DNA of 64,000 nucleotides, taken from the NCBI GenBank assembly GCA_031291305.1, contig JARLJH010000054.1:18004-82003 (forward strand), in the 5' to 3' direction. This stretch comes from Rhodoferax sp. Lineage in GTDB: Bacteria; Pseudomonadota; Gammaproteobacteria; Burkholderiales; Burkholderiaceae_C. Below are positions 1 to 64,000 of this stretch, in pieces (position 1 is the stretch's first letter; every line of letters begins with the position of its first letter). Made by a program: the position numbers and the translations under genes. Below the pieces are notes generated by a model. The model saw only the letters and a program-made list of their open reading frames with translations, did no database searches and had not been told where the DNA came from.

Positions 1-605
1 AGATTGCGGTAGGGCGTCTCGATGAACAATTGCGTCTGCCCGTGGCGCAATGCCAAGGATTCCAGCTCGCGAATGCGCTGACTGCGCTCTGATGCATCTT
101 GCGGCAAGTAGCCGACAAAAGCGAAGTTTTGCCCATTGAGTCCGCTGGCCGCCAGCGCTAGCAACAGGGACACCGGCCCCACCAGCGGCACCACGGTGAT
201 GCCGAGATCGTGTGCAGCACGCACGACAGAAGAACCTGGGTCGGCGACTGCGGGCATTCCGGCCTCGCTGATCAGCCCTAGGTCATGCCCCTCCAAGGCG
301 GGCTTGAGCAGCCCACGGGCGTCAAAATTGCCGTTGTGATCACCTTTTTTGTGCACTTCGCGCGGCAATTCCACCAGCTGCATGTCCTGGATGCTGCAGC
401 ACAAGGGTGTGATCGCATGGATGCGCTTGAGGTAGGCACGGGCAGATTTGGCGTTTTCGCAGACCCAGTGCTGTAAACCGGCCGCCACGGTCAGTGTGCC
501 CAGCGGTAGCGTGGCTTGCAAGTCGGGCATTTCATCGCAGCCAAAGTCCAGCGGGGCGGGCACCAGGTAGAGCGTACCTTTTTGGGGTGTTTGGATGTTG
601 CTCAT
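1..605 (-). CDS. RsmI-like SAM-dependent methyltransferase (3' part outside window)
   Basis: The reading frame starts at ATG 605 and runs off the left edge, so about 200 N-terminal residues are visible. It begins MSNIQTPQKGTLYLVPAPL and later has the ISEAGMPAVADPGS and VPLVGPVS segments, which are typical of the tetrapyrrole-methylase fold used by RsmI, the 16S rRNA C1402 2'-O-methyltransferase. The N-terminus lacks the usual ATPIGN motif, so this may be the shorter RsmI paralogue seen next to maf in Burkholderiales and not RsmI itself. It starts 3 bp after the maf stop and is probably co-transcribed with it. Substrate is unproven. Confidence 0.8.
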   Translation of the reverse strand, partial: MSNIQTPQKGTLYLVPAPLDFGCDEMPDLQATLPLGTLTVAAGLQHWVCENAKSARAYLKRIHAITPLCCSIQDMQLVELPREVHKKGDHNGNFDARGLLKPALEGHDLGLISEAGMPAVADPGSSVVRAAHDLGITVVPLVGPVSLLLALAASGLNGQNFAFVGYLPQDASERSQRIRELESLALRHGQTQLFIETPYRN

Positions 606-607
606 GG

Positions 608-1201
608 TCACAATACTTTGACGCCAGCGGCTTCGATCATTCGGCAGGTGCGAATCAGTGGCAGGCCAATAAGTGCGGTCGGATCGTCGTTGTCAATCCG
701 TTCCAGTAAGGCAATGCCCAGGCCCTCGCTTTTGGCGCTGCCCGCGCAGTCATAGGGCTGCTCGGCCAGCAGATAGGTTTCAATCTGTGCGTCGCTCAGG
801 TCGCGAAAGCGCACTTTGATGCAGGCCAGCTCGGTTTGTGCAAAACCGGATTCCAGGCAAACCACGGCAACCGCCGTCTGAAAAACCACCGTTTTACCGC
901 GCATGGTTCGCAATTGGGCCACAGCCCGCGCGTGGTTGCCGGGCTTGCCCAGTGCTTGACCGTCCAGGTCGGCCACCTGGTCAGAGCCAATCACCACGGC
1001 ACTGGGATGCGCTTGCGCCACCGAACGGGCTTTGGCCAGGGCCAGACGGCAGGCGATCTCTGGCGGCGATTCATCGGGCAGCGGTGTTTCATCTACGTGA
1101 GAGGCGACGACGCTGAACGGGAGTTGCAGGCGCTCCAGCAGTTGACGGCGATAGACCGATGTGGAGGCAAGGATCAAAGGGCGTGTTGGCAAAGAAATCA
1201 T
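608..1201 (-). CDS. Maf family nucleotide pyrophosphatase (YceF-like)
   Basis: About 197 residues. The Maf signature is at the N-terminus (LILASTSVYRRQLLERL), followed by DETP and the GSDQVADLDG segment holding the catalytic Asp. Maf proteins hydrolyse non-canonical or modified NTPs to monophosphates; the YceF subgroup prefers m7GTP. An open frame extends upstream to 1306, but ATG 1201 matches the family start and has a GGGAG ribosome site about 9 bases before it. The RsmI-like gene follows 3 bp downstream, an arrangement common in this group. Confidence 0.9.
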   Translation of the reverse strand: MISLPTRPLILASTSVYRRQLLERLQLPFSVVASHVDETPLPDESPPEIACRLALAKARSVAQAHPSAVVIGSDQVADLDGQALGKPGNHARAVAQLRTMRGKTVVFQTAVAVVCLESGFAQTELACIKVRFRDLSDAQIETYLLAEQPYDCAGSAKSEGLGIALLERIDNDDPTALIGLPLIRTCRMIEAAGVKVL

Positions 1202-1321
1202 GTTGCGATTCTCCCTTACGCTGCCCTGCATGGTGCGACTCGATGTTGCATCATTCCGTCCTGGCACCATGTTGCTCTCACCACGGAGGCCGGTGGCGGA
1301 TCGCACCTGTCCCCGTTGTTA

Positions 1322-1384
1322 TATCAAAAAATACCCTCTAGCCCAGATAAATACTGGGCATGTAGCTATATGTTTTGTAGTTTA
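1322..1384 (-). repeat. Dispersed 55-60 bp repeat, copy 1 (intergenic)
   Basis: Read on the minus strand this shows the skeleton ACTA-N-AGCTA, 24 bases, then GGGCTA and a T-rich end. Six further copies at 12.6, 13.5, 21.8, 25.7, 29.7 and 38.2 kb keep the 24-base spacing between the AGCT and GGGCT blocks. This copy lies between maf and the acetyltransferase gene and touches no gene. Confidence 0.7.
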
Positions 1385-1415
1385 GAGCGGCGTGGTATTT
1401 GGTGAATGCAAGTCT

Positions 1416-2009
1416 TCAGCGCGGCTTGTTCAGTAAATACAGCAGCTGTGCTTTGGCCTCCGGCCACTCGCCAGCACGCATGCTGTACATGACGGTGTCG
1501 CGGATGGTACCGTCGCGTCGCAGGGCGTGACCACGAATCACCCCGTCTTTTTTAGCCCCCAGGCGTTCGATGGCGGCCTGGCTGGCAAAGTTGAAATTGT
1601 CGGTGCGCCAGCCGACGACGTGGCAACCCAGGGTCTCAAAGGCATGGGTCATCAGCAACAGCTTAGCCGTGCTATTGACGTGGCTGCGCTGCACGCTTTT
1701 GGCGTACCAGGTCCAGCCAATTTCGACGCGTTTGACGGCAGGTAGGATGTCATGGTAGCTGCTGCAACCCAGCACTTTGCCGGTGGCGGTTTCGGTCACG
1801 CAAAAGGCAAAGCGGTTGCCCGCCTCACGCATGGCCAGCGCGTCTTCAATGTATCTGCGGGTGTTCTCGGGTTCGGGGACCGAAGTGATGCGCAAGTTCC
1901 ATAACGCGCCATCAGCGGCGGCGGCACGCAGGCCGGCTTCGTGTTCAAGTGAGAGCGGCACCAGGGTGATGCCGCGTGTGGTCAAGGTGACAGGTTCAAC
2001 AAATGCCAT
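1416..2009 (-). CDS. GNAT family N-acetyltransferase (RimJ/RimL type)
   Basis: 197 residues. The order is that of COG1670 acetyltransferases: an N-terminal strand (ITLVPLSLEHEAGL), a central GCSSYHDILPAVKRVEIGWTW segment, then the acetyl-CoA-binding region followed by AIERLGAKKDGVIRGH near the C-terminus. Such enzymes move an acetyl group from acetyl-CoA to an amine of a protein or small molecule; the substrate cannot be read from sequence. It stands alone: a 14-bp inverted repeat separates it from moxR upstream, and the maf cluster starts 214 bp downstream. Confidence 0.85.
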   Translation of the reverse strand: MAFVEPVTLTTRGITLVPLSLEHEAGLRAAAADGALWNLRITSVPEPENTRRYIEDALAMREAGNRFAFCVTETATGKVLGCSSYHDILPAVKRVEIGWTWYAKSVQRSHVNSTAKLLLMTHAFETLGCHVVGWRTDNFNFASQAAIERLGAKKDGVIRGHALRRDGTIRDTVMYSMRAGEWPEAKAQLLYLLNKPR

Positions 2010-2067
2010 TCAACAACTCCAAAAAGTATCAAAAATACATGATCGTCCAGTATCGTCGCGCGGTAGT

Positions 2068-2123
2068 CGGTATGGGCGACCTCCGATTTCTGGTACTCCA
2101 GTATGAGGGGGTCGCCCATACCG
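2068..2123. repeat. Perfect 14-bp inverted repeat between moxR and the GNAT gene
   Basis: CGGTATGGGCGACC at 2068-2081 is exactly complementary to 2110-2123, with a 28-base loop. It lies just past the moxR stop on the minus strand. No U-tract follows the stem, so it is not a classical terminator; an attenuating hairpin or a solitary REP-like unit is possible. Confidence 0.5.
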
Positions 2124-2172
2124 GCTGCCGCGCAGTGCAGACCAACGCCGCTTGAATACCGGCTACAAAAAA

Positions 2173-3027
2173 CTACCGGTTGCGCTGCTGCATAAACACC
2201 AGTTTCTCGAACAGCGTCACATCCTGCTCGTTTTTCAACAGCGCACCAACCAGTGGCGGCACGGAAACCTTGTCACCTTCTGCCTGCAGCACGGAAGCTG
2301 GAATATCCTGCGCCATCAATAGCTTGAGCCAGTCCAGCAGTTCGCTGGTGGAGGGTTTCTTCTTCAGGCCGGGCAGGTTGCGGATGTCAAAAAAAGTCTT
2401 CATCGCGGCATTTAGCAGCTCGGCCTTCAGGCCTGGAAAGTGCACGTCCACGATCTGCTTCATGGTGGGGGCGTCGGGGAACTTGATGTAGTGGAAGAAG
2501 CAGCGGCGCAAAAACGCATCGGGCAGCTCTTTTTCATTGTTGGAGGTGATGAACACCAGCGGGCGGTGCTTGGCACGGATCAGCTCGCGCGTTTCGTAGC
2601 AGTAAAACTCCATGCGATCGATCTCGCGCAGCAGGTCGTTGGGAAACTCGATGTCGGCTTTGTCGATCTCGTCAATTAACAACGCCACGGGCTGATCCGC
2701 AGTGAACGCCTGCCACAACACGCCTTTGACGATGTAGTTGTGGATGTTTTTGACGCGTTCACCGCCGTCAACGTCCGACAGCTGCGAGTCACGCAGCCGA
2801 CTCACCGCGTCGTACTCGTACAAGCCCTGCTGTGCCTTGGTGGTTGATTTGATGTGCCATTGCAACAGTGGCAGGTTCAATGCGCCTGCAACCTCCTCGG
2901 CCAGCATGGTTTTGCCGGTACCCGGTTCGCCTTTGACCAGCAGTGGGCGTTGCAAGGTGATGGACGCGTTGACCGACAGCATCAGGTCAGTGGTGGCGAC
3001 GTAATTTTGGGTGCCTTGGAATTTCAT
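2173..3027 (-). CDS. MoxR-family AAA+ ATPase
   Basis: 284 residues. Walker A is GEPGTGKT near residue 33 and Walker B is ALLIDEIDKAD; sensor 1 is VFITSNNEKELP and the arginine-finger region is DAFLRRCFFHY. MoxR ATPases act as chaperone-like machines that usually work with a von Willebrand factor A domain protein to insert metals or assemble complexes. No VWA gene is next to it: the next gene on this strand is an acetyltransferase 163 bp away. The divergent gene is the cytochrome c of the oxidase cluster, so a role in respiratory complex maturation is possible but only inferred. Confidence 0.92.
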   Translation of the reverse strand: MKFQGTQNYVATTDLMLSVNASITLQRPLLVKGEPGTGKTMLAEEVAGALNLPLLQWHIKSTTKAQQGLYEYDAVSRLRDSQLSDVDGGERVKNIHNYIVKGVLWQAFTADQPVALLIDEIDKADIEFPNDLLREIDRMEFYCYETRELIRAKHRPLVFITSNNEKELPDAFLRRCFFHYIKFPDAPTMKQIVDVHFPGLKAELLNAAMKTFFDIRNLPGLKKKPSTSELLDWLKLLMAQDIPASVLQAEGDKVSVPPLVGALLKNEQDVTLFEKLVFMQQRNR

Positions 3028-3193
3028 GGTAAGTCCGAATACTGCAAAGCCATAAGCTTACAGGCAGTCGCCAGTTTGGCGCAGCTATGGGGCTCTACAT
3101 CGGGTTAACGCCAAGTCTCGATAGATGACATTTGCTTATACTGGCTTGATATAAATCAATCTTTTGTGCTTTACATCCAATCCGTCCAGCACC

Positions 3194-3850
3194 ATGAAAA
3201 AAATCCTTTTCACTGCAGCAGCCCTGGTGATGGCATGGACGGGCATGCTGCCCGCACAGGCCCAGAACATTAACGGCGACGTCGCGGCAGGTTCTCGCAA
3301 GATCGCCATGTGTATGGGCTGTCATGGCATCGAGGGTTATCGCGCTACGTTTCCACGGGTCTATCGGGTCCCTAAGATTTCCGGGCAGGGTGCAGGTTAT
3401 ATCGTTGCGGCCCTGACGGCTTACAAGCAGGGGCTGCGCAAACACCCGACCATGCAGGGCGTTGCTTCGGGTTTGAGTGAGCAGGATATGGCGGACGTTG
3501 CAGCCTACTACTCAAGTCGAGGCAGCGTGGTCATGACGGTTGTTGATAAGGCCGTGGACGTGGCGGGGCTCGAATTGGTTACCCGAGGCGGCTGTGTTGG
3601 TTGTCACGGTGCGAACTTGAGCCAACCCATTTTGCCAACCTATCCCAAAATTGCGGGGCAGTACCCGGACTATTTGTTCGCGGCATTGAGTGCTTACAAG
3701 ACGAATACTCATTCTCTGTGGGGGCGGGACAACCCCGTCATGGGCGCAGTGGTTCAGCAGTTCAGCATCAATGAACTTCATGAATTGGCACGATATCTGA
3801 GTTCATTGCCTGGGAACCTCAGAACAACCCAAGAGGGTGGATTCAAGTAA
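3194..3850 (+). CDS. Dihaem cytochrome c (c4-like), periplasmic
   Basis: 218 residues from ATG 3194. An earlier in-frame ATG at 3164 would place ten polar residues before a good signal peptide (MKKILFTAAALVMAWTGML...AQA), so the later start is preferred. Two CxxCH haem sites are present, CMGCH (residues 40-44) and CVGCH (134-138), in two similar halves, as in cytochrome c4. The distal Met ligands are plausibly in the PTMQG and NPVMG segments. It sits 68 bp before coxB in the same direction and probably delivers electrons to the aa3 oxidase. Confidence 0.92.
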   Translation: MKKILFTAAALVMAWTGMLPAQAQNINGDVAAGSRKIAMCMGCHGIEGYRATFPRVYRVPKISGQGAGYIVAALTAYKQGLRKHPTMQGVASGLSEQDMADVAAYYSSRGSVVMTVVDKAVDVAGLELVTRGGCVGCHGANLSQPILPTYPKIAGQYPDYLFAALSAYKTNTHSLWGRDNPVMGAVVQQFSINELHELARYLSSLPGNLRTTQEGGFK

Positions 3851-3917
3851 ATACCTTCCGTGCTGCTGGCGACTAGAGCAGCCGGGTTTAGATTGTTTGC
3901 ACTGATGAGGTCACTGC

Positions 3918-4856
3918 ATGAAAAGTATTTTTGATAAGGTGGGTGGTGCGCTACTGGTGCTGGTTTCGTCGGCTTGGACGGCATCCGCTGCCGCCCAAAG
4001 CAAGGTCAATGATCTGCCAGGGGGGCCTGCGGTCAACCAGTTGAATCTGCAACCAGCCGCCACCAGAATTGCCGAAGATCAGGTATCGCTGCATTGGCTC
4101 ATGCTGATCATCTGTGGCGTTATCTTTGTCGCTGTCTTTTCGGTCATGTTTTATTCCATCTGGAAGCATCGCAAATCGGTGGGCCACAAGGCTGCCAACT
4201 TTCATGAGTCGGTGACGGTGGAAATTCTCTGGACGGCGGTGCCGTTCATCATTGTCGTGTTGATTGCCTGGCCAGCCACCAAGGCTGTGATAGCGATGAA
4301 AGACACGGCGAATCCCGATTTGACGGTGAAGGTAACAGGCATGCAGTGGAGGTGGCGCTACGACTATCTCAAGGGCGAAGGCGAAGGCATTGGTTTTGGC
4401 TCGGCTCTGGACACGGCTCAGCGCGCGATGTCTGACAACGGTGGCCCTGGCCACGTTGTGGCGGTCGACGACTACCTATTGAAGGTTGATCATCCCTTGG
4501 TGGTTCCCGTGGGTAAAAAAATTCGTGTTGTGACCACGGCGAATGACGTGATTCATGCCTGGTTTGTACCGTCTCTCGGTATCCAGCTTTCCGCCATTCC
4601 CGGTTTTGTTCGAGATACCTGGTTCCGGGCGGACAAAGTCGGTGACTATTACGGTCAGTGCAGTCAACTGTGTGGGAAAGAGCATGCCTACATGCCCATC
4701 CATGTCAAGGTCATGTCACAGGAAGACTACACCGCATGGGTCAATAGTGAGAACAAAAAGGCGACCGCCTCGGCGGATGATTCCATCAAGGTTTCAGCAG
4801 CGCCAAATGATGTGCTCCAACGAAGTGAGCATGTTGGCGTCCTCGCAGCGCGCTGA
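3918..4856 (+). CDS. coxB: Cytochrome c oxidase subunit II (CuA subunit)
   Basis: 312 residues. A signal sequence (1-27) is followed by two membrane helices (about 58-80 and 103-120), then the cupredoxin domain. The CuA ligands are visible: H213, C248, C252, H256 and M259 in [17 protein letters not shown]. The aromatic electron-entry patch is MQWRWRYDY (142-150). There is no C-terminal haem domain, so this belongs to an aa3 and not a caa3 oxidase; electrons come from a separate cytochrome c, probably that encoded just upstream. It is the first oxidase gene of the operon and lies 43 bp before coxA. Confidence 0.97.
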
Positions 4857-4899
4857 ACGTTGGTTTGAGTTTGTGCTGGTTTCGATAGAAGGAAATTCC

Positions 4900-6537
4900 A
4901 TGAGTGCTGTTTTGGATCACCCGGTGCACGATGTTCATCACGACCACATCCCTCTGGGTTGGCGCAGATGGGTCTATGCCACCAATCACAAGGATATCGG
5001 AACGCTATATCTTTTGTTCAGTTTCACCATGCTCATGTTGGGCGGTGTGCTGGCACTGTTGATTCGAGCTGAGTTGTTTCAGCCAGGATTGCAGTTCGTC
5101 AATCCGGAGTTCTTTAACCAACTCACCACCATGCATGGTCTGATCATGGTGTTTGGCGCCATCATGCCGGCATTTGTCGGATTGGCCAATTGGATGATTC
5201 CGATGCAAATTGGCGCGCCGGACATGGCGTTTGCGCGCATGAACAACTTCAGTTTCTGGCTGATGATTCCGGCAGCCATCATGCTGGCGGGCTCCTTTTT
5301 CATGCCAGGTGGTGCACCGGCAACCGGCTGGACGCTTTATGCCCCGCTGACGTTGCAGATGGGGCCGTCCATGGACACCAGCATTTTTGCGCTGCACCTG
5401 TTGGGTGCATCCAGCATCATGGGCTCGATCAACATCATCGTGACTATTCTGAACATGCGGGCGCCGGGAATGACCTTGATGAAGATGCCGATGTTCTGCT
5501 GGACCTGGCTGATCACCGCTTTTCTGTTGATCGCCGTGATGCCCGTGCTGGCGGGTGCGATCACGATGACGTTGACTGATCGTCACTTCGGAACCAATTT
5601 TTTCAATGCTGCCGGTGGTGGTGATCCGGTGATGTTTCAGCACATTTTCTGGTTTTTTGGACACCCTGAGGTCTACATCATGATTTTGCCGGCCTTCGGC
5701 GTGATCAGTCAGATCGTGCCTACCTTTGCCCGCAAAAAGCTGTTTGGTTACACCTCCATGGTGTACGCCACGTCAAGCATTGCCATCCTTTCATTTACGG
5801 TGTGGGCTCACCATATGTTCACCTCCGGGATGCCGGTGGCCGGACAGCTTTTCTTTATGTACACCACGATGGTGATTGCCGTGCCGACGGCCGTGAAGAT
5901 TTTTAATTGGATTGCCACCATGTGGCAGGGGTCCATGACGTTTGAGACGCCGATGCTCTTCGCTGTTGGTTTTATTTTTGTGTTCACGGTGGGCGGATTC
6001 ACCGGCCTGATCCTGGCGATGGCACCCATCGATATTCAACTTCATGACACTTACTATGTTGTCGCCCATTTTCACTATGTATTAGTGGCTGGCTCCCTCT
6101 ACGCCTTGTTTGCTGCTTACTACTATTGGTCGCCCAAATGGACTGGGGTGATGTACAACGAGACGCGCGGAAAGATCCATTTCTGGTGGTCGCTCATCGC
6201 CTTTAACGTGACCTTCTTCCCGATGCACTTTCTGGGCCTGGCGGGCATGCCAAGGCGCTATGCGGACTATCCGATGCAGTTTGCAGACTTCAATGCTGTG
6301 GCCTCCGTCGGTGCCTTCTTTTTTGGCTTCGCCCAGGTTTATTTCTTCATCTTCATTGTGATCCCGACGATGCGCGGTCACGGCAGTCCGGCGCCCCAGC
6401 GGCCCTGGAATGACCCGGATGGTGCAGGGGCCGAGGGTCTGGAATGGGAGCTCCCGTCTCCAGCGCCGTTTCACACCTTTGAAACGCCACCGAAACTGAA
6501 TGCGGCAGCGACAAGAATCGTTCTGGACGCGGTATGA
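4900..6537 (+). CDS. coxA: Cytochrome c oxidase subunit I (aa3 type)
   Basis: 545 residues from ATG 4900; the longer open frame back to 4555 overlaps coxB and is not real. All catalytic residues are visible: haem a ligands H79 and H392, haem a3 ligand H390, CuB ligands H255, H304 and H305, and the His-Tyr pair in HPEVY (H255/Y259). D108 of the D channel and K333 of the K channel are both present, so it is an A1-type proton-pumping oxidase. It reduces O2 to water in the inner membrane. Its TGA overlaps the ATG of the next small gene (ATGA). Confidence 0.98.
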
Positions 6538-6650
6538 GTCTGACGCCTGAGCAACAGAAAGCCAATCGCCTGACCGGACTGGCTCTGGGCGTTGTGGCCT
6601 TGCTTATCTTTTTTGGTTTCATCCTAAAGATGTACTTGGAGAGCAGATAG
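6534..6650 (+). CDS. 38-residue single-span membrane protein in cox operon
   Basis: The frame encodes [19 protein letters not shown] followed by a hydrophobic helix (residues 16-33) and a short basic end. Its ATG overlaps the coxA stop by 4 bp and its TAG lies 3 bp before ctaG, so it is translationally coupled into the operon. Small proteins at this place are annotated in Comamonadaceae as cytochrome oxidase small assembly proteins; function is by position only. Confidence 0.75.
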
Positions 6651-6653
6651 GTC

Positions 6654-7250
6654 ATGCAGCAGCAACGGAAAAACTTGCTGTTGGTTGTCAAGCTCAGCTT
6701 GATCACTTTGGTCATGTTTGCTTTTGGCTATGGGTTGGTGCCAATTTACAAGACATTTTGCGATTTGACTGGTATCAACAAGCTGTCAGTTGAAGACCGT
6801 GCGCTTGGTCTTGGCGAGGGCACAGTGCCCGCCAATACCCAAGTTGACATGACCAGAACCATCACTGTGGAGTTCGATGCCAACTCCCGGGGCCCCTGGA
6901 AATTCAAGCCGGAGCAGCGCTCACTCCAGGTCCACCCAGGTGAGTTGGCAACGGCGGTGTATGAATTTCAGAATGTACAGTCCCGGCGCATCACGGCGCG
7001 TGCAGTGCCGAGCTATGCACCTCAGCAAGCAGCAGCTCACTTCACCAAGCTTGAGTGTTTTTGCTTTCAGGAACAAACTCTGGATCCAGGCGAAAAGAAA
7101 ACTTGGCCTGTGGTTTTTGTTGTGGACGCCGGTCTGTCACAGGATGTCCAGACCATTACGCTTTCATATACATTTTATGAAATAGGTGCCAAGACACCAT
7201 CGGCCCCGGTGGCCAATGCCAATAAGCATCTTGCTGGAGCGGGCGCGTGA
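6654..7250 (+). CDS. ctaG: Cytochrome c oxidase copper chaperone CtaG/Cox11
   Basis: 198 residues: one N-terminal membrane helix (about 9-27) and a periplasmic immunoglobulin-like domain. The Cu(I)-binding motif CFCF is at residues 135-138 in LECFCFQEQTLDPGE. Cox11 delivers copper to the CuB site of subunit I. Its stop overlaps the GTG start of the following gene. Length and motif are those of the family. Confidence 0.96.
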   Translation: MQQQRKNLLLVVKLSLITLVMFAFGYGLVPIYKTFCDLTGINKLSVEDRALGLGEGTVPANTQVDMTRTITVEFDANSRGPWKFKPEQRSLQVHPGELATAVYEFQNVQSRRITARAVPSYAPQQAAAHFTKLECFCFQEQTLDPGEKKTWPVVFVVDAGLSQDVQTITLSYTFYEIGAKTPSAPVANANKHLAGAGA

Positions 7251-7471
7251 GGGACTCTGATGAGCCCACCTCTGTGTTGGCACAGGTGCGATCTTTTCTG
7301 CGCAGCATGAAGATGGTGGTCTGGGCATTTGCGGGCATTCGAAAAAGCAGTGCCTCTCAGGAAGACGTGGCCACCGTAAAGCCGGTTCATATCGTTGTCG
7401 CAGGACTGATTGCCGGGCTGTGTTTCATTGCGACACTGGCTTTGCTGGTGAATTGGATTGTGGCCAAATGA
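7247..7471 (+). CDS. DUF2970 small membrane protein
   Basis: 74 residues starting at GTG 7247, overlapping the ctaG stop (GTGA). A predicted amphipathic segment (SFLRSMKMVVWAFAGIRKS) is followed by one membrane helix near the C-terminus (HIVVAGLIAGLCFIATLALL). The pattern fits the DUF2970 family that is found between cox11 and coxC in betaproteobacteria. Function is unknown; an assembly or stability role for the oxidase is an inference from position. Confidence 0.85.
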   Translation: MRDSDEPTSVLAQVRSFLRSMKMVVWAFAGIRKSSASQEDVATVKPVHIVVAGLIAGLCFIATLALLVNWIVAK

Positions 7472-7525
7472 GCTGCTCAGTGGCCCTGCATTTATTTCAA
7501 AGTTGGTAGAAGAACTGGAGCTGAG

Positions 7526-8404
7526 ATGAGCACAACAATACAGGCTACCCCCCATTATTTTGTACCTGCGCCGTCCAAGTATCCTGCGCTGGCGGCTCTG
7601 GGACTATTTTTTGTAATCCTGGGCGCCGGCACCTGGATCAATGAGGTCAGTTGGGGCAAGTATTCCTTTGCTTTTGGAATGCTGTGGTTTCTTGGTGTGT
7701 TATTCAGGTGGTTTGCGGCATCCGTCGGGGAAAACCAGCACGGCAGCTATGGGCGCAAGATTGACATGTCTTTTCGCTGGAGCATGAGCTGGTTTATTTT
7801 TTCTGAAGTGATGTTCTTCGGCGCCTTTTTTGCTGCGTTGTGGTGGACGCGTGCGCATGCTCTGCCGTCACTTGGCAGTGGAGACAACGCCTTGATATGG
7901 CCTGGTTTTCAGGCCATCTGGCCCAGTGTGGCAGCTGGTGCGACCGGCTCACCAGCGGGCATTGTCGAGCCGTTCACCACCATGACGCCGTTCTGGTTGC
8001 CGACGATCAACACGGCTTTGCTATTGTCTTCAGCTGTCACTTTGACGATTGCTCACCACGCGCTGATTGCAGGTCAAAGAGGAAAAACGATTGGCTTGAT
8101 GTGGGTCACCGTTTTGCTGGGGTTGGTGTTCCTGTTTGTCCAAGGCTATGAATATCACCATGCCTACCAAGAGTTCAATTTGAAATTGTCCTCGGGGGCC
8201 TACGGCTCAACCTTTTTTATGCTCACCGGTTTTCACGGATTTCACGTGTTTGTCGGCATGCTGATGCTGCTTTCCATCACTCTTCGTCTGCAAAAGGGTC
8301 ATTTCAGTGCTGAGAGACACTTTGGTTTCGAGGGCGCTGCATGGTATTGGCACTTCGTTGACGTGGTGTGGCTGGGCTTGTACGTGGTGGTTTATTGGTT
8401 ATAG
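7526..8404 (+). CDS. coxC: Cytochrome c oxidase subunit III
   Basis: 292 residues with seven hydrophobic spans. The conserved acidic residue in the membrane is E94 in WFIFSEVMFFGAFF, and the C-terminal half has the usual GFHGFHVFVGMLML segment. A loop insertion near residues 118-150 is typical of the proteobacterial A1 enzymes. It completes the three core subunits of the aa3 oxidase. The region after it (8405-8469) holds a 7-bp stem at about 8428-8454 without a T-tract and separates it from a convergent small gene. Confidence 0.96.
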   Translation: MSTTIQATPHYFVPAPSKYPALAALGLFFVILGAGTWINEVSWGKYSFAFGMLWFLGVLFRWFAASVGENQHGSYGRKIDMSFRWSMSWFIFSEVMFFGAFFAALWWTRAHALPSLGSGDNALIWPGFQAIWPSVAAGATGSPAGIVEPFTTMTPFWLPTINTALLLSSAVTLTIAHHALIAGQRGKTIGLMWVTVLLGLVFLFVQGYEYHHAYQEFNLKLSSGAYGSTFFMLTGFHGFHVFVGMLMLLSITLRLQKGHFSAERHFGFEGAAWYWHFVDVVWLGLYVVVYWL

Positions 8405-8469
8405 GTCGTCGTCAACACGCTGGTTCAAAGTCACTTCGGTGTCGTTGTGACTTAGCCGCCGGAGAGCTT

Positions 8470-8697
8470 TTATGGCCCGATCCGGATACCTGTCGGCTGA
8501 ATGTAGCCCAGTTGCCATGCAATGAGGACGCCCAGGAAAAGCATGATGGACAAGACTATGCGTATGGTTAAAGCCCGCGCCATGTTTTTGCTGCGTGAGT
8601 GGTCATCGCCTTTGTCACCGTTTCTCATCATGAAGAACAGTGCTGAGCCCAGGCTGGCGACAATGCCGAATAGCGCAAAAATGATCCAGAATTTCAT
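8470..8697 (-). CDS. Twin-transmembrane protein, DUF2909 type
   Basis: 75 residues from ATG 8697; the longer frame upstream overlaps surf1 in antisense and is not used. Two membrane helices (1-20 and about 42-65) are separated by a charged loop (MRNGDKGDDHSRSKNMARAL). This matches the DUF2909 family of twin-helix proteins found beside surf1 in the oxidase clusters of many proteobacteria. It is transcribed against the operon, with its start 16 bp from that of surf1, so the two may share a regulatory region. Confidence 0.8.
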   Translation of the reverse strand: MKFWIIFALFGIVASLGSALFFMMRNGDKGDDHSRSKNMARALTIRIVLSIMLFLGVLIAWQLGYIQPTGIRIGP

Positions 8698-8712
8698 CGT
8701 TGGGATTATGTT

Positions 8713-9438
8713 GTGAGTTTGCGCTGGCGGTTTTTGCTGTTGACTGTAACTGCTGTTTTGGCCGTCGTCGCCACGTTTTCCCTGGGGCGTTGGCAACTGT
8801 CGCGTGCGGCGCAGAAAGAAGCCTTGCAGGCCCATCGGGATGCGCAGACTGGCTTGGATCGTTTGGATGGCCGAACCTTGGCATCACTGGCTGATCCGTC
8901 GCTCATGCTGGACCGCGAGGTTGCCTTGCGCGGTACCTGGATCGCGCAGCAGCTGGTGTTTCTCGACAACCGGCAGATGCACGACAAGCAGGGTTTTTAT
9001 GTGGTCACGCCGCTGCAATTGCAGGATAGTGCTGGTGTGATTTTGGTTCAACGTGGCTGGGTAGCACGCAATTTCCTGGATCGCACCGCTGTGCCAGAGG
9101 TGCCGACACCCAAAGGTACCGTCGATATCGTGGGTCGAATTGTCCCTCCGCCGTCCAAGCTCTATGAATTGGGTGCGGAGCAGCCTGGCAGAATTCGCCA
9201 GAATCTGGACTTGGTCAAATTCCGTGCTGAGACCGGTTTGCCATTGTTGACTGCTGTTTCTGTTCAGCAAATAGGCACGGCAAGCGATGGCCTGCTGCGT
9301 GACTGGCCGCGCCTGGCAACTGGGGTTGAAAAACATTACGGCTATGCTTTTCAATGGTTTGCTTTGAGTGCGTTGATCACGATACTTTATGTCTGGTTCC
9401 AAGTTGTTAAACGATTCATCTTCCCTCGGCGCACCTAA
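8713..9438 (+). CDS. surf1: SURF1 family cytochrome oxidase assembly protein
   Basis: 241 residues, GTG start at 8713. Two membrane helices lie at the ends (about 4-22 and 211-230), with a periplasmic domain between. The SURF1 signatures are SLGRWQLSRAAQKEAL at the first helix and NRQMHDKQGFYVVTPL, plus RGWVARN. SURF1 helps insert haem a into subunit I. Its 3' end overlaps the next frame by about 50 bp. Confidence 0.93.
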   Translation: MSLRWRFLLLTVTAVLAVVATFSLGRWQLSRAAQKEALQAHRDAQTGLDRLDGRTLASLADPSLMLDREVALRGTWIAQQLVFLDNRQMHDKQGFYVVTPLQLQDSAGVILVQRGWVARNFLDRTAVPEVPTPKGTVDIVGRIVPPPSKLYELGAEQPGRIRQNLDLVKFRAETGLPLLTAVSVQQIGTASDGLLRDWPRLATGVEKHYGYAFQWFALSALITILYVWFQVVKRFIFPRRT

Positions 9439-10147
9439 ACAGTCTCGCGCCAATGATGCAGTCCAAGCGGATCAACCCATTAGGTTGACCGTGCATTCGC
9501 TGCCTTCTCCTGATCAGCTCATCAAAAGTCAGTTGGCTGGTGTGCGTGCTGGCCGTTGGAAAATGATGGCGGTGTTTCTGGTCTGTGCTGCGCCGGTCAT
9601 TGCATCCTATTTCACCTACTATGTGTGGCGACCGGAAGGAAGGCGCAATTTTGGCGAGTTGATTGAGCCTCAACGGCCATCGCCTGATTTGGTGGGTATG
9701 AGCTTGACTGGCCAACCGCTGAATCTCATGGCGCTCAAGGACCAGTGGTTGCTCATCAGTGTCAGCGGGGGTGCGTGCGATGACAACTGCAGCCGACATT
9801 TGTATTTGCAACGGCAATTGCGCGAGGCAGTTGGCAAGGATAAAGATCGCGTTGATTGGGTGTGGTTGATTGCGGATGAGGCGCCGGTGCCTGAGGCATT
9901 GCTACCGGCCCTTGCCTCTGCAACTGTCTTGCGTGTCCCCGCAGCGCGCTTGGCGGCGTGGCTACCCCCTGCCACTGGACACCAGTTGACCGACCATCTT
10001 TACCTGGTAGATCCTCTGGGTAATCTGATGATGCGATTTCCGGCCCAGGTCGACCTGAGCAGCGCGTCCAAGGTCAAACGCGATCTGGATCGTCTGCTGC
10101 GCGCCTCCGCGTCGTGGGACCAGCCGGGTCGTCCTGTGGTTCAGTAG
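9389..10147 (+). CDS. Membrane-anchored Sco-like protein of the oxidase cluster
   Basis: Up to 252 residues. One membrane helix (about 58-79) is followed by a periplasmic domain with a CxxxC pair, C130 and C134 in GGACDDNCSRHL, and a His (H203) before YLVDPLGN. This is the copper-binding set of Sco/SenC proteins, which metallate or reduce the CuA site. The domain is divergent and no other sco gene is visible in the operon. The start is uncertain: ATG 9389 lies 50 bp inside surf1 and has no clear ribosome site. Confidence 0.75.
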   Translation: MSGSKLLNDSSSLGAPKQSRANDAVQADQPIRLTVHSLPSPDQLIKSQLAGVRAGRWKMMAVFLVCAAPVIASYFTYYVWRPEGRRNFGELIEPQRPSPDLVGMSLTGQPLNLMALKDQWLLISVSGGACDDNCSRHLYLQRQLREAVGKDKDRVDWVWLIADEAPVPEALLPALASATVLRVPAARLAAWLPPATGHQLTDHLYLVDPLGNLMMRFPAQVDLSSASKVKRDLDRLLRASASWDQPGRPVVQ

Positions 10148-10160
10148 CAAGGAGCCACAG

Positions 10161-11333
10161 ATGCAGTCTCTTTTTAACTTTACGCCTTTGGCTACCATGC
10201 TGTGCATCGGTGCGCTGCTGGCCTTGGGCCCTGTATCCTGGGTGTGGCTGCGTCATCGGCGCAAGACAAGCTCACAGCGTGTGTATGCACTGACCCTGCT
10301 GACGCTGTTCTTGTGTTTTGATCTGGTGATGTTTGGCGCCTTCACACGACTGTCCGATGCCGGTTTGGGGTGCCCCGATTGGCCAGGCTGCTACGGAAAC
10401 GCGAGTCCACATGGTGCGGCGAGTCACATTGAAGTCGCTCAACGCGCTATGCCCACAGGGCCGGTCACCCATGAAAAGGCCTGGGTCGAAATGATTCATC
10501 GCTATTTGGCCACGACGGTGGGAGGGCTCATTTTGTTCTTGACGCTAAGTGCCTGGTTACGCGTATGGACGGAGAGGCGATCCGTATACCGTCTCCAGGG
10601 GGGCGATCCCTGGTGGCCGACCCTGACTCTTGTGTGGGTCTGTATCCAAGGCGCTTTTGGTGCATTGACTGTGACGCAGAAATTGTTTCCTGCGATCGTG
10701 ACTATGCATTTATTGGGAGGCCTGGTGTTGCTGGGCCTGTTGACGGTTCAGGTGGTGCACATGACAGCACCGCGGGCGCCCCGTATGCCAGACTTTTCCC
10801 CAGGGCTGAGCTGGCTGTTATGGCTGTGCTGCACCCTGTTGATCATTCAGGTGGCGTTGGGCGCCTGGGTAAGCACCAATTACGCGGTGCTGGCCTGCGC
10901 TGATTTTCCAACCTGCCAGGGAAGTTGGTGGCCGCAGATGGATTTCCAGAAAGGCTTTGAAGTCTGGCGCGAACTCGGTTTGACCCGTGGGGGCGAATAC
11001 ATCCCCTTTGCCGCACTGACGGCCATTCACTATGTCCACCGCATTGCCGCCTTCATGGTCGTATTCGCGCTGGGGATTTTGGCCTGGCGACTCAATCGAC
11101 TACCCGAGTGGCGGCGGCCTTCGCGTTGGTTGGCTGCGCTCATCGTCTTGCAACTCGGTACAGGTATCAGCAATGTGGTGTTCGCTTGGCCACCGGCTGC
11201 AGCCATTTTGCATACCGGCGGTGCGGGGGCGTTGGTTGTTGTATTGACGTGGGTGCTGACCACCAGCCGGTTGCAACACCGCCATCAGATGTTTGCTCGC
11301 GACGAGTTTGTAGGACTGGGGCAGACCTTATGA
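10161..11333 (+). CDS. ctaA: Haem A synthase (COX15/CtaA)
   Basis: 390 residues with eight hydrophobic spans. The conserved histidines lie in [29 protein letters not shown] and AILHTGGAG. The loop cysteines are in [11 protein letters not shown] and [13 protein letters not shown]. The enzyme oxidises the C8 methyl of haem O to a formyl group, giving haem A. Its TGA overlaps the ctaB ATG by 4 bp, so the two haem A enzymes are translationally coupled. Confidence 0.96.
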
Positions 11334-12229
11334 GTGCTGTATTGGCTGAGGGGCGACTGTCAATCATGAGTCAGTTCTACGCGCTGACCAAACCACGGGT
11401 GATTGAGCTGATTGTTTTTTGTGCGTTGATTGGTATGGTGTTGGCCGTGCCTGGCTGGCCGTCCATGCGGCAACTTGGTGTCGCAGCTACCGCTTGCCTG
11501 GGGATATGGTTGGTCGCGGGAGCGGCGGCGGCGTTGAACTGCATTATTGAGAAGAACATTGACGCCAAGATGAAACGCACCTCCTGGCGCCCCACAGCTC
11601 GCGGCCAACTTGGTGACGGGCAAACCCTGGTTTTTGCTGGCACGCTGTGTGCACTGGGTTCAGGGCTGTTGTACTGGGCGGTCAACCCGCTGACGATGTG
11701 GCTCACCTTTGCCACATTCATTGGCTATGCCGTGGTTTACACGGTGATTCTCAAGCCATTGACACCACAGAATATCGTGATTGGTGGCGCCTCCGGCGCT
11801 ATGCCGCCGGTGTTGGGCTGGGCGGCCATGACTGGACATGTGGGGCCTGAGGCCTTGATCCTCTTCCTGATCATCTTCGTGTGGACGCCCCCGCATTTCT
11901 GGGCGCTGGCGCTGTACCGGGTTGAGGAATACCGCAAGTCTGGTTTGCCGATGCTGCCCGTCACCCATGGCAACCCATTCACGCGGCTTATGGTGTTGCT
12001 CTACACCTTGATTTTGTTGGCAGCCTGTCTGCTTCCGTTCATCTACGGCATGAGTTCGTGGCTGTACCTTGGAGTAGCCTTGGGCTTGAGCTTTACCTTT
12101 TGTCTGTATGGCTGGTGGCTGTGGCGCGACTATTCCGACGCGCTGGCCCGCAAGGCGTTCCGGTTTTCACTGATTCATCTCAGCGGGCTGTTTGCCGCCT
12201 TGCTGATTGATCACTACCTTTTCTTCTGA
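11330..12229 (+). CDS. ctaB: Protohaem IX farnesyltransferase (haem O synthase)
   Basis: 299 residues from ATG 11330; an open frame reaches back to 11108 but overlaps ctaA. The prenyltransferase motif N-x3-D-x3-x-RT-x2-RP is in [15 protein letters not shown] near residue 75, and a second Asp-rich loop precedes the [16 protein letters not shown] segment. About nine membrane helices. It adds a farnesyl group to haem B, giving haem O for CtaA. It is the last gene of the oxidase operon; the next gene runs the other way. Confidence 0.96.
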
Positions 12230-12263
12230 ACGCCGAAACCCCATGGGGTGGGGTCAAGGCACG

Positions 12264-12698
12264 TCAGTCCCGTGTGGCTTGTCGTTGCACGCAGTCGATA
12301 TAGGCTTGACCGTCGGGAAGTCGGCCAGCGCGCTGGCTCTCCCACATCATTTGGCCCAGACAGTCCATCACCGCATGATGTGCGTCATGCAAGGAGTCCA
12401 GCCGATGCGTGAGCAATTCGACCGCTTGGCGAATGCCACGCGGCTGGTCGATGCTGCATTGCTCGGTAATGGATAAGTGCATGGACAAGTGCAGGAAGGC
12501 GTTGCTTTTGCCATCCTCCGGCACTGCCATGGCGGCCAGCGCCGCGGCTTCATCAGCCAGCTCAGCGTGATATTCGGGGTGCTCATCGATCCACAGTGAA
12601 GCTATGGTTTCAATAGCTTCCATCGGTAGATCTGTCTGGGCTTTGGCATAAACAGAGCAAAAAAAATGGCGAACATCGGCTTGAGAAGGGGTAAACAT
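12264..12698 (-). CDS. DUF1841 family protein
   Basis: 144 residues. The family pattern is visible: MFTPSQADVRHFFCSVY at the N-terminus, WIDEHPEYH, then HLSMHLSITEQCSIDQP and a C-terminal LGQMMWESQRAGRLPDGQAY helix. The soluble protein is conserved in betaproteobacteria without a known role. It is convergent with ctaB and divergent from the TauE-type gene. Codons 17-33 or so are written in a copy of the dispersed repeat (12598-12652). Confidence 0.85.
   Translation of the reverse strand: MFTPSQADVRHFFCSVYAKAQTDLPMEAIETIASLWIDEHPEYHAELADEAAALAAMAVPEDGKSNAFLHLSMHLSITEQCSIDQPRGIRQAVELLTHRLDSLHDAHHAVMDCLGQMMWESQRAGRLPDGQAYIDCVQRQATRD
12598..12652 (+). repeat. Dispersed repeat copy 2, inside DUF1841 gene
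   Basis: Shows AGCTT at 12615-12619 and GGGCTT ending 24 bases later (12643), as in the other copies. It is antisense to the gene and in frame within the N-terminal third of the protein, so the repeat contributes coding sequence. Confidence 0.55.
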
Positions 12699-12718
12699 GG
12701 TGGTTTAATTGTCGCGCC

Positions 12719-13486
12719 ATGTTGTCTCACACCGATTTCCCCCTGATCACCGACCCGTATTTCTACATGGTCAGCATTCCCGCCGTGTTGTTGATGGGTA
12801 TCAGCAAAAGCGGCTTTGGGGCAGGTTTCGGTTCGCTAGCGGTGCCGATGATGGCGCTTGCAGTGAGTGTGCCGCAGGCAGCTGCCATTCTGATGCCGGT
12901 GCTGTTTGTCATGGATGTCTTGGGCATGGCGGCTTTTCGTAAAGACTTTGACCTGAAACTGCTGCGTTTTTTGTTACCTTGGGGCGTGCTCGGAATTGGT
13001 GTGGGTACGCTGCTCTTCAAGGTGTTGCAAGCGCATGTAGTAGCGGGTCTGGTGGGGGCGTTCACGCTGCTGTTTTTGGCACAGCGTCTGTTGTTCCCGC
13101 CCAAGCCCGACAGTCCACCGCCGCCGAGGTGGTTAGGTGTGCTGCTGACCGTCATGTCCGGTTTTACCAGCTTCATCGCCCATGCGGGTGGCCCGCCGAT
13201 CAACGCCTATGTGATTCCGATGCGCCTGTCGCCGGTGCGTTTCACCGCCACCATGGCGTTTTTCTTTTTTGTGATCAACCTGTCGAAATGGATTCCGTAC
13301 GCTTGGCTGGGGCTGCTGGACTGGCGCAACATGGCGACGTCGCTGGTGTTGTTGCCGATTGCACCGATTGGCGTATGGGTGGGGGTGTGGATGGCGCGGC
13401 GCATCAGCCAAGTGCTGTTCTACCGGTTTTTATACACCGGCATGTTGCTCACCGGGCTCAAACTGCTATGGGATGCGCTCGTATGA
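12719..13486 (+). CDS. TauE/SafE family sulfite exporter-like permease
   Basis: 255 residues with about eight membrane helices. The family repeat is visible in both halves: GISKSGFGAGFGSLAVPMMAL near residue 20 and the second GFTSFIAHAGGPPINAYVIP near 150. TauE/SafE proteins export sulfite, sulfoacetate or related organic anions; the substrate cannot be told. It stands alone, divergent from the DUF1841 gene with 20 bp between starts. A dispersed repeat begins right after its stop. Confidence 0.9.
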   Translation: MLSHTDFPLITDPYFYMVSIPAVLLMGISKSGFGAGFGSLAVPMMALAVSVPQAAAILMPVLFVMDVLGMAAFRKDFDLKLLRFLLPWGVLGIGVGTLLFKVLQAHVVAGLVGAFTLLFLAQRLLFPPKPDSPPPPRWLGVLLTVMSGFTSFIAHAGGPPINAYVIPMRLSPVRFTATMAFFFFVINLSKWIPYAWLGLLDWRNMATSLVLLPIAPIGVWVGVWMARRISQVLFYRFLYTGMLLTGLKLLWDALV

Positions 13487-13488
13487 TG

Positions 13489-13553
13489 CTTTGAAATACT
13501 ATTGAAACAAGAGCTATAAACCTAGATGATATAAGGGCTATACACCGATTTTT
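13489..13553 (+). repeat. Dispersed repeat copy 3 (intergenic)
   Basis: Full-length copy: ACTA near 13498, AGCTA 19 bases on, GGGCTA a further 24 bases on, then a run of five T. It fills the gap between two convergent genes, and the T-tract could add to transcription termination. Confidence 0.7.
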
Positions 13554-13567
13554 CTTAAAAGTTAGGT

Positions 13568-13777
13568 TCAGTGCACTTCTGGAGGAAAATCATCGGGTTC
13601 AGGCGCCGAAGGTACGGCGAACTGTTCGCTGGCCCAGGCGCCTAGGTCCAGTTGTTTGCAGCGTTCGCTGCAGAATGGCCGAAACACGTTACTCGCAGCG
13701 TACAGGCTGGAGCCGCCACAATGCGGGCAAGTGACCCACTTTTCCGGGAAGCTCGGCGACGTGGCGGACTGCGTCAT
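13568..13777 (-). CDS. yacG: DNA gyrase inhibitor YacG
   Basis: 69 residues from ATG 13777, which overlaps the zapD stop as ATGA; a GTG two codons earlier is less likely. The single zinc-binding site is visible as CPHCGG and [14 protein letters not shown], exactly the YacG pattern. YacG binds GyrB and blocks DNA binding by gyrase. It is the last gene of the pilB-pilC-pilD-coaE-zapD-yacG run. Confidence 0.93.
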
Positions 13778-14529
13778 GAACACAGTGCCAGTTCAAACGC
13801 CACGTCATCGGTCACCAGATGTGGGCGCAGGTCTTCACCCAGTTGCATCAACCGCACCGACACCATCAGCCGGTTGCCACTGATTTCGGGGATAAGTTCT
13901 TGTGCCACGTCCAGTGCCACCCGCATCAGCAGAAAGGTGCGGCTTTGCGGCAGGTTTTGTTGGAACTGCCCGCCATTGGCGATGACTTTTTGCGGTGTGC
14001 CGGAGTCGCGCAGCAGCTTGACTAGCAACTGAACGGCATCGGACAGCGCGGTGAGGGTGCTGGTCCACTGGTGCAAGTCGGTTTGCCGACTGACGCCGGT
14101 TTTGTGTTGCCATGCGTAATACGAGGGTAGATCAAACTCGCAGGTGCCTCCTGGAATGCTGATGCGGCTGCGAATGCTCATCAACCAGTCGTTTTCGGTC
14201 AAAGGCTGCCCAGCCTTGCCTTGTTGCCCGTTCAGGGCTGCATAACACTGGTCGATCTCGCCAACAACTTTATCCAGCACCGTCTCGGCAATGGCTGGGT
14301 TACCCCGGTAACCGTCGAGCAGGTGTCTTTGTTTGTCCAGGTCTTTCAGCAGATCGGATTTCAGATCGGCGCGGGCGGCCACATCCATGATTTCAAACAG
14401 CGTGACCAATGCAAAGTGGTGATCCAACGCATCAACACGTGTTACCAACTGGTGCAGACGCAGGAAGAGGTGCTCAAGCCGCAGGTAAGTGCGCACGCGT
14501 TCGTGGAGGGGATATTCGTAGAGGATCAC
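13774..14529 (-). CDS. zapD: Cell division protein ZapD
   Basis: 251 residues. It begins [21 protein letters not shown], the hallmark of ZapD (YacF), and continues with a helical N-terminal domain and a beta-rich C-terminal part ([32 protein letters not shown]). ZapD cross-links FtsZ filaments in the division ring. Its start overlaps the coaE stop by 4 bp and its stop overlaps yacG. Confidence 0.95.
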
Positions 14530-15170
14530 GCTTGGAGCAGAGGGTCTGGATGGATGGTCAATGATAGCCCGAAGCGTGTGGCCAACGTGACCACTTCCGC
14601 GTGTAAAGCCTGCAAAGACATATTGTCATTGAAGATAACGGCATCAGCGGCTTGCAGTCGGAGATTGCGCGGGGACTGCGCCACGATGATGGCTTGCACT
14701 GCGGCCTCATCCAATTGGCTGCGTGCCATCACGCGGGCAATTTGGGTCGGCACCGGGCAATCCACCACCAGGACGGCATCAACGCGGGCGCGCCAGTGCT
14801 TCGATTCGACCAGCAGCGGCACATCAAACACCAGGCAACGGCTGCCAGCGGCCTCGGCAGCATCAGCCTTTCGCCAATTTTCCTGGCCAACCAGCGGATG
14901 AATGATGGCTTCCAGCCGGTCTCTGGCACCGGGGTCTGAAAAAACCAGTGCACGCATGCGCGCACGGTCCAAGGCACCCTCGGGCGTGATCACTTCGTCG
15001 CCAAAGCATTCCCTGATCGGGGCGATGGCCAGACCATCAGGTGCGGTGACAGATCGGGCAATGGCATCGGCATCTATCACGGCTGCACCCAAGTCGGCCA
15101 GCATGCCCGCGACGGTGCTTTTGCCACTGCCAATGCCGCCGGTCAGCCCCAGGCGGAACGTTCGTGCCAT
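14526..15170 (-). CDS. coaE: Dephospho-CoA kinase
   Basis: 214 residues. The P-loop is GLTGGIGSGKSTVAGML (8-24), and the substrate Asp region VIDADAIARSVT follows. The lid and core segments match the family (DVPLLVESKHW). It phosphorylates the ribose 3' hydroxyl of dephospho-CoA with ATP, the last step of CoA synthesis. It starts 3 bp after the pilD stop. The gene for the preceding step, coaD, is at 23.9 kb. Confidence 0.96.
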   Translation of the reverse strand: MARTFRLGLTGGIGSGKSTVAGMLADLGAAVIDADAIARSVTAPDGLAIAPIRECFGDEVITPEGALDRARMRALVFSDPGARDRLEAIIHPLVGQENWRKADAAEAAGSRCLVFDVPLLVESKHWRARVDAVLVVDCPVPTQIARVMARSQLDEAAVQAIIVAQSPRNLRLQAADAVIFNDNMSLQALHAEVVTLATRFGLSLTIHPDPLLQA

Positions 15171-15173
15171 GGG

Positions 15174-16016
15174 TCAGAAACCCACGGCGCTCAGGATGGC
15201 TTGCGGACCAAAGATCATGGCAGTCAGGCCCGCACCAGCCAGGAAAGGGCCAAACGGGATATAGCCGCCTTCCCGCAGTCCGCTAGAGAACTTCATGGCG
15301 ATGCCAACGATGGCACCGATGACCGAAGCCATCAAAATGATGGGGATTAGCGCTTGCCAGCCAAACCAGGCTCCCAAAGCGGCAAACAGCTTGAAATCCC
15401 CAAAGCCCATGCCTTCTTTGCCCGTGGCCAGTTTGAAGCCCCAATAAACAAGCCACAGCGACAGGTAACCACCCACTGCACCCCATAGGGACTCAGCAAG
15501 GGTCACATGCGTGAAGCCAACTGCGGTAGCAATCAGGCCCGCCCAGACAAACGGCAGGGTGATGTTGTCGGGCAGAAGTGTGGTGTCCCAGTCGATCATG
15601 CAAAGTGTGATCAAGGTCGCCGCAAAGCCGCTCCATGCCAACGCCGTAGGGGTGATGCCCCAGCGCCAGGCGCAAAAGAAAAACAGTGCGCCAGTGACTA
15701 GCTCCACCAGCGGATAGCGCACGCTGATGTGTGCACCGCAGTGCTTGCATTTGCCACGCAGTACCAGGTAGCTCAGCACCGGAATGTTTTCATACCAGGA
15801 CAGTTGATGACCGCATTTTTGGCAACGTGAGCGCGGCACCATCAGGTTGAACGGTTGCGTCGCTGCCTGCTCCTTACCTGCCAAATCAGCGCATTCGGCT
15901 TTCCACTGCGCCTCCAGAATCACGGGCAAACGGTAAATCACGACGTTCAGAAAGCTGCCAATCAGCAGCCCCAGAACGGCCAATAGGCTGGCGTCGATAC
16001 TCTGGGACACCACCAT
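15174..16016 (-). CDS. pilD: Prepilin peptidase / N-methyltransferase
   Basis: 280 residues from ATG 16016, which overlaps the pilC TGA by one base; an upstream TTG is less likely. The first helix holds LLIGSFLNVVIYRLP. Four cysteines of the methylase zinc site are in CQKCG and CKHCG. The catalytic aspartates are in MIDWDTTLLPD and GFGDFKL. It cleaves type IV prepilin leaders and methylates the new N-terminus. Confidence 0.96.
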   Translation of the reverse strand: MVVSQSIDASLLAVLGLLIGSFLNVVIYRLPVILEAQWKAECADLAGKEQAATQPFNLMVPRSRCQKCGHQLSWYENIPVLSYLVLRGKCKHCGAHISVRYPLVELVTGALFFFCAWRWGITPTALAWSGFAATLITLCMIDWDTTLLPDNITLPFVWAGLIATAVGFTHVTLAESLWGAVGGYLSLWLVYWGFKLATGKEGMGFGDFKLFAALGAWFGWQALIPIILMASVIGAIVGIAMKFSSGLREGGYIPFGPFLAGAGLTAMIFGPQAILSAVGF

Positions 16017-17239
16017 CAAACCACCTGACCGAGCTTGAAAATGGGCAGGTACATGGCGATCACGATGCCGCCAATGACTGTACCCAGAATAACGATGATG
16101 ATGGGCTCCATCAGGCTGGAAATACCTGCCACCATGTCATCCACCTCTGACTCGTAAAAGTCGGCGGCCTTGCCCAGCATGTGGTCGATAGAGCCGGATT
16201 CTTCACCAATGGCGCACATCTGCAACACCATCGACGGGAACAAGTTGACGTTGGTCATGGCGGCAGTAAGCGCCGTGCCAGTGGACACTTCCTGTTGGAT
16301 CTTGATGGTGGCGGACTCAAACACATAGTTGCCCGCTGCGCCACCCACCGAGTCAAGTGCCTCTACCAGCGGAACACCTGCGGCAAACATGGTAGAAAGC
16401 GTGCGCGTCCAGCGAGCAATGCTGGACTTTTCGACCAGCACGCCAAAGATGGGCAGCTTCAGCATGACCTTGTCCATGAATATCTGCACTTTTTTGTTGC
16501 GCTGCCAGGATTGCATGAAGAAATACAGGCCACCGCCCAATCCGCCAAAAATCAGCCACCAGTACTTGACAAAAAATTCGCTCATGGCGATCACGACCAG
16601 CGTCGGGGCAGGCAGGTCAGCGCCAAAGCTGGTGAAAACCTCCTTGAAAGACGGCACCACAAAAATCATGATGACGGCAGTAACGATAAACGCCACCACC
16701 AGCACGGCAATCGGGTACATCAAGGCCGACTTGATCTTCGATTTCATGGCCTCGGTCTTTTCCATATAGACCGCCAGGCGATCCAGCAACTGGTCCAAAA
16801 TGCCTGCTGCTTCACCGGCCTCTACCAAGTTGCAGTACAGGGCATCAAAGTACAGCGGATATTTGCGAAACGCCACACTCAATGAGGTGCCGGTTTCCAC
16901 GTCGCTTCGGATGTCATTGAGCAGGCGTGTCACGCTCGGGTTGGGATTGCCACGCCCCACAATGTCAAACGCTTGCAACAGTGGCACGCCTGCCTTCATC
17001 ATGGTGGCCAACTGGCGCGTGAATATCGCCATGTCCTTGGGCCGGATGCGTTTGCCAGCGCTCATGCGGCGCTTTTTGATCTTGGTGGGCATCACGCCCT
17101 GACGGCGCAGCGCGGACGTGACCTGATTTTCGCCACCGGCGCGCATCTCACCTCGGACCTGCTTTCCATTTCGGTCTTTGCCTTCCCATTCGAAGACAAA
17201 TTCCTTGATGGTTTTCGGTTTTGCTTTGTCGGTTGCCAT
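16016..17239 (-). CDS. pilC: Type IV pilus inner-membrane platform protein PilC
   Basis: 407 residues with the two GspF domains (about 75-198 and 278-400) and three membrane helices. Family landmarks are FTRQLATMMKAGVPLLQAFD and the second copy ARWTRTLSTMFAAGVPLVEAL. PilC is the membrane platform on which the PilB ATPase works to build the pilus. It follows pilB by 20 bp and overlaps pilD by one base. Confidence 0.97.
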   Translation of the reverse strand: MATDKAKPKTIKEFVFEWEGKDRNGKQVRGEMRAGGENQVTSALRRQGVMPTKIKKRRMSAGKRIRPKDMAIFTRQLATMMKAGVPLLQAFDIVGRGNPNPSVTRLLNDIRSDVETGTSLSVAFRKYPLYFDALYCNLVEAGEAAGILDQLLDRLAVYMEKTEAMKSKIKSALMYPIAVLVVAFIVTAVIMIFVVPSFKEVFTSFGADLPAPTLVVIAMSEFFVKYWWLIFGGLGGGLYFFMQSWQRNKKVQIFMDKVMLKLPIFGVLVEKSSIARWTRTLSTMFAAGVPLVEALDSVGGAAGNYVFESATIKIQQEVSTGTALTAAMTNVNLFPSMVLQMCAIGEESGSIDHMLGKAADFYESEVDDMVAGISSLMEPIIIVILGTVIGGIVIAMYLPIFKLGQVV

Positions 17240-17259
17240 AGTGCGCGGCTAGTGTTTGC

Positions 17260-18993
17260 TTACTCGTTGGTAACAGCCAAAACTTCTTCAAGAGAAGTTA
17301 GACCCATTTTGACTTTGTTCAGACCTGCATCGCGCATGGTTCTCACGCCTTCGCGGCGGGCTTGCTCGCTGATTTCAAGTGTGCTGCCATCGCGCAGGAT
17401 AATGCGCTGAATTTCTTCACTGATGGGCATCACCTGGTAGAGGCCGACCCGGCCCTTGTAACCATTGTTGCAGGAATTGCAGCCTACCGGATGGTACGGC
17501 TTCCAGCTCCCGTCGAGTTCTTCTGGCTTGAATCCCGCCGCGAGCAAGGCTTTATCCGGGATCTCGATCGCTTTCTTGCATGTGGGGCAAAGCCGACGTG
17601 CCAAACGTTGGGCGGAAATGAGCAACACGCTTGACGCGATGTTGAAGGGCGCGATACCCATATTACGCATGCGGGTGAGCGTGGACGGAGCGTCGTTGGT
17701 GTGCAGAGTAGATAGCACCAAGTGACCAGTTTGCGCAGCTTTGATGGCAATGTCCGCTGTTTCCAAGTCCCGGATTTCCCCCACCATGATGATGTCTGGG
17801 TCTTGTCGCAGAAAAGACTTGAGTGCCGCAGCAAAGGTGAGTCCGGCCTTTTCGTTGACATTGACCTGATTGACCCCGGGCAAGTTGATTTCGGAAGGGT
17901 CCTCCACCGTGGCAATGTTGACTCCGGGCTTGTTGAGCAGATTCAAACAGGTATACAAAGACACTGTCTTGCCGGAACCCGTGGGGCCGGTCACCAGAAT
18001 CATGCCGTACGGGCGGCTGATGGCCTGCATCAGGCGCTCTTTCTCTTCAGTATCGTAGCCCAGCGCATCAATGCCCATCTTGGCGGAACTGGGGTCCAGA
18101 ATCCGGATTACTACCTTCTCGCCAAACAGCGTTGGCAAGGTGCTGATACGAAAATCGATCACCCGGTCCGGCCCGATCTTGAGCTTCATCTTGCCGTCTT
18201 GCGGTACCCGCTTTTCGGAGATATCCATTTTGGAGATCACCTTGATGCGCGAAGCCAGCTTGTCCTTGATGGCGATCGGCGGCGAGGCGATCTCGCGCAA
18301 CTCGCCGTCAATGCGGAAACGCACCCGGTAATTGTGCTCATAGGGCTCAAAGTGCAGGTCCGAGGCGCGCATCGAGAACGCATCAAGCATCATCTTGTGC
18401 AGGAACTTGACGACCGGCGCGTCATCCACCTCGGCGGTTGTCGCAACCGCGCTGTCGTTGACCTGCTCAGTCATCAGATCATCGAATTCGAAATTCTCAC
18501 CGATGATGTTGTCGATGGATTCAGTGGCGCTCAGCGCATTGCTCGATACCAGCTTGAGCAGCTTGTCGTACTCTGCCACCACCCAATCGACGTTCAAGCG
18601 CGTGGCAAATTTGATCTTTTCAGCAGACTGCTGATCAGATGGGTCAGCGGTCGCGACAATCAGCCGGTTTTGTCGCTTGCCCAGGACCACCAAGCGATAG
18701 TCCTGGCAGATTTTGGTGTCGAGCAAGCCTTGGGGCAAAAGCTGCGGGTTGATGGCTTCCAGGTCGATGAGTGGCACAGCAAACTCTAACGACAGCGTAT
18801 GCGCTAGGTCGGCGGCAGACACAGCGCCAGACCCCGTGAGCTCGGCAATGAAGCTTGATCGCTTGGCCTGTGCCTTGCGGAAAATGTCTTCGGCAAACTT
18901 TTCGGCAATTTTGCCTGCCGATACCAGCGTGCGTCCCAGTCCAGGAAGGTTGCTGGCTGGCGTGCTGAGTGGTATGGATTCAGTGGTGGACAT
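17260..18993 (-). CDS. pilB: Type IV pilus assembly ATPase PilB
   Basis: 577 residues from ATG 18993; the frame extends to 19065 without family similarity. The N-terminal MshEN domain (LIDLEAINPQLLPQGLL) is followed by the ATPase: Walker A GPTGSGKTVSLY, the Asp box, Walker B in IIMVGEIRDLETA, and His box LSTLHTNDAP. The tetracysteine zinc site is CPTC and CNSC. It drives pilin polymerisation. It heads the pilB-pilC-pilD run; major pilin and pilT are not in the window. Confidence 0.97.
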   Translation of the reverse strand: MSTTESIPLSTPASNLPGLGRTLVSAGKIAEKFAEDIFRKAQAKRSSFIAELTGSGAVSAADLAHTLSLEFAVPLIDLEAINPQLLPQGLLDTKICQDYRLVVLGKRQNRLIVATADPSDQQSAEKIKFATRLNVDWVVAEYDKLLKLVSSNALSATESIDNIIGENFEFDDLMTEQVNDSAVATTAEVDDAPVVKFLHKMMLDAFSMRASDLHFEPYEHNYRVRFRIDGELREIASPPIAIKDKLASRIKVISKMDISEKRVPQDGKMKLKIGPDRVIDFRISTLPTLFGEKVVIRILDPSSAKMGIDALGYDTEEKERLMQAISRPYGMILVTGPTGSGKTVSLYTCLNLLNKPGVNIATVEDPSEINLPGVNQVNVNEKAGLTFAAALKSFLRQDPDIIMVGEIRDLETADIAIKAAQTGHLVLSTLHTNDAPSTLTRMRNMGIAPFNIASSVLLISAQRLARRLCPTCKKAIEIPDKALLAAGFKPEELDGSWKPYHPVGCNSCNNGYKGRVGLYQVMPISEEIQRIILRDGSTLEISEQARREGVRTMRDAGLNKVKMGLTSLEEVLAVTNE

Positions 18994-19114
18994 AAGATGT
19001 GAATGTACTACTTGGACAGCCTTTTTTAATTCGCAAGTCTGCTCGGATGCCGTACGAGTTGGCAAATTCGCGACGTATTGATCACATCAGCCTTTTCATG
19101 CGGGACATTTGGCG

Positions 19115-20293
19115 TCAAGAAAGCAGGGCCTGTGCAAATTCCTGGGCGTTGAAGGTTTCCAGGTCTTCAAGCTTTTCGCCAACACCAATGAAATAAACCG
19201 GTACTGGTCGCTCACGTGCGATGGCAGCCAGCACGCCCCCTTTGGCAGTACCGTCCAGCTTGGTCACGATCAGGCCAGTCAACCTCAGAATGTCGTCGAA
19301 TGCTTTGACCTGGGTGAGCGCGTTCTGGCCGGTGTTGCCATCGATGACCAGCAGAATTTCATGCGGTGGCACGCTGGCGTCGGGCTCAACGACCGCGCGG
19401 GGTGCGTCAGGCTGACCCTGGTTGGCGCCTGTGGCGGCCAATGGGCCCGTCTTTTGGATCACCCGCTTGATTTTTTTCAGCTCTTCCATCAAGTGCAGTT
19501 GTGTGGGCAAGCGCCCGGCGGTGTCGACCAGCACCACATCACGCCCACGTGCCTTGCCAGCAGTGACCGCATCAAACGATACCGCCGCCGGGTCGCCGCC
19601 ATCCTGGCTGATGATCTCCACTGTGTTGCGATCGGCCCACACGCCGAGTTGCTCACGCGCCGCTGCTCGAAATGTGTCGGCAGCGGCCAGCAGCACGGTG
19701 GCACCCTCGTTGGCCAGGTGGCGGGTGAGTTTGCCAATGGAGGTGGTTTTTCCCGCGCCGTTGACACCGGCAACCATGATGACCGTGGGTTTGAATTGGC
19801 CAATCAGCAAAGGTTTCTGCAACGGGGTGAGCAATTGGGTCAGTGACTGCACCAACAGCCCTTTGACAGCGGCCGGATCGGTGGTTTTGCTGTCCTTGAC
19901 GCGACGCTTAAGGTCGCTGAGCAAGTGTTCGGTGGCCTTGACTCCGGTGTCGGCCATCAGCAGGGCGCTTTCCAGGTCTTCGTAGAGCTGGTCGTCAATC
20001 TGCGTGCCGGTGAACACGGTGGTGATGCTGGCACCGGTTTTGCGCAGGCCGGTCTTAAGCTTGGCCAGCCAGGACACTCGCGCTGGCGGCGCTTCAGATT
20101 GCTGGCCGGGACTGGGACTATCAGCGACAGGTGTCCGGCTGGGTTGCTCCGCTGATACGGTGTCAGCCACGCGCGTGGAAGTGCCTGATCCTAATGGCGC
20201 TGTAACGTCATTCGTGGCCGGTGTGTCAGACGCAGGCGTGTCCGAAGTGGTTATAGGGGCTGAAGCGAACTTTTTTTTGAAGAAGCTGAACAT
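19115..20293 (-). CDS. ftsY: Signal recognition particle receptor FtsY
   Basis: 392 residues from ATG 20293. A basic N-terminus (MFSFFKKKFA) and an acidic, Ser/Thr/Pro-rich linker of about 70 residues come before the NG domain. G1 is GVNGAGKTTSIGKL, G3 is DTAGRLPTQ, and the G4 TKLDG is followed by GGVLAAI. It docks SRP-ribosome complexes at the membrane. The M16 peptidase gene starts 30 bp away on the other strand, so the two share a promoter region. Confidence 0.97.
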   Translation of the reverse strand: MFSFFKKKFASAPITTSDTPASDTPATNDVTAPLGSGTSTRVADTVSAEQPSRTPVADSPSPGQQSEAPPARVSWLAKLKTGLRKTGASITTVFTGTQIDDQLYEDLESALLMADTGVKATEHLLSDLKRRVKDSKTTDPAAVKGLLVQSLTQLLTPLQKPLLIGQFKPTVIMVAGVNGAGKTTSIGKLTRHLANEGATVLLAAADTFRAAAREQLGVWADRNTVEIISQDGGDPAAVSFDAVTAGKARGRDVVLVDTAGRLPTQLHLMEELKKIKRVIQKTGPLAATGANQGQPDAPRAVVEPDASVPPHEILLVIDGNTGQNALTQVKAFDDILRLTGLIVTKLDGTAKGGVLAAIARERPVPVYFIGVGEKLEDLETFNAQEFAQALLS

Positions 20294-20322
20294 TTTTCGG
20301 TTTCGTGGTATCACTGCATTCT

Positions 20323-21792
20323 ATGAAACGCCACACCACCATCGCCTCTCCTGCTTGTTTCGCCAAACGCGTTCTATGGCCAATTCTGGTGATGATTGGG
20401 TTCGCCGTCCCGGCTGATGCGCAAATCAACGCCGTGTCAGAAGCCCTTTCAGTCCGTGCCGCCGCCCTGGACGCCACTCGCGCCCAGCAATTCACCCTGG
20501 CCAACGGTATGACGCTGATCGTCAAACCAGATCGGCGCTCGCCCACTGCGGTGCAGATGTTGTGGGTGCGCGTGGGGGCCATGGACGAGGTGGACGGCAC
20601 TTCGGGCGTGGCGCATGTGTTGGAGCACATGATGTTCAAGGGCACGCCCAGCGTTCCGGCGGGTGAATTCTCACGCCGTGTGGCGGCTCTGGGTGGTCGA
20701 GACAACGCCTTCACCAGCCGCGACTACACCGGCTTTTACCAAATGGTCCCGGCGCGGCGGCTTGAAGATGTGATGCGGCTCGAATCGGACCGCTTTGCGC
20801 ATAACCAGTGGTCAGACGATGTGTTCAAAAAGGAACTCGAAGTGGTCAAGGAAGAGCGCCGACTTCGTACAGAAGATAACCCTCTGGCCCTGATGAATGA
20901 AGCGCTGAATGCTGCGGTGTTTGAAGCGTCACCGTATCGTCGCCCGATTGTTGGCTGGATGAGTGACCTGGATGCCTTGACACCGGCAGACGCGCGGGCG
21001 TTTTACCAGCGCTGGTATGTGCCTGCCAATGCGGCGGTGGTGGTGGCTGGGGACGTGGATGTTGCCAAGGTACGCGCGCTGGCCGAAAAATACTATGGCC
21101 GTTTGCCAGCGCGCCCCGTGCCTGATCGCAAGCCGCGCACGGAGCCCGTGCAGGTGGGCATCAAACGCATCGTTTTCAAGGCCGCGGCTGAGCAGGCCAA
21201 CGTCGCGCTGGCGTTCAAGGTGCCTTCCTTGCAATGGCAAGCGGGCTCGCAAGGTGACACCGACGCCCTGGCGTTGACTGTGTTGGCCGCGGTGCTGGAC
21301 GGTTACCAGGGTGCGCGGCTGGAGCGCGCGCTGACGCAGGGGCCGGACCATGTGGCCGACAATGCAGGCGCCGACAACGGCCTGTGGGGCCGGGGGCCGC
21401 AGTTGTTCATGTTGATGGGTGTGCCGACGCAGGGCAAGACGGCGGACCAGGTGGAGCAGGCTTTGCGTGCCCAGGTGCAGCGCGTGGCCACCGAGGGCAT
21501 CACCGAGGCCGAGCTGGCGCGCGTCAAAACACAGTGGGTGGCCAGCGAGGTTTACAAGCTCGATTCGCTTTTCAACCAGGCGCGCGAACTCGGCAAGCAG
21601 TGGGTGCAAGGCCTGCCGGTGGACGCTGGCGAGCAACTGGTGCAGCGTCTGCGCGCGGTCACCGCAGACCAGGTTAAGGCGGTGGCCGCCAAATATTTTG
21701 GCGACGATCAGCTCACTGTGGCGCAGCTGGTGCCCCAGCCGCTGGACAAAAACCGCCGACCCCGCGCCATGCCCGCCGGACTCCGGGACTGA
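20323..21792 (+). CDS. M16 family zinc metallopeptidase (catalytic member)
   Basis: 489 residues from ATG 20323. A signal peptide (to about residue 33, ...PADA) precedes the peptidase. The inverted zinc motif HxxEH is HVLEH, and the distal Glu lies in EVVKEERRLRTEDNP. This is the active subunit of a paired M16 system, like processing peptidase or PqqL-type proteins, in the periplasm. It is followed by a second M16 gene lacking the motif. Confidence 0.93.
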   Translation: MKRHTTIASPACFAKRVLWPILVMIGFAVPADAQINAVSEALSVRAAALDATRAQQFTLANGMTLIVKPDRRSPTAVQMLWVRVGAMDEVDGTSGVAHVLEHMMFKGTPSVPAGEFSRRVAALGGRDNAFTSRDYTGFYQMVPARRLEDVMRLESDRFAHNQWSDDVFKKELEVVKEERRLRTEDNPLALMNEALNAAVFEASPYRRPIVGWMSDLDALTPADARAFYQRWYVPANAAVVVAGDVDVAKVRALAEKYYGRLPARPVPDRKPRTEPVQVGIKRIVFKAAAEQANVALAFKVPSLQWQAGSQGDTDALALTVLAAVLDGYQGARLERALTQGPDHVADNAGADNGLWGRGPQLFMLMGVPTQGKTADQVEQALRAQVQRVATEGITEAELARVKTQWVASEVYKLDSLFNQARELGKQWVQGLPVDAGEQLVQRLRAVTADQVKAVAAKYFGDDQLTVAQLVPQPLDKNRRPRAMPAGLRD

Positions 21793-21812
21793 AACAGTTT
21801 CATAAAATATCT

Positions 21813-23189
21813 ATGAAAACTATTAAAAACATAGCTACTTATTATTTGTTGACGGGGGCTATAGGCCTATTTTTTATAAATCCTGTGTGGGCAGGTATCC
21901 CCATTGAGTACTGGACGCAAGCTACCGGTGCCCAGGTTTATCTGGTGCCAAGCCCGGCGATTCCGATGGTTGATGTGCAAATTGACTTTGATGCGGGCAG
22001 CCGTCGGGACCCGCCAGACAAGGCTGGTTTGGCGACTGTCACCGCCGGTATGGTGAGCAAAGGCTTGCGTGCCGGTGTTGGTGCGCAGGAGCCAGCGCTG
22101 GATGAAAACGCTTTGGGTGAAGCCTGGGCTGATCTGGGCGCGGGGTTCACGGCCCATGCCAGCGATGACCGCATGAGTTTCTCTTTGCGCTCGCTCACTT
22201 ACCCGGACTTGTTGGGCCGCTCGGTGCAACTGGCTGCGCGGCAACTGGCGCAACCCGCTTTTCCGACAGACATCTGGCAGCGCGAACGGGGCAGCCTGCA
22301 GTCAGCTCTCAAAGAGGCCAACACCCGTCCGGCCACCGTGGCAGGCCGTGCTTTCTCACAAGCGGTATATGGCACGCATCCCTACGGGTATGAGATGACC
22401 GAGGCCACGCTGGCAAAGATTGACGTGGCAGACATGGCCGCGATGTATCGCCAGATGATCGTGCCTTGCCGCGCCAAGGTGACCATCGTCGGCGCGGTCA
22501 ATCGCCCGCAGGCCGATGCGCTGGTGCAGCAGCTTCTGGGCAGGCTGGTTGCGGGTCAGCAAGCAGGTGCCGAGACTTGTATGCCTCTTCCACCCATAGC
22601 CGAGGTGCAACCGCTTGCCTCTGCCAGCGAGCAACACATTGCCTTCAACTCGGCGCAGGCGCATGTGCTGATTGGCCAGCCCGGTTTCAAGCGCGACGAT
22701 CCGGATTACTTTGCATTGATCGTGGGCAACTACATCCTCGGCGGCGGTGGCTTTGTGTCGCGCTTGACCGAGGAGGTTCGTGAAAAGCGTGGCTTGAGCT
22801 ACAGCGTGTCTAGCGGTTTTGCCCCAGGTTTGCATGCGGGTGCCTTTACCATTTCGCTGCAAACCCGCCCTGATCAGGCGGTAGAAGCCGTCAAGGTTGC
22901 GCGGGAGGTGCTCACCAGCTTTGTCGCCCATGGGCCGACCCCGGCTGAGTTGCAGGCCGCCAAAGACAACCTGGTGGGTGGCTTCCCGCTGCTGATTGAC
23001 AGCAATCGCAAGTTACTGGGTAACGTCGCCAACATAGCCTGGAACAACTTGTCGCTGGATTACCTTGATGGCTGGACACGGCAGGTGGAAAAAGTCACGC
23101 TGGCAGATATCAAAAGCGCATTTGCACGCAAGCTGCAGCCCGACAGGATGGTGACTGTTGTGCTGGGTGGCATGCCAGCCAGCCGTTGA
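21813..23189 (+). CDS. M16 family peptidase-like protein (non-catalytic partner)
   Basis: 458 residues. A signal peptide (about 1-28) is followed by two M16 domains, but no HxxEH is present: the equivalent region reads GLATVTAGMVSKGL. The C-terminal domain keeps the R/Y-type substrate-binding segment (REKRGLSYSVSSGF). Such inactive partners form heterodimers with a catalytic M16 protein, here the gene 20 bp upstream. The signal peptide is encoded by a copy of the dispersed repeat. Confidence 0.92.
   Translation: MKTIKNIATYYLLTGAIGLFFINPVWAGIPIEYWTQATGAQVYLVPSPAIPMVDVQIDFDAGSRRDPPDKAGLATVTAGMVSKGLRAGVGAQEPALDENALGEAWADLGAGFTAHASDDRMSFSLRSLTYPDLLGRSVQLAARQLAQPAFPTDIWQRERGSLQSALKEANTRPATVAGRAFSQAVYGTHPYGYEMTEATLAKIDVADMAAMYRQMIVPCRAKVTIVGAVNRPQADALVQQLLGRLVAGQQAGAETCMPLPPIAEVQPLASASEQHIAFNSAQAHVLIGQPGFKRDDPDYFALIVGNYILGGGGFVSRLTEEVREKRGLSYSVSSGFAPGLHAGAFTISLQTRPDQAVEAVKVAREVLTSFVAHGPTPAELQAAKDNLVGGFPLLIDSNRKLLGNVANIAWNNLSLDYLDGWTRQVEKVTLADIKSAFARKLQPDRMVTVVLGGMPASR
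21819..21874 (+). repeat. Dispersed repeat copy 4, encoding the M16 partner's signal peptide
   Basis: ACTA starts at 21819, AGCTA ends at 21837, GGGCTA ends at 21861 and a T-run ends at 21874, the same 19 and 24 base spacing as copies 1 and 3. The whole repeat lies in codons 3-21 of the peptidase partner gene. Confidence 0.75.
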
Positions 23190-23255
23190 GTGTCGGGCAG
23201 TGTCTGCAACACGGGATAACATGCCCGTACTGTTGAGCAACCGCTTACCCACCTG

Positions 23256-23876
23256 ATGAAAAAAGACCCCCCCAAGCCTTACCGCAAACCTTTGCGCCCA
23301 CGCGCCATGCAGACTCACGAGGTTCGCATCATTAGCGGCCTGTTCAAGCGCACCAAATTGGCCGTGGCCGACAAGCCCGGCCTGCGTCCCACGCCCGACA
23401 GGGTGCGTGAAACCCTGTTCAACTGGCTCGGGCAGGACTTGACAGGCTGGCGCTGTCTGGACGCCTTTGCGGGCACCGGTGCGCTGGGCTTCGAGTCTGC
23501 ATCACGCGGTGCCAAAGCGGTGCAGTTGGTCGAAAATGATCCGGCGCTGGTGGCCCAGCTCAAACGTGTCATCGAGCAGCTGAAGCTGACCGGCGTGCAG
23601 GTGCTGCGCGGCGACGGCCTGGCGGCACTCCGGCAGGCGTTGCCCGCCAGTTTGGAAGTGGTTTTTCTCGACCCGCCGTTCGACTCAGAGGTGTTCGATG
23701 CGGTCGTGCAGGCGGCGGGGCAGGCCGTGACAGTCAGCGGCTTTGTTTATCTGGAAGCTCCCACGCGCTGGACCGACGAGCGGCTGCAAGCGGCGCACTT
23801 GCAGGTGGTTCGTTATCTAAAGGCGGGTGCCGTGCATGCGCATTTATTGCAACGCAATGACGCTGCCGGGGTTTAA
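23256..23876 (+). CDS. rsmD: 16S rRNA (guanine(966)-N2)-methyltransferase RsmD
   Basis: 206 residues. The pattern RIISGLFKRTKL, then RPTPDRVRETLFNWL, the SAM site LDAFAGTGALGFESASRGA and the catalytic VFLDPPFDS (DPPF) are all those of RsmD. The first 17 residues are basic and unusual, and ATG 23307 is an alternative start. It lies 70 bp before coaD, its usual neighbour. Confidence 0.94.
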   Translation: MKKDPPKPYRKPLRPRAMQTHEVRIISGLFKRTKLAVADKPGLRPTPDRVRETLFNWLGQDLTGWRCLDAFAGTGALGFESASRGAKAVQLVENDPALVAQLKRVIEQLKLTGVQVLRGDGLAALRQALPASLEVVFLDPPFDSEVFDAVVQAAGQAVTVSGFVYLEAPTRWTDERLQAAHLQVVRYLKAGAVHAHLLQRNDAAGV

Positions 23877-23946
23877 CCGTTCTTGCAGAGCAGATACAGG
23901 GTCGCACGATAATCAGCTCTGTTGTTTGGTTTGCGAGACTTGACCC

Positions 23947-24447
23947 ATGCCCCATCATCTGACTGCTGTTTACCCCGGTACCTTTGACCCGATCACCTTA
24001 GGTCACGAAGACATCGTGCGCCGTGCGGCGCAATTGTTTGACCACGTGATCGTCGCTGTGGCCGCCGGGCATCATAAAAAGGCGTTGTTTTCAGTGGATG
24101 AACGTGTGGACATGGCTCGTCATGCCCTGTCAGACGCGCCTGGCGTGGAGGTCGTGGCGTTTCACGGCCTGCTGCGGGACTTTGTGATTGCTCGTGGTGC
24201 CAAGGCTATGGTGCGCGGCTTGCGCGCCGTTACCGACTTTGATTACGAATTCCAGTTGGCAGGTATGAACCGCACTCTGATGCCTGACGTTGAAACCATT
24301 TTCCTGGCACCGAGCGACAAATTCCAGTACATCTCCAGTACCCTGGTGCGCGAGATCGCCACCTTGGGTGGCGAGGTAGACCAGTTTGTGTCGCCCGGTG
24401 TCAACCAGCGGCTGCTTGACAAAGTGCGCAGCGCGGCCGCATCCTGA
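23947..24447 (+). CDS. coaD: Phosphopantetheine adenylyltransferase
   Basis: 166 residues, the family length. The nucleotidyl transferase motif is YPGTFDPITLGHEDIV (T/HxGH), and the C-terminal ATP site is YISSTLVREI. It transfers AMP from ATP to 4'-phosphopantetheine, the penultimate step of CoA synthesis; coaE is 9 kb away. Confidence 0.97.
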   Translation: MPHHLTAVYPGTFDPITLGHEDIVRRAAQLFDHVIVAVAAGHHKKALFSVDERVDMARHALSDAPGVEVVAFHGLLRDFVIARGAKAMVRGLRAVTDFDYEFQLAGMNRTLMPDVETIFLAPSDKFQYISSTLVREIATLGGEVDQFVSPGVNQRLLDKVRSAAAS

Positions 24448-24468
24448 CGTTTAAATCTGGAGAACCCC

Positions 24469-24924
24469 ATGAAGATACTTTTGCCTATTGATGGCTCGCC
24501 TGCTGCACTTGAAGCGGTAATGTTTGCGATTCGCTTGGCTGGTGATGGTCTGAACACCACCGTAGTGCTGGCCAATGTTCAAGAGCATGCCAGTTTGTAC
24601 GAGCTGATGGTGGCGCATGACCCGCAGGTGATCGAACAGGTGAGCGCGGCCGCGGGTGCCAACACTTTGAAGCCCGCGCAGACCTTGTTGCAGGACGCGG
24701 GCATTGCCTTCGAGAGCGAGATTGCCATTGGTGACCCGGCGCGTACCTTGGTGGATATCCTGGAAAACTATGGCTGTGATCTGGTGGTGATGGGGGCCAG
24801 AGGCACCAGCACCCTGCGCAGCGCGCTGATGGGTTCTGTTTCCAATGAATTGCTGCACGCTGCAGGTGTGCCGGTGATGATTGTCAAGAGCTCGGAAGAA
24901 CCTAACGACGAGACCGAGGGCTAA
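24469..24924 (+). CDS. Universal stress protein (UspA family)
   Basis: 151 residues with one Usp domain. It starts MKILLPIDGSPAALEAV and ends with the nucleotide-binding loop VVMGARGTSTLRSALMGSVSNELL followed by VPVMIVK. The G-2x-G-9x-G-S/T pattern suggests ATP binding. It has a GGAG ribosome site and follows coaD by 21 bp. Role in stress survival is by family only. Confidence 0.93.
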   Translation: MKILLPIDGSPAALEAVMFAIRLAGDGLNTTVVLANVQEHASLYELMVAHDPQVIEQVSAAAGANTLKPAQTLLQDAGIAFESEIAIGDPARTLVDILENYGCDLVVMGARGTSTLRSALMGSVSNELLHAAGVPVMIVKSSEEPNDETEG

Positions 24925-24975
24925 GCCCCACATTTCAATAGCGTTTTCATTCAAACGACATCACGGACAACTTGC

Positions 24976-25245
24976 ATGGCTTTGCTGATCACCGACGAAT
25001 GCATCAATTGTGATGTTTGCGAGCCTGAATGCCCGAATCAAGCGATTTTTATGGGCGCAGAGATTTACGAAATTGATCCTGGCAAGTGCACCGAATGTGT
25101 GGGCCATTTTGATGAACCGCAGTGCGTGCAGGTATGCCCGGTGAACTGTATTCCGGTCAACTCGGCGTATGTTGAAGACCACGAAACACTATGGCAAAAA
25201 TACCGGCGGCTTCAGGCACTGACAACGCAAAATCTTTCTGCATAG
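24976..25245 (+). CDS. YfhL-type 2[4Fe-4S] ferredoxin
   Basis: 89 residues. The first cluster motif is CINCDVCEPECP and the second is CTECVGHFDEPQCVQVCP, with the 8-residue insertion between second and third cysteines that marks the YfhL/Alvin group. It is a small soluble electron carrier; partner enzymes are not known. It follows the usp gene by 51 bp. Confidence 0.94.
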   Translation: MALLITDECINCDVCEPECPNQAIFMGAEIYEIDPGKCTECVGHFDEPQCVQVCPVNCIPVNSAYVEDHETLWQKYRRLQALTTQNLSA

Positions 25246-25303
25246 TGACTGGAATTGGCGTTACACCAACTGTCCATGGATATGACTGACTTGATTGGTA
25301 CGG

Positions 25304-25759
25304 TCATCCAGGCTGTCGGTCGAGTTCCGGCTTTTTGACACTTCGCTTTTTGGTGGGCTGATGAGCGGTTCCGGGTACCAAGGCGGTAAAGTCTTTTGGC
25401 TTGGTAACTTGATGTCTGGGCCGTTTGGGTTTGATGATGACGACCGTCGGCTCTGAGGCGGCGGATTTGGGCTTGTGCGCCACATGGTTCTTGGCCTCGG
25501 TGGCGCGCAGTGCAGCTTCGTTCGCAAGCCTGCTTCTTTCCATCTCTTTGGCCAACTCTGCATCACGTTGCGTGGCCGCATCCTGTTGCAGTTTCTGTTG
25601 TGGATCGCGTGAATCATCGATATTCAGCAGCTTGCCGCCAGGGCAGGGTGACTGACTGTAGGCATCGCCACATTTGTAGATATTTTCGGCTGTAGCCCGC
25701 GTCAATACTGCACTTGAAGCTATAAAAATAGAAATTATCAACGAGCACTTTTTGATCAT
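25304..25759 (-). CDS. DUF4124-like exported protein
   Basis: 151 residues. A signal peptide (about 1-24, ...RATA) is followed by ENIYKCGDAYSQSPCPGG, which resembles the DUF4124 domain with its paired cysteines. The remainder is a charged, likely helical segment (residues 50-95) and a basic, Pro-rich tail. Function unknown. Part of the signal peptide lies in a copy of the dispersed repeat. Confidence 0.75.
   Translation of the reverse strand: MIKKCSLIISIFIASSAVLTRATAENIYKCGDAYSQSPCPGGKLLNIDDSRDPQQKLQQDAATQRDAELAKEMERSRLANEAALRATEAKNHVAHKPKSAASEPTVVIIKPKRPRHQVTKPKDFTALVPGTAHQPTKKRSVKKPELDRQPG
25681..25739 (-). repeat. Dispersed repeat copy 5, in signal peptide of DUF4124-like gene
   Basis: On the minus strand AGCTT (25721-25717) is followed, 24 bases on, by GGGCTA (25698-25693). 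The upstream ACTA block is not clear, so the copy is degenerate. It lies in the codons of the signal peptide and cleavage region. Confidence 0.55.
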
Positions 25760-25801
25760 GTTGTTTCCAATTTTTTGGTTGTAGCGGTGACAGAAGTCTA
25801 T

Positions 25802-26422
25802 TCAGGAGTCAAAGTTCCCGCCAGGGGGCCGAGGAATCTTAGGCCTAGGTGGCTTGCTGGTGTGGATTAGCCTAGTAGCCTGATCCATGTCACCAGCCAG
25901 CAAGGCAGGCAGAGCTTTGAGCGCACGGTCAATCGTCTGTTCAATGGCGATGCGGTGGTCTGGAGACGGCTTTTTCAGAACCCAATGGATCACGTCTGCG
26001 CGGTTGCCAGGATGCCCGATGCCGATTTTCAGTCGCCAATATTGATCAGTACCCAGTTGGGCGTGAATGTCGCGCAGGCCATTGTGCCCAGCGTGGCTGC
26101 CACCGAGTTTGAGTTTGGCTTCGCCTGGAGGGATATCCAGGTCGTCATGCGCCACCAGCATCTCCTGCGGGCTAATTTTGAAGAAATTGACCAGCGCCGC
26201 CACCGATTTACCGCTGAGATTCATGAACGTCTGGGGTTGCAGCAACCACACGGTTTGACCAGCGACAGAGGTACGAGCCACCATCCCGTAGTAGCTTTTG
26301 TCGATGACCAAAGGTGCGTGCAAAGCCTGTGAGACCGTATCGATCCACCAGAACCCTGCGTTATGGCGGGTCTGGTCGTAGTCAGGGCCGGGGTTTCCCA
26401 GGCCAACAAAAAGTCGAATCAT
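25802..26422 (-). CDS. pth: Peptidyl-tRNA hydrolase
   Basis: 206 residues from ATG 26422; the frame continues upstream through the rplY terminator and is not coding there. Motifs are [19 protein letters not shown] with the catalytic His, MNLSGKSV, and HDDLDIPPG followed by [13 protein letters not shown]. It frees tRNA from peptidyl-tRNAs that drop off ribosomes. It follows rplY, its common partner, but a strong terminator lies between. Confidence 0.96.
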
Positions 26423-26447
26423 GATGGGGATTATGCAAGTATTGGCC

Positions 26448-26472
26448 AAAAAAAAGCCCACCGAGGTGGGCT
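26448..26472 (-). terminator. Rho-independent terminator of rplY
   Basis: On the minus strand the stem pairs AGCCCACC (plus 26455-26462) with GGTGGGCT (26465-26472), followed by a run of seven or more T (plus-strand A run from 26448). It lies 20 bp past the rplY stop. Confidence 0.88.
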
Positions 26473-26492
26473 CTTGAGTGGTCAAGGTTGGC

Positions 26493-27158
26493 TTACTTCT
26501 TGGCCGCGGGCTTGGCGCCAGCTTTAGCAGCCGGTTTGGCTGCAGCGGCATCAGCTGCGGCAGGTGCTGCTTCCGCGGCGGGTGCTGCTTCCACGGCAGC
26601 AACCATTACCACAGACACTACGACCGGGTTTTTGTCGCTACCGTGGGTAATGGCTTTGACGCCCTTGGGCATTGGGATGTCCTGCAGGTGCAGGGAGCTG
26701 CCCTTTTTCAGACCACTCAGATCTACCTTGATGAACTCAGGCAGGTCAGCCGGGAGACACAACACGTCGATTTCACTGAATACGTGGTTAGCAATGCAAC
26801 CTTCGGACTTGATGGCGACCGACTGGTCGTCACCGACAAAGTGCAATGGCACCTTCATGTGAAGTTTGGTGGTGGCGTCAACGCGCTGGAAATCAATGTG
26901 CAACACGAGTTGTTTGAACGGGTGCACTTGCACGTCGCGCAACAAAACCTTCTGCTCTGTACCAGCGATGTCCATATCCAGAATGCTGGAGTGGAAGGCT
27001 TCCTTTTTCAGGGCGTGCCACAGGGCGTTGTGATCGATTTCGATCAGCTGGGGTGCGGTGGCTCCACCGTAGACGATACCGGGCGTGCGACCGGTGATGC
27101 GCAGACGGCGGCTCGCACCCGTACCTTGCTTGGCGCGCTCAAAAGCGACTAATTTCAT
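26493..27158 (-). CDS. rplY: 50S ribosomal protein L25 / general stress protein Ctc
   Basis: 221 residues. The N-terminal L25 domain binds 5S rRNA ([19 protein letters not shown]), and the C-terminal TL5 domain ([21 protein letters not shown]) makes it the long CTC form. The last 35 residues are Ala/Lys-rich ([19 protein letters not shown]) and of low complexity. It follows prs, with a terminator in between. Confidence 0.96.
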
Positions 27159-27204
27159 GTTCTAACTCCTGATGGGGCCGACCGCGACCAGTGCGACCCT
27201 GTTT

Positions 27205-27238
27205 AAAAAAAGCCCGCCACCCTGAATGAGTGGGGGCC
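27205..27238 (-). terminator. Rho-independent terminator of prs
   Basis: On the minus strand GCCCCCAC pairs with GTGGCGGGC (one bulged base), followed by seven T (plus-strand A run from 27205). It lies 15-48 bp past the prs stop. Confidence 0.75.
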
Positions 27239-27252
27239 ACTTGAGATTCTGA

Positions 27253-28230
27253 TCAGAACAGGTTGTCTTGATCAGAAAACAAACTCATGACCGACTTGCC
27301 TAATGCAATCCGGTGGATGGTCTCCGCAATGAGCGGTGCCACGTTCAGTTGCCTTATTTTGGGGCAGGCCATTGCGTTGGGGCTCAGCGGAATGGTATTT
27401 GTGACCACAACTTCGTCTAGTGCTTGGCCGTTGCTGATACGGTCGATCGCCGGGCCAGAGAAGATTGGATGGGTGCAATAGGCATAAACTTTCTTGGCGC
27501 CGCGCTGTTTCAGGACTTCTGCGGCCTTTACCAGCGTACCGGCGGTGTCGATCATGTCGTCCATGATGACGCAGTTGCGGCCTTCAATCTCGCCAATCAC
27601 ATGCATGACTTCGCTGACATTGGCCTTGGGACGGCGTTTGTCGATGATGGCCAAGTCGCAGCCGAGTTGTTTGGCCAGCGCCCGTGCACGCACCACACCA
27701 CCCACATCGGGAGAGACCACAATTAAGTCGTCATAATTTTTCTGGCGCAAATCGCCCAGCAAAACGGGGGATGCGTAAATGTTGTCAACGGGAATGTCAA
27801 AGAAACCTTGAATCTGGTCGGCATGCAAATCCATGGTTAAAACGCGGGCAACACCGACAGCCTGCAGCATGTTGGCCACGACTTTGGCAGAAATCGGCAC
27901 ACGGCTGGAGCGTGGGCGGCGATCTTGTCGCGCGTAACCAAAGTAAGGAATCACCGCGCTGATACGTTCGGCAGAGGCACGTTTGAGCGCGTCCACCATG
28001 ATCAGCAATTCCATCAGGTTTTCATTGGTGGGTTGGCAGGTGCTTTGCACCACAAACACATCACGGGCGCGCACGTTTTGCTTGATTTCGACGGTGACTT
28101 CACCGTCAGAGAATCGGCCTACTTCCGCTGCACCCAGCCTAGTTTTAAGATGGTGGGCAATGTCTGCAGCCAACGAAGGGTTGGCATTGCCGGTAAAAAC
28201 CATGAATTCAGGGGGTTGATCGGCTAGCAT
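27253..28230 (-). CDS. prs: Ribose-phosphate pyrophosphokinase
   Basis: 325 residues from ATG 28230. The class I PRPP synthase pattern is present: [10 protein letters not shown] at the N-terminus, the ATP-binding [16 protein letters not shown] segment, [14 protein letters not shown], and the PRPP loop [18 protein letters not shown]. It makes PRPP from ribose 5-phosphate and ATP. A tRNA-Gln gene lies just upstream in the same direction. Confidence 0.97.
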
Positions 28231-28293
28231 GGTGTTCCCAACTGATAAGTCGCAATTGCTTAGGCGTGCTGGCAAGCAACACGCATGGAAATT

Positions 28294-28370
28294 TGGCAGG
28301 GGAAGAAGGATTCGAACCTTCGCATGCTGGAATCAAAATCCAGTGCCTTAACCAGCTTGGCGACTCCCCT
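28294..28370 (-). tRNA. tRNA-Gln (TTG), CCA encoded
   Basis: Folds as a full cloverleaf on the minus strand: acceptor AGGGGAG with TTCCCCT, anticodon stem CTGGA/TCCAG with loop TTTTGAT (anticodon TTG), T arm GAAGG-TTCGAAT-CCTTC, then G-CCA. It sits between ispE and prs, as in many proteobacteria. Confidence 0.96.
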
Positions 28371-28411
28371 ACACGGGTGTGGCATACAAAATGACACACC
28401 GATAAACCGAT

Positions 28412-29248
28412 CTAGACAGCCCAACCCTGCAAAGGATGTGCTGACAGGTTGTTGCATAACTTAACTTGAAACGAGTCCGGAGCCCCGTCTATTTCAGCAT
28501 CATGCAACATTCTCGCAAACACAGCACTTCCAGAGCCTGTCATGCGCCCATTCAAACCCAACAAGTTTAGCCAATCCAGTGCCTGGCTAATTTGAGGGCA
28601 GAGTTGCCGCGCAACAGCTTGCAAGTCGTTTTGGCCATAACCAAAGGTGTTTGCAGCGAAGCCTGAAAGTATAGCGGATTTGGTATCTCTTTTCAAATCC
28701 GGGTGAGAAAAAATTCGCTGGGTTTCCAGCCCTTGAACTGGTTTGACCACCAGGAAGCGTGCTTTGGGTACGTCCACAGGCTGCATGACCTCGCCAACTC
28801 CAGTTACCCAAGCGTTGCCGCCACCCAAGAAGAAAGGTACATCCGCACCCAACTTCAGGCCGATCTGCATCAGTTTGTCCAAGCCTAGATTCAGCCCCCA
28901 CAAGCGGTTCAATGCCAGCAAGGTACTGGCAGCGTCCGACGACCCACCACCCATACCTGCTTGTGTCGGAATCTGTTTGTCAATGGCGATATGGGCACCT
29001 TGGCGCGTGCCGCTGGCCCCCTGCAATGTGCGGGCAGCACGCACGATTAGATCATCAGGAGGCAATGGTGTTGTCAAGTCTTCCCGGCTGATCTGGCTGT
29101 CATTGCGAACCTCGACATGGATGGTGTCGCACCAATCAATCAGCATGAAAACCGACTCCAGCAAATGGTAGCCATCCGGGCGGCGACCGACGATGTGCAA
29201 AAAGAGATTGAGTTTGGCGGGGGCACAAATGTCGTAGATGGATTTCAT
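28412..29248 (-). CDS. ispE: 4-diphosphocytidyl-2-C-methyl-D-erythritol kinase
   Basis: 278 residues from ATG 29248 (MKSIYDICAPAKLNLFLHI). The GHMP kinase ATP motif is PTQAGMGGGSSDAASTLLAL. PAKLNLFL and the C-terminal MTGSGSAVFA complete the IspE pattern. It phosphorylates CDP-ME in the MEP isoprenoid pathway. The order lolB-ispE-tRNA-prs on one strand is the usual one. Confidence 0.96.
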   Translation of the reverse strand: MKSIYDICAPAKLNLFLHIVGRRPDGYHLLESVFMLIDWCDTIHVEVRNDSQISREDLTTPLPPDDLIVRAARTLQGASGTRQGAHIAIDKQIPTQAGMGGGSSDAASTLLALNRLWGLNLGLDKLMQIGLKLGADVPFFLGGGNAWVTGVGEVMQPVDVPKARFLVVKPVQGLETQRIFSHPDLKRDTKSAILSGFAANTFGYGQNDLQAVARQLCPQISQALDWLNLLGLNGRMTGSGSAVFARMLHDAEIDGAPDSFQVKLCNNLSAHPLQGWAV

Positions 29249-29275
29249 GATGGCAACGTGCAAAACATGGCAGTG

Positions 29276-29794
29276 TCAGTCTTCAAGGATCACGCGCAGC
29301 TCGGCCTGCGGCGCGGGCGACAGGCGGCGTGCCAGGATTTTGCCCTGCGTTTGTTGCGACAGGTCCACCTGCCATCCATTGGCTTCTGAAGCTTGTCCTG
29401 CTAGCCAGGAAAACAGGGCGGGGACGGGGACATCTGTGCCCAACACTACCTCGATTAACTGCGCCAGATCGCTGAATGTGCGCGTTTCGCCCCGAGCCTG
29501 TAGCACGGCGCTGCCTGGCGCCCAATGAATATCCGCCACCGTGCTGCCCAGCGGGGTAAAAAACTGAAGCTCGCCTTGATCCGGGTCGCCAAGTAATTCA
29601 AATGCTGCGTTAAAGTACTGGTCATGCCCCAGGCCTTGGTAAGGGTTCGCCTCTATACGTAAAGACAAGCGGCCACGCCACATTGAAGCAATAGAACGAT
29701 TTTCGCCTCCAGCCCTTTTGGGTGCTGCACAACCAGCTATAAATAACGTAGTTATTAAGCCTCCGAAAGCAATTAGCGCGCGGCGACTTTTCAC
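29276..29794 (-). CDS. lolB: Outer membrane lipoprotein receptor LolB
   Basis: 172 residues from GTG 29794, which overlaps the stop of the TPR gene (GTGA). The lipobox is in TTLFIAGCAAP, giving lipidation at Cys about 22. The WRGRLSLRIE start of the barrel and DIHWAPGSAVLQ, PVPALFSWLAGQ segments fit LolB. It accepts lipoproteins from LolA and places them in the outer membrane. The signal peptide lies in a dispersed repeat copy. Confidence 0.9.
   Translation of the reverse strand: MKSRRALIAFGGLITTLFIAGCAAPKRAGGENRSIASMWRGRLSLRIEANPYQGLGHDQYFNAAFELLGDPDQGELQFFTPLGSTVADIHWAPGSAVLQARGETRTFSDLAQLIEVVLGTDVPVPALFSWLAGQASEANGWQVDLSQQTQGKILARRLSPAPQAELRVILED
29699..29752 (-). repeat. Dispersed repeat copy 6, encoding the LolB lipobox region
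   Basis: On the minus strand ACTA begins at 29752, AGCTG follows with 19-base spacing and GGGCTG a further 24 bases on, exactly as in copies 1, 3 and 4. It encodes the C-terminal half of the signal peptide, the lipobox Cys and the first mature residues. Confidence 0.7.
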
Positions 29795-31521
29795 AACGTA
29801 ACACGCAGACGTTTGATCGTCTCTTGTAGCGTTTCGTTGTCCGGGTTCAGTTTGAGACCCTCCCGAAAGATCTGCGTGGCTTCTCCCTGCTGACCAGAAG
29901 TCCAAAGTACTTCGCCCAGATGAGCTGCTATTTCCGGGTCCGGTTGATCTTTGAAGGCGCTTTTGAGCAGGCGCAATGCTTCGGAAATGTTGCCGCTGCG
30001 AAACTGCGCCCAAGCCAGGCTGTCAATGATGAAGGGGTCCTTGGGCGAGAGTTCAAGCGCCTTGCTGATCAGCTCAATGGCTTCAGGCAAGCGCATGTTG
30101 TGGTCTGCCAGGGAGTAACCCAGCGCGTTGTAGGCGTGTGGGTCATCCGGCTTGGCCGCCATCAGGCTTCGCAAAAGCCGCTCCATGTCGGGCAGATTGC
30201 CCAGTTTTTCATCGAGCATCGCCAATTCGTATACCAAATCCAAGTCGTCGGGGTATTGCTTGGTGAGTGCTTCAAGCCTGTCGCGTGCGCGGTCATAGAG
30301 TTTTTCATCACGAAGCAGCTGCACCTCGGCCGCGCGTTTGAGTGCTGCATCAGCATCCGAGTTTTCAGGTAGTGATCGGATCAGTGCGATGGCTTCTTCC
30401 AACCGACCTTGTTGGGCGATCAGTGAAGCTCTACGCACTTGCGCCCGCAACACATCCTCGGGGTTGTCCACGCTCTGCAGCCAAGCTTCGGCGGCGTTTA
30501 AGTCCTTGCGTCGCTGCGCCACTTGGGACAGGGAAAAGAATGCCTGCGAACGCCCGCGCGCGGTTTCGGCAGGCCGCTGCGCAACAGGAGTGGCATCCAC
30601 CAGCTCCAAGTAGTGCCGAAGTTGCTTATCGGCTAGTTCAAGTTGGCCTGCTTGCAGCGCCAGTGCACCATCAATCAGCCACGCGTCGGCGTAGTCTGGC
30701 GTCTGGGTTCGGATGATCTGCAATTGCTGCTTGGCGTCGTCTTCGCGCTGTGCGTTCAGCAGAGATTTGATGTAGGCCATGCGGAATTCCGGCCGGGAAA
30801 AGGGTAGGTGCTTTTTAACCAGATTTTCGGCTTGTGGCGCGTCCGGGCTCATCATCGACAACGCCAGCAACGCTGGGTGTTCGGAACGCGCATCGGATGC
30901 CATGCCCTTGGTGGCAGCGTCCAACGCCTTCGCCTTGTCATCCGCGCTCATCCATAAGCGCCCAATGGTTGCCCAAGCCGTGGCACCAACGCCCGGATCG
31001 TTTAACCAATTTGTGAGTGCTTTTTGCACAGTGGAAGCGGCGGCCCGCCTGTCACTGACGCGTTCAAAGTTTTGCGGTAACGACCAGATGAAGTCGCGCC
31101 GCTCCTTGGTTGGCGTGAGCGCAATCTCGTGTTTCAGTGGTTCCAGTATGTCTGAGATGTGGTTCAATCCCAACAGGATTTGCAGTACAAAATGGCTGGC
31201 TTCCCGGGATTCGGGGATGGCATGACTCCAGGCTTTGGCGGCCCGCAGTGCAGATTCGCCTGAGCGCGCTTGCAAGGCCACCTGTACGGCACGCCGAAAA
31301 ACTGCCGGGTCTTTGGTTTTTTGCGCGGCGTCAAGCAACAAGGAAAAAGCAGCCCCGGGTTCTCTGTCGCGCGCATTGAGTTCGCCGAGCAGGATCTCAT
31401 AAAACAGCGGGGCATCCAGCGCAGATTGCTTAGGGATGGCTTGCGTGGGATTGGAGCCCTGAGCATGAAGTCCAAGCGACAAGGACAGCAACACAGGCAA
31501 TAAAACTATTTTGAGGCGCAT
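29791..31521 (-). CDS. Exported TPR-repeat protein
   Basis: About 576 residues from ATG 31521 ([21 protein letters not shown], a signal peptide); an in-frame start at 31554 is possible. The rest is made of helical TPR units, clearest at the C-terminus: [36 protein letters not shown] and [16 protein letters not shown]. Proteins of this type are regularly found upstream of lolB in Burkholderiales. It probably acts as a scaffold in the periplasm or outer membrane; no enzymatic motif is visible. Confidence 0.88.
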
Positions 31522-31560
31522 CCATTCATAATAATCCATGCCCTCAACAAACATTTGTCC

Positions 31561-32376
31561 ATGCCTGAATTACCTGAAGTTGAAGTCACCCGGCGAAGTT
31601 TCGTGCATGCCATCGAAGGCGCACGGATCACGACGCTTCATCTGGGCAAGCCGTTGCGCTGGCCTTTGGGGTGTTTGCCTGAAACATTGGTGGGGCGCAC
31701 GGTTCGCACGGTGGGCAGGCGAGGCAAGTATTTGCTGATTGAACTGAATCAGGGCTGGCTGGTGCTGCATCTGGGCATGTCTGGGAGCTTGCGTTTTGCG
31801 CAGGATTTATCGGCGCCGAGTGTGCATGACCACATGGATATGCGAACGACACGCGGCACGCTACGCCTGAATGACCCCCGCCGCTTTGGTGCTGTCGTGT
31901 ATGTGGACAGTCTTGCGTCCCCCATCGCCATGAAACTGCTGGGACACCTGGGCATGGAGCCACTGTCGGATGATTTTGATCTGGCCCGATTTCGGGCCGG
32001 GCTCAAGCAAAAAGTGACAGCGATCAAGCAGGTGCTGATGGCCGGTGAATTGGTGGTGGGCGTGGGCAATATTTACGCCTCCGAAGCCCTGTTTCTCGCA
32101 GGAATTCAGCCGACCTGTCGGGCCAACAAATTGAGCAAATCCCGTGTGGCGCGTCTCTACGATGCGATTCGCGATGTGCTGGCACGCGCCGTGGAGCAGG
32201 GTGGCAGCACCTTGCGGGATTTTTCCAATGCCAACGGCGAGGACGGATACTTTCAGCTGGAAGCCATGGTTTATGGCCGTGCAGGGCAGCCGTGCAGGCA
32301 GTGTGGCACCTTGATCAAAATGATTCGTCAAGGCCAACGCTCTACGTTTTATTGCCCGGCTTGTCAAAAATCTTGA
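31561..32376 (+). CDS. mutM: Formamidopyrimidine-DNA glycosylase
   Basis: 271 residues from ATG 31561, giving the catalytic N-terminal Pro (PELPEVE); an ATG two codons earlier would bury it. Lys in [10 protein letters not shown] and the helix-two-turn-helix [14 protein letters not shown] are present. The C-terminal zinc finger is CRQCG and CPACQ. It removes 8-oxoguanine and FaPy bases. mutY of the same repair pathway lies two genes downstream. Confidence 0.97.
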
Positions 32377-32444
32377 AAAATGTGCTTGGTGTAGGTGCTG
32401 GCAAGGGTGCTATATTGGCCGCAGACTCTTGTTTCGGAGGCAGA

Positions 32445-34400
32445 TTGGGTACTTCATTCAACGAAAAATTTGACCAGCACAGCGTCTGGCGTCGTGAGTT
32501 TGCATTGCGGCTCAAGCTCTTATCCCAATGGTTACAGGAGCAGGATTTGCTCGATGCTTCGGTAGAAGACCGACTGCATCGATTAGAGGCACAGGTGCGT
32601 GTTGATAAGGTGATGGTGGCTTTTGTAGCTGAGTTCTCGCGTGGTAAGTCGGAGCTGATCAATGCCATTTTTTTCGCTGACTATGGCCGACGCATCATGC
32701 CAGCCAGTGCAGGTCGCACCACCATGTGTCCGACCGAAATGGGATATGACCCTGATGTGCCACCGTGCTTGCGCTTGTTACCCATAGAAACTCGCCTGCA
32801 GCCACAGTCGCTCATGGAGTGGCGCATGGTGCCCGAGAAATGGGAACGCATTGATCTGGATGTGACCAATCCCACGCAGTTGTTCGGGGCCTTTGCTAAG
32901 GTGGCAGAAACCCGCCGTGTAACCCAGGAAGAGGCTCGTGCCCTGGGGTTTTGGCATAACCAGTCCAGTGAGAATAACCCGGTTCAGGACGCCAATGGCC
33001 TGCTGGAAGTACCCAAATGGCGGCATGCGTTGGTCAATATAGCCCATCCGCTACTCAAGCAAGGGTTGGTCATTCTGGACACACCAGGGTTGAACGCGAT
33101 TGGTGCAGAGCCCGAACTTACGGTTAGCCTGATTCCTCAAGCCCAGGCGGTGGTGTTCATTCTTGGTGCCGACACCGGTGTGACCCAGTCTGATTTGTCC
33201 ATTTGGCGTGAGCATTTGGTGGACGATGAGCAGGATATGTCTACCCGCCTGGTGGTGTTGAACAAGATTGACACCCTGTGGGATGCCATGGACAGCCCGC
33301 AGGAAGTTCAGGCCCAGATCGGTCGGCAAAAGCGCAGTTCGGCTGAGATACTGGGTATCCCGGAAAGCCAGGTAGTGGCCGTGTCTGCTCAAAAAGGGTT
33401 GCTTGGCAAGGTCAAGAACGACGCGGCGCTGTTGAAACGGAGTTGTCTGGAGAAACTGGAAGACGCGCTGAGCCAGGACATCATGGGGCGGCGGCAGAAG
33501 ATTCTGGGCGCTGCGGTAACGCGGGGCATTTCTGCGTTACGTGGTGAAACCGGGCGTTTTGTGCACATCCGCCGCCGTGATCTGACCGAGCAGTTACTTG
33601 AACTCAAGGGGTTGCAGGGTAAGAACAAACCGGTCATCAACAACATGCGGGCTCGTGTGGCCCATGAGCAGGCCGAGTTTGACGCGGCTGGCGTCAAGAT
33701 TCACGCTGTGCGCTCGGTGCATATGAAACTGATGCGAGAAATTTTCAATCTACTGGGGCCGTTGGCGCTCAAAGACGAGATGGCTCAACTGACCACCGCC
33801 CTCAAGCAAAAAGGGTTCAAGCTGGGCATTAAGAGGTCTTATGGAGAAACCTTCGAGCGTTTGCGTGCCAATTTGCGCGAGGTGCATGCCAAGGGCCTAG
33901 AAATTCACACCATGCTGGCAGCGACTTTTTTGCAACTTAACACCGAATATGGTTTCTCGTTGCAGGTTCCAGACGAGCCGCAGATTGAGTCGTATGTGAG
34001 CGATTTGGATTTGATTGAGCGCAGCCATGTGCAGTATCTGGGCATAGGCAACGCGTTCAGGCTGGCGCAACCCGAATTTGCTGACCGGTTGATACGTGCA
34101 CTTAGCACCCGCTTGCGAATGGTGAATGAAACCGTTTTGAGCGATATTGAAGCCTGGAGCAAGTCTGCAGCATCGCAGCTTGATTCGCAGCTGCGTGAAC
34201 GCCGCAAGAACTTTGTGCGACGGCTCGAAGCCATTGATCGCATTGCCGTGGCATCAACAGGGTTGGATGAGCGCATTGCTGAGATCAACAATCGCAGCGT
34301 CGAACTGGATCGAGCTGAACTCAAACTGGTCGAACTGACCGACTCCTTGTTGCAAATGACCACCCCTGCGCGATTTGGTTTGGCCATGAATGTGTCTTAG
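32445..34400 (+). CDS. Dynamin-like large GTPase
   Basis: About 651 residues if it starts at TTG 32445, which follows GGAGG by four bases; the open frame runs back to 32292 inside mutM, so the start is uncertain. The GTPase motifs are G1 AEFSRGKSELIN, G3 DTPGLN and G4 LNKID. A long helical region follows (370-651) with coiled-coil character near the end. G1 has Ala in place of the usual first Gly. Bacterial dynamin-like proteins remodel or protect membranes. It sits between mutM and mutY and overlaps mutY by 11 bp. Confidence 0.87.
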   Translation: MGTSFNEKFDQHSVWRREFALRLKLLSQWLQEQDLLDASVEDRLHRLEAQVRVDKVMVAFVAEFSRGKSELINAIFFADYGRRIMPASAGRTTMCPTEMGYDPDVPPCLRLLPIETRLQPQSLMEWRMVPEKWERIDLDVTNPTQLFGAFAKVAETRRVTQEEARALGFWHNQSSENNPVQDANGLLEVPKWRHALVNIAHPLLKQGLVILDTPGLNAIGAEPELTVSLIPQAQAVVFILGADTGVTQSDLSIWREHLVDDEQDMSTRLVVLNKIDTLWDAMDSPQEVQAQIGRQKRSSAEILGIPESQVVAVSAQKGLLGKVKNDAALLKRSCLEKLEDALSQDIMGRRQKILGAAVTRGISALRGETGRFVHIRRRDLTEQLLELKGLQGKNKPVINNMRARVAHEQAEFDAAGVKIHAVRSVHMKLMREIFNLLGPLALKDEMAQLTTALKQKGFKLGIKRSYGETFERLRANLREVHAKGLEIHTMLAATFLQLNTEYGFSLQVPDEPQIESYVSDLDLIERSHVQYLGIGNAFRLAQPEFADRLIRALSTRLRMVNETVLSDIEAWSKSAASQLDSQLRERRKNFVRRLEAIDRIAVASTGLDERIAEINNRSVELDRAELKLVELTDSLLQMTTPARFGLAMNVS

Positions 34401-35436
34401 CGCTGCTGTGGACGACTTTGCTCAGGCGCTGGTTCGCTGGCAGGTCACCCATGGCCGACATGATTTGCCTTGGCAGGCTACCCAGGACCCATACCGTGTC
34501 TGGTTGTCGGAAATCATGCTGCAACAAACTCAGGTGGTCACCGTGCGCGATTACTTCACCCGTTTTTTGCAGCGGTTTGCTGATGTGGCTGCTTTAGCAC
34601 AGGCGCCATTGGACGACGTGCTGGGCTTATGGAGCGGCCTAGGCTACTACAGTCGTGCACGAAACATGCACCTGTGTGCACAGAGGGTGATGACTGTGCA
34701 CGGCGGTGTATTTCCAAATACGGCGGCGCAACTTGCGACCTTGCCGGGTATTGGACCCTCCACCGCTGCGGCGGTTGCGTCCATTTGTTTCGGCGAGCGG
34801 GTGGCGATCCTGGACGGCAATGTCAAGCGTGTGCTGACGCGTTATCTGGGGTTTGAGGGTGACTTAGCCAGCTCAGTTAACGAACGCAGCTTGTGGCAGG
34901 AGGCCGTCCGTTTGCTGCCTGAGCATGATCCGACGACGAATATGCCTCTCTACACCCAGGCCATCATGGACCTGGGTGCGACGGTGTGCACGGCCAGAAA
35001 GCCAGCTTGTACCGCCTGCCCGCTGCATGGCCAATGCCGTGCTGAAGCGTTGGCTAGCCCGGAATCATTCCCGGTCAAAACGCGCAAGCTCAAGCGTACG
35101 GCGCAGACCCTCTGGCTGCTGTGGGCGGTGTCAGAAGATGGTGCGGTGTGGTTGAGCCAGCGGCCTACACCCGGTGTTTGGGCCGGTTTATATTGCCTGC
35201 CTTTGCTGGATGATCGCGATACCTTGCAGGCTACTGTGCCAGTAGCGGCACAGGGGCAGTTGCATGAACTGGGTGTTGTCAAGCATGTGTTGACGCACAA
35301 AGACCTGTATTTGCATCCGGTTCGTGTGGCGTTGCCACGCGGTCTATCTCCAGAGGTTGCTGGGGGCTGGATAGAGGCAGGGCGTTGGCAGCAACTGGGT
35401 CTGCCGGCACCCATTAGAAAGTTGCTGGCCGCTTAG
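34390..35436 (+). CDS. mutY: Adenine DNA glycosylase MutY
   Basis: 348 residues from ATG 34390 (GTG 34408 is an alternative). The core holds RHDLPWQ, the Glu in [10 protein letters not shown], the HhH motif [14 protein letters not shown] and the catalytic Asp in [13 protein letters not shown]. The 4Fe-4S ligands are C-x6-C-x2-C-x5-C in [17 protein letters not shown]. The C-terminal NUDIX-like domain recognises 8-oxoG. It removes adenine mispaired with 8-oxoG. Its end overlaps convergent rapZ by 4 bp. Confidence 0.96.
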
Positions 35437-36323
35437 CGGGCATCCATCTCACGGTGGCGCTTTAGGGTGACCCAGCGCGCCTCAAAAAGTGCTGTGAGCT
35501 TCTCCACCAGGTAGACCGACCGATGTTGGCCGCCAGTGCAACCGATGGCTACCGTGACGTAGCTGCGGTGATTCTGAGCCAAGTCGTCCATCCAACTGTC
35601 CAGAAAACCGTGAATATGGTCCAGCATGCGGTTGACTTCGGGTTGCCGATTCAAATAGTCAGCTACAGCATCATCCTGCCCCGTTAACGCCCGCAATTCT
35701 GGCTCGTAATGTGGATTGGGCAGCATGCGCACGTCAAAGACGAAGTCTGCGTCGCTGGGCACACCGCGCTTGAAAGAAAAGGATTCAAACACCAGGGTTA
35801 GTTGGTCGCCGGGCGCTTCGATAAAGGCCTTCACATAACTCTGCAGTTGCGTCGGACGGATGACACTGGTGTCAATCACGTGCGCTTGCATGCGCAGGTC
35901 GCTGAGCAAATTGCGCTCCAGTTCAATGGCCTCGGCCAGCGCTCGGCGTTGGTCGTTCAAGGCGCTTATCTGTGCGCTCTGGGACAAAGGATGGCGCCTG
36001 CGTGTTTCAGAAAAGCGGCGAATCAGCGTTCCAGTGGTGGCATCCAAAAAAATTGAATCTACTTGAAAGCCCTGGGTTTTCAGGCGTTGCAACTGTTCAG
36101 GCACCAGAGGTAGCGAGCTGGCACTGCGCACGTCGATGGCAATGGCCAGTCGCTTGGCGTGGTGGGCGTGTTCCAGCTCAACCAGGGGCATTAGCAGTTC
36201 GGGTGGAAGGTTGTCGACACAATAAAAACCCAGATCCTCCAGGGCGTGCAGTGCCACGGACTTGCCGGAGCCAGACATGCCGGTGATCAGGACAATTTGC
36301 ACATCGAGTTTGGTGGTGTTCAT
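35433..36323 (-). CDS. rapZ: RNase adapter protein RapZ
   Basis: 296 residues. Walker A is [16 protein letters not shown], followed by the typical DNLPPELL; the C-terminal domain holds [19 protein letters not shown] and [15 protein letters not shown]. In enterobacteria it targets the GlmZ small RNA for decay and senses glucosamine-6-phosphate; in Burkholderiales the RNA partner is unknown. It is the last gene of nadK-recN-rapZ, with 4-bp overlaps throughout. Confidence 0.95.
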
Positions 36324-37978
36324 GTCAGACTTCCTTGAATCTGTAGCATGTCGCGAGCATGAGTCAGGGTACTGGCCAAGATGCGCTCACCGCCCAGCAT
36401 GCGCGCCAATTCGGTTACTCGTTCTTCGCCGTTGACTGACACGACTGAACTGACGGTGGATGTACCTGTAAGCTGTTTGCTGACCACCAGGTGATGGTCG
36501 GCGCATGCAGCAACCTGCGGCAGGTGCGTGACGGCGAGCACTTGTCGGTCTATGCCAAGCTGACGCATCAAACGACCGACGGTTTCTGCCACCGCGCCGC
36601 CAACTCCGGCATCCACTTCGTCAAAAATTAAGGTTTGTGCTGTGCCCAACTGGCTGGTCGTGACTGCGATGGCCAAAGCCAGTCGCGACAGTTCGCCACC
36701 TGAGGCCACCTTGTTAACCGGGCGTGGCGTGCTACCCGCGTGACCTGCCACCAAGAAATTAACCTCTTCCAGACCCGTTTGCAAAGGCTGCCCGGCAGCC
36801 TGAATCTGTACTTCAAACTGACCACCTTGCATGCCCAGCCCCTGCATCGCCTGGGTGATAGTCTGGGCCAGCTTAGGCGCAGACTTCTTTCGCGCCTGGG
36901 TAAGCTTGTTCGCCTCCTGAAGGTAGCCTTGCCAGGCGGACTCCAGTTCGCACTCCAGAGCTTGCAGGTCAGCCGCCGTGTCCAGGGCTTGCAGCTGTTG
37001 TTTCCAGCCTGATAACAGGTCAACCAGTTCTTCCGGGCTACGCTTGTAGCGGCGTGCCAGAGATACCCAGAGTCCCATGCGCTCGTCCAGTGCCGTGAGC
37101 CTGTCCGGGTCAAGTTCGGTCTTGCGCAGGTAGGCGCGCAGCGAATGCACGGCGTCTTCCAATTGCGCCAGGCTGGATGACAAAACATCGCTTAGCCCTT
37201 TAAATATGGGCTCTATGTGCTCGTGTTTCTGTAGTGCCTCGCATGCGCTACCTGTCAGACCGCAGGCGTTGTCTTCGTTTTCATCGAGAGTCAACAAGGC
37301 TGATTGGGCCGCATCCAGCAGCGCCTGGGCGTTGGAAAGCCGTGTGTGCTCGGCATTCAAGGTGGGCCATTCATCGCGGGCAGGATTGAGTTTGTCCAAC
37401 TCGCCAATCTGCCAGTTCAGGCGTTCACGCTCGCTCAGCAGTGAATCTTGGGAGGCACGCGCTTGGGCAAACTTGTCCTGGGCGGCGCGCCATATTTGCC
37501 ATCTGGCCACCGCGGCGCTGGTAGTCACTTTCGCGTAGGCATCAAGCAGACCGCGCACGGCTTCAGGACGTGTCAGGCTTTGCCAGGCGTGCTGCCCGTG
37601 GATGTCCAGCAGTTGTTCGCCCAGAGCGCGCAATTGGGTGGCTGTGGCGGGGCTACCATTGATCCACGCACGGCTCTTACCCTGCGTGTCAATCGTGCGG
37701 CGCAGTAGCAGACTGTGATCACTCTCGAACCCGGCATCCTCCAGCCAGTCGGCGATGGCAGGTGTGGCTTCAAATTCGGCGCTGACATCGGTGCGGCTTG
37801 CACCCTCGCGTATCACCGTGACATCAGCTCGCCCTCCTGTGACGAGTTGCAAGGCATCTACCAAAATGGATTTACCGGCACCGGTCTCGCCGGTCAATAC
37901 GGTAAAGCCGCTGGCAAGGTCCAGATCAAGCTCGCTGACGATGACAAAGTCGCGCAAGACGATGCGTTTGAGGCTCAC
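36320..37978 (-). CDS. recN: DNA repair protein RecN
   Basis: 552 residues, an SMC-like ATPase. Walker A is [17 protein letters not shown], the ABC signature is [14 protein letters not shown] and Walker B is [13 protein letters not shown]. The two coiled-coil arms lie about 160-390. RecN acts early in double-strand break repair. Overlaps nadK and rapZ by 4 bp each. Confidence 0.97.
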
Positions 37979-38877
37979 GTTGACGTTACTCCTTCGTTCC
38001 AGTGCAATTTTTCCCGCAGCGTGTCAAAGTAAGACCATCCCTTGGGGTGCAAAAAGCGCACGTGATGGTTGGATCGGGTGACTTCAATGCGGTCGCCATG
38101 CATAAGAGACGCCAGTGACTGCTGGTCAAAACTCGCGCTGGCATCCCTTCCAGCTACTATTTCAATAGCTATATGTGAAGTATTTGCAAGGACTATTGGT
38201 CGATTTGATAGTGTATGTGGGGCAATGGGCACCATGACCCAGCCAGGAATAGAGGGGTGCAGCAAGGGCCCGCCTGACGACAGCGCATACGCCGTCGAGC
38301 CCGTGGGCGAGGCGATGATCAAACCGTCAGCACGCTGGTTGGCCACAAAATGGCCATCGACTTCAACGCGCAACTCGACCATGCCGGATGTCGCCCCCCG
38401 ATTCACAACCACATCGTTCAGAGCCATGGCGGTATAGACGCAATGTCCGTCGCGCATTACCCGGCCATTCATCAGACTGCGGTGGTCTTCGACGTAGTCA
38501 CCCCGCAGCATTTTGCTCAGACAGGTTTCAAAACTGTCGTAGGGAATATCGGTGATGAAACCCAGGCGACCCTGGTTGATGCCGATCAGTGGCACGCCGA
38601 AAGAGGCAAGCTGCCTGCCAATACCCAGCATGGTGCCGTCGCCACCCACGACCATGCCCAGATCACATTGCTCGCCAATTTGCTTCATCGTCAGTGCTGG
38701 GTAGCCGACCATGTCCATATTGCTGGCGGTGTCGGCCTCAAGCACTACGTCACAGCCTTGTGCATTCAGAAAATGGGTGACGGCTTCCAGAGCGGCCCTA
38801 GAACTGGCAATGGCTGCGGAACTGGACGACGTCTGGTACTTGCCGAACAGGGCAACGAGCTGAAATTTGGAATTCAT
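37975..38877 (-). CDS. nadK: NAD kinase
   Basis: 300 residues from ATG 38877; two codons upstream an in-frame TTG is less likely. The GGDG motif is [13 protein letters not shown], followed by [11 protein letters not shown], and the conserved [19 protein letters not shown] segment. It makes NADP from NAD. The start is only 28 bp from divergent hrcA. Residues about 223-242 ([19 protein letters not shown]) are encoded by a dispersed repeat copy. Confidence 0.96.
38153..38208 (+). repeat. Dispersed repeat copy 7, inside nadK
   Basis: AGCTA is followed 24 bases on by GACTA (GGGCTA in other copies) and CGATTT. It runs antisense to nadK and in frame, in a C-terminal part of the protein. Confidence 0.5.
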
Positions 38878-38905
38878 TCTCAAATTACATCATTAAAATG
38901 AAATC

Positions 38906-39910
38906 ATGCTGGATGACCGTGCCAAGTTATTGCTCAAAGCGCTGGTAGAGCGTTATATCGCTGATGGTCAGCCGGTGGGTTCACGTACCTTGTCCAAGGC
39001 GTCGGGGCTTGAGCTGTCTCCTGCCACCATCCGCAATGTGATGTCTGATCTGGAGGAACTCGGCCTGATCGCCAGTCCGCATACCTCTGCCGGGCGCATC
39101 CCCACGGCACGAGGCTACCGCCTGTTTGTGGACACCATGCTTACCGTGCAACGCAGTCATTTGGGCGAACACGTCTTGGCGTACGACCAGCCGCAAAAAG
39201 TCATCTCGAATGCGGCCAATCTGCTCTCCAACTTGTCCCAGTTTGTTGGAGTTGTCGTCGCTCCGCGGCGCACATCCGTGTTTAGACATATCGAGTTTTT
39301 GCGTTTGTCTGATCGACGCTTGCTGGTGATCATCGTTTCCCCAGAAGGGGATGTGCAGAACCGGGTGATTTTCACCGAAGTGGATTACGCACAACAGCAG
39401 TTGGTCGAGGCCGCCAATTACCTGAACGCCAACTACATCGGCCTGGATATTGCTCAAGTGCGCGAACGGCTAAAAAACGAAGTTGAGTCTTTGCAGGCGG
39501 AGATTGCCTGTCTGATGCAGGCAGCCGTGGCCGCCAATTCAGAAGTCTTGGCCGAGGCCAGCGATGAAGTAGTTATTTCGGGTGAAAGAAATTTGCTGTC
39601 GGTGAGTGACTTTGCACACGATATGGGGCACTTGCGGCGCGCTTTTGACCTGTTTGAGCAAAAAACACAGTTGATGCGACTGCTGGATGTGACTGGCCGT
39701 GCCGAGGGTGTGCGCATTTTCATTGGCGGGGAAAGTCAGGTCGTCCCTTTTGAGGATCTGTCCATCGTCAGTGCGCCGTATGAAGTGGATGGGCAAGTGG
39801 TTGGCACACTGGGTGTGGTGGGACCCACTCGCATGGCCTATGACCGCATGATTCAAATCGTGGACATCACATCCAAGCTGGTCAGCAACGCGTTGAGTCA
39901 CCACAAGTAG
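38906..39910 (+). CDS. hrcA: Heat-inducible transcription repressor HrcA
   Basis: 334 residues. The N-terminal winged helix is [35 protein letters not shown]; the [14 protein letters not shown] segment follows, then the dimerisation and GAF-like domains ([22 protein letters not shown]). It represses chaperone operons by binding CIRCE sites. No CIRCE is seen before this gene and no groE or dnaK gene is in the window, so its targets lie elsewhere. Confidence 0.96.
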
Positions 39911-39933
39911 CCTCTACAATCCACCGTTCGGTT

Positions 39934-40010
39934 GGGGCGTTAGCTCAGTTGGTTAGAGCAGAGGACTCATAATCCTTTGGTCCACAGTTCAAGTCTGTGA
40001 CGCCCTACCA
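39934..40010 (+). tRNA. tRNA-Met (CAT), CCA encoded
   Basis: Full cloverleaf: acceptor GGGGCGT/ACGCCCT, anticodon stem GAGGA/TCCTT with loop CTCATAA (anticodon CAT), T arm CACAG-TTCAAGT-CTGTG, A-CCA end. An elongator Met tRNA is likeliest; a lysidine-modified tRNA-Ile(CAT) cannot be excluded by eye. Confidence 0.93.
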
Positions 40011-40020
40011 GTTTTTAGGC

Positions 40021-40026
40021 TATAAT
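40021..40026 (+). promoter_or_regulatory. Likely -10 box of the tRNA-Arg gene
   Basis: A perfect TATAAT stands 10 bp before the tRNA-Arg 5' end. No good -35 is seen at 17 bp, where the tRNA-Met 3' end lies, so co-transcription with tRNA-Met is also possible. Confidence 0.5.
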
Positions 40027-40036
40027 TTATAGCTTC

Positions 40037-40113
40037 GCGGCTGTAGCTCAGTTGGATAGAGTACTTGGCTACGAACCAAGGGGTCGTGGGTTCGATTCCT
40101 GCCAGCCGCACCA
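40037..40113 (+). tRNA. tRNA-Arg (ACG), integration site of the 8.5-kb element
   Basis: Full cloverleaf: acceptor GCGGCTG/CAGCCGC, anticodon stem CTTGG/CCAAG with loop CTACGAA (anticodon ACG), T arm GTGGG-TTCGATT-CCTGC, A-CCA. The 3' half from 40069 is part of a 96-bp direct repeat whose other copy lies at 48582. C48 is intact here (position 40085) but is A in the far copy. Confidence 0.96.
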
Positions 40114-40164
40114 ATATAATCAAGGGGTTACAGATTTCGGTCTGTAACCCTTTTTGGTTTTTGG
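40069..40164 (+). repeat. Left attachment site (attL), 96-bp direct repeat
   Basis: It begins at the anticodon loop of tRNA-Arg and runs 51 bp past the tRNA through its terminator. Identical to 48582-48677 except for one base (C at 40085, A at 48598). The intact tRNA is at this end. Confidence 0.93.
40125..40155 (+). terminator. Rho-independent terminator of tRNA-Arg
   Basis: A 10-bp perfect stem, GGGTTACAGA at 40125-40134 with 40141-40150, six-base loop, then five T. It is inside the duplicated att sequence, so an identical copy stands at 48638-48668. Confidence 0.9.
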
Positions 40165-40177
40165 TCGATTTACCCCT

Positions 40178-40204
40178 TCCGTGTCCCGCGTGTGTCCCGA
40201 TTAT
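40178..40204 (+). repeat. Subterminal 27-bp repeat, left copy (possible integrase arm site)
   Basis: Identical over 27 bp, and in the same direction, to 48410-48436. Within it GTGTCCCG occurs twice, 11 bp apart. It is 14 bp inside the left att core, while the other copy is 146 bp inside the right core. The arrangement suits arm-type integrase sites; function is inferred. Confidence 0.65.
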
Positions 40205-40248
40205 CAAAAGGCACAGTCTGCTTCCCCTCCCCCTTCATCCTTCCGGCT

Positions 40249-40719
40249 TCATGCGCGACTGCATATCGCGCTGAAGGGTATCCCCCAAACTCCCGCATTT
40301 ATGGCTGTGATGATTTCGCCTTCTGTAACGGTGCGCGATTTCGATATCAGGCATGGAAAGTCATAACCATCCGCAGCAAATTTTGCAAGAGCTTCGATAT
40401 CCGCAGTTGTTCTTGCGCTGAGGAGGTTTGAATCGTCCTTCCATTCCCGGTTCGCGGCGTACCAGCGATCAAACCTTTCTTGCAGTTCCCTTGCCAGATG
40501 CCGCGCTTCGATGCGTTGCGCCTTGGATGGATTTAACGGTGGCTGATACGGTTCGTAATATTCCGCCCACCGCGCAAACCGCACATGCCGTATCAAGCCA
40601 TAGAGCAGCGTCAAGTATTGGTCGTCGCCATCGGCAGCGTCAATGTATTCCGGGAGCGCCAGTGCATCGCGGGCGGCTTGAATATATCCTTCGTAAGTAT
40701 CGCAGTGCAGAGTTTCCAT
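40249..40719 (-). CDS. Unrecognised element protein, 156 residues
   Basis: I do not recognise this protein. It is soluble, acidic in the first half and rich in aromatic residues (LIRHVRFARWAEYYEPYQPP), with a charged helix at about 68-95 (AQRIEARHLARELQERFDRWYAANREW). No catalytic motif is visible. It is the leftmost gene of the element and reads towards attL. Upstream of its start lies the 21-bp repeat array, which could control it. It shares aromatic, helical style with the 200-residue protein at 42638, which may mean distant relation. Confidence 0.65.
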   Translation of the reverse strand: METLHCDTYEGYIQAARDALALPEYIDAADGDDQYLTLLYGLIRHVRFARWAEYYEPYQPPLNPSKAQRIEARHLARELQERFDRWYAANREWKDDSNLLSARTTADIEALAKFAADGYDFPCLISKSRTVTEGEIITAINAGVWGIPFSAICSRA

Positions 40720-40802
40720 ATGCTTCCCTATTTCAGTTGATCGAGCACACAGTATGGCGCATTGGTGAAGGGTTTACAAGGGCTTGCCAGTGTGATATAG
40801 AA

Positions 40803-40884
40803 ACGTACTAACTACCTGAATGTTAGTATGTTCGGCGAACTTGTTAGTACGTTCAACCGCTTAGTTAGCGGGTTCGACCACTCG
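40803..40884. repeat. Iteron-like array: three 21-bp units plus one inverted half
   Basis: GTTAGTATGTTCGGC at 40822, GTTAGTACGTTCAAC at 40843 and GTTAGCGGGTTCGAC at 40864 are spaced by exactly 21 bp. An inverted copy of the first ten bases of the middle unit is at 40803-40812. It stands in the 326-bp gene-free stretch 40720-41045 between two divergent genes; nothing else is visible there. Two helical turns per unit suggests a protein-binding array, either operator or replication iterons. Confidence 0.7.
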
Positions 40885-41045
40885 GAGCGAGGGGGTGGGC
40901 TGGACCATCGCAAGGCGTCGGGCGTTCGGATGGTGGGCCCACGTAGAGCAACTGCCAAAAATTGGTGACCTACACACGTTTTCCTAGACAAAGCGAAACT
41001 GCCGCCTATACTTCATTGTCAATAAATTAGAAATAGGGTCAGATT

Positions 41046-42074
41046 ATGCGTAATAGTATTTATGCACTTATCGTATTCAGCGCTGCGGTTTCCATGCAAC
41101 ACTCTTACGCAAATAACAGTAAATATCCGTCAAGCGATATATACGCAATTAGTGGCGAGGCCACAATATTTCTGGGGCCAAACGTTAGTCCGTTGAAGAA
41201 ATGCAATGGGCAAAGGTTTGGAGTCGAGACCAGCGGCGCTGTTGACGCAATGCACTTTCGAGACCTTTGCTACGTATTAAAGGGGGCAGGCAAAGTGCGG
41301 ATCACCGACCCCAACACGGGGAAATCGTTTTATATGAATCTTTCTGATTTTAAGCCCGCGCCAATCACACCGCCTGAAATTGTGCAGGAGGCGATCAAAT
41401 CAGCTAAAGTTCAGGTAGAAAAAAAAGTAATATCAAAATCTGCCAAGGTTCCGATAGCCAAACAGAAAGTTGCACAAACTCCGGTTCCGGTCGCCGAACA
41501 ACAGGTAGCGAAGCTACCAGAAGAGGACAGCCCTTGGCGATGGTTCAAGAAACAGCCAGAAAGCTATATCTTTTTATCCGAAGCGCCAAGCATCGAAAAG
41601 GGTTGTGAGGGGCAGAACGAAGCAAGCGAGCAAAATCTAGTTCTGGATAAGTGGATATGGATTCGTCACCTATGCTACGTAGTAGACAAATCGGGCAAGG
41701 TTAAAGTTACCGACCCTGCCAAAATGATGTTCTTCGATACGTTCACGCTGAATGCATCAGACTTCACGCGTATACCAACCAACGCGGAACAGGCGCAGAT
41801 CGAGCAGCAACAGCGAGCAAACCAATGGGCGCAGAATATCCGATCTGCACAGCAGCAAAATAACGAACGCGCCGCATACCAACCCACGTGGCAACCCAGA
41901 CAAAACACTTACCAAAACTTTGATCAAGAAAACCAAATGGCCGACCTGCAAGCAAGGCAGCGCCAACTGGAAATACAACAACAGGAGGCAGACGCAGAAA
42001 ACCGGATGCGGCTGCAGCGCATCCAGGACGATTACGATGCCCAACAACTACATCGTGACATTTGGCAGCAATGA
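41046..42074 (+). CDS. Exported protein with duplicated two-Cys domain and Gln-rich tail
   Basis: I do not recognise the family. 342 residues: signal peptide (1-22, ...HSYA), then domain A (about 40-106) and domain B (about 174-244), which are copies of each other. Shared marks are an IFL start, one Cys near KCNG/GCEGQ (C53, C187), a second in LCYV (C75, C210), then KVRITDP/KVKVTDP and LSDF/ASDF. An Ala/Val/Lys/Pro linker (110-160) joins them, and the tail (245-342) is Gln-rich and probably coiled coil. It runs against the backbone genes, as cargo often does. Two disulfides in the periplasm are likely. Confidence 0.75.
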   Translation: MRNSIYALIVFSAAVSMQHSYANNSKYPSSDIYAISGEATIFLGPNVSPLKKCNGQRFGVETSGAVDAMHFRDLCYVLKGAGKVRITDPNTGKSFYMNLSDFKPAPITPPEIVQEAIKSAKVQVEKKVISKSAKVPIAKQKVAQTPVPVAEQQVAKLPEEDSPWRWFKKQPESYIFLSEAPSIEKGCEGQNEASEQNLVLDKWIWIRHLCYVVDKSGKVKVTDPAKMMFFDTFTLNASDFTRIPTNAEQAQIEQQQRANQWAQNIRSAQQQNNERAAYQPTWQPRQNTYQNFDQENQMADLQARQRQLEIQQQEADAENRMRLQRIQDDYDAQQLHRDIWQQ

Positions 42075-42134
42075 AAACAGCGGGACACATGTGGCACCTA
42101 TCATGCACACCATAAATCATATATACATAACTAC

Positions 42135-42566
42135 ATGACTACCCAATTTGGCGATAAATTAGTTGATGAGGGAAATGAATATTCCATCAAACCGTTCCCG
42201 TTGAATGACCTTGCCGGAACCTGGAATACGGTCATCGTTGACGGCGAAGAAGTGCCACGGTTTCGCGCTTCCAGTTCCGCATGCTGGCGTGGCTACATCG
42301 CAACTTGGACCATTGAAGACGGCAAACTCTACCTGACAAATTTTGCTGCCAAAGATAGGAACCGCGCCGATCTAACCATGCACGATGTGTTTGGTGCAGA
42401 TCGCCTGTTTGCAATCTGGTTTACTGGTGAGTTGTCTAGTCCATTCGGCAATCGAATATCTGGAAGGTATGAACCGATGTTCGAGCAGAATAATGTTTGG
42501 CAGTTTGAAAAAGGCGTGCTCCTACAGCGCTTCGTCCGCAACAATCACGCCCCTGCCGCAATCTAG
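42135..42566 (+). CDS. Unrecognised element protein, 143 residues
   Basis: Function unknown. The sequence looks like a compact beta-rich domain: alternating strands such as GTWNTVIVDGEEV, GYIATWTIEDGKLYLTNF and LFAIWFTGEL, with many Trp and Phe. No signal peptide or membrane helix. It lies 60 bp after the exported duplicated-domain gene, in the same direction, so the two are likely one transcriptional unit and may work together. Confidence 0.65.
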   Translation: MTTQFGDKLVDEGNEYSIKPFPLNDLAGTWNTVIVDGEEVPRFRASSSACWRGYIATWTIEDGKLYLTNFAAKDRNRADLTMHDVFGADRLFAIWFTGELSSPFGNRISGRYEPMFEQNNVWQFEKGVLLQRFVRNNHAPAAI

Positions 42567-42637
42567 GATTACCACTGGCAACACGAGATAAACGGCAAGA
42601 GTCAGTAGCAGGCAATGACAATAGCGTGCCCTCCCGA

Positions 42638-43240
42638 CTATACCTCGCCGGTAATTTTCCGCATGTGGTCAATGAACGGTAGCCAGTCTTCATAATACCA
42701 TTCGATAAGCGCGGCCTTATATTCGGTCCACCGTTCCGACCATTTCGCCTTCCCGGTCAAATGTGCCGTCCGCTGGTCAATACCATGCAGGGCGCGGCTG
42801 TATGCGGAAACGATACGTTCAAACTCATGGCGGTACTGTCTACTAGGGTCAATGCTCAACATTTCCAGCGCCGCGCATGCGGGGTAAATTCGGTCGCCGG
42901 TTTCAGGTACCCACGCCGTGACAAGCGTGCACCATTCTTTATATTCAGGGGCGGGCCATTCCCGCATGACGGTGGAGTATTCAAGTCGGGCATGCAATAC
43001 CCGCGCCGCCTCCGCTACATGGTCTCGTGCATGGAGTAGCGCCATATCAGGCAGGGCTACTGATATTTCATATTCTCGCGTCGCTCGCCCAACGTGTTCA
43101 TGAGTGCCGCCGTAGGCAAAATATGCGTGCTGGAATGCTCTACCTTTGAAATTAGGCGACCATGCACGGGGTTTTCCGTCCAGTCTGGCTATGATGGCTT
43201 TAGCTGCATCAGTGGCGATCTTCGTTGAATCGATTGTCAT
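42638..43240 (-). CDS. Unrecognised element protein, 200 residues
   Basis: Function unknown. It appears all-helical and soluble, with a moderately basic N-terminus (IDSTKIATDAAKAIIARLDG) and Trp/Tyr-rich C-terminus (WTEYKAALIEWYYEDWLPF). It lies in the same direction as the primase, 58 bp past the winged-helix gene, and is probably in that operon. Confidence 0.65.
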   Translation of the reverse strand: MTIDSTKIATDAAKAIIARLDGKPRAWSPNFKGRAFQHAYFAYGGTHEHVGRATREYEISVALPDMALLHARDHVAEAARVLHARLEYSTVMREWPAPEYKEWCTLVTAWVPETGDRIYPACAALEMLSIDPSRQYRHEFERIVSAYSRALHGIDQRTAHLTGKAKWSERWTEYKAALIEWYYEDWLPFIDHMRKITGEV

Positions 43241-43298
43241 TTAAAATTCTCCTATATGAATGGTGTTGCAGTTGGTTACCTGTCTTTGCGTAGTGGGG

Positions 43299-43664
43299 TC
43301 AATCAGGCGGGGGAACCCAGTACCGCAAATTCCGGCCTGCTACTGACCAGTCGCGCCGGGGGAGAAAACCATTGACACGCAGCGCGGCACCTATCATGCG
43401 GACGGCGGGCCGGTCTCGGTATCTCCCGGCGAACTTCGTCAATAGCTCCTCTGTCGTGTATCTGCGCTGCCGCGCCGCTGGGGGTATTGAGCTATACCAC
43501 TCGCGGATTAAAACGGCGTAGTCGGTCTGTATTCGGTTCCGTGCGGCGGTTTTCCGCTGTTGGATAGCGTCATCCTGTTTTGCTGCGATGGCTTGGGCTT
43601 CGATTTGTTGCCGAAGCTGGCCCATGATCTCGCGCATGCGTGGGGCCAATTGCGGTGGCGGCAT
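43299..43664 (-). CDS. Small protein with winged-helix-like C-terminus, downstream of primase
   Basis: 121 residues from ATG 43664, preceded by GGAG at 8-base spacing. The frame stays open to GTG 43745, but those codons fall in the arm of the long inverted repeat and are unlikely to be translated. The N-terminal half is a Gln/Ala-rich helix; the C-terminal part (YTTEELLTKFAGRYR, VRMIGAALRVNGFLPRRDW, GRNLRYWVPP) resembles the wing domain at the end of P4-type primases. It may help in origin binding. Similarity is by eye. Confidence 0.65.
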   Translation of the reverse strand: MPPPQLAPRMREIMGQLRQQIEAQAIAAKQDDAIQQRKTAARNRIQTDYAVLIREWYSSIPPAARQRRYTTEELLTKFAGRYRDRPAVRMIGAALRVNGFLPRRDWSVAGRNLRYWVPPPD

Positions 43665-43701
43665 GTCTGTTTCTCCATATTCATCATCGTTATTCGGTAA
43701 A

Positions 43702-43807
43702 AGTGGTGGACAGTGGTGGAGTTTGGGGTTTTTCAATGTTTTCACACAAGGAAATTTTTATAGAGAAAAACCCCAAAAAAGCCCCAACTCCACCACTGTC
43801 CACCACT
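43702..43807. repeat. Long inverted repeat with tandem GTGGTGGA units, candidate origin
   Basis: Bases 43702-43723 are perfectly complementary to 43786-43807, and the stem continues with 43725-43734 pairing 43765-43774. An 11-base bulge sits on the right arm and the loop is about 30 bases. Each outer arm holds two GTGGTGGA units separated by CA. It lies just past the primase stop and before the winged-helix gene. Confidence 0.8.
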
Positions 43808-43826
43808 CCATGAACAAATTACGCCG

Positions 43827-46340
43827 CTATCGCTTCGCCATACCTCTGTAGTATGCGCCTTGATTATTGGCCCCTTTGCTGCATCCCCGGTCCTTCAGTT
43901 TCTGCGAAAAAGTTTGGTTGCTAATTTGGCGGTGCCCATTGTTGAACGACCAGTTTTTGTAACTTGCATACGCTTCGCCAGCACGGATTTGTAGGTCAGC
44001 GCCAATGGTGCACTCGTCGTCAATCCAATGCTGCACTAAATCCATATCGGACTTGTACGCTTCGATCTGCCGGACAATCTCCGTTGGGCGGTCGAGTCCT
44101 CGCCGTTGCCATTCGATGCATCCGGCTATAAGCCAGTTCAGGATGCCGGGGCGTTCATTGCACAAAAGTTCCGGCAGGTGTTTGTTCTGCTCGCTTGGTA
44201 AAAATTTGTGGTCAAAGCCGATCATTACCAGCCGCCGCCATATACCGTAGTCGTTGCCGCGAATGACCGGACGATGATTGCCAGCTAACCAAAGTTTGAA
44301 CAGCGGAACGAAGTCGAACGGTGCGCCGTGCAAGACTCTGGCAGTCATGGCATCCCCGCCCGTAAGCTGTTTCACCATTGCTTCCGCAAGCCGCTGCCCT
44401 TCTTCGGTCTCATTCGCGGCGACGAATCGCGGGCCTGCCAACCGGGCAATTTCAGGTGTTGGCCCGGAGGCGTTAATGTTGGATTTCGCCATCAACACTT
44501 CAGGTGAGGTCTGTATGCCATAACTACCGGCAATTTCGCGCAATACATTTAATACGGTTGATTTACCGTTAGCGCCGCTACCATACAAGAAGAACAAACA
44601 TTGCTCCGACGTGCTCCCGGTTATCGAATACCCCGCCGACCGCTGAAAGAAAGCCACTACTTCCGGGTTTTCATTAAGCACTGTATTGATCGTAGCTTCC
44701 CAAACCGGACAGGTTGCCCCGGCGACATACTCAACATTCATGCGGCGTGTAATCAAGTCATCGGCAGTCGCTGGCCGGAATTCGCCAGACCGCAGATCAA
44801 CGACGCCATTTAGCACACCGATTAAAAACGGGTTGGCGTCTAGTTCGCTCGCTGCAACTGGAATTCCAGCGCATGATTTCATCAACTCGATTGCAGCCGC
44901 TATTCTGGAAAGCGACAGGCTATTGCTCGCATGCTGCGCAAGACGCTTCGCATCGCCGGTATGACTTTCCTGCTTGGCCTCGTCATATATGCCACGCATA
45001 ACGCCCGTGGCGTACTGCACCACGCCGCCACGGCCATCCCAGCGCCAGTGCATGTCATCCCAAACCAGCCATCCCGCCAAGTCCTTGCACCAGCGTAGCC
45101 GCCCCGCAGCGGCCCTTACAATACGATCTGCGTTGCCAGCGTCGTTAAGGTCTTGCAGTTTGCCGGACGGGGCATTGAGTGCTGAAGCTGCTGCTACGGC
45201 GACCCGCCCCAACTGTATTGGCGATGTGATTTTCCCTTTGTGTGTGCAACCGTCGCACCCAGTGGGATTATGCTGGCCAAAGAACTGGCAGGTAGTCGGC
45301 CCCGCGTTCCATGTGTCGAGTTTCTGCTGGGTTTCGGCATTGCTATACTGCGGACTTTTCCCGCTCCAGACATGGGCTATCGCTTCGCCGCCTTCGCAAT
45401 GCTTCACGATTCCGATGACGCCACGCCACGTATCGTATCCATCACCACCATTCTCGCGCACGCGGGCGATTTGCTGGCATCGGTCTGCAATCAAGTTCGC
45501 GTCGATTGGCGCATCTGGGTAAGCGCGTGCCGTCATGTGCCCGGTAAGATCGCTATTCATACCGTCTGTATATGCAGTAACGTGCTCAATACATACATCG
45601 TAGTTGGCGACGATGTTGCTTAGTATGGCAATGAATTCCGAAGGTGTATGCGATACTGCCTTGTTCCCGATTGCCTTGACCTCTTTAAGTGCATCAGGGT
45701 TCTTTTTGTTGTGACTACCTACCGGGCGCAATATCGACGCCATGTCAGCGGTGCGCGACGGATCGGCCCGCACGCCAAACTTTTTTAGCACGGCCTTCAA
45801 GGTAACAGCCTGTACCTTCCATACGTCTGGCGGGATGGCTTCGGTCAACGGCCAGTAGGCATGCAAACCATTGCCAGACGATACCAGCACAGGGACAGGA
45901 AAGCTGGTTAGTTTGCAGAAGTTGGATATGGCTATTGCCGCGTCTCGTTTTGTGACGTAGCCTTTACCTTCCGCCGCTTTTGCAGGCCCACAGTCCAGAT
46001 CGATCCAAAACGCCTTGGCGGATAGCAGATTTTCAGACGTTCGGTATTTTCGCTTATCGCCATCGACAACGAACGCCTTCTTGTATGCCGCGCATGCATG
46101 GTAGACCTGCACGCCGGGCTTCTTGTTGAATGCGTCCACCGCTTCGGCCAGTGCTTCCAGACTGTCGCAAGCGATGTGCGCCACGCCGGGACGTCCAGTG
46201 CGCACTACGCACGCATAGTAGTTGCCCTCAACGGGTAGGATGGTGTGAAAAAATTCAAGCGCGGTCATCGCGGTCGCCGTGATCGCAGTTGCGCCGTTTC
46301 CATGTTTAGGTATATTGGTAAAGCTGGTATCATTCATCAT
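43827..46340 (-). CDS. P4/D5-type primase-helicase of the element
   Basis: 837 residues. The N-terminal archaeo-eukaryotic primase-like domain has the metal-binding FWIDLDCG (D114, D116) and SSGNGLHAYW with H160, then LRPVGSHNKK. A PriCT-2-like region with cysteines at 351, 362 and 365 follows. The SF3 helicase has Walker A GSGANGKST (587-595), a downstream acidic ANETEEGQ box and KLWLAGNHRPVI. The C-terminus looks like a small winged helix. It would prime and unwind the excised element. Start ATG 46340 or 46337. Confidence 0.92.
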   Translation of the reverse strand: MMNDTSFTNIPKHGNGATAITATAMTALEFFHTILPVEGNYYACVVRTGRPGVAHIACDSLEALAEAVDAFNKKPGVQVYHACAAYKKAFVVDGDKRKYRTSENLLSAKAFWIDLDCGPAKAAEGKGYVTKRDAAIAISNFCKLTSFPVPVLVSSGNGLHAYWPLTEAIPPDVWKVQAVTLKAVLKKFGVRADPSRTADMASILRPVGSHNKKNPDALKEVKAIGNKAVSHTPSEFIAILSNIVANYDVCIEHVTAYTDGMNSDLTGHMTARAYPDAPIDANLIADRCQQIARVRENGGDGYDTWRGVIGIVKHCEGGEAIAHVWSGKSPQYSNAETQQKLDTWNAGPTTCQFFGQHNPTGCDGCTHKGKITSPIQLGRVAVAAASALNAPSGKLQDLNDAGNADRIVRAAAGRLRWCKDLAGWLVWDDMHWRWDGRGGVVQYATGVMRGIYDEAKQESHTGDAKRLAQHASNSLSLSRIAAAIELMKSCAGIPVAASELDANPFLIGVLNGVVDLRSGEFRPATADDLITRRMNVEYVAGATCPVWEATINTVLNENPEVVAFFQRSAGYSITGSTSEQCLFFLYGSGANGKSTVLNVLREIAGSYGIQTSPEVLMAKSNINASGPTPEIARLAGPRFVAANETEEGQRLAEAMVKQLTGGDAMTARVLHGAPFDFVPLFKLWLAGNHRPVIRGNDYGIWRRLVMIGFDHKFLPSEQNKHLPELLCNERPGILNWLIAGCIEWQRRGLDRPTEIVRQIEAYKSDMDLVQHWIDDECTIGADLQIRAGEAYASYKNWSFNNGHRQISNQTFSQKLKDRGCSKGANNQGAYYRGMAKR

Positions 46341-46466
46341 GTGTATAGAACCCCTTGCGCTCGCTTCGACTGGCGCATTTTTTTTGTCTGTTGATTGTGC
46401 GTGTACTCAATCAAGCCGTTTCGGTGATTGTGTTGCTCGCTGCCGTGTGTCGCTTCGCGTTCGCAG

Positions 46467-46688
46467 TTAAGCGGCAACTGGATGGCGTGTCGATTGCAAC
46501 GACGCTTCCCAATCCGCAATGGCAGACGCCATCCATCCAACAGACCGCACGCCAATCTTCACGGGGGCAGGGAACAGACCGTTCGCAATGTCGCGGTAGA
46601 TACTGGAGCGGGATTTGCCGACGCGCCGCATTAGCGCAGGTAGCTTCAAAATGTATGGGGATACTGGGTAAGTGGTATTTTCAGACAT
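46467..46688 (-). CDS. AlpA-family transcriptional regulator / excisionase-like
   Basis: 73 residues with one winged helix: LPALMRRVGKSRSSIYRDIANGLFPAPVKIG then VGWMASAIADWEASL, the AlpA pattern of P4-like elements. AlpA regulators activate integrase genes or act in excision. It lies between integrase and primase, 126 bp before the primase start, and probably controls both. Confidence 0.92.
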   Translation of the reverse strand: MSENTTYPVSPYILKLPALMRRVGKSRSSIYRDIANGLFPAPVKIGVRSVGWMASAIADWEASLQSTRHPVAA

Positions 46689-47039
46689 GGAATGGCCTCG
46701 ATATAGATTAGGTCATTCCGCTGCGCGAGATGGGGACCATCACAATTCTGATGCGATGACCGCAGTATGGAGATGCAGTTTTTTACTCTGGCGGTCTTCG
46801 GCTCGCCGGTCTCCGAAAGCGTCCCCATGAACCAGACACTAAGCGGGCCAGACCTTGCCTACCGCAGTAACTTAAATAGGAGCTTCCCATAAAAGCGCGG
46901 TGGGGGTCAAGGAGTTTGTAGCGTGTGTATTAAGATTTTTAATCGATGAAAAGTGCATACGCGCTGCTATAACGCCCGTACTATTTAAGCTATATCGGGC
47001 GCTCTGCCGCACCGCATTTTCGCAACACGTACGCACCTA
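46689..47039. other. Gene-free stretch between AlpA and integrase genes
   Basis: 351 bp without a supported gene. It holds the upstream region of the AlpA gene and the downstream end of the integrase gene. A 60-codon frame on the minus strand (46646-46828) overlaps the AlpA start and has no recognisable content. An imperfect palindrome (GCCCG...CGGGC) near 46974-47000 might terminate integrase transcription, but no T-run follows it. Confidence 0.4.
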
Positions 47040-48401
47040 TCACGCCCTAGCCGCAGACCGCTGCATTGTGATTACGTTGACGGCACCGCTAGTAAGTAGG
47101 TCAAGCCGTTCACCAAGCAACCGCCATGCTTCTTGCTGTTCTGCCTTCAATTCTTGGCGCTGGTAGATACGTATCAGTTTATTTTGTTCGACGTGGTTCA
47201 ATACCTTTTCAACAACGTCTGGGCGAACACCCAGCCCGCCCATAATCGTGGCACCAGTGCGCCGCAGATCGTGGGGGGTCCACTCCCCACCAGCCAGTAA
47301 TAAAGCGCCTGTAGCCTTGCTGCGGTTCTTCATTGGCACGGTGCGCTGCCGGTCGTGAATCTGCTTACTGATCGATTTCAAGCACACGTGCTGATCGTCT
47401 TTATTCTCTGCTGGGTAACACCATGCAGTCTTACCGCTAATAGCGTGAAGCTTTTTAAATTGTTGAATACTGAAGTCGGAAAGCAACACTGTATGCGCTT
47501 TCCCGTTCTTCGCATTGTCTGGCGGTATGCGCCATGTACCAGCGTCAATAGCAACGTCCTCCCAGCGTGCGCGGGATATCTCACCAACCCGACAGCAAGT
47601 GGACAACATCAACCAGAGTGCAATTTCTGTTGACGCTTGCAACTTGGCAGTGGGTAACTTGTCTTGCAGTTCTTTAATTTCGGCATCGCTTAGAACCCGG
47701 TCGCGTTCGTTTTTCGTGCCGTAATCGTTCCGCTTTAGGTGCGACGTGGGGTCATTTTCGAGAATCCCGCGCTTAATAGCAAAGCTGGCCATCTGTCGAA
47801 GATCGCCCAACAGGTTACGGGCAACAATCGGTGCGCCACGTTCCACGATGGTATCCAACACGGCGGCGATCATCGAACGGGTTACATCAATCGCGGCCAC
47901 CTCCCCCAGCGTAGGCAGTACATCCTTTTCAAAGCTGCGGCGCACCTCTGCCCCGCCGTCCTTCCGCGCCTTCAATTCGATGCGCTCCCAGCGGTCAAGT
48001 AGTGCGCCTATGGTCAATCGTGCCTCGTGCGCTTCCCTAGCCCGGTTCGCTTCGTCCTCTGCGATCTGCGCAGCAAGCAACTTTGCCTTATGTTCGGCTT
48101 CCAGTGCTGCGACATTCCGTTCAAGCTGTTCGTGGTAATCGACGCCCGTTTTAGCAAGGGTCCGAATTGCCCGCGCTGCTTCCCGCGCACCTTGCAGGGT
48201 CATAAATCCCGCGCCACCATCGGCACGGTAGGATTCCGGTAGGCTGTATTGACGGGTTTTGCCGTCCACCACATACCGGACAAGCCAAGTCTTTGTACCG
48301 TCAACTGCGATGCGTAGCTGCAACCCTTCACCGTCCACCAGCTTATATGCTTTGTCCTTTGCCTTCGCCAACTCGATAGCGCGTGCTGTCAACTTCGCCA
48401 T
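47040..48401 (-). CDS. int: Tyrosine recombinase (integrase)
   Basis: 453 residues from ATG 48401; the frame extends upstream through a repeat to 48476 but the family start is MAKLTARAIELAK. The order is the DUF4102-type arm-binding domain (about 1-90), core-binding helices (about 120-230), then the catalytic domain. Its residues are Arg in CCRVGEISRARW, the HxxR pair in TPHDLRRTGA, His in VLNHVEQNK and the nucleophile Tyr in IRIYQRQ. It inserts the element at tRNA-Arg. It points away from the nearby attR at its 5' side. Confidence 0.95.
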   Translation of the reverse strand: MAKLTARAIELAKAKDKAYKLVDGEGLQLRIAVDGTKTWLVRYVVDGKTRQYSLPESYRADGGAGFMTLQGAREAARAIRTLAKTGVDYHEQLERNVAALEAEHKAKLLAAQIAEDEANRAREAHEARLTIGALLDRWERIELKARKDGGAEVRRSFEKDVLPTLGEVAAIDVTRSMIAAVLDTIVERGAPIVARNLLGDLRQMASFAIKRGILENDPTSHLKRNDYGTKNERDRVLSDAEIKELQDKLPTAKLQASTEIALWLMLSTCCRVGEISRARWEDVAIDAGTWRIPPDNAKNGKAHTVLLSDFSIQQFKKLHAISGKTAWCYPAENKDDQHVCLKSISKQIHDRQRTVPMKNRSKATGALLLAGGEWTPHDLRRTGATIMGGLGVRPDVVEKVLNHVEQNKLIRIYQRQELKAEQQEAWRLLGERLDLLTSGAVNVITMQRSAARA

Positions 48402-48409
48402 AAAAACCC

Positions 48410-48436
48410 TCCGTGTCCCGCGTGTGTCCCGATTAT
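48410..48436 (+). repeat. Subterminal 27-bp repeat, right copy
   Basis: Identical to 40178-40204 and in the same direction. It stands just upstream of the integrase start, so integrase bound here could also control its own promoter. Confidence 0.65.
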
Positions 48437-48581
48437 TGGTGGATTCACTGAACCAAAATGAAACCCCTTGAGACAAAGTATACCAAGGATTTTCTATAAC
48501 TTGTTGATTTTAATTGGTATATTTTTTAGATATACGGTGTCATACATACGCCATACCGTTTGAAATAGCTGTCGTACCTTT

Positions 48582-48677
48582 CTACGAACCAAGGGGTAGT
48601 GGGTTCGATTCCTGCCAGCCGCACCAATATAATCAAGGGGTTACAGATTTCGGTCTGTAACCCTTTTTGGTTTTTGG
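48582..48677 (+). repeat. Right attachment site (attR), tRNA-Arg 3' end remnant
   Basis: 96 bp, one mismatch to attL. It holds the 3' half of tRNA-Arg without any 5' half, so it is not a working tRNA gene, and the terminator copy at 48638-48668. The mismatch changes the conserved C48 to A. Confidence 0.93.
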
Positions 48678-48940
48678 GCCATTTGGTAAGAAAAAATCCG
48701 CCGATTATATTCTTCGGTGCAGTTTTTGCGAAACAGATTCACGACTCGATTTTAATCCCTAATCCCGAACCGTCGCGCCACACTCGCAAGCGCCGCATTG
48801 GCCGATGCATGACGCTCGCGTGCGTCGTCGATTCGCGCAATAGCGATCTTGAACCCTTCCCGCCACCGGATGACGAACGGCGCCCGCGCTGCCCTGCTCC
48901 ACAACCAGTCTCTTCCCACTCCGTCGGCGAAGAAGATAAA

Positions 48941-48970
48941 AAAACGCGCCGGGAATCTCCGGCGCGTTTT
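48941..48970 (-). terminator. Terminator after ompW, bidirectional in form
   Basis: A 12-bp perfect stem (48941-48952 with 48959-48970, six-base loop) has A and T tracts on both sides. It lies about 30 bp past the ompW stop. The remaining bases from 48678 to 49001 hold no supported gene. Confidence 0.88.
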
Positions 48971-49001
48971 TATTTGCACATTGCTAGCAGCGCAAATTCT
49001 C

Positions 49002-49619
49002 TTAGAAGCGATAGCCGACGCCCACACCCACCAACAGCGGATTGAGTTGCGCGTTGCTGACCTTGGTGCCTTCGACGTAGACGTCGCTGCTGATCCAGAC
49101 TTTCTTCAGGTCGAGATTGATCGACCAGTTTTTGTCGATCTTGAAGTCGACGCCGGCCTGCAGTGCGCCGCCGAAGCTCTTGTGTTCGAGAGTGACCACG
49201 CCACCCAACAGATTCTGGCTCGAGATGTTGGTGTAGTTGATACCGGCGCCGACATACGGGTCAATCGAATTTGTCGGCAAGAAATGGTATTGCGCCGTCA
49301 ATGTCGGCGGCAGCGCCTTGAAGCTACCGATTTTACCGAGGCCATCAACCGAAACGTCGAGCTTTTGCGGGTAGGTCAAGATCAGTTCCGCAGCGATATT
49401 CGGCGTGAAAAAATAGGAAATGTCGAGTTCCGGGATTGTCTTGTTGGACACGCTGATTGCGTCCGATCCGGCGATGCCGTCGGAAAACGCATCGGATTTG
49501 TTCACCGGCTCGATATTGACGGCCCGTACCCGCACCAGCCACGGACTTTCTTGCGCGGCTGCGCTGTTTGCGACGAACCCGATGGCGACCGCTGCCAATG
49601 CTAAGACTGCTTTTTTCAT
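49002..49619 (-). CDS. OmpW family outer membrane protein
   Basis: 205 residues. Signal peptide (1-22, ...AAAQ), start of barrel ESPWLVRVRAVNIEP, the IPELDISYFFTPNIAAEL and PTLTAQYHFLP strands, and a C-terminal Phe (GVGVGYRF) for the barrel machinery. This is an eight-stranded porin for small hydrophobic compounds. An AAGGA ribosome site precedes the ATG, and an FNR-type palindrome lies about 140 bp upstream, matching the oxygen control known for enterobacterial ompW. Confidence 0.93.
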   Translation of the reverse strand: MKKAVLALAAVAIGFVANSAAAQESPWLVRVRAVNIEPVNKSDAFSDGIAGSDAISVSNKTIPELDISYFFTPNIAAELILTYPQKLDVSVDGLGKIGSFKALPPTLTAQYHFLPTNSIDPYVGAGINYTNISSQNLLGGVVTLEHKSFGGALQAGVDFKIDKNWSINLDLKKVWISSDVYVEGTKVSNAQLNPLLVGVGVGYRF

Positions 49620-49759
49620 ATTCTTATTCCTTCATTAGTTACCGTTGAAAATTCTTAGATCAATATGCCTTGTTGCCCTGCTCATTCTCATCAAAATATT
49701 CCGAGCGCGCAGTCAAAAAAACACTAGCGATATGGTCGGCGAGAATGCAGACTTATATA

Positions 49760-49773
49760 TTGATGTAGATCAA
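49760..49773. promoter_or_regulatory. FNR/ANR-type binding site upstream of ompW
   Basis: TTGATGTAGATCAA is a perfect TTGAT-N4-ATCAA palindrome. Its centre is 147 bp before the ompW start on one side and about 445 bp before the cyclase gene on the other. Apart from this and a small frame at 49913, the stretch 49620-50211 shows nothing. Confidence 0.72.
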
Positions 49774-49912
49774 AATTTCTGCTTCAGTCCGCGATAGCGA
49801 TATATTCGTCGCCGATTTCGTCAATTGGTCGCGCATGCCATGGTTTTTGCTCGGCAACAAATCTATCCGATTGGGCGTTGGACCTATTCCACCTCACTTG
49901 GAGGTGCTACCC

Positions 49913-50008
49913 ATGTTCTCGCTCTTCGATCCGCTCACACCCGCCAATATGTGCGAACAGATATCCGACTTGCGGCGTACCGAAAACTTGAATCCAGCCA
50001 CAGACTGA
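49913..50008 (+). CDS. Possible 31-residue small protein
   Basis: ATG 49913 is preceded by a strong ribosome site, GGAGGT at seven-base spacing. The frame reads MFSLFDPLTPANMCEQISDL and ends in TGA. I know no homologue. It lies 200 bp before the nucleotide cyclase in the same direction and might be a leader or small protein. Support is the ribosome site only. Confidence 0.35.
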   Translation: MFSLFDPLTPANMCEQISDLRRTENLNPATD

Positions 50009-50211
50009 TGTCACTTGAAGCAAGCTCTTTGGGCATGCCCATCCGAAACGCCAGGGCAATCGATGGAAGAATTGCGCATGGCGGCGTTCCCTAAGACTTG
50101 CCCTCGACGATGACCGGGCTCCACGTACTTGCCGATTGTCATGCGTGTTGCGCCGGCCCGGCTCGTGTAGTATCTTTGCCGAATCAATTCCAGATCATCG
50201 AACGAGGACCA

Positions 50212-51450
50212 ATGCTTATCGTATCTCGCCCACCGTCGGTAGATCCGAAATTGATTTGCAATGCGGAAGGCTGGTCGCTTTGGCCGACTGCACTCATGCT
50301 GCTGGGTCAGTCGGAGAACATTGACGACATGGTCACCCTGGTGGGCAAGCTCGTGCGCTCGCTGGAGGAGGCCGGTGCGCCGCTCAGCCGGCTCCGATTA
50401 TCGACCATGACGCTGCATCCCCTGGTTACCTCCTGGGGCGCTCGATGGGCAGGCGGAGAGGCCATTGAGGCGATGGAATTTCCTCACGACCGGATACATT
50501 CAGGCGAGTATGTCGGGAGTCCGGCACAACATGTGCGCGAGACTGGAACAGCTTTCCGTTGCCGCCTGGAAGGCATCCTGACCGTCGACGATCATCGCCT
50601 CCTCCACGAACTAAAGGACGCCGGCGCCACCGATTATTACGCGGCGCCGTTGGCGCGCCGCGCAAGGGAGGGCGGCTTCCTCACCCTCTGCACCGACAGA
50701 CCGGGCGGTTTCACCGCCCTCGACATTGCCAAATTCGATGCGTTGGCACTGATGGTGGCTCCTCATGCCCACTCCCTCAACCGCTACCGGATTGCCACCA
50801 GTTTGCTTGAAACCTATGTCGGACGGCGCGCCAGCGCGCGCGTTCTTGACGGACACGTTCGGCGCGGCGACTACGAGCACATCAGGGCCGCCTTATGGTA
50901 TTCGGATCTTCGGGATTTCACCCAGATGAGCGAAGACCTGGAGTCGAACCAGATGCTGGATCTGTTGAATACCTACTTCAGCGTCGTCTCGAAAGCCGTG
51001 ATCGAGCGTGGCGGCGATATCCTCCAATTCATCGGCGATGCAGTGCTGGCCGTGTTTCCCTGCGCAGTCGATGCCGCTTCGACAGCAGCCGCCTGCGAAG
51101 CGGCTTTCGACGCTGCCGTCGAGTCGTTGACGGAAATCGTCGAGGTAAACAGGACGCGCGCGGCGGCGGGCCTGCCGGAAATCCACTTCGGGATAGGCTT
51201 GCATTTCGGCGATGTTGCATTTGGCAACGTTGGGGCAATCGACCGCCTGGGCTTCAATGTCATCGGGCCCGCAGTCAATCTCACCGCAAGACTGGAAAGT
51301 CTTTCAAAGCAGGCGATGGTGCCGTTGCTGCTTTCGCAGCCATTGGCCGATGTTATCGACCGCGCATTGTCACCAGTAGGCAGTTTTCAACTCAAAGGCG
51401 TCCGGGAATTGCAGGCGGTGTTTACCGCCGCCGATCTGGTACAGAAATAG
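50212..51450 (+). CDS. Class III adenylate/guanylate cyclase
   Basis: 412 residues from ATG 50212, with GAGGA just before it; an open frame begins at 50098. The N-terminal 200 residues form an unrecognised sensory region, GAF-like in its second half (VDDHRLLHELKDAGATDYYAAPL). The cyclase domain begins about residue 225: metal site YSDLRDFTQMSED, second Asp in GGDILQFIGDAVLAVF, and GNVGAIDRLGFNVIGPAVNLTARLESL. The usual substrate-specifying Lys is Gln here and the Asp position is Gly, so substrate choice is uncertain. No partner gene is adjacent. Confidence 0.85.
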   Translation: MLIVSRPPSVDPKLICNAEGWSLWPTALMLLGQSENIDDMVTLVGKLVRSLEEAGAPLSRLRLSTMTLHPLVTSWGARWAGGEAIEAMEFPHDRIHSGEYVGSPAQHVRETGTAFRCRLEGILTVDDHRLLHELKDAGATDYYAAPLARRAREGGFLTLCTDRPGGFTALDIAKFDALALMVAPHAHSLNRYRIATSLLETYVGRRASARVLDGHVRRGDYEHIRAALWYSDLRDFTQMSEDLESNQMLDLLNTYFSVVSKAVIERGGDILQFIGDAVLAVFPCAVDAASTAAACEAAFDAAVESLTEIVEVNRTRAAAGLPEIHFGIGLHFGDVAFGNVGAIDRLGFNVIGPAVNLTARLESLSKQAMVPLLLSQPLADVIDRALSPVGSFQLKGVRELQAVFTAADLVQK

Positions 51451-51594
51451 TGCAGTGTGATATTTTGCACACGCGTGCGGCCCAGATCCTGTCACCCACG
51501 CAATTCAACAACAGCTTCCCAAGGTCATACGCGAAACGACAGGAGCACTTGTTGAGCAACACATGCTACGGCAGTCCGAAAGCGGGCACTGGAG

Positions 51595-51817
51595 CCAGGG
51601 CCGGAGCATCAAAATTCTAATGAATTCAATGCGATAACGTGTTCCCTCCGCCTTGCAAGGGGGAGGGTTAGGGAGGGGGTAGTGCGGTCGAGATACGTAA
51701 TGCGGTAATTTGAGCGCTCTACCCCCATCCCAACCTTCCCCCTACGCCGGGCGCCCCTGCAAAGGGGAAGGAGTGTAAGTGTCTGACTTTGCGTTAAATT
51801 TGATGCTCCGGCCCTGG
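51595..51817. mobile_element. MITE-like element, 223 bp
   Basis: 22-bp terminal inverted repeats at 51595-51616 and 51796-51817 differ at one base. GGCACTGGAGCC stands at both outer edges and may in part be a target duplication. The interior is G-rich then C-rich and folds on itself. No reading frame is credible. It fills much of the 499-bp gap after the cyclase gene; the rest of that gap shows nothing. Confidence 0.65.
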
Positions 51818-51949
51818 CACTGGAGCCGCCAGAACCATAAAACGGAATTATCGGGTGGAAAAACATTCACTTCCGGGCGATATTCATCTGCCAATCGGGT
51901 GCTTGCGACACTGCCCGCCCGCACACTACGGCAGGCGGGCGCCAGAAAG

Positions 51950-52486
51950 CTACCACATCAAGTCATCGGGGATCTGGAACGCCGCGTAGGGATCGTCCGC
52001 GTCGATTTCGGCGCTGGTTTTGTTCACACGCACGACAAGCGAGGCATCCCGCTCGGCGATTTTGTCGGCGATAATTTTGGGCACCAATTCGGTGGTGCCA
52101 CTCTGGCAGACGATCACCAGACGCCCGGCAATCAAATGTGCCTGGACTGCAGCCGACACATACAGGCGTTCGATCTTGTTGTCGTGGGTGAAATTGTAGG
52201 CGATGTCGCCAGCGCCCTTGCTCTGGCGGTTTTTCTGCACCATCTGGGCGATTTGCGCCATGATCGCCTTTTGGGTGGCCGCCGCATCGCGCTGGGCATT
52301 GAGTTCGCGCGCCCGCTCGGCATTCTTGCGCTGCATATCGAGTGCGGCCACGCGCGCTTCATTGACGCTTTGGGTGCCGGTCCGTCGTTCGATCTTGGTT
52401 TGCTTGTTCTTGTCCTGGTTGACCAGTTTGACTTTGTTCTTGTCGACCAGACCGGCTTTCAAAAACTGCTCTTGCAAAGAGGCCAT
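51950..52486 (-). CDS. DUF2058 family protein (YaiL-like)
   Basis: 178 residues from ATG 52486; the open frame reaches 52582 but overlaps the gene upstream. It begins MASLQEQFLKAGLVDKNKVK, the DUF2058 signature, followed by a long charged helix (about 20-90) and a C-terminal small domain (YNFTHDNKIERLYVSAAVQAHL). Function is unknown; the family is soluble and nucleoprotein-like. It follows the OsmC-YcaO gene by 92 bp on the same strand. Confidence 0.88.
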   Translation of the reverse strand: MASLQEQFLKAGLVDKNKVKLVNQDKNKQTKIERRTGTQSVNEARVAALDMQRKNAERARELNAQRDAAATQKAIMAQIAQMVQKNRQSKGAGDIAYNFTHDNKIERLYVSAAVQAHLIAGRLVIVCQSGTTELVPKIIADKIAERDASLVVRVNKTSAEIDADDPYAAFQIPDDLMW

Positions 52487-52578
52487 ATTTGCTGCTCCGT
52501 ATAAAGTGTCCGCCAGCCAGCCGCCGGGCCGTGGAAATGCGTTAGCATACCAAAAATGTCGGCTTTGCAGACACCCAA

Positions 52579-54837
52579 TCATGGTCTCGCCGACATTGAG
52601 AGACTTGACAAGTCTTGTTCAGGATCGCAATCCTGGCTGGCCGCAGTTCCCGCAGTGGCACGCGCCACGTGCAATTTCTTGTAGCTGTCGATCAGGCGTT
52701 GGTGCCTGTCGAGCCCCTCCAGTTTCATGCTCGTTGGCGTCAAACCGAAGAAGCGCACGCTGCCGTCGACTGACCCCAGCACCGCGTCCATCCGCGAGTT
52801 GCCAAACATCCGGCGGAAATTGACCACATAGTCATCCAGTTCCAGCTCGTCATCGAGCAGCACCTCCAGCACCACGTTCAATGCCTGATAAAACAATCTG
52901 CGCTCGACCGTGTTGTCGTTGTACTGCAGGAAGGCGCCGACCAGTTCTTGCGCGGCCTCGAATTGCCGCAAGGCGAGATGAATCAGCAGCTTCAACTCCA
53001 GGACTGTCAGTTGGCCCCAGTCGGTATTCTCGTCGAATTCAATGCCGATCAATGTGGCGATGTCGGAGTATTCGTCCAGCTCATTGTTATTCAAGCGATC
53101 GAGCAGTTCTTCCAGGCTGGCATCGTCCAGCCGATGCAAGTTCAAAATATCGGCGCGGAACAACAGCGCCTTGTTGGTGTTATCCCAGATCAAATCTTCA
53201 ACCGGATACACTTCAGAATACCCCGGCACCAGGATGCGGCAGGCAGTCGCGCCTAAGCGGTCATACACCGCCACGTACGCTTCTTTGCCCATGTCTTCGA
53301 GTATGCCGAACAAGGTCGCGGCTTCCTCGGCATTGGAGTTGTCGCCCTGGCCGGAAAAATCCCATTCGACAAAATCGAAATCGGCTTTGGCACTGAAAAA
53401 GCGCCACGACACCACACCGCTGGAATCGATGAAATGTTCGACAAAATTGTTTGGCTCGGTCACGGCGTTACTGGCAAAGGTAGGCTGAGGCAAATCGTTC
53501 AAGCCTTCAAAACTGCGACCTTGCAACAATTCCGTAAGGCTGCGTTCCAGCGCCACCTCCAGGCTTGGGTGCGCGCCGAACGAGGCAAATACACCGCCGG
53601 TCTTCGGGTTCATCAAGGTGACGCACATTACCGGGTACACTCCGCCAAGCGACGCATCCTTGACCAGCACCGGAAATCCTTGCTCTTCCAGGCCCTTGAT
53701 GCCGGCCAGAATGCCGGGGTATTTCGCCAGCACTTCTTGCGGCACATCTGGCAATGCGAATTCGCCTTCCAGAATTTCGCGTTTTACTGCCCGTTCGAAA
53801 ATCTCGGACAGGCATTGCACCTGCGCTTCGGCCAGCGTATTGCCGGCGCTCATGCCATTGCTGACGTACAGGTTTTCGATCAGGTTGGATGGAAAATACA
53901 CCACTTCGCCGTCCGAATGCCGCACATACGGCAGCGAACAGATCCCGCGCTGCACGTTGCCGGAGTTGGTGTCGATCAGATGCGAGCCACGCAGTTCGCC
54001 ATCGGGGTCAAAAATTTGCAGGCAGTATTCGTCCAGAATTTCAGCCGGCAGCGCATCGTCGGGGCCAGCCTGGAACCAGCGCTCGTTCGGGTAATGCACA
54101 AACGCTGCGTTGGCGAGCTCTTCGCCCCAAAACGTGCCCGCGTAGAAATGATTGCAATTGAGGCGCTCGATGAACTCGCCCAAGGCCGAAGCCAACGCGC
54201 TTTCCTTGGTCGATCCCTTGCCATTGGTAAAACACATCGGCGAGTGCGCGTCGCGGATATGCAAGGACCACACGTTGGGGACAAGATTACGCCACGAAGC
54301 GATTTCAATCTTCATGCCCAAGCCCGCCAACACCCCCGACATATTGGCGATGGTTTGCTCCAGCGGCAGGTCCTTGCCCGCAATATAGGTGCTCGCGTCG
54401 GGTGCCGGAGTGAGGGCCAGCAAGGCCTGGGCGTCGGCATCCAGATTTTCGACCTCTTCGATCACAAACTCGGGCCCGGCTTGCACCACCTTTTTCACCG
54501 TGCAACGGTCGATGGAGCGCAAAATGCCCTGGCGGTCTTTGGCCGGGATATCGGCCGGCAACTCGACCTGGATTTTGAAAATCTGCCGGTAACGGTTTTC
54601 CGGGTCGACAATATTATTCTGCGACAGTCGGATATTCTCAGTGGGAATATTGCGCGTGACGCAGTACAACTTCACGAAGTAAGCTGCACACAAGGCCGAC
54701 GAGGCGAGAAAGTAGTCGAACGGGCCAGGCGCCGAGCCATCGCCCTTATAGCGGATAGGCTGGTCGGACACGACAGTGAAATCATCGAACTTGGCTTCCA
54801 GACGAAGCTTATCGAGAAAGTTGACCTTAATTTCCAT
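52579..54837 (-). CDS. OsmC-YcaO domain fusion protein
   Basis: 752 residues. The N-terminal OsmC-like domain (1-135) has RYKGDGSAPGPFDYFLASSALCAAYFVKLYC, with the Cys of the peroxidase or thiol site. The YcaO domain follows (about 170-560), with the ATP-binding KGSTKESALASALGEFIERL and EAQVQCLSEIFERAVKREI blocks. A helical C-terminal part (560-752) completes it. YcaO enzymes activate amide carbonyls with ATP; the stand-alone E. coli protein is linked to RimO. No peptide precursor or cyclodehydratase partner is visible, so a RiPP pathway is not supported. Confidence 0.92.
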   Translation of the reverse strand: MEIKVNFLDKLRLEAKFDDFTVVSDQPIRYKGDGSAPGPFDYFLASSALCAAYFVKLYCVTRNIPTENIRLSQNNIVDPENRYRQIFKIQVELPADIPAKDRQGILRSIDRCTVKKVVQAGPEFVIEEVENLDADAQALLALTPAPDASTYIAGKDLPLEQTIANMSGVLAGLGMKIEIASWRNLVPNVWSLHIRDAHSPMCFTNGKGSTKESALASALGEFIERLNCNHFYAGTFWGEELANAAFVHYPNERWFQAGPDDALPAEILDEYCLQIFDPDGELRGSHLIDTNSGNVQRGICSLPYVRHSDGEVVYFPSNLIENLYVSNGMSAGNTLAEAQVQCLSEIFERAVKREILEGEFALPDVPQEVLAKYPGILAGIKGLEEQGFPVLVKDASLGGVYPVMCVTLMNPKTGGVFASFGAHPSLEVALERSLTELLQGRSFEGLNDLPQPTFASNAVTEPNNFVEHFIDSSGVVSWRFFSAKADFDFVEWDFSGQGDNSNAEEAATLFGILEDMGKEAYVAVYDRLGATACRILVPGYSEVYPVEDLIWDNTNKALLFRADILNLHRLDDASLEELLDRLNNNELDEYSDIATLIGIEFDENTDWGQLTVLELKLLIHLALRQFEAAQELVGAFLQYNDNTVERRLFYQALNVVLEVLLDDELELDDYVVNFRRMFGNSRMDAVLGSVDGSVRFFGLTPTSMKLEGLDRHQRLIDSYKKLHVARATAGTAASQDCDPEQDLSSLSMSARP

Positions 54838-55091
54838 GGGGGAATTCCAAAATAGTGCTCAAAAAGTTTAGCTTTGCATTTCGGCGTCGTCGCCTTTGCC
54901 ATGAATCCTGACGCGCGAATGGATACGATTGCGCCCGTCGGCTGCCGATAGTCAAGCGTGGGGAGGTCAACCGGTGCGTTAAACGGCAATTCTCCGGCAA
55001 GGAAGGCATTATCGCTGAAAATGCCTGCCATCATCTGTGCAAGGCCGTCAAATACAGTCTACCGGTGGTCAATTTCGCAATTCTTGCAAGC

Positions 55092-55121
55092 GGTTATAGA
55101 TTACGGTCTGTAGCCCTTTTT
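55092..55121 (+). terminator. Terminator-like hairpin, degenerate copy of the tRNA-Arg terminator
   Basis: A nine-pair stem (55092-55100 with 55107-55115, G-U pairs allowed) is followed by five T. From about 55087 to 55134 most bases match the att region after the tRNA-Arg CCA, including the GGTCTGTA and GGGCC blocks. No tRNA stands before it. The rest of the gene-free stretch 54838-55222 shows nothing recognisable. Confidence 0.6.
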
Positions 55122-55222
55122 GAGATTTGGGCCGGCATCCGAAAAACGACCGTTGTCGACCGGCCGCATCGCTGCGACCGTCGCATTCGCGCTGCCGGCA
55201 TTCGCCGCCATTGATTCCGAAT

Positions 55223-57325
55223 TTATTTTCCCGCCTCCAGGCGCAACGTCTGTTCGACGAATTCTTCGAATTCATCGAGCGGCAGCGGATGGCTGAACAA
55301 GTAACCCTGATAGGCGTGGCAGCCGATGTTATCAAGGAAGTTGCGTTGCTCCACCGTCTCCACACCTTCGGCAATGACTGAAAAGCCCAGCGATTGCCCG
55401 AGTGCGACGATGGTTTTTGCAATGGCAGCGTCGTTTGGATCGTGCAGGACGTCTTGCACGAAAGAGCGGTCGATTTTCAACTGGTCCAGCGGAAATCTTT
55501 TCAAATAGGACAGCGACGAATAACCGGTGCCAAAATCGTCCAGCGAAAAACCCACCCCTTTGGCTTTCAACGCACTCATTTTTTCAATCGCCCCGGACAC
55601 GTCTTCCACCACCAGGCTTTCTGTCAGCTCCAGCTTCAGTCGATGCGGATCGGCGCCGGTGGCGTCGAGAATCGCCAAAACGGATTCCACGAATTCGTCC
55701 TGGCGGAACTGCAGCGAACTGACATTCACCGCCAGCGTGAGGTGCGCCATCGCCGGCATTCCAGCCCATCTTGCCAATTGCACGCAGGCGGTTTCGAGCA
55801 CCCATCGACCCAAAGGCAGGATCAATTTACTCTCTTCGGCCACACCGATGAATTTGTGGGGCGGCACAAGGCCGCGTCGCGGATGCTGCCATCGCAGCAG
55901 CGCTTCCGCGCCGCACAGTTTCTGACTGCTCGTTGCTTGCGCCTGGTAGTGCAGCACGAATTGCCCTCCCAGAAGACCTTCGCGCAAGTCGGCGACCATT
56001 GCGACGCGCTCCACCACCGCGCTCTCGATTTCCGAGTCGAAGAAATGCACGCTGTTGCGCCCGGTTGCCTTGGTCTTGTACATCGCCAAATCTGCCTGTT
56101 TGATCAAGCTGTCGATCGGGATAGACTCACCCTTGAAGATGGTCGCCCCGATGCTGGCCGTGCTGTGGTGGACATGCTCGCCAAGTTGGTAGGTCTGATT
56201 GAGGGCGGCAAGCAGTTTCTTGGCGATAGTCGCCGTCACAATGGCGGCGTCCTGTTCGCCGACGCCCAAATGGGAAAGGATGACCACAAACTCGTCGCCG
56301 CCCAGCCGCGCAAACGTGTCGCTCTCGCGCATGAGCGTCTTGAGCCGTGTCGCGGTCTGTTTCAACAGTTCGTCGCCGACATCGTGGCCGAGCGTGTCGT
56401 TGAGCGTCTTGAAATCGTCCAGATCGAATAGCAAGAGCGCGCCGTAATGGCCGTGGCGCTGGCTTTCGACCATTGCCTGCTTGAGGCGGTCCATCAACAA
56501 GGTGCGGTTGGGAAGGCCTGTCAGTTGATCGAAGAAGGCCAATTCCCTGATCTTCTCTTCTGCCTTCTTGCGCTCCGTGATGTCGCGCAAAGAGCTGGCC
56601 ATCAAGAGTCCTTGATCGGTATGGATCGGGCTGAGGCTGATTTCCACATCGAGTTCGCTGCCGTCCTTGCGCAGCGCCTTCACCGCATTCCCGCGGCCCA
56701 TAGGACGCACCACCGGCTGCTCGAGGTATTTGTCGCGCAGTCCAGAATGATTTTTCCGGTAGCGATTGGGTATCAATTTTTCATAGGAGTGCCCGACCAA
56801 TTCGTCATGCGTAAAACCAAGCAATGTCGCGGCCTGCACGTTGGCCATCGTAATCACGCCTTGCGCGTCGATAACGAACAGCGCGTCCGGGCTGGCGTCG
56901 AAAATCGACTGCAGGTGTTTCTTGATTTCTCGCGCATTGTCGATGTTGCGCCGCATCTGGTCGGCCAGGTAACACACAACGGCGCTGGCAAAGCAGAAGA
57001 TCCCCATCGGCAGCATCTGTGCGTAGTCAAGCTTGAACGCTCCAAACGGCGGCATGAGCAGATAATTCACCGCGATCGCGCTAAACGTCATGGTGAGCAA
57101 GCCCGGCCCGGCCCCATACAGAAGCGCCGCCAGGACCACAGCGGGATAAAAGGTGATGAAGCCGAGGCCTGCCTCGCGCGGCAATATGGCAAAGCGCGCA
57201 CCCAAGGCGAGCAGGAAAATGGCCAGCGCGAATGCGTACTTGCGCGCCTGCACCCAAACCGAATTGCCTGGATGCCGCGAACCGGCGTTATTGTCCCCTT
57301 GCATTATTATTCGGTGCGCGCGCAT
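55223..57325 (-). CDS. Membrane-bound GGDEF-EAL cyclic-di-GMP protein with DUF4118 and PAS domains
   Basis: About 700 residues if started at ATG 57325 (57304 is also possible; the frame is open to 57472). Four helices of a DUF4118 sensor module (about 25-115) are followed by a PAS domain (SIFDASPDALFVIDAQGV). The GGDEF domain keeps LGGDEF, and the EAL domain keeps GAEALLRW and DDFGTGYSSL. Both active motifs are intact, so it may make and degrade c-di-GMP. It is divergent from eutB, with an FNR-type site between. Confidence 0.92.
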   Translation of the reverse strand: MRAHRIIMQGDNNAGSRHPGNSVWVQARKYAFALAIFLLALGARFAILPREAGLGFITFYPAVVLAALLYGAGPGLLTMTFSAIAVNYLLMPPFGAFKLDYAQMLPMGIFCFASAVVCYLADQMRRNIDNAREIKKHLQSIFDASPDALFVIDAQGVITMANVQAATLLGFTHDELVGHSYEKLIPNRYRKNHSGLRDKYLEQPVVRPMGRGNAVKALRKDGSELDVEISLSPIHTDQGLLMASSLRDITERKKAEEKIRELAFFDQLTGLPNRTLLMDRLKQAMVESQRHGHYGALLLFDLDDFKTLNDTLGHDVGDELLKQTATRLKTLMRESDTFARLGGDEFVVILSHLGVGEQDAAIVTATIAKKLLAALNQTYQLGEHVHHSTASIGATIFKGESIPIDSLIKQADLAMYKTKATGRNSVHFFDSEIESAVVERVAMVADLREGLLGGQFVLHYQAQATSSQKLCGAEALLRWQHPRRGLVPPHKFIGVAEESKLILPLGRWVLETACVQLARWAGMPAMAHLTLAVNVSSLQFRQDEFVESVLAILDATGADPHRLKLELTESLVVEDVSGAIEKMSALKAKGVGFSLDDFGTGYSSLSYLKRFPLDQLKIDRSFVQDVLHDPNDAAIAKTIVALGQSLGFSVIAEGVETVEQRNFLDNIGCHAYQGYLFSHPLPLDEFEEFVEQTLRLEAGK

Positions 57326-57525
57326 TAGCCAATCCCATTTCTTCGCCCTGCTGCCGGATAAAGCTTGTTTTGCGTTTTTATCAACACGTTGCCTCGAAAA
57401 TACGATCCTACAACCAATTGACTTTTGCCATTTCGTTCGCAGGGTTGGGAAACCGGGGACCACCCCCCACATTCAGGTTAAATAACCCTTACGTTATTAT
57501 TGTCATCTGAGCATACCGAAATATC

Positions 57526-57539
57526 TTGATTTAGATCAA
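57526..57539. promoter_or_regulatory. FNR/ANR-type binding site between c-di-GMP gene and eutB
   Basis: TTGATTTAGATCAA is a perfect TTGAT-N4-ATCAA palindrome, 192 bp before eutB and about 200 bp before the GGDEF-EAL start. The gap 57326-57724 holds no other feature I can support. Confidence 0.7.
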
Positions 57540-57724
57540 GAAAAGCACTTTAACGTTGACTTGAGGATCGCATTTTGTCGCGCTGCACAATAGGGTTCAA
57601 TTGAGGCTCCACATAGTACGCATTGGGCAGGTATTTGAAGGCAATGCTGCGTCAACGAGTATTCTTGTGCACCGCAATGCCATGCGCTACGATGTCGACA
57701 AGCAAGGCTAGAGAATAGGCAAGC

Positions 57725-59116
57725 ATGGGCAGCTACACACATATGGTGGGCAATCGAACGTATCGATTTGGAGACCTGCGGGACCTGATGGCAAAGGCCA
57801 CCCCGGAGCGCTCGGGCGACCACCTGGCCGGGCTGGCAGCCGCCAGCGCGGAAGAGCGCGTGGCCGCCCAGATGGCATTGGCCCAATTGCCGCTGCGGAC
57901 TTTTCTAAACGAAATGGTGGTGCCCTACGAATCGGACGAGGTGACCCGGCTCATCATTGACCGGCATGATCCGATCGCGTTTGAACCCATCGCCAGCCTG
58001 ACGGTGGGCGACTTTCGCAATTGGCTGTTGAGCAACAACGTGGACGAATACGTGCTGGCCTCGGTTGCCGGCGGCATCACGCCCGAGATGGCGGCGGCGG
58101 TTTGCAAGATCATGCGCAATCAGGACTTGATCCTGGTGGCACGCAAATGCCGAGTCGTGACCCGTTTCCGCAACACTATCGGCCTGGCGCAGCGCCTGTC
58201 GACAAGGCTGCAACGCAACCATCCCACCGACAGCGCAAGCGGCATCGCTGCCGGCATCTTCGATGGCCTGCTGTACGGCAGTGGCGATGCGGTGATCGGC
58301 GTTAACCCCGCCGGCGACAATGTGCCGCAGATCGTCAAGATTGTCTCCATGCTGGACGAGATCATCTCCGGTTTTTCCATCCCCACCCAGTCTTGCGTGC
58401 TGACCCACGTAACCAACACCATCGCCGCCATCGAGCGCGGTGCTCCGGTGGATTTGGTTTTCCAGTCGATCGCCGGAACCGAGGCCGCCAACGCCAGCTT
58501 CGGCATCAACCTGAAATTGCTCGACGAAGCGCGCCAGGCCGCATTGTCGTTACGACGCGGAACGGTGGGCAACAATGTGATGTATTTCGAGACCGGACAG
58601 GGCAGCGCACTATCGGCCAACGCAAATCATGGCGTCGACCAGCAAACCTGCGAAGCGCGTTCCTATGCGGTGGCGCGTGAATTTCAACCGTTGCTGGTGA
58701 ACTCGGTGGTCGGCTTCATTGGGCCGGAGTATCTGTACGACGGCAAACAAATCATCCGCGCCGGATTGGAAGATCATTTTTGCGCCAAGCTGCTAGGCTT
58801 GCCGATGGGCTGCGACATCTGCTACACCAACCACGCCGAAGCCGACCAAAACGATATGGATGTGCTGCTGACCGTGCTCGGCGCTGCCGGCTGCACCTTC
58901 GTGATGGGCATACCCGGCTCGGACGACATCATGCTCAACTACCAAACCACTTCCTTTCATGATGCACTCTATGCGCGCTGCGTGCTCGGGCTGAAGCCGG
59001 CGCCGGAATTCGAGGCATGGCTGAAGGAAATGGGAATTGTTGGCACCGATGACTCCTGGCCGTCGGGCACGGTGCTGCCGCCGCAGTTCCAAAACGCGCT
59101 GCGGAGACTGCAATGA
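57725..59116 (+). CDS. eutB: Ethanolamine ammonia-lyase large subunit
   Basis: 463 residues, the family length. It begins with YTHMVGNRTYRFGDLRDLMAKATPERSGD, and has the active-site GSGDAVIGVNPAGDN and ALSANANHGVDQQTCEAR segments. The C-terminal PEYLYDGKQI and MGCDICYTNHAEADQND complete the barrel. With EutC and adenosylcobalamin it splits ethanolamine into acetaldehyde and ammonia. Its stop overlaps eutC as ATGA. No eutA, aldehyde dehydrogenase or microcompartment genes are nearby. Confidence 0.97.
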   Translation: MGSYTHMVGNRTYRFGDLRDLMAKATPERSGDHLAGLAAASAEERVAAQMALAQLPLRTFLNEMVVPYESDEVTRLIIDRHDPIAFEPIASLTVGDFRNWLLSNNVDEYVLASVAGGITPEMAAAVCKIMRNQDLILVARKCRVVTRFRNTIGLAQRLSTRLQRNHPTDSASGIAAGIFDGLLYGSGDAVIGVNPAGDNVPQIVKIVSMLDEIISGFSIPTQSCVLTHVTNTIAAIERGAPVDLVFQSIAGTEAANASFGINLKLLDEARQAALSLRRGTVGNNVMYFETGQGSALSANANHGVDQQTCEARSYAVAREFQPLLVNSVVGFIGPEYLYDGKQIIRAGLEDHFCAKLLGLPMGCDICYTNHAEADQNDMDVLLTVLGAAGCTFVMGIPGSDDIMLNYQTTSFHDALYARCVLGLKPAPEFEAWLKEMGIVGTDDSWPSGTVLPPQFQNALRRLQ

Positions 59117-59922
59117 GCAAGACCAACGAAGACGAGCTGGTGACGCCCAATCCCTGGCAAGCGTTGCGCCGCTACACGGATGCACGCATTGCGCTCGGCC
59201 GCGCCGGCATCAGTCAACCGACCGCGCCACAATTGGAATTCCAGTTGGCGCATGCGCGCGCCCGCGATGCTGTGCACCTGGCACTCGACAGCGTCGCTCT
59301 TGAAGATAAATTGGCGCAAACGCTGGCACTCGCCTGCCTGAAACTGCATAGCGCGGCGCCGAACCGGCAAGTCTATTTGCAGCGCCCGGATCTCGGGCGC
59401 AAACTGGACGACGCCTCGCGCCAGTTGTTGCAAACGTGCGCGTTTCGCGCCACCGATCTGGCGATCGTCATTGCGGACGGCCTGTCGGCGCTCGCCATCG
59501 AGTTGAATGCCTTGCCCTTTCTGCAGGTTTTGATGCCCCGCCTGGCACAGGAGTCCTGGGCCCTGGCGCCGCTATGCATCGTGCAACAGGGCCGCGTGGC
59601 GGTGGGCGACGAAATCGGCCAGACTCTCAACGCGCGGGCGGTCGTCGTGTTGATCGGAGAACGTCCCGGCCTCAGCTCGCCCGACAGCATGGGTTTGTAT
59701 CTGAGTTGGAACCCACATCCCGGTTTGCGTGATGCAGACCGCAATTGCGTATCCAATGTTCGAGCGGCTGGCCTGAATTATGAGACCGCCGCCGAAAAGC
59801 TGCACTACCTGTTGACGCAATCGCGTCTGCGCCAACTTTCCGGAATTGCCTTGAAAGAAGAAACGCCGGGCCCTGCCCTGCCGGATATGGCGGAACACAA
59901 TTTCCTGCTAGAACGCGACTGA
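59113..59922 (+). CDS. eutC: Ethanolamine ammonia-lyase small subunit
   Basis: 269 residues. Family segments are ARIALGRAGISQPT, RPDLGRKLDDASRQLL, VIADGLSALAIELNA and the cobalamin-contact LIGERPGLSSPDSMGLYLSW, then DADRNCVSNVRAAGLNYETAA. It completes the EutBC enzyme. The order eutB-eutC with a 4-bp overlap is the usual one. Confidence 0.97.
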   Translation: MSKTNEDELVTPNPWQALRRYTDARIALGRAGISQPTAPQLEFQLAHARARDAVHLALDSVALEDKLAQTLALACLKLHSAAPNRQVYLQRPDLGRKLDDASRQLLQTCAFRATDLAIVIADGLSALAIELNALPFLQVLMPRLAQESWALAPLCIVQQGRVAVGDEIGQTLNARAVVVLIGERPGLSSPDSMGLYLSWNPHPGLRDADRNCVSNVRAAGLNYETAAEKLHYLLTQSRLRQLSGIALKEETPGPALPDMAEHNFLLERD

Positions 59923-59977
59923 AACAATTTCGCCAGCGTGGCTTAAGCAAGGCGACGAAATCGCCTCGCTTGATATC

Positions 59978-61261
59978 TTAAACCGCAGTAATGGGCTGCG
60001 CCACGGACTCCTCGAGCCGCTTGCGCTGCAGGAGCCACAACAAGGCCAGCGCTGCCAGCGATGTGGCGACAACCACGTAGCCGACTACCTCGAAGTGCTG
60101 CAATCTGCCGTCGATGCCGCGCGTGACGATGTGGCCGGCAATGACCGAGGCGACGCCACCCGAAAGTTGCTGGATCGACGCGCTGATCGCAGTGAAGGCG
60201 CCGCGCTGCGTCGTGCTCGGCACCGAGGACACCATTGCCTGGAACGGAATCATGCGGGAAAAGATACCGACGAACATCAACACATTGACGAAGACCAACA
60301 ACGGCAAGGGCAGCGGACCAAGATGCGTATAAATCAGAACCATCGCTATCGACATGACCGTGCCGATCACGAACACCCGAAATTTGCCGAACGAATCAGC
60401 CGCCTTGCCAACCAGAGGACCGCAAAAAATCGTGAACAAACCCGTGACCAGATAAACCGTCGGCAGTTTATCGAGGCCGATGCCCAGATTGTTGACCACG
60501 AAGGCGCTGCTGAATGGCATCAGCATATAGCCGCCGGTGGTCAACAACGCCGTGGTCGCGAAAGCCATCAGGTAGCGCGGCTCGGTGACGGTATGAAACA
60601 GATGCATCCAGGCGCTATGTTCTTGCGGAATCGCCAGGTGAGCGGAGACCGGCCGCATGCGCCAGCTCACGAACACCCCGGCAAACACCCCCAAGCCCGC
60701 CAGCGCCAGGAACGGCACATGCCAATTCCAGCGATTGGACAGGTACAAGCCGATCGGGATGCCCAGCACCTGGCTCGCTGCGAACGCGGTCTGGATCATG
60801 CCCATTACGCGGCCGCGCATTTGCGGCGGGAACAAATCGGTCGAGATGGCCAGCACGATGGAGCCGATGACGCCGCCAAACAAGCCCGTGACCACGCGCG
60901 CCAAAAGCAGCATCTCGAAACTTTGCGCCAGCCCGCACCACAAGGTGCCGAGTATAAAACCGGCATAGAAGAAGAGCAGCAGCCGCTTGCGGTCGAAGCG
61001 GTCGGCAAAACCTGCCGTCAGCAAGCCCGAGAAACCGGCGCTAAATGCATAGGCGGACACCACCAGCCCGAACTGGGTGGGGCTGATCTCCAGCGCCGGC
61101 ATGATCAGCGCCCCCAGCGGCGACATCAGCATGAAATCGAGGATGACCGCGAACTGCAGGAAAGCCAGCATGCCCACCACGAACTTCTGATAGGAAGAGA
61201 ACTTTGGCGGTGCCGCCGGCGACGATTGAGCTGATTGAGCGGATGGTTTCATAGTTTTCAT
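59978..61261 (-). CDS. Major facilitator superfamily transporter
   Basis: 427 residues with 12 membrane helices. The MFS signature is the loop GFADRFDRKRLLLF after helix 2, and helix 4-5 shows RVVTGLFGGVIGSIVLAISTD. The general pattern is that of drug or sugar efflux permeases (DHA1-like). It starts directly after the ferredoxin stop (TAAATG) in an operon with a sigma factor. Substrate unknown. It is convergent with eutC. Confidence 0.92.
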   Translation of the reverse strand: MKTMKPSAQSAQSSPAAPPKFSSYQKFVVGMLAFLQFAVILDFMLMSPLGALIMPALEISPTQFGLVVSAYAFSAGFSGLLTAGFADRFDRKRLLLFFYAGFILGTLWCGLAQSFEMLLLARVVTGLFGGVIGSIVLAISTDLFPPQMRGRVMGMIQTAFAASQVLGIPIGLYLSNRWNWHVPFLALAGLGVFAGVFVSWRMRPVSAHLAIPQEHSAWMHLFHTVTEPRYLMAFATTALLTTGGYMLMPFSSAFVVNNLGIGLDKLPTVYLVTGLFTIFCGPLVGKAADSFGKFRVFVIGTVMSIAMVLIYTHLGPLPLPLLVFVNVLMFVGIFSRMIPFQAMVSSVPSTTQRGAFTAISASIQQLSGGVASVIAGHIVTRGIDGRLQHFEVVGYVVVATSLAALALLWLLQRKRLEESVAQPITAV

Positions 61262-61555
61262 TTAAAGGCGTGCAAGCGTAATTGCATGTTCCGGGCAAGC
61301 GCTCACGCACAAGCCGCAGGCGCGACAGGCTTCGGCATTGGGCGCATAAGCGACTTTCATGCCGTGCACGCGCAGCTTGAATTTATGCAAGGCATTCAAG
61401 CTTTGAAAATCGTGGTCGTCGATGCGGCGAACTTCAAACACCTGTTCCGGGCAGACCTCCACGCAATCGCCCTTGCCCTCGCAACGCTTCAAGTTGACGA
61501 GCGGGACGAAGGCGCCCGGCTCTTGCCGGCAATTGGCGGTCGCGGCCCGGCTCAT
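61262..61555 (-). CDS. Ferredoxin with an incomplete first cluster motif
   Basis: 97 residues. The second site CRACGLCVSACP is a full 4Fe-4S motif. The first site reads RCEGKGDCVEVCP, with Lys where the second Cys would be, so a 3Fe-4S cluster or a different ligand is likely. A long loop (about 43-70) lies between. Its start overlaps the membrane-protein stop by 4 bp (ATGA) and it is followed without gap by the transporter gene. Confidence 0.9.
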   Translation of the reverse strand: MSRAATANCRQEPGAFVPLVNLKRCEGKGDCVEVCPEQVFEVRRIDDHDFQSLNALHKFKLRVHGMKVAYAPNAEACRACGLCVSACPEHAITLARL

Positions 61556-61908
61556 GGGCGCTCCTGCGCAGTCTCGGGATCGGCATGACCCCGGTGCTGG
61601 CCGCGATTGCAGCGCTCACCGTGCGCAGCCCAGCGCTCTTTGCGAAACTGTTCGCGCTCTTCCGGCGTCATGCTCGCCCACTTTTCCCAGTGCTGCCGTC
61701 CGAGCCTGCCGTGGTGTCCGTGAAATCCGCCAAACAGAATGCGGCTCAGCACCAGCAACCCAAGCCCATGCCAGTAATCGATCGGGCGAATGCCGCCAAA
61801 CAAATCCGGCAAGATCAGATTCCATAATAACATGACGACCTCGCCAAGCGCCGCCAGTGCCACCATGCCAATCAAGAACTTACCTAAAAATCGTGCACGA
61901 AATCTCAT
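61552..61908 (-). CDS. Small membrane protein with His-rich tail (possible sensor or anti-sigma)
   Basis: 118 residues from ATG 61908, with an AAGGAG ribosome site. Two hydrophobic spans (about 8-32 and 44-58) are followed by GFHGHHGRLGRQHWEKW and SMTPEEREQFRKERW, then a basic tail with one Cys. The MTPEEREQFR helix recalls the LTxxQ motif of Spy/CpxP-type metal sensors. It stands 16 bp after the sigma factor, the usual place of an anti-sigma factor. No family is recognised with certainty. Confidence 0.78.
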   Translation of the reverse strand: MRFRARFLGKFLIGMVALAALGEVVMLLWNLILPDLFGGIRPIDYWHGLGLLVLSRILFGGFHGHHGRLGRQHWEKWASMTPEEREQFRKERWAAHGERCNRGQHRGHADPETAQERP

Positions 61909-61924
61909 TTTCAACTCCTTCATT

Positions 61925-62503
61925 TTACATATCGAAATCATCATAAATCTCTTGCAAACGGCTGCGCAGATATAAGACCGCATAGCGCTTGCGCGCCAGC
62001 AGCGTATTCACCGCAACCCCGCTTTGTGCCGCCATTTCTTTGAAGCTGACGCCTTCCAGCTCATGCGCGATGAAAACTTCGCGCTGATTCTCCGGCAATT
62101 CGTCCAACGCTTGCTGCAACTCATCTAACAAGACCGTGCGCGCATACTGCGCTTCCGGTCCCTCCTCGGGAGCGGGCAACGCCAGATCGAGCCGGTACTC
62201 GTCGTCGATATCGTCGGCGTCGCCGAACTCGCCGAGCGACAACTCCTTCTTCTTGCGAAAGCGGTCGATGATGCGATTGCGCGCAACGCGAAACAGCCAC
62301 GCGCTGACTTGCTCGATCGGCGCCGGCAGGTGATAAGCCTGCACCAAGTCGTGAAACACATCTTGCAAGATATCGTCTGCCTCCGCCGTATCGCGCACTC
62401 GACGCCGGATGAAACTCCCCAGGCGCGTACCGTCGCGCAACACGACATCGGTGATTTCCCGGTCCTTGTCACTTGTCGGATTGAGCGTGTTGGGTGGTTT
62501 CAT
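61925..62503 (-). CDS. ECF-type RNA polymerase sigma factor
   Basis: 192 residues. Region 2 is AEADDILQDVFHDLVQAYHL with VSAWLFRVARNRIIDRFRKKK; an acidic linker (about 100-130) leads to region 4, ALDELPENQREVFIAHELEGVSFKEMAAQSGVAVNTLLARKRYAV. It lacks sigma regions 1.1 and 3, so it is a group 4 factor. It heads an operon with a membrane protein, ferredoxin and MFS transporter, which it probably controls. Confidence 0.94.
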   Translation of the reverse strand: MKPPNTLNPTSDKDREITDVVLRDGTRLGSFIRRRVRDTAEADDILQDVFHDLVQAYHLPAPIEQVSAWLFRVARNRIIDRFRKKKELSLGEFGDADDIDDEYRLDLALPAPEEGPEAQYARTVLLDELQQALDELPENQREVFIAHELEGVSFKEMAAQSGVAVNTLLARKRYAVLYLRSRLQEIYDDFDM

Positions 62504-62616
62504 ACCTGTGAAGACGTTTCAGAAGCGGGAATATTGTGGGCGCGCACAAATTATTTTTGGTTGTTCCGACTTTTTTGTGTGTAAAGAAACGCATTCGCGC
62601 AGGTTCGGCAAAAACT

Positions 62617-62687
62617 CCGTCATTCCCGCGAAAGCGGGAATCCATAGGGAATCCGCTCGTGTTACCTCACAATGGATTCCCGCCTTC
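62617..62687. repeat. REP-like palindrome truncated by the insertion sequence
   Basis: A compact hairpin (ATTCCCGC-GAAA-GCGGGAAT, 62622-62641) is followed by an outer complementary pair, GCGGGAATCCAT (62634-62645) and ATGGATTCCCGC (62672-62683). The expected right outer half is missing because the IS begins at 62688. Confidence 0.7.
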
Positions 62688-64000
62688 GCGCATTGCTGTC
62701 CGGGATAAATATGTTGACAAGGCCGAAAGGGGTTGCAGGCACTGATTTAAAGGGTTAAAACCCTGTTTGCCAACTTAAAAATCAGACCTGCAACATGTTT
62801 AGGATAACCAGATTTCAAGAATTAATGAAGGGGGTGCCGCGAGGTGCCTTCGACCACATCGTTAAAAAGCACAATGGCGACAAGTACAGCAAGCAATTCG
62901 GCCACTGGGAGCACATGGTGGCGATGATATACGCCCAGCTAAGCGGTGCAACAGGCCTGCGTCCGCTGGAAACGAGCTTCAACAGCCAGATTGCGCACCA
63001 CTACCATTTAGGGACTGGATGCATCAAGCGATCCACGCTGGCCGATGCAAACAGCGCACGTAAGGACGCAGTGTTTGCCGACACGGCGGAATATCTGATG
63101 CAAAAAGTATCGCGCCAATTGCGCAAACAAGGCCAAGAATTGCTGTATTTGCTGGATTCGACTTCGATTACGCTCAAGGGCAGGGAGTTCGATAGCTGGA
63201 CATTGTGCAACAAGACGCGAAATACGCAAGGAATCAAGCTTCATGTGCTCTATGCAAAGAAAACTCAAGTGCCCGTCTGGCAAAGCATCAGCGCCGCCAA
63301 CGTCAACGATGTAGAAAAGGCTGTGGATGTACCGCTGCAGCGGAGTGCAACGTACGTTTTTGATAAAGGTTACTGCGACTACAACTGGTGGCATCGCATT
63401 GAGACGGCAGGAGCATGGTTTGTCACCCGCTTCAAAAGCAATGCCGGGGTACGCATCGAGCAGGAGCGCGCCATTTCCGAACTGGCTACCGGCACGGTAC
63501 TGCAAGATCAGATTGTTCGCTTCAAATACAAACACCAGGGCGGTAAGCGCATCAATCATTACGAGAAGCCACTGCGCCGCATCGCGATTGCCAGGCACGA
63601 CAAACCAACGCCGTTGATATTGGCGACCAATGACTTGACCAGTGACGCATTGGAAATAGCACAACGATACAAGGAACGCTGGGAAATCGAACTCTTCTTC
63701 AAATGGGTCAAACAACATTTGAAGATAAAGAAATTCCTGGGGCGCACCGAAAATGCTGTGCGCATCCAATTATTGACGGCTTTGATCAGCTATTTGCTGG
63801 TCGCACTATACAAACAGGCGCACGGTTTCAAGAAAAGTCTTTGGGATTGCCTATGCTTGATTCGCGCCACATTGTTTCAGCGCCCGGATATCGACGCCTC
63901 CGCATACCGGAAACGACGACGACAGGTTGAAGAAATGGCGCGAGTCCAGTTGGGATTATTCTCATGAATGTCAATAAAATTATCCCGGACAGCAATGCGC
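62688..64000 (+). mobile_element. IS4-family insertion sequence, both ends in window
   Basis: The first 21 bp (62688-62708, core GCATTGCTGTCCGGGATAA) are exactly complementary to the last 21 bp (63980-64000). The element is about 1.31 kb and carries one transposase gene. The outermost two bases could belong to the target duplication; the right flank is outside the window. Confidence 0.92.
62795..63967 (+). CDS. IS4-family transposase
   Basis: 390 residues. An N-terminal DUF4372-like region (MFRITRFQELMKGVPRGAFD) precedes the DDE domain. The catalytic residues are Asp in YLLDSTSITL, Asp in VFDKGYCDYNWW and Glu in the Y-x2-R-x3-E-x6-K signature within YKERWEIELFFKWVKQ. The gene is intact and the ends are perfect, so the IS may be active. 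Confidence 0.95.
   Translation: MFRITRFQELMKGVPRGAFDHIVKKHNGDKYSKQFGHWEHMVAMIYAQLSGATGLRPLETSFNSQIAHHYHLGTGCIKRSTLADANSARKDAVFADTAEYLMQKVSRQLRKQGQELLYLLDSTSITLKGREFDSWTLCNKTRNTQGIKLHVLYAKKTQVPVWQSISAANVNDVEKAVDVPLQRSATYVFDKGYCDYNWWHRIETAGAWFVTRFKSNAGVRIEQERAISELATGTVLQDQIVRFKYKHQGGKRINHYEKPLRRIAIARHDKPTPLILATNDLTSDALEIAQRYKERWEIELFFKWVKQHLKIKKFLGRTENAVRIQLLTALISYLLVALYKQAHGFKKSLWDCLCLIRATLFQRPDIDASAYRKRRRQVEEMARVQLGLFS

What the first reader, a model, noticed from the sequence alone, without database searches (positions are those of the whole stretch)
40069..48677. Sharply bounded 8.5-kb integrative element without virion or conjugation genes
A 96-bp direct repeat from the tRNA-Arg anticodon loop through its terminator marks both ends. 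Inside are integrase, AlpA-type regulator and P4/D5-type primase-helicase, but no structural or transfer genes. About half the genes are unrecognised. This is the layout of phage satellites that carry defence or fitness cargo, and it is the best candidate here for an undescribed system.
Basis: partly seen in the sequence, partly recalled or inferred. Interest (0 to 1): 0.75.

Follow-up and report, generated by a model that had tools for sequence, protein, structure and literature searches.

The report
Small satellite-like island in tRNA-Arg
This is a real 8.6-kb mobile DNA element sitting in a bacterial arginine-tRNA gene and built like the small satellites that parasitise bacterial viruses; relatives of it carry anti-virus genes, so its unknown cargo is a reasonable but unproven place to look for new ones.

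Summary
A 96-bp direct repeat (one mismatch; 40069-40164, 48582-48677) bounds an element with integrase, AlpA and an 837-aa primase-helicase, and no recognised structural or transfer gene. Its anatomy is that of P4/PICI-type satellites: paired arm-site repeats inside both ends, and a predicted origin directly 3' of the primase (inverted tandem ~10-bp iterons around an AT-rich gap). A rule for that inverted repeat is met at 20 of 26 related primase loci, 0 of 2600 shuffles and 10 of 1241 other ORF ends. A small protein behind the replication gene (orf148) recurs in five other loci; one of them carries a phage virion protein, the best support for a satellite. No helper-hijacking gene was found and one portal family is absent from this genome, so satellite status is inferred. 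Crossover lies on the T-arm side of the tRNA, not in the anticodon loop. The site is empty (tRNA-Arg, then spoT) in nine congeners, but this genome's right-hand neighbour is not the ancestral one: the locus is compound or rearranged. No cargo gene is a known defence gene; the orf143 family occurs beside Zorya I (three loci, two of them sisters), and related elements carry restriction-modification and HEC-01. New variant of a known kind.

The parts
40037..40113 (+). Intact (restored) tRNA-Arg(acg), the integration site
   Evidence: ARAGORN
40069..40164 (+). attL: left copy of the 96-bp direct repeat (tRNA 3' part plus terminator)
40175..40204 (.). Predicted integrase arm sites next to attL: 30-bp repeat with two tandem GTGTCCCG
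   Evidence: same arrangement annotated in P4 and seen in L076
40249..40719 (-). orf156, unknown
   Evidence: ORF; no family hit above chance; no viral-contig relative; not searched in genomes
41046..42074 (+). orf342, unknown, predicted exported (signal-peptide-like start)
   Evidence: home-made rule; only own genome among 250 of the order
42135..42566 (+). orf143, member of a small-protein family found beside Zorya I and on the congener element L144
42638..43240 (-). orf200, unknown
   Evidence: only own genome among 250 of the family; no plasmid match
43299..43745 (-). orf148, small protein behind the replication gene; the GTG start overlaps the predicted origin, a later ATG near 43664 is more likely (inferred)
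43702..43807 (.). Predicted replication origin: inverted pair of tandem ~10-bp iterons around a 64% AT stretch
43827..46340 (-). Primase-helicase, P4 family (D5_N, DUF5906, TIGR01613), 837 aa
46467..46688 (-). AlpA-type excisionase/regulator
   Evidence: Pfam PF05930 4e-13; 40% over 50 aa to P4 ORF88
47040..48401 (-). Tyrosine integrase with arm-binding domain (likely ATG start at 48401)
48407..48436 (.). Predicted integrase arm sites upstream of int: second copy of the 30-bp repeat
48582..48677 (+). attR: right copy of the 96-bp repeat, with A for C at tRNA position 48

Best explanation
An intact integrative element of the P4/PICI/PICMI type, most likely a phage satellite. Integrase, directed by tandem arm sites on both sides of the core, recombines the element in and out of the T-arm side of tRNA-Arg(acg) and restores the tRNA gene (the restored tRNA and both att ends are shown by sequence; arm-site use is inferred). 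AlpA acts as excisionase or inducer (inferred from its family and from PICI and PICMI work). The primase-helicase starts replication of the excised circle at the iteron origin just behind its own gene (origin predicted, binding not shown), perhaps with orf148 (inferred from position). A helper phage supplies capsid and packaging (inferred only). The cargo (orf342-orf143, orf156, orf200) most likely protects the host against competing phages, partly at the envelope (the weakest step).
For: att ends, tRNA and empty sites. Arm-site pairs with the geometry annotated in P4 and seen in L076. Predicted origin rule met at 20 of 26 primase loci vs 0 of 2600 shuffles and 10 of 1241 ORF ends; inter-arm AT 64% vs 48% for the element; published PICI origins lie at the same place with two iteron sets around an AT-rich region (passages of PMC6092414). 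L077 joins a related primase (47% over 482 aa), AlpA and orf148 with a virion structural protein, phrog_8003 E=3.4e-48. PICMIs show that int-AlpA-primase elements without capsid genes can be phage satellites (passages of PMC10803314). Defence genes on related elements: L050 type III R-M and HEC-01, L133 type IIG R-M; L146 anti-restriction protein; orf143 family beside Zorya I and PDC-M16.
Against: No psu/sid/delta-, terS- or capsid-type gene recognised. The phage portal family PF04860 is absent from the own genome (0 of 1; it rings in 4 of 14 controls), so no resident helper of that type is seen; other portal families were not tried. L144 and L076 carry orf148 but not the same origin arrangement. 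Six of 26 primase loci miss the origin rule, P4 among them. No cargo gene matches PADLOC convincingly. Exported-cargo enrichment is weak (7 of 32 vs 12 of 176, p=0.014, home-made rule). Only one genome of this species is at hand and excision is not shown.
Confidence: 0.68

Rival explanations
1. A mobilisable integrative element: it excises and replicates itself but is moved by a conjugative helper through a cis-acting oriT, not by a phage.
For: No capsid, packaging or hijack gene found; no PF04860 portal in this genome.
Against: No relaxase or transfer gene among the 8 ORFs; AlpA plus P4-type primase plus origin is the satellite plan; relative L077 carries a virion protein. oriT was not searched.
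Confidence: 0.12
2. A decayed or domesticated island that no longer moves and is kept for its cargo or only by chance.
For: The right-hand neighbour is not the ancestral one, so the locus has been rearranged or built up; no mobility evidence in hand.
Against: att ends (95 of 96 identical), integrase, AlpA, primase, arm sites and predicted origin are all without visible damage.
Confidence: 0.1
3. An integrated plasmid-like replicon that spreads without a phage helper.
For: P4-family primases are also found on plasmids (412 of 72,556 records match).
Against: Only 1 of those records covers 80% or more of the primase, at 34% identity; no partition or copy-control gene recognised.
Confidence: 0.05

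Closest known systems
Gram-negative PICIs such as EcCICFT073 (PMC6092414, passages read)
   Same: int at one end, AlpA, primase/initiator, origin immediately 3' of it with two iteron sets around an AT-rich stretch, no structural genes
   Different: 8.6 kb against the typical size of about 15 kb given for Gram-positive PICIs; not all genes in one direction (orf342 and orf143 face the other way); no recognised interference or packaging gene; tRNA-Arg site; induction untested
PICMIs of Vibrionaceae (PMC10803314, passages read)
   Same: int-AlpA-primase core, no capsid-remodelling genes, very small, DUF5906 domain in the primase
   Different: tRNA-Arg instead of fis; primase has D5_N and no DUF3987 hit; orf148 present; helper unknown
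Phage P4 (NC_001609; record read)
   Same: tandem arm-site pairs on both sides of the core, AlpA-type Vis/ORF88 (40% over 50 aa), alpha-type primase-helicase with repeats (crr) directly 3' of it, type I repeat TGTTCACC close to this element's TGTCCACC
   Different: no psu, sid, delta or epsilon recognised; integrase only 24% and primase 25% identical; another tRNA
   Same: same tRNA-Arg(acg), integrase 57% over the alignment (54% by BLAST), orf148 36%, arm geometry, A at position 48 of attR
   Different: other replication genes (491 and 217 aa), other cargo, 7.4 kb, no matching inverted-repeat origin
   Same: primase 47% over 482 aa, AlpA, orf148 29%, same origin plan
   Different: unrelated-grade integrase (23%), near tRNA-Ser, carries a virion structural protein; its ends were not mapped

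Membership tests
P4-like satellites | integrase, AlpA and alpha primase-helicase | tested here: met
P4-like satellites | helper-hijack genes psu, sid, delta (epsilon) | tested here: not met
   no such hit for the 8 ORFs in Pfam, PHROGs, NCBIfam; gene list from PMC8628076 passages
P4-like satellites | tandem arm sites on both sides of the core; repeats 3' of the primase | tested here: met
   the P4 crr itself misses my gap rule (45 bp)
Gram-negative PICI | origin immediately 3' of the initiator, two iteron sets around an AT-rich stretch | tested here: met
   against PMC6092414 passages; sequence only
Gram-negative PICI | all genes transcribed in one direction | tested here: not met
   orf342 and orf143 are on the other strand
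Gram-negative PICI | phage-dependent induction, packaging and interference | not testable with these tools
   needs experiments
PICMI | int, AlpA and primase without capsid-remodelling genes | tested here: met
PICMI | integration next to fis | tested here: not met
   site is tRNA-Arg
PICMI | primase with DUF3987 and DUF5906 | tested here: not met
   DUF5906 1.5e-6 only, plus D5_N; no DUF3987 hit
Integrative conjugative or mobilisable element | relaxase or transfer genes | tested here: not met
   none among the 8 ORFs; oriT not searched
Known anti-phage defence system (cargo) | cargo matches PADLOC models | tested here: not met
   no convincing match for the five unknown proteins

The most novel reading that the evidence does not exclude
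The element belongs to an undescribed lineage of minimal satellites in this bacterial order, marked by orf148 directly behind the replication gene; and its opposite-strand pair orf342-orf143 is an undescribed anti-phage module, orf143 being the cytosolic partner of an exported or membrane protein and a recurrent companion of Zorya I.
Probability: 0.22. Interest if true: 0.62.

Novelty: new variant of a known kind. Interest (0 to 1): 0.42.

Why it matters
It extends the int-AlpA-primase-origin satellite plan to elements that look phage-dependent yet carry none of the known hijack genes. It offers two handles: a sequence-independent signature of the origin behind P4-type primases, usable to find such elements, and a small protein family (orf143) that recurs beside Zorya I and on satellite-like elements and can be tested for anti-phage activity. 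If the cargo protects, this tRNA-Arg site is a satellite-borne defence hotspot.

Tried and rejected
Close relatives of the primase by exact peptide patterns: none in genome contigs, one distant in viral contigs. orf148, orf200 and orf156 in viral contigs: none. orf342, orf200 and orf148 on plasmids and orf148 in phages: none. Exact iteron word in viral contigs: one hit inside a coding frame, taken as coincidence. orf148 as a free copy of the primase C-terminal domain: rejected, hhalign probability 0.4%. Solved structures with orf148: only weak coiled-coil matches, best E 0.008. AlphaFold without alignment: orf143 mean pLDDT 37, useless; orf148 72, a long helix plus small helices, not searched further. 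Crossover in the anticodon loop: rejected, since attL has C and attR has A at position 48 in 4 of 4 elements with both ends read. orf342 to HopBF1 in NCBIfam (E 0.005, 16 bits against a cut-off of 200): taken as chance.

Exported cargo: with a home-made signal-peptide rule 7 of 32 cargo ORFs in six elements vs 12 of 176 background ORFs, Fisher p=0.014; each of the six has at least one. The rule was changed after the first look and single calls changed (L076 258 aa was positive, then negative; L146 142 aa the reverse). Limits of L077, L144 and L146 in that count were set by eye. L085 was included although it has no orf148.

Rows dropped or thin: L147 (weak orf148 match, E 6.5e-4) showed no other shared gene. 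L145 is a contig-edge locus. In one search, 14 locus ids were on a skip list before the count, as duplicates or sub-stretches (L147 for its weak hit). Many of the 26 loci are close kin; I see about six clearly different iteron words. The 10 ORF-end control hits include the window primase and the L085 primase; two others lie in L050. The six misses are L011, L026, L048, L080, L083 and P4. L144, L076 and L085 were not among the 26 (no BLAST match to the two query primases); one search shows no such arrangement in L144 and L076 and a short one in L085. For orf143, 10 of the 12 non-own genome hits were fetched; with 3 plasmids and L144 that makes 14 neighbourhoods, of which L164, L167, L171, L172, L173 and L174 were not scanned with PADLOC and the others only in part. 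The half-site search among 54 integrase relatives used one 9-nt word only; L087 has the intact tRNA but no half-site and was left out of the attR tally, whose letters were entered by hand.
Full report
OBSERVATION. The window is G000:C19:18004-82003 of a 69-contig draft genome. A 96-bp direct repeat with one mismatch bounds 40069-48677; the left copy lies in an intact tRNA-Arg(acg). The element holds an integrase, AlpA, an 837-aa P4-family primase-helicase and five unrecognised proteins. No structural, packaging, transfer or known defence gene was recognised among the 8 ORFs scanned.

INTEGRATION. Just inside each end lies a 30-bp repeat holding two tandem GTGTCCCG (40175-40204; 48407-48436). 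These four are all the + strand copies of that word in the window; one copy lies on the other strand at 42081. P4 is annotated with the same arrangement: tandem 12-bp arm repeats on both sides of its core. Element L076, in another family of the order, sits in tRNA-Arg(acg) with an integrase 57% identical over the alignment (54% by BLAST) and shows the same geometry with another word, GTGCCCAAC. The integrase has an arm-binding domain. Of 54 integrase relatives, 8 show a tRNA-Arg half-site upstream of int, seven within about 250 bp and L091 about 1.1 kb away.

CROSSOVER. In the four elements with both ends read (window, L050, L076, L085) the intact tRNA has C and the displaced copy A at the same position (48 by tRNA numbering, recalled). 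Eight of 12 attR copies carry A and four carry C (hand tally). In L076 and L085 the two ends differ again only after the CCA end. So exchange occurs between position 48 and the tRNA 3' end, the T-arm side, not in the anticodon loop where the repeat begins.

REPLICATION. Directly 3' of the primase stop lies an inverted pair of tandem ~10-bp iterons around a 64% AT stretch, against 48% AT for the element. L077, L146 and L082 show the same plan with other iteron words and nearly the same spacing (62-63 bp). Over 26 loci with a related primase, 20 meet a fixed rule (14-nt arms with at most one mismatch, gap 50-80 bp, start within 80 bp). Controls: 0 of 2600 Markov shuffles and 10 of 1241 ORF ends, two of which are primases of this kind. 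Many of the 26 are close kin. P4 has its crr at the same place but misses my gap limit. PICI origins are described as immediately 3' of the initiator gene with two iteron sets around an AT-rich region (PMC6092414, passages). So the origin is of a known kind; its function was not tested.

A MARKER PROTEIN. orf148 has relatives in 2 of 249 other order genomes, 2 of 320 other class genomes, one of them weak, and 2 of 59 other genus genomes. In L076, L077, L144, L145 and L146 it stands just behind the replication gene. L077 combines a related primase (47% over 482 aa), AlpA, the iteron origin and orf148 with a phage virion structural protein, phrog_8003, E=3.4e-48. That is the best evidence that this replication module belongs to phage satellites; L077's own ends were not mapped. 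L146 carries an anti-restriction protein. Against a single fixed module: L076 and L144 carry orf148 with other replication genes and without this origin plan.

CARGO. orf342 is predicted to be exported; among 250 order genomes only the own one has it, and no plasmid does. orf200 was found only in the own genome among 250 of the family. orf156 was searched only in viral contigs and family libraries. orf143 has relatives in 12 of 299 other order genomes, three plasmid records, one weak, and the congener element L144. In L149 it follows ZorD1 of Zorya I within about 55 bp; in L150 a partly matching copy follows the candidate system PDC-M16 by about 118 bp. In the sister loci L168 and L169 it stands divergent to ZorA1, with ZorB1 and ZorC1 identified in L168. 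In L144, L166, L168 and L169 it is paired with a membrane protein that the window lacks; there it follows orf342. Four of 14 neighbourhoods looked at are next to a known or candidate defence system, at most three independently, and six were not scanned. Related elements carry true defence genes: L050, at the same site in a congener, has type III R-M and HEC-01; L133 has a type IIG R-M enzyme next to its integrase. A defence role for the window cargo is plausible, not shown.

CONTEXT. In nine of 14 fetched congener loci tRNA-Arg is followed by spoT: the empty site. L050 holds another, 16-kb element there; L053, L055, L056 and L061 showed no spoT in the stretch fetched. In this genome spoT (92% to that of G254) lies on contig C11 behind a half-tRNA with a G254-like terminator and a second integrase, 40% to this one. 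The sequence right of attR (48690-51450) has only weak matches in 5 of 59 other congeners. The osmC/ycaO-type gene further right (52.6-54.8 kb; named by eye) occurs at 80-89% DNA identity elsewhere in at least 16 congeners (capped list). So the locus is a tandem array or rearranged; the draft cannot tell. The terminator inside the repeat resembles that of another congener, L059, rather than the one beside spoT, so this att sequence probably came from elsewhere in the genus (inference).

HELPER. The portal family PF04860 is absent from the own genome (0 of 1; control 4 of 14 genomes). Other portal or terminase families were not tried, so a resident helper is neither shown nor excluded.

JUDGEMENT. 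By mechanism it works like P4, PICI or PICMI. It is not filed in any of them, because a defining feature of each was tested and not met (hijack genes; gene direction; fis site). I call it a new variant of a known kind. Library searches for such elements, Zorya accessory genes, tRNA sublocation and satellite origins showed no description of this family in their listings; I read passages only of PMC10803314, PMC8628076, PMC2647930, PMC6092414 and PMC7145576, and most subscription papers are not held.

Noticed in passing
L168:3148-7084, L169:3965-7147, L149:1096-5444: A two-gene unit (orf143-like plus a membrane protein with a PFGHLN motif) stands divergent to ZorA1 in two sister loci, and an orf143-like gene follows ZorD1 on a Nitrosospira plasmid: a possible Zorya I companion.
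   Followed up: partly
L050:1760-17694: A different 16-kb element at the same tRNA-Arg of a congener carries type III restriction-modification and HEC-01.
   Followed up: partly
G000:C11:43172-43224 (L004, L062): A second half-tRNA-Arg with another integrase beside spoT on another contig of the same genome: the ancestral right side of this site.
   Followed up: partly
L059:1733-13079; L060:1794-7971: In two congeners tRNA-Met and tRNA-Arg are pushed apart by 11-16 kb, in L060 with a repeated tRNA-Met 3' end at 7922-7971: the neighbouring tRNA-Met may also be an insertion site.
   Followed up: no
window 40800-40880: Repeated and inverted TTAGTAnGTTC-like words in the divergent gap between orf156 and orf342, operator-like by eye.
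   Followed up: no
window 57725-59922 and 62795-63967: Genes that look by eye like ethanolamine ammonia-lyase subunits and an IS transposase right of the element; the transposase could have taken part in a rearrangement.
   Followed up: no
L174:828-11988: A long same-strand run of small genes (about 100-210 aa), one a distant orf143 relative, resembling an immunity-gene array by eye.
   Followed up: no
L011-L025, L082 (primase 3' ends): The inverted tandem-iteron arrangement behind P4-type primases recurs with different words in many genomes of the family; could serve as a search signature.
   Followed up: partly
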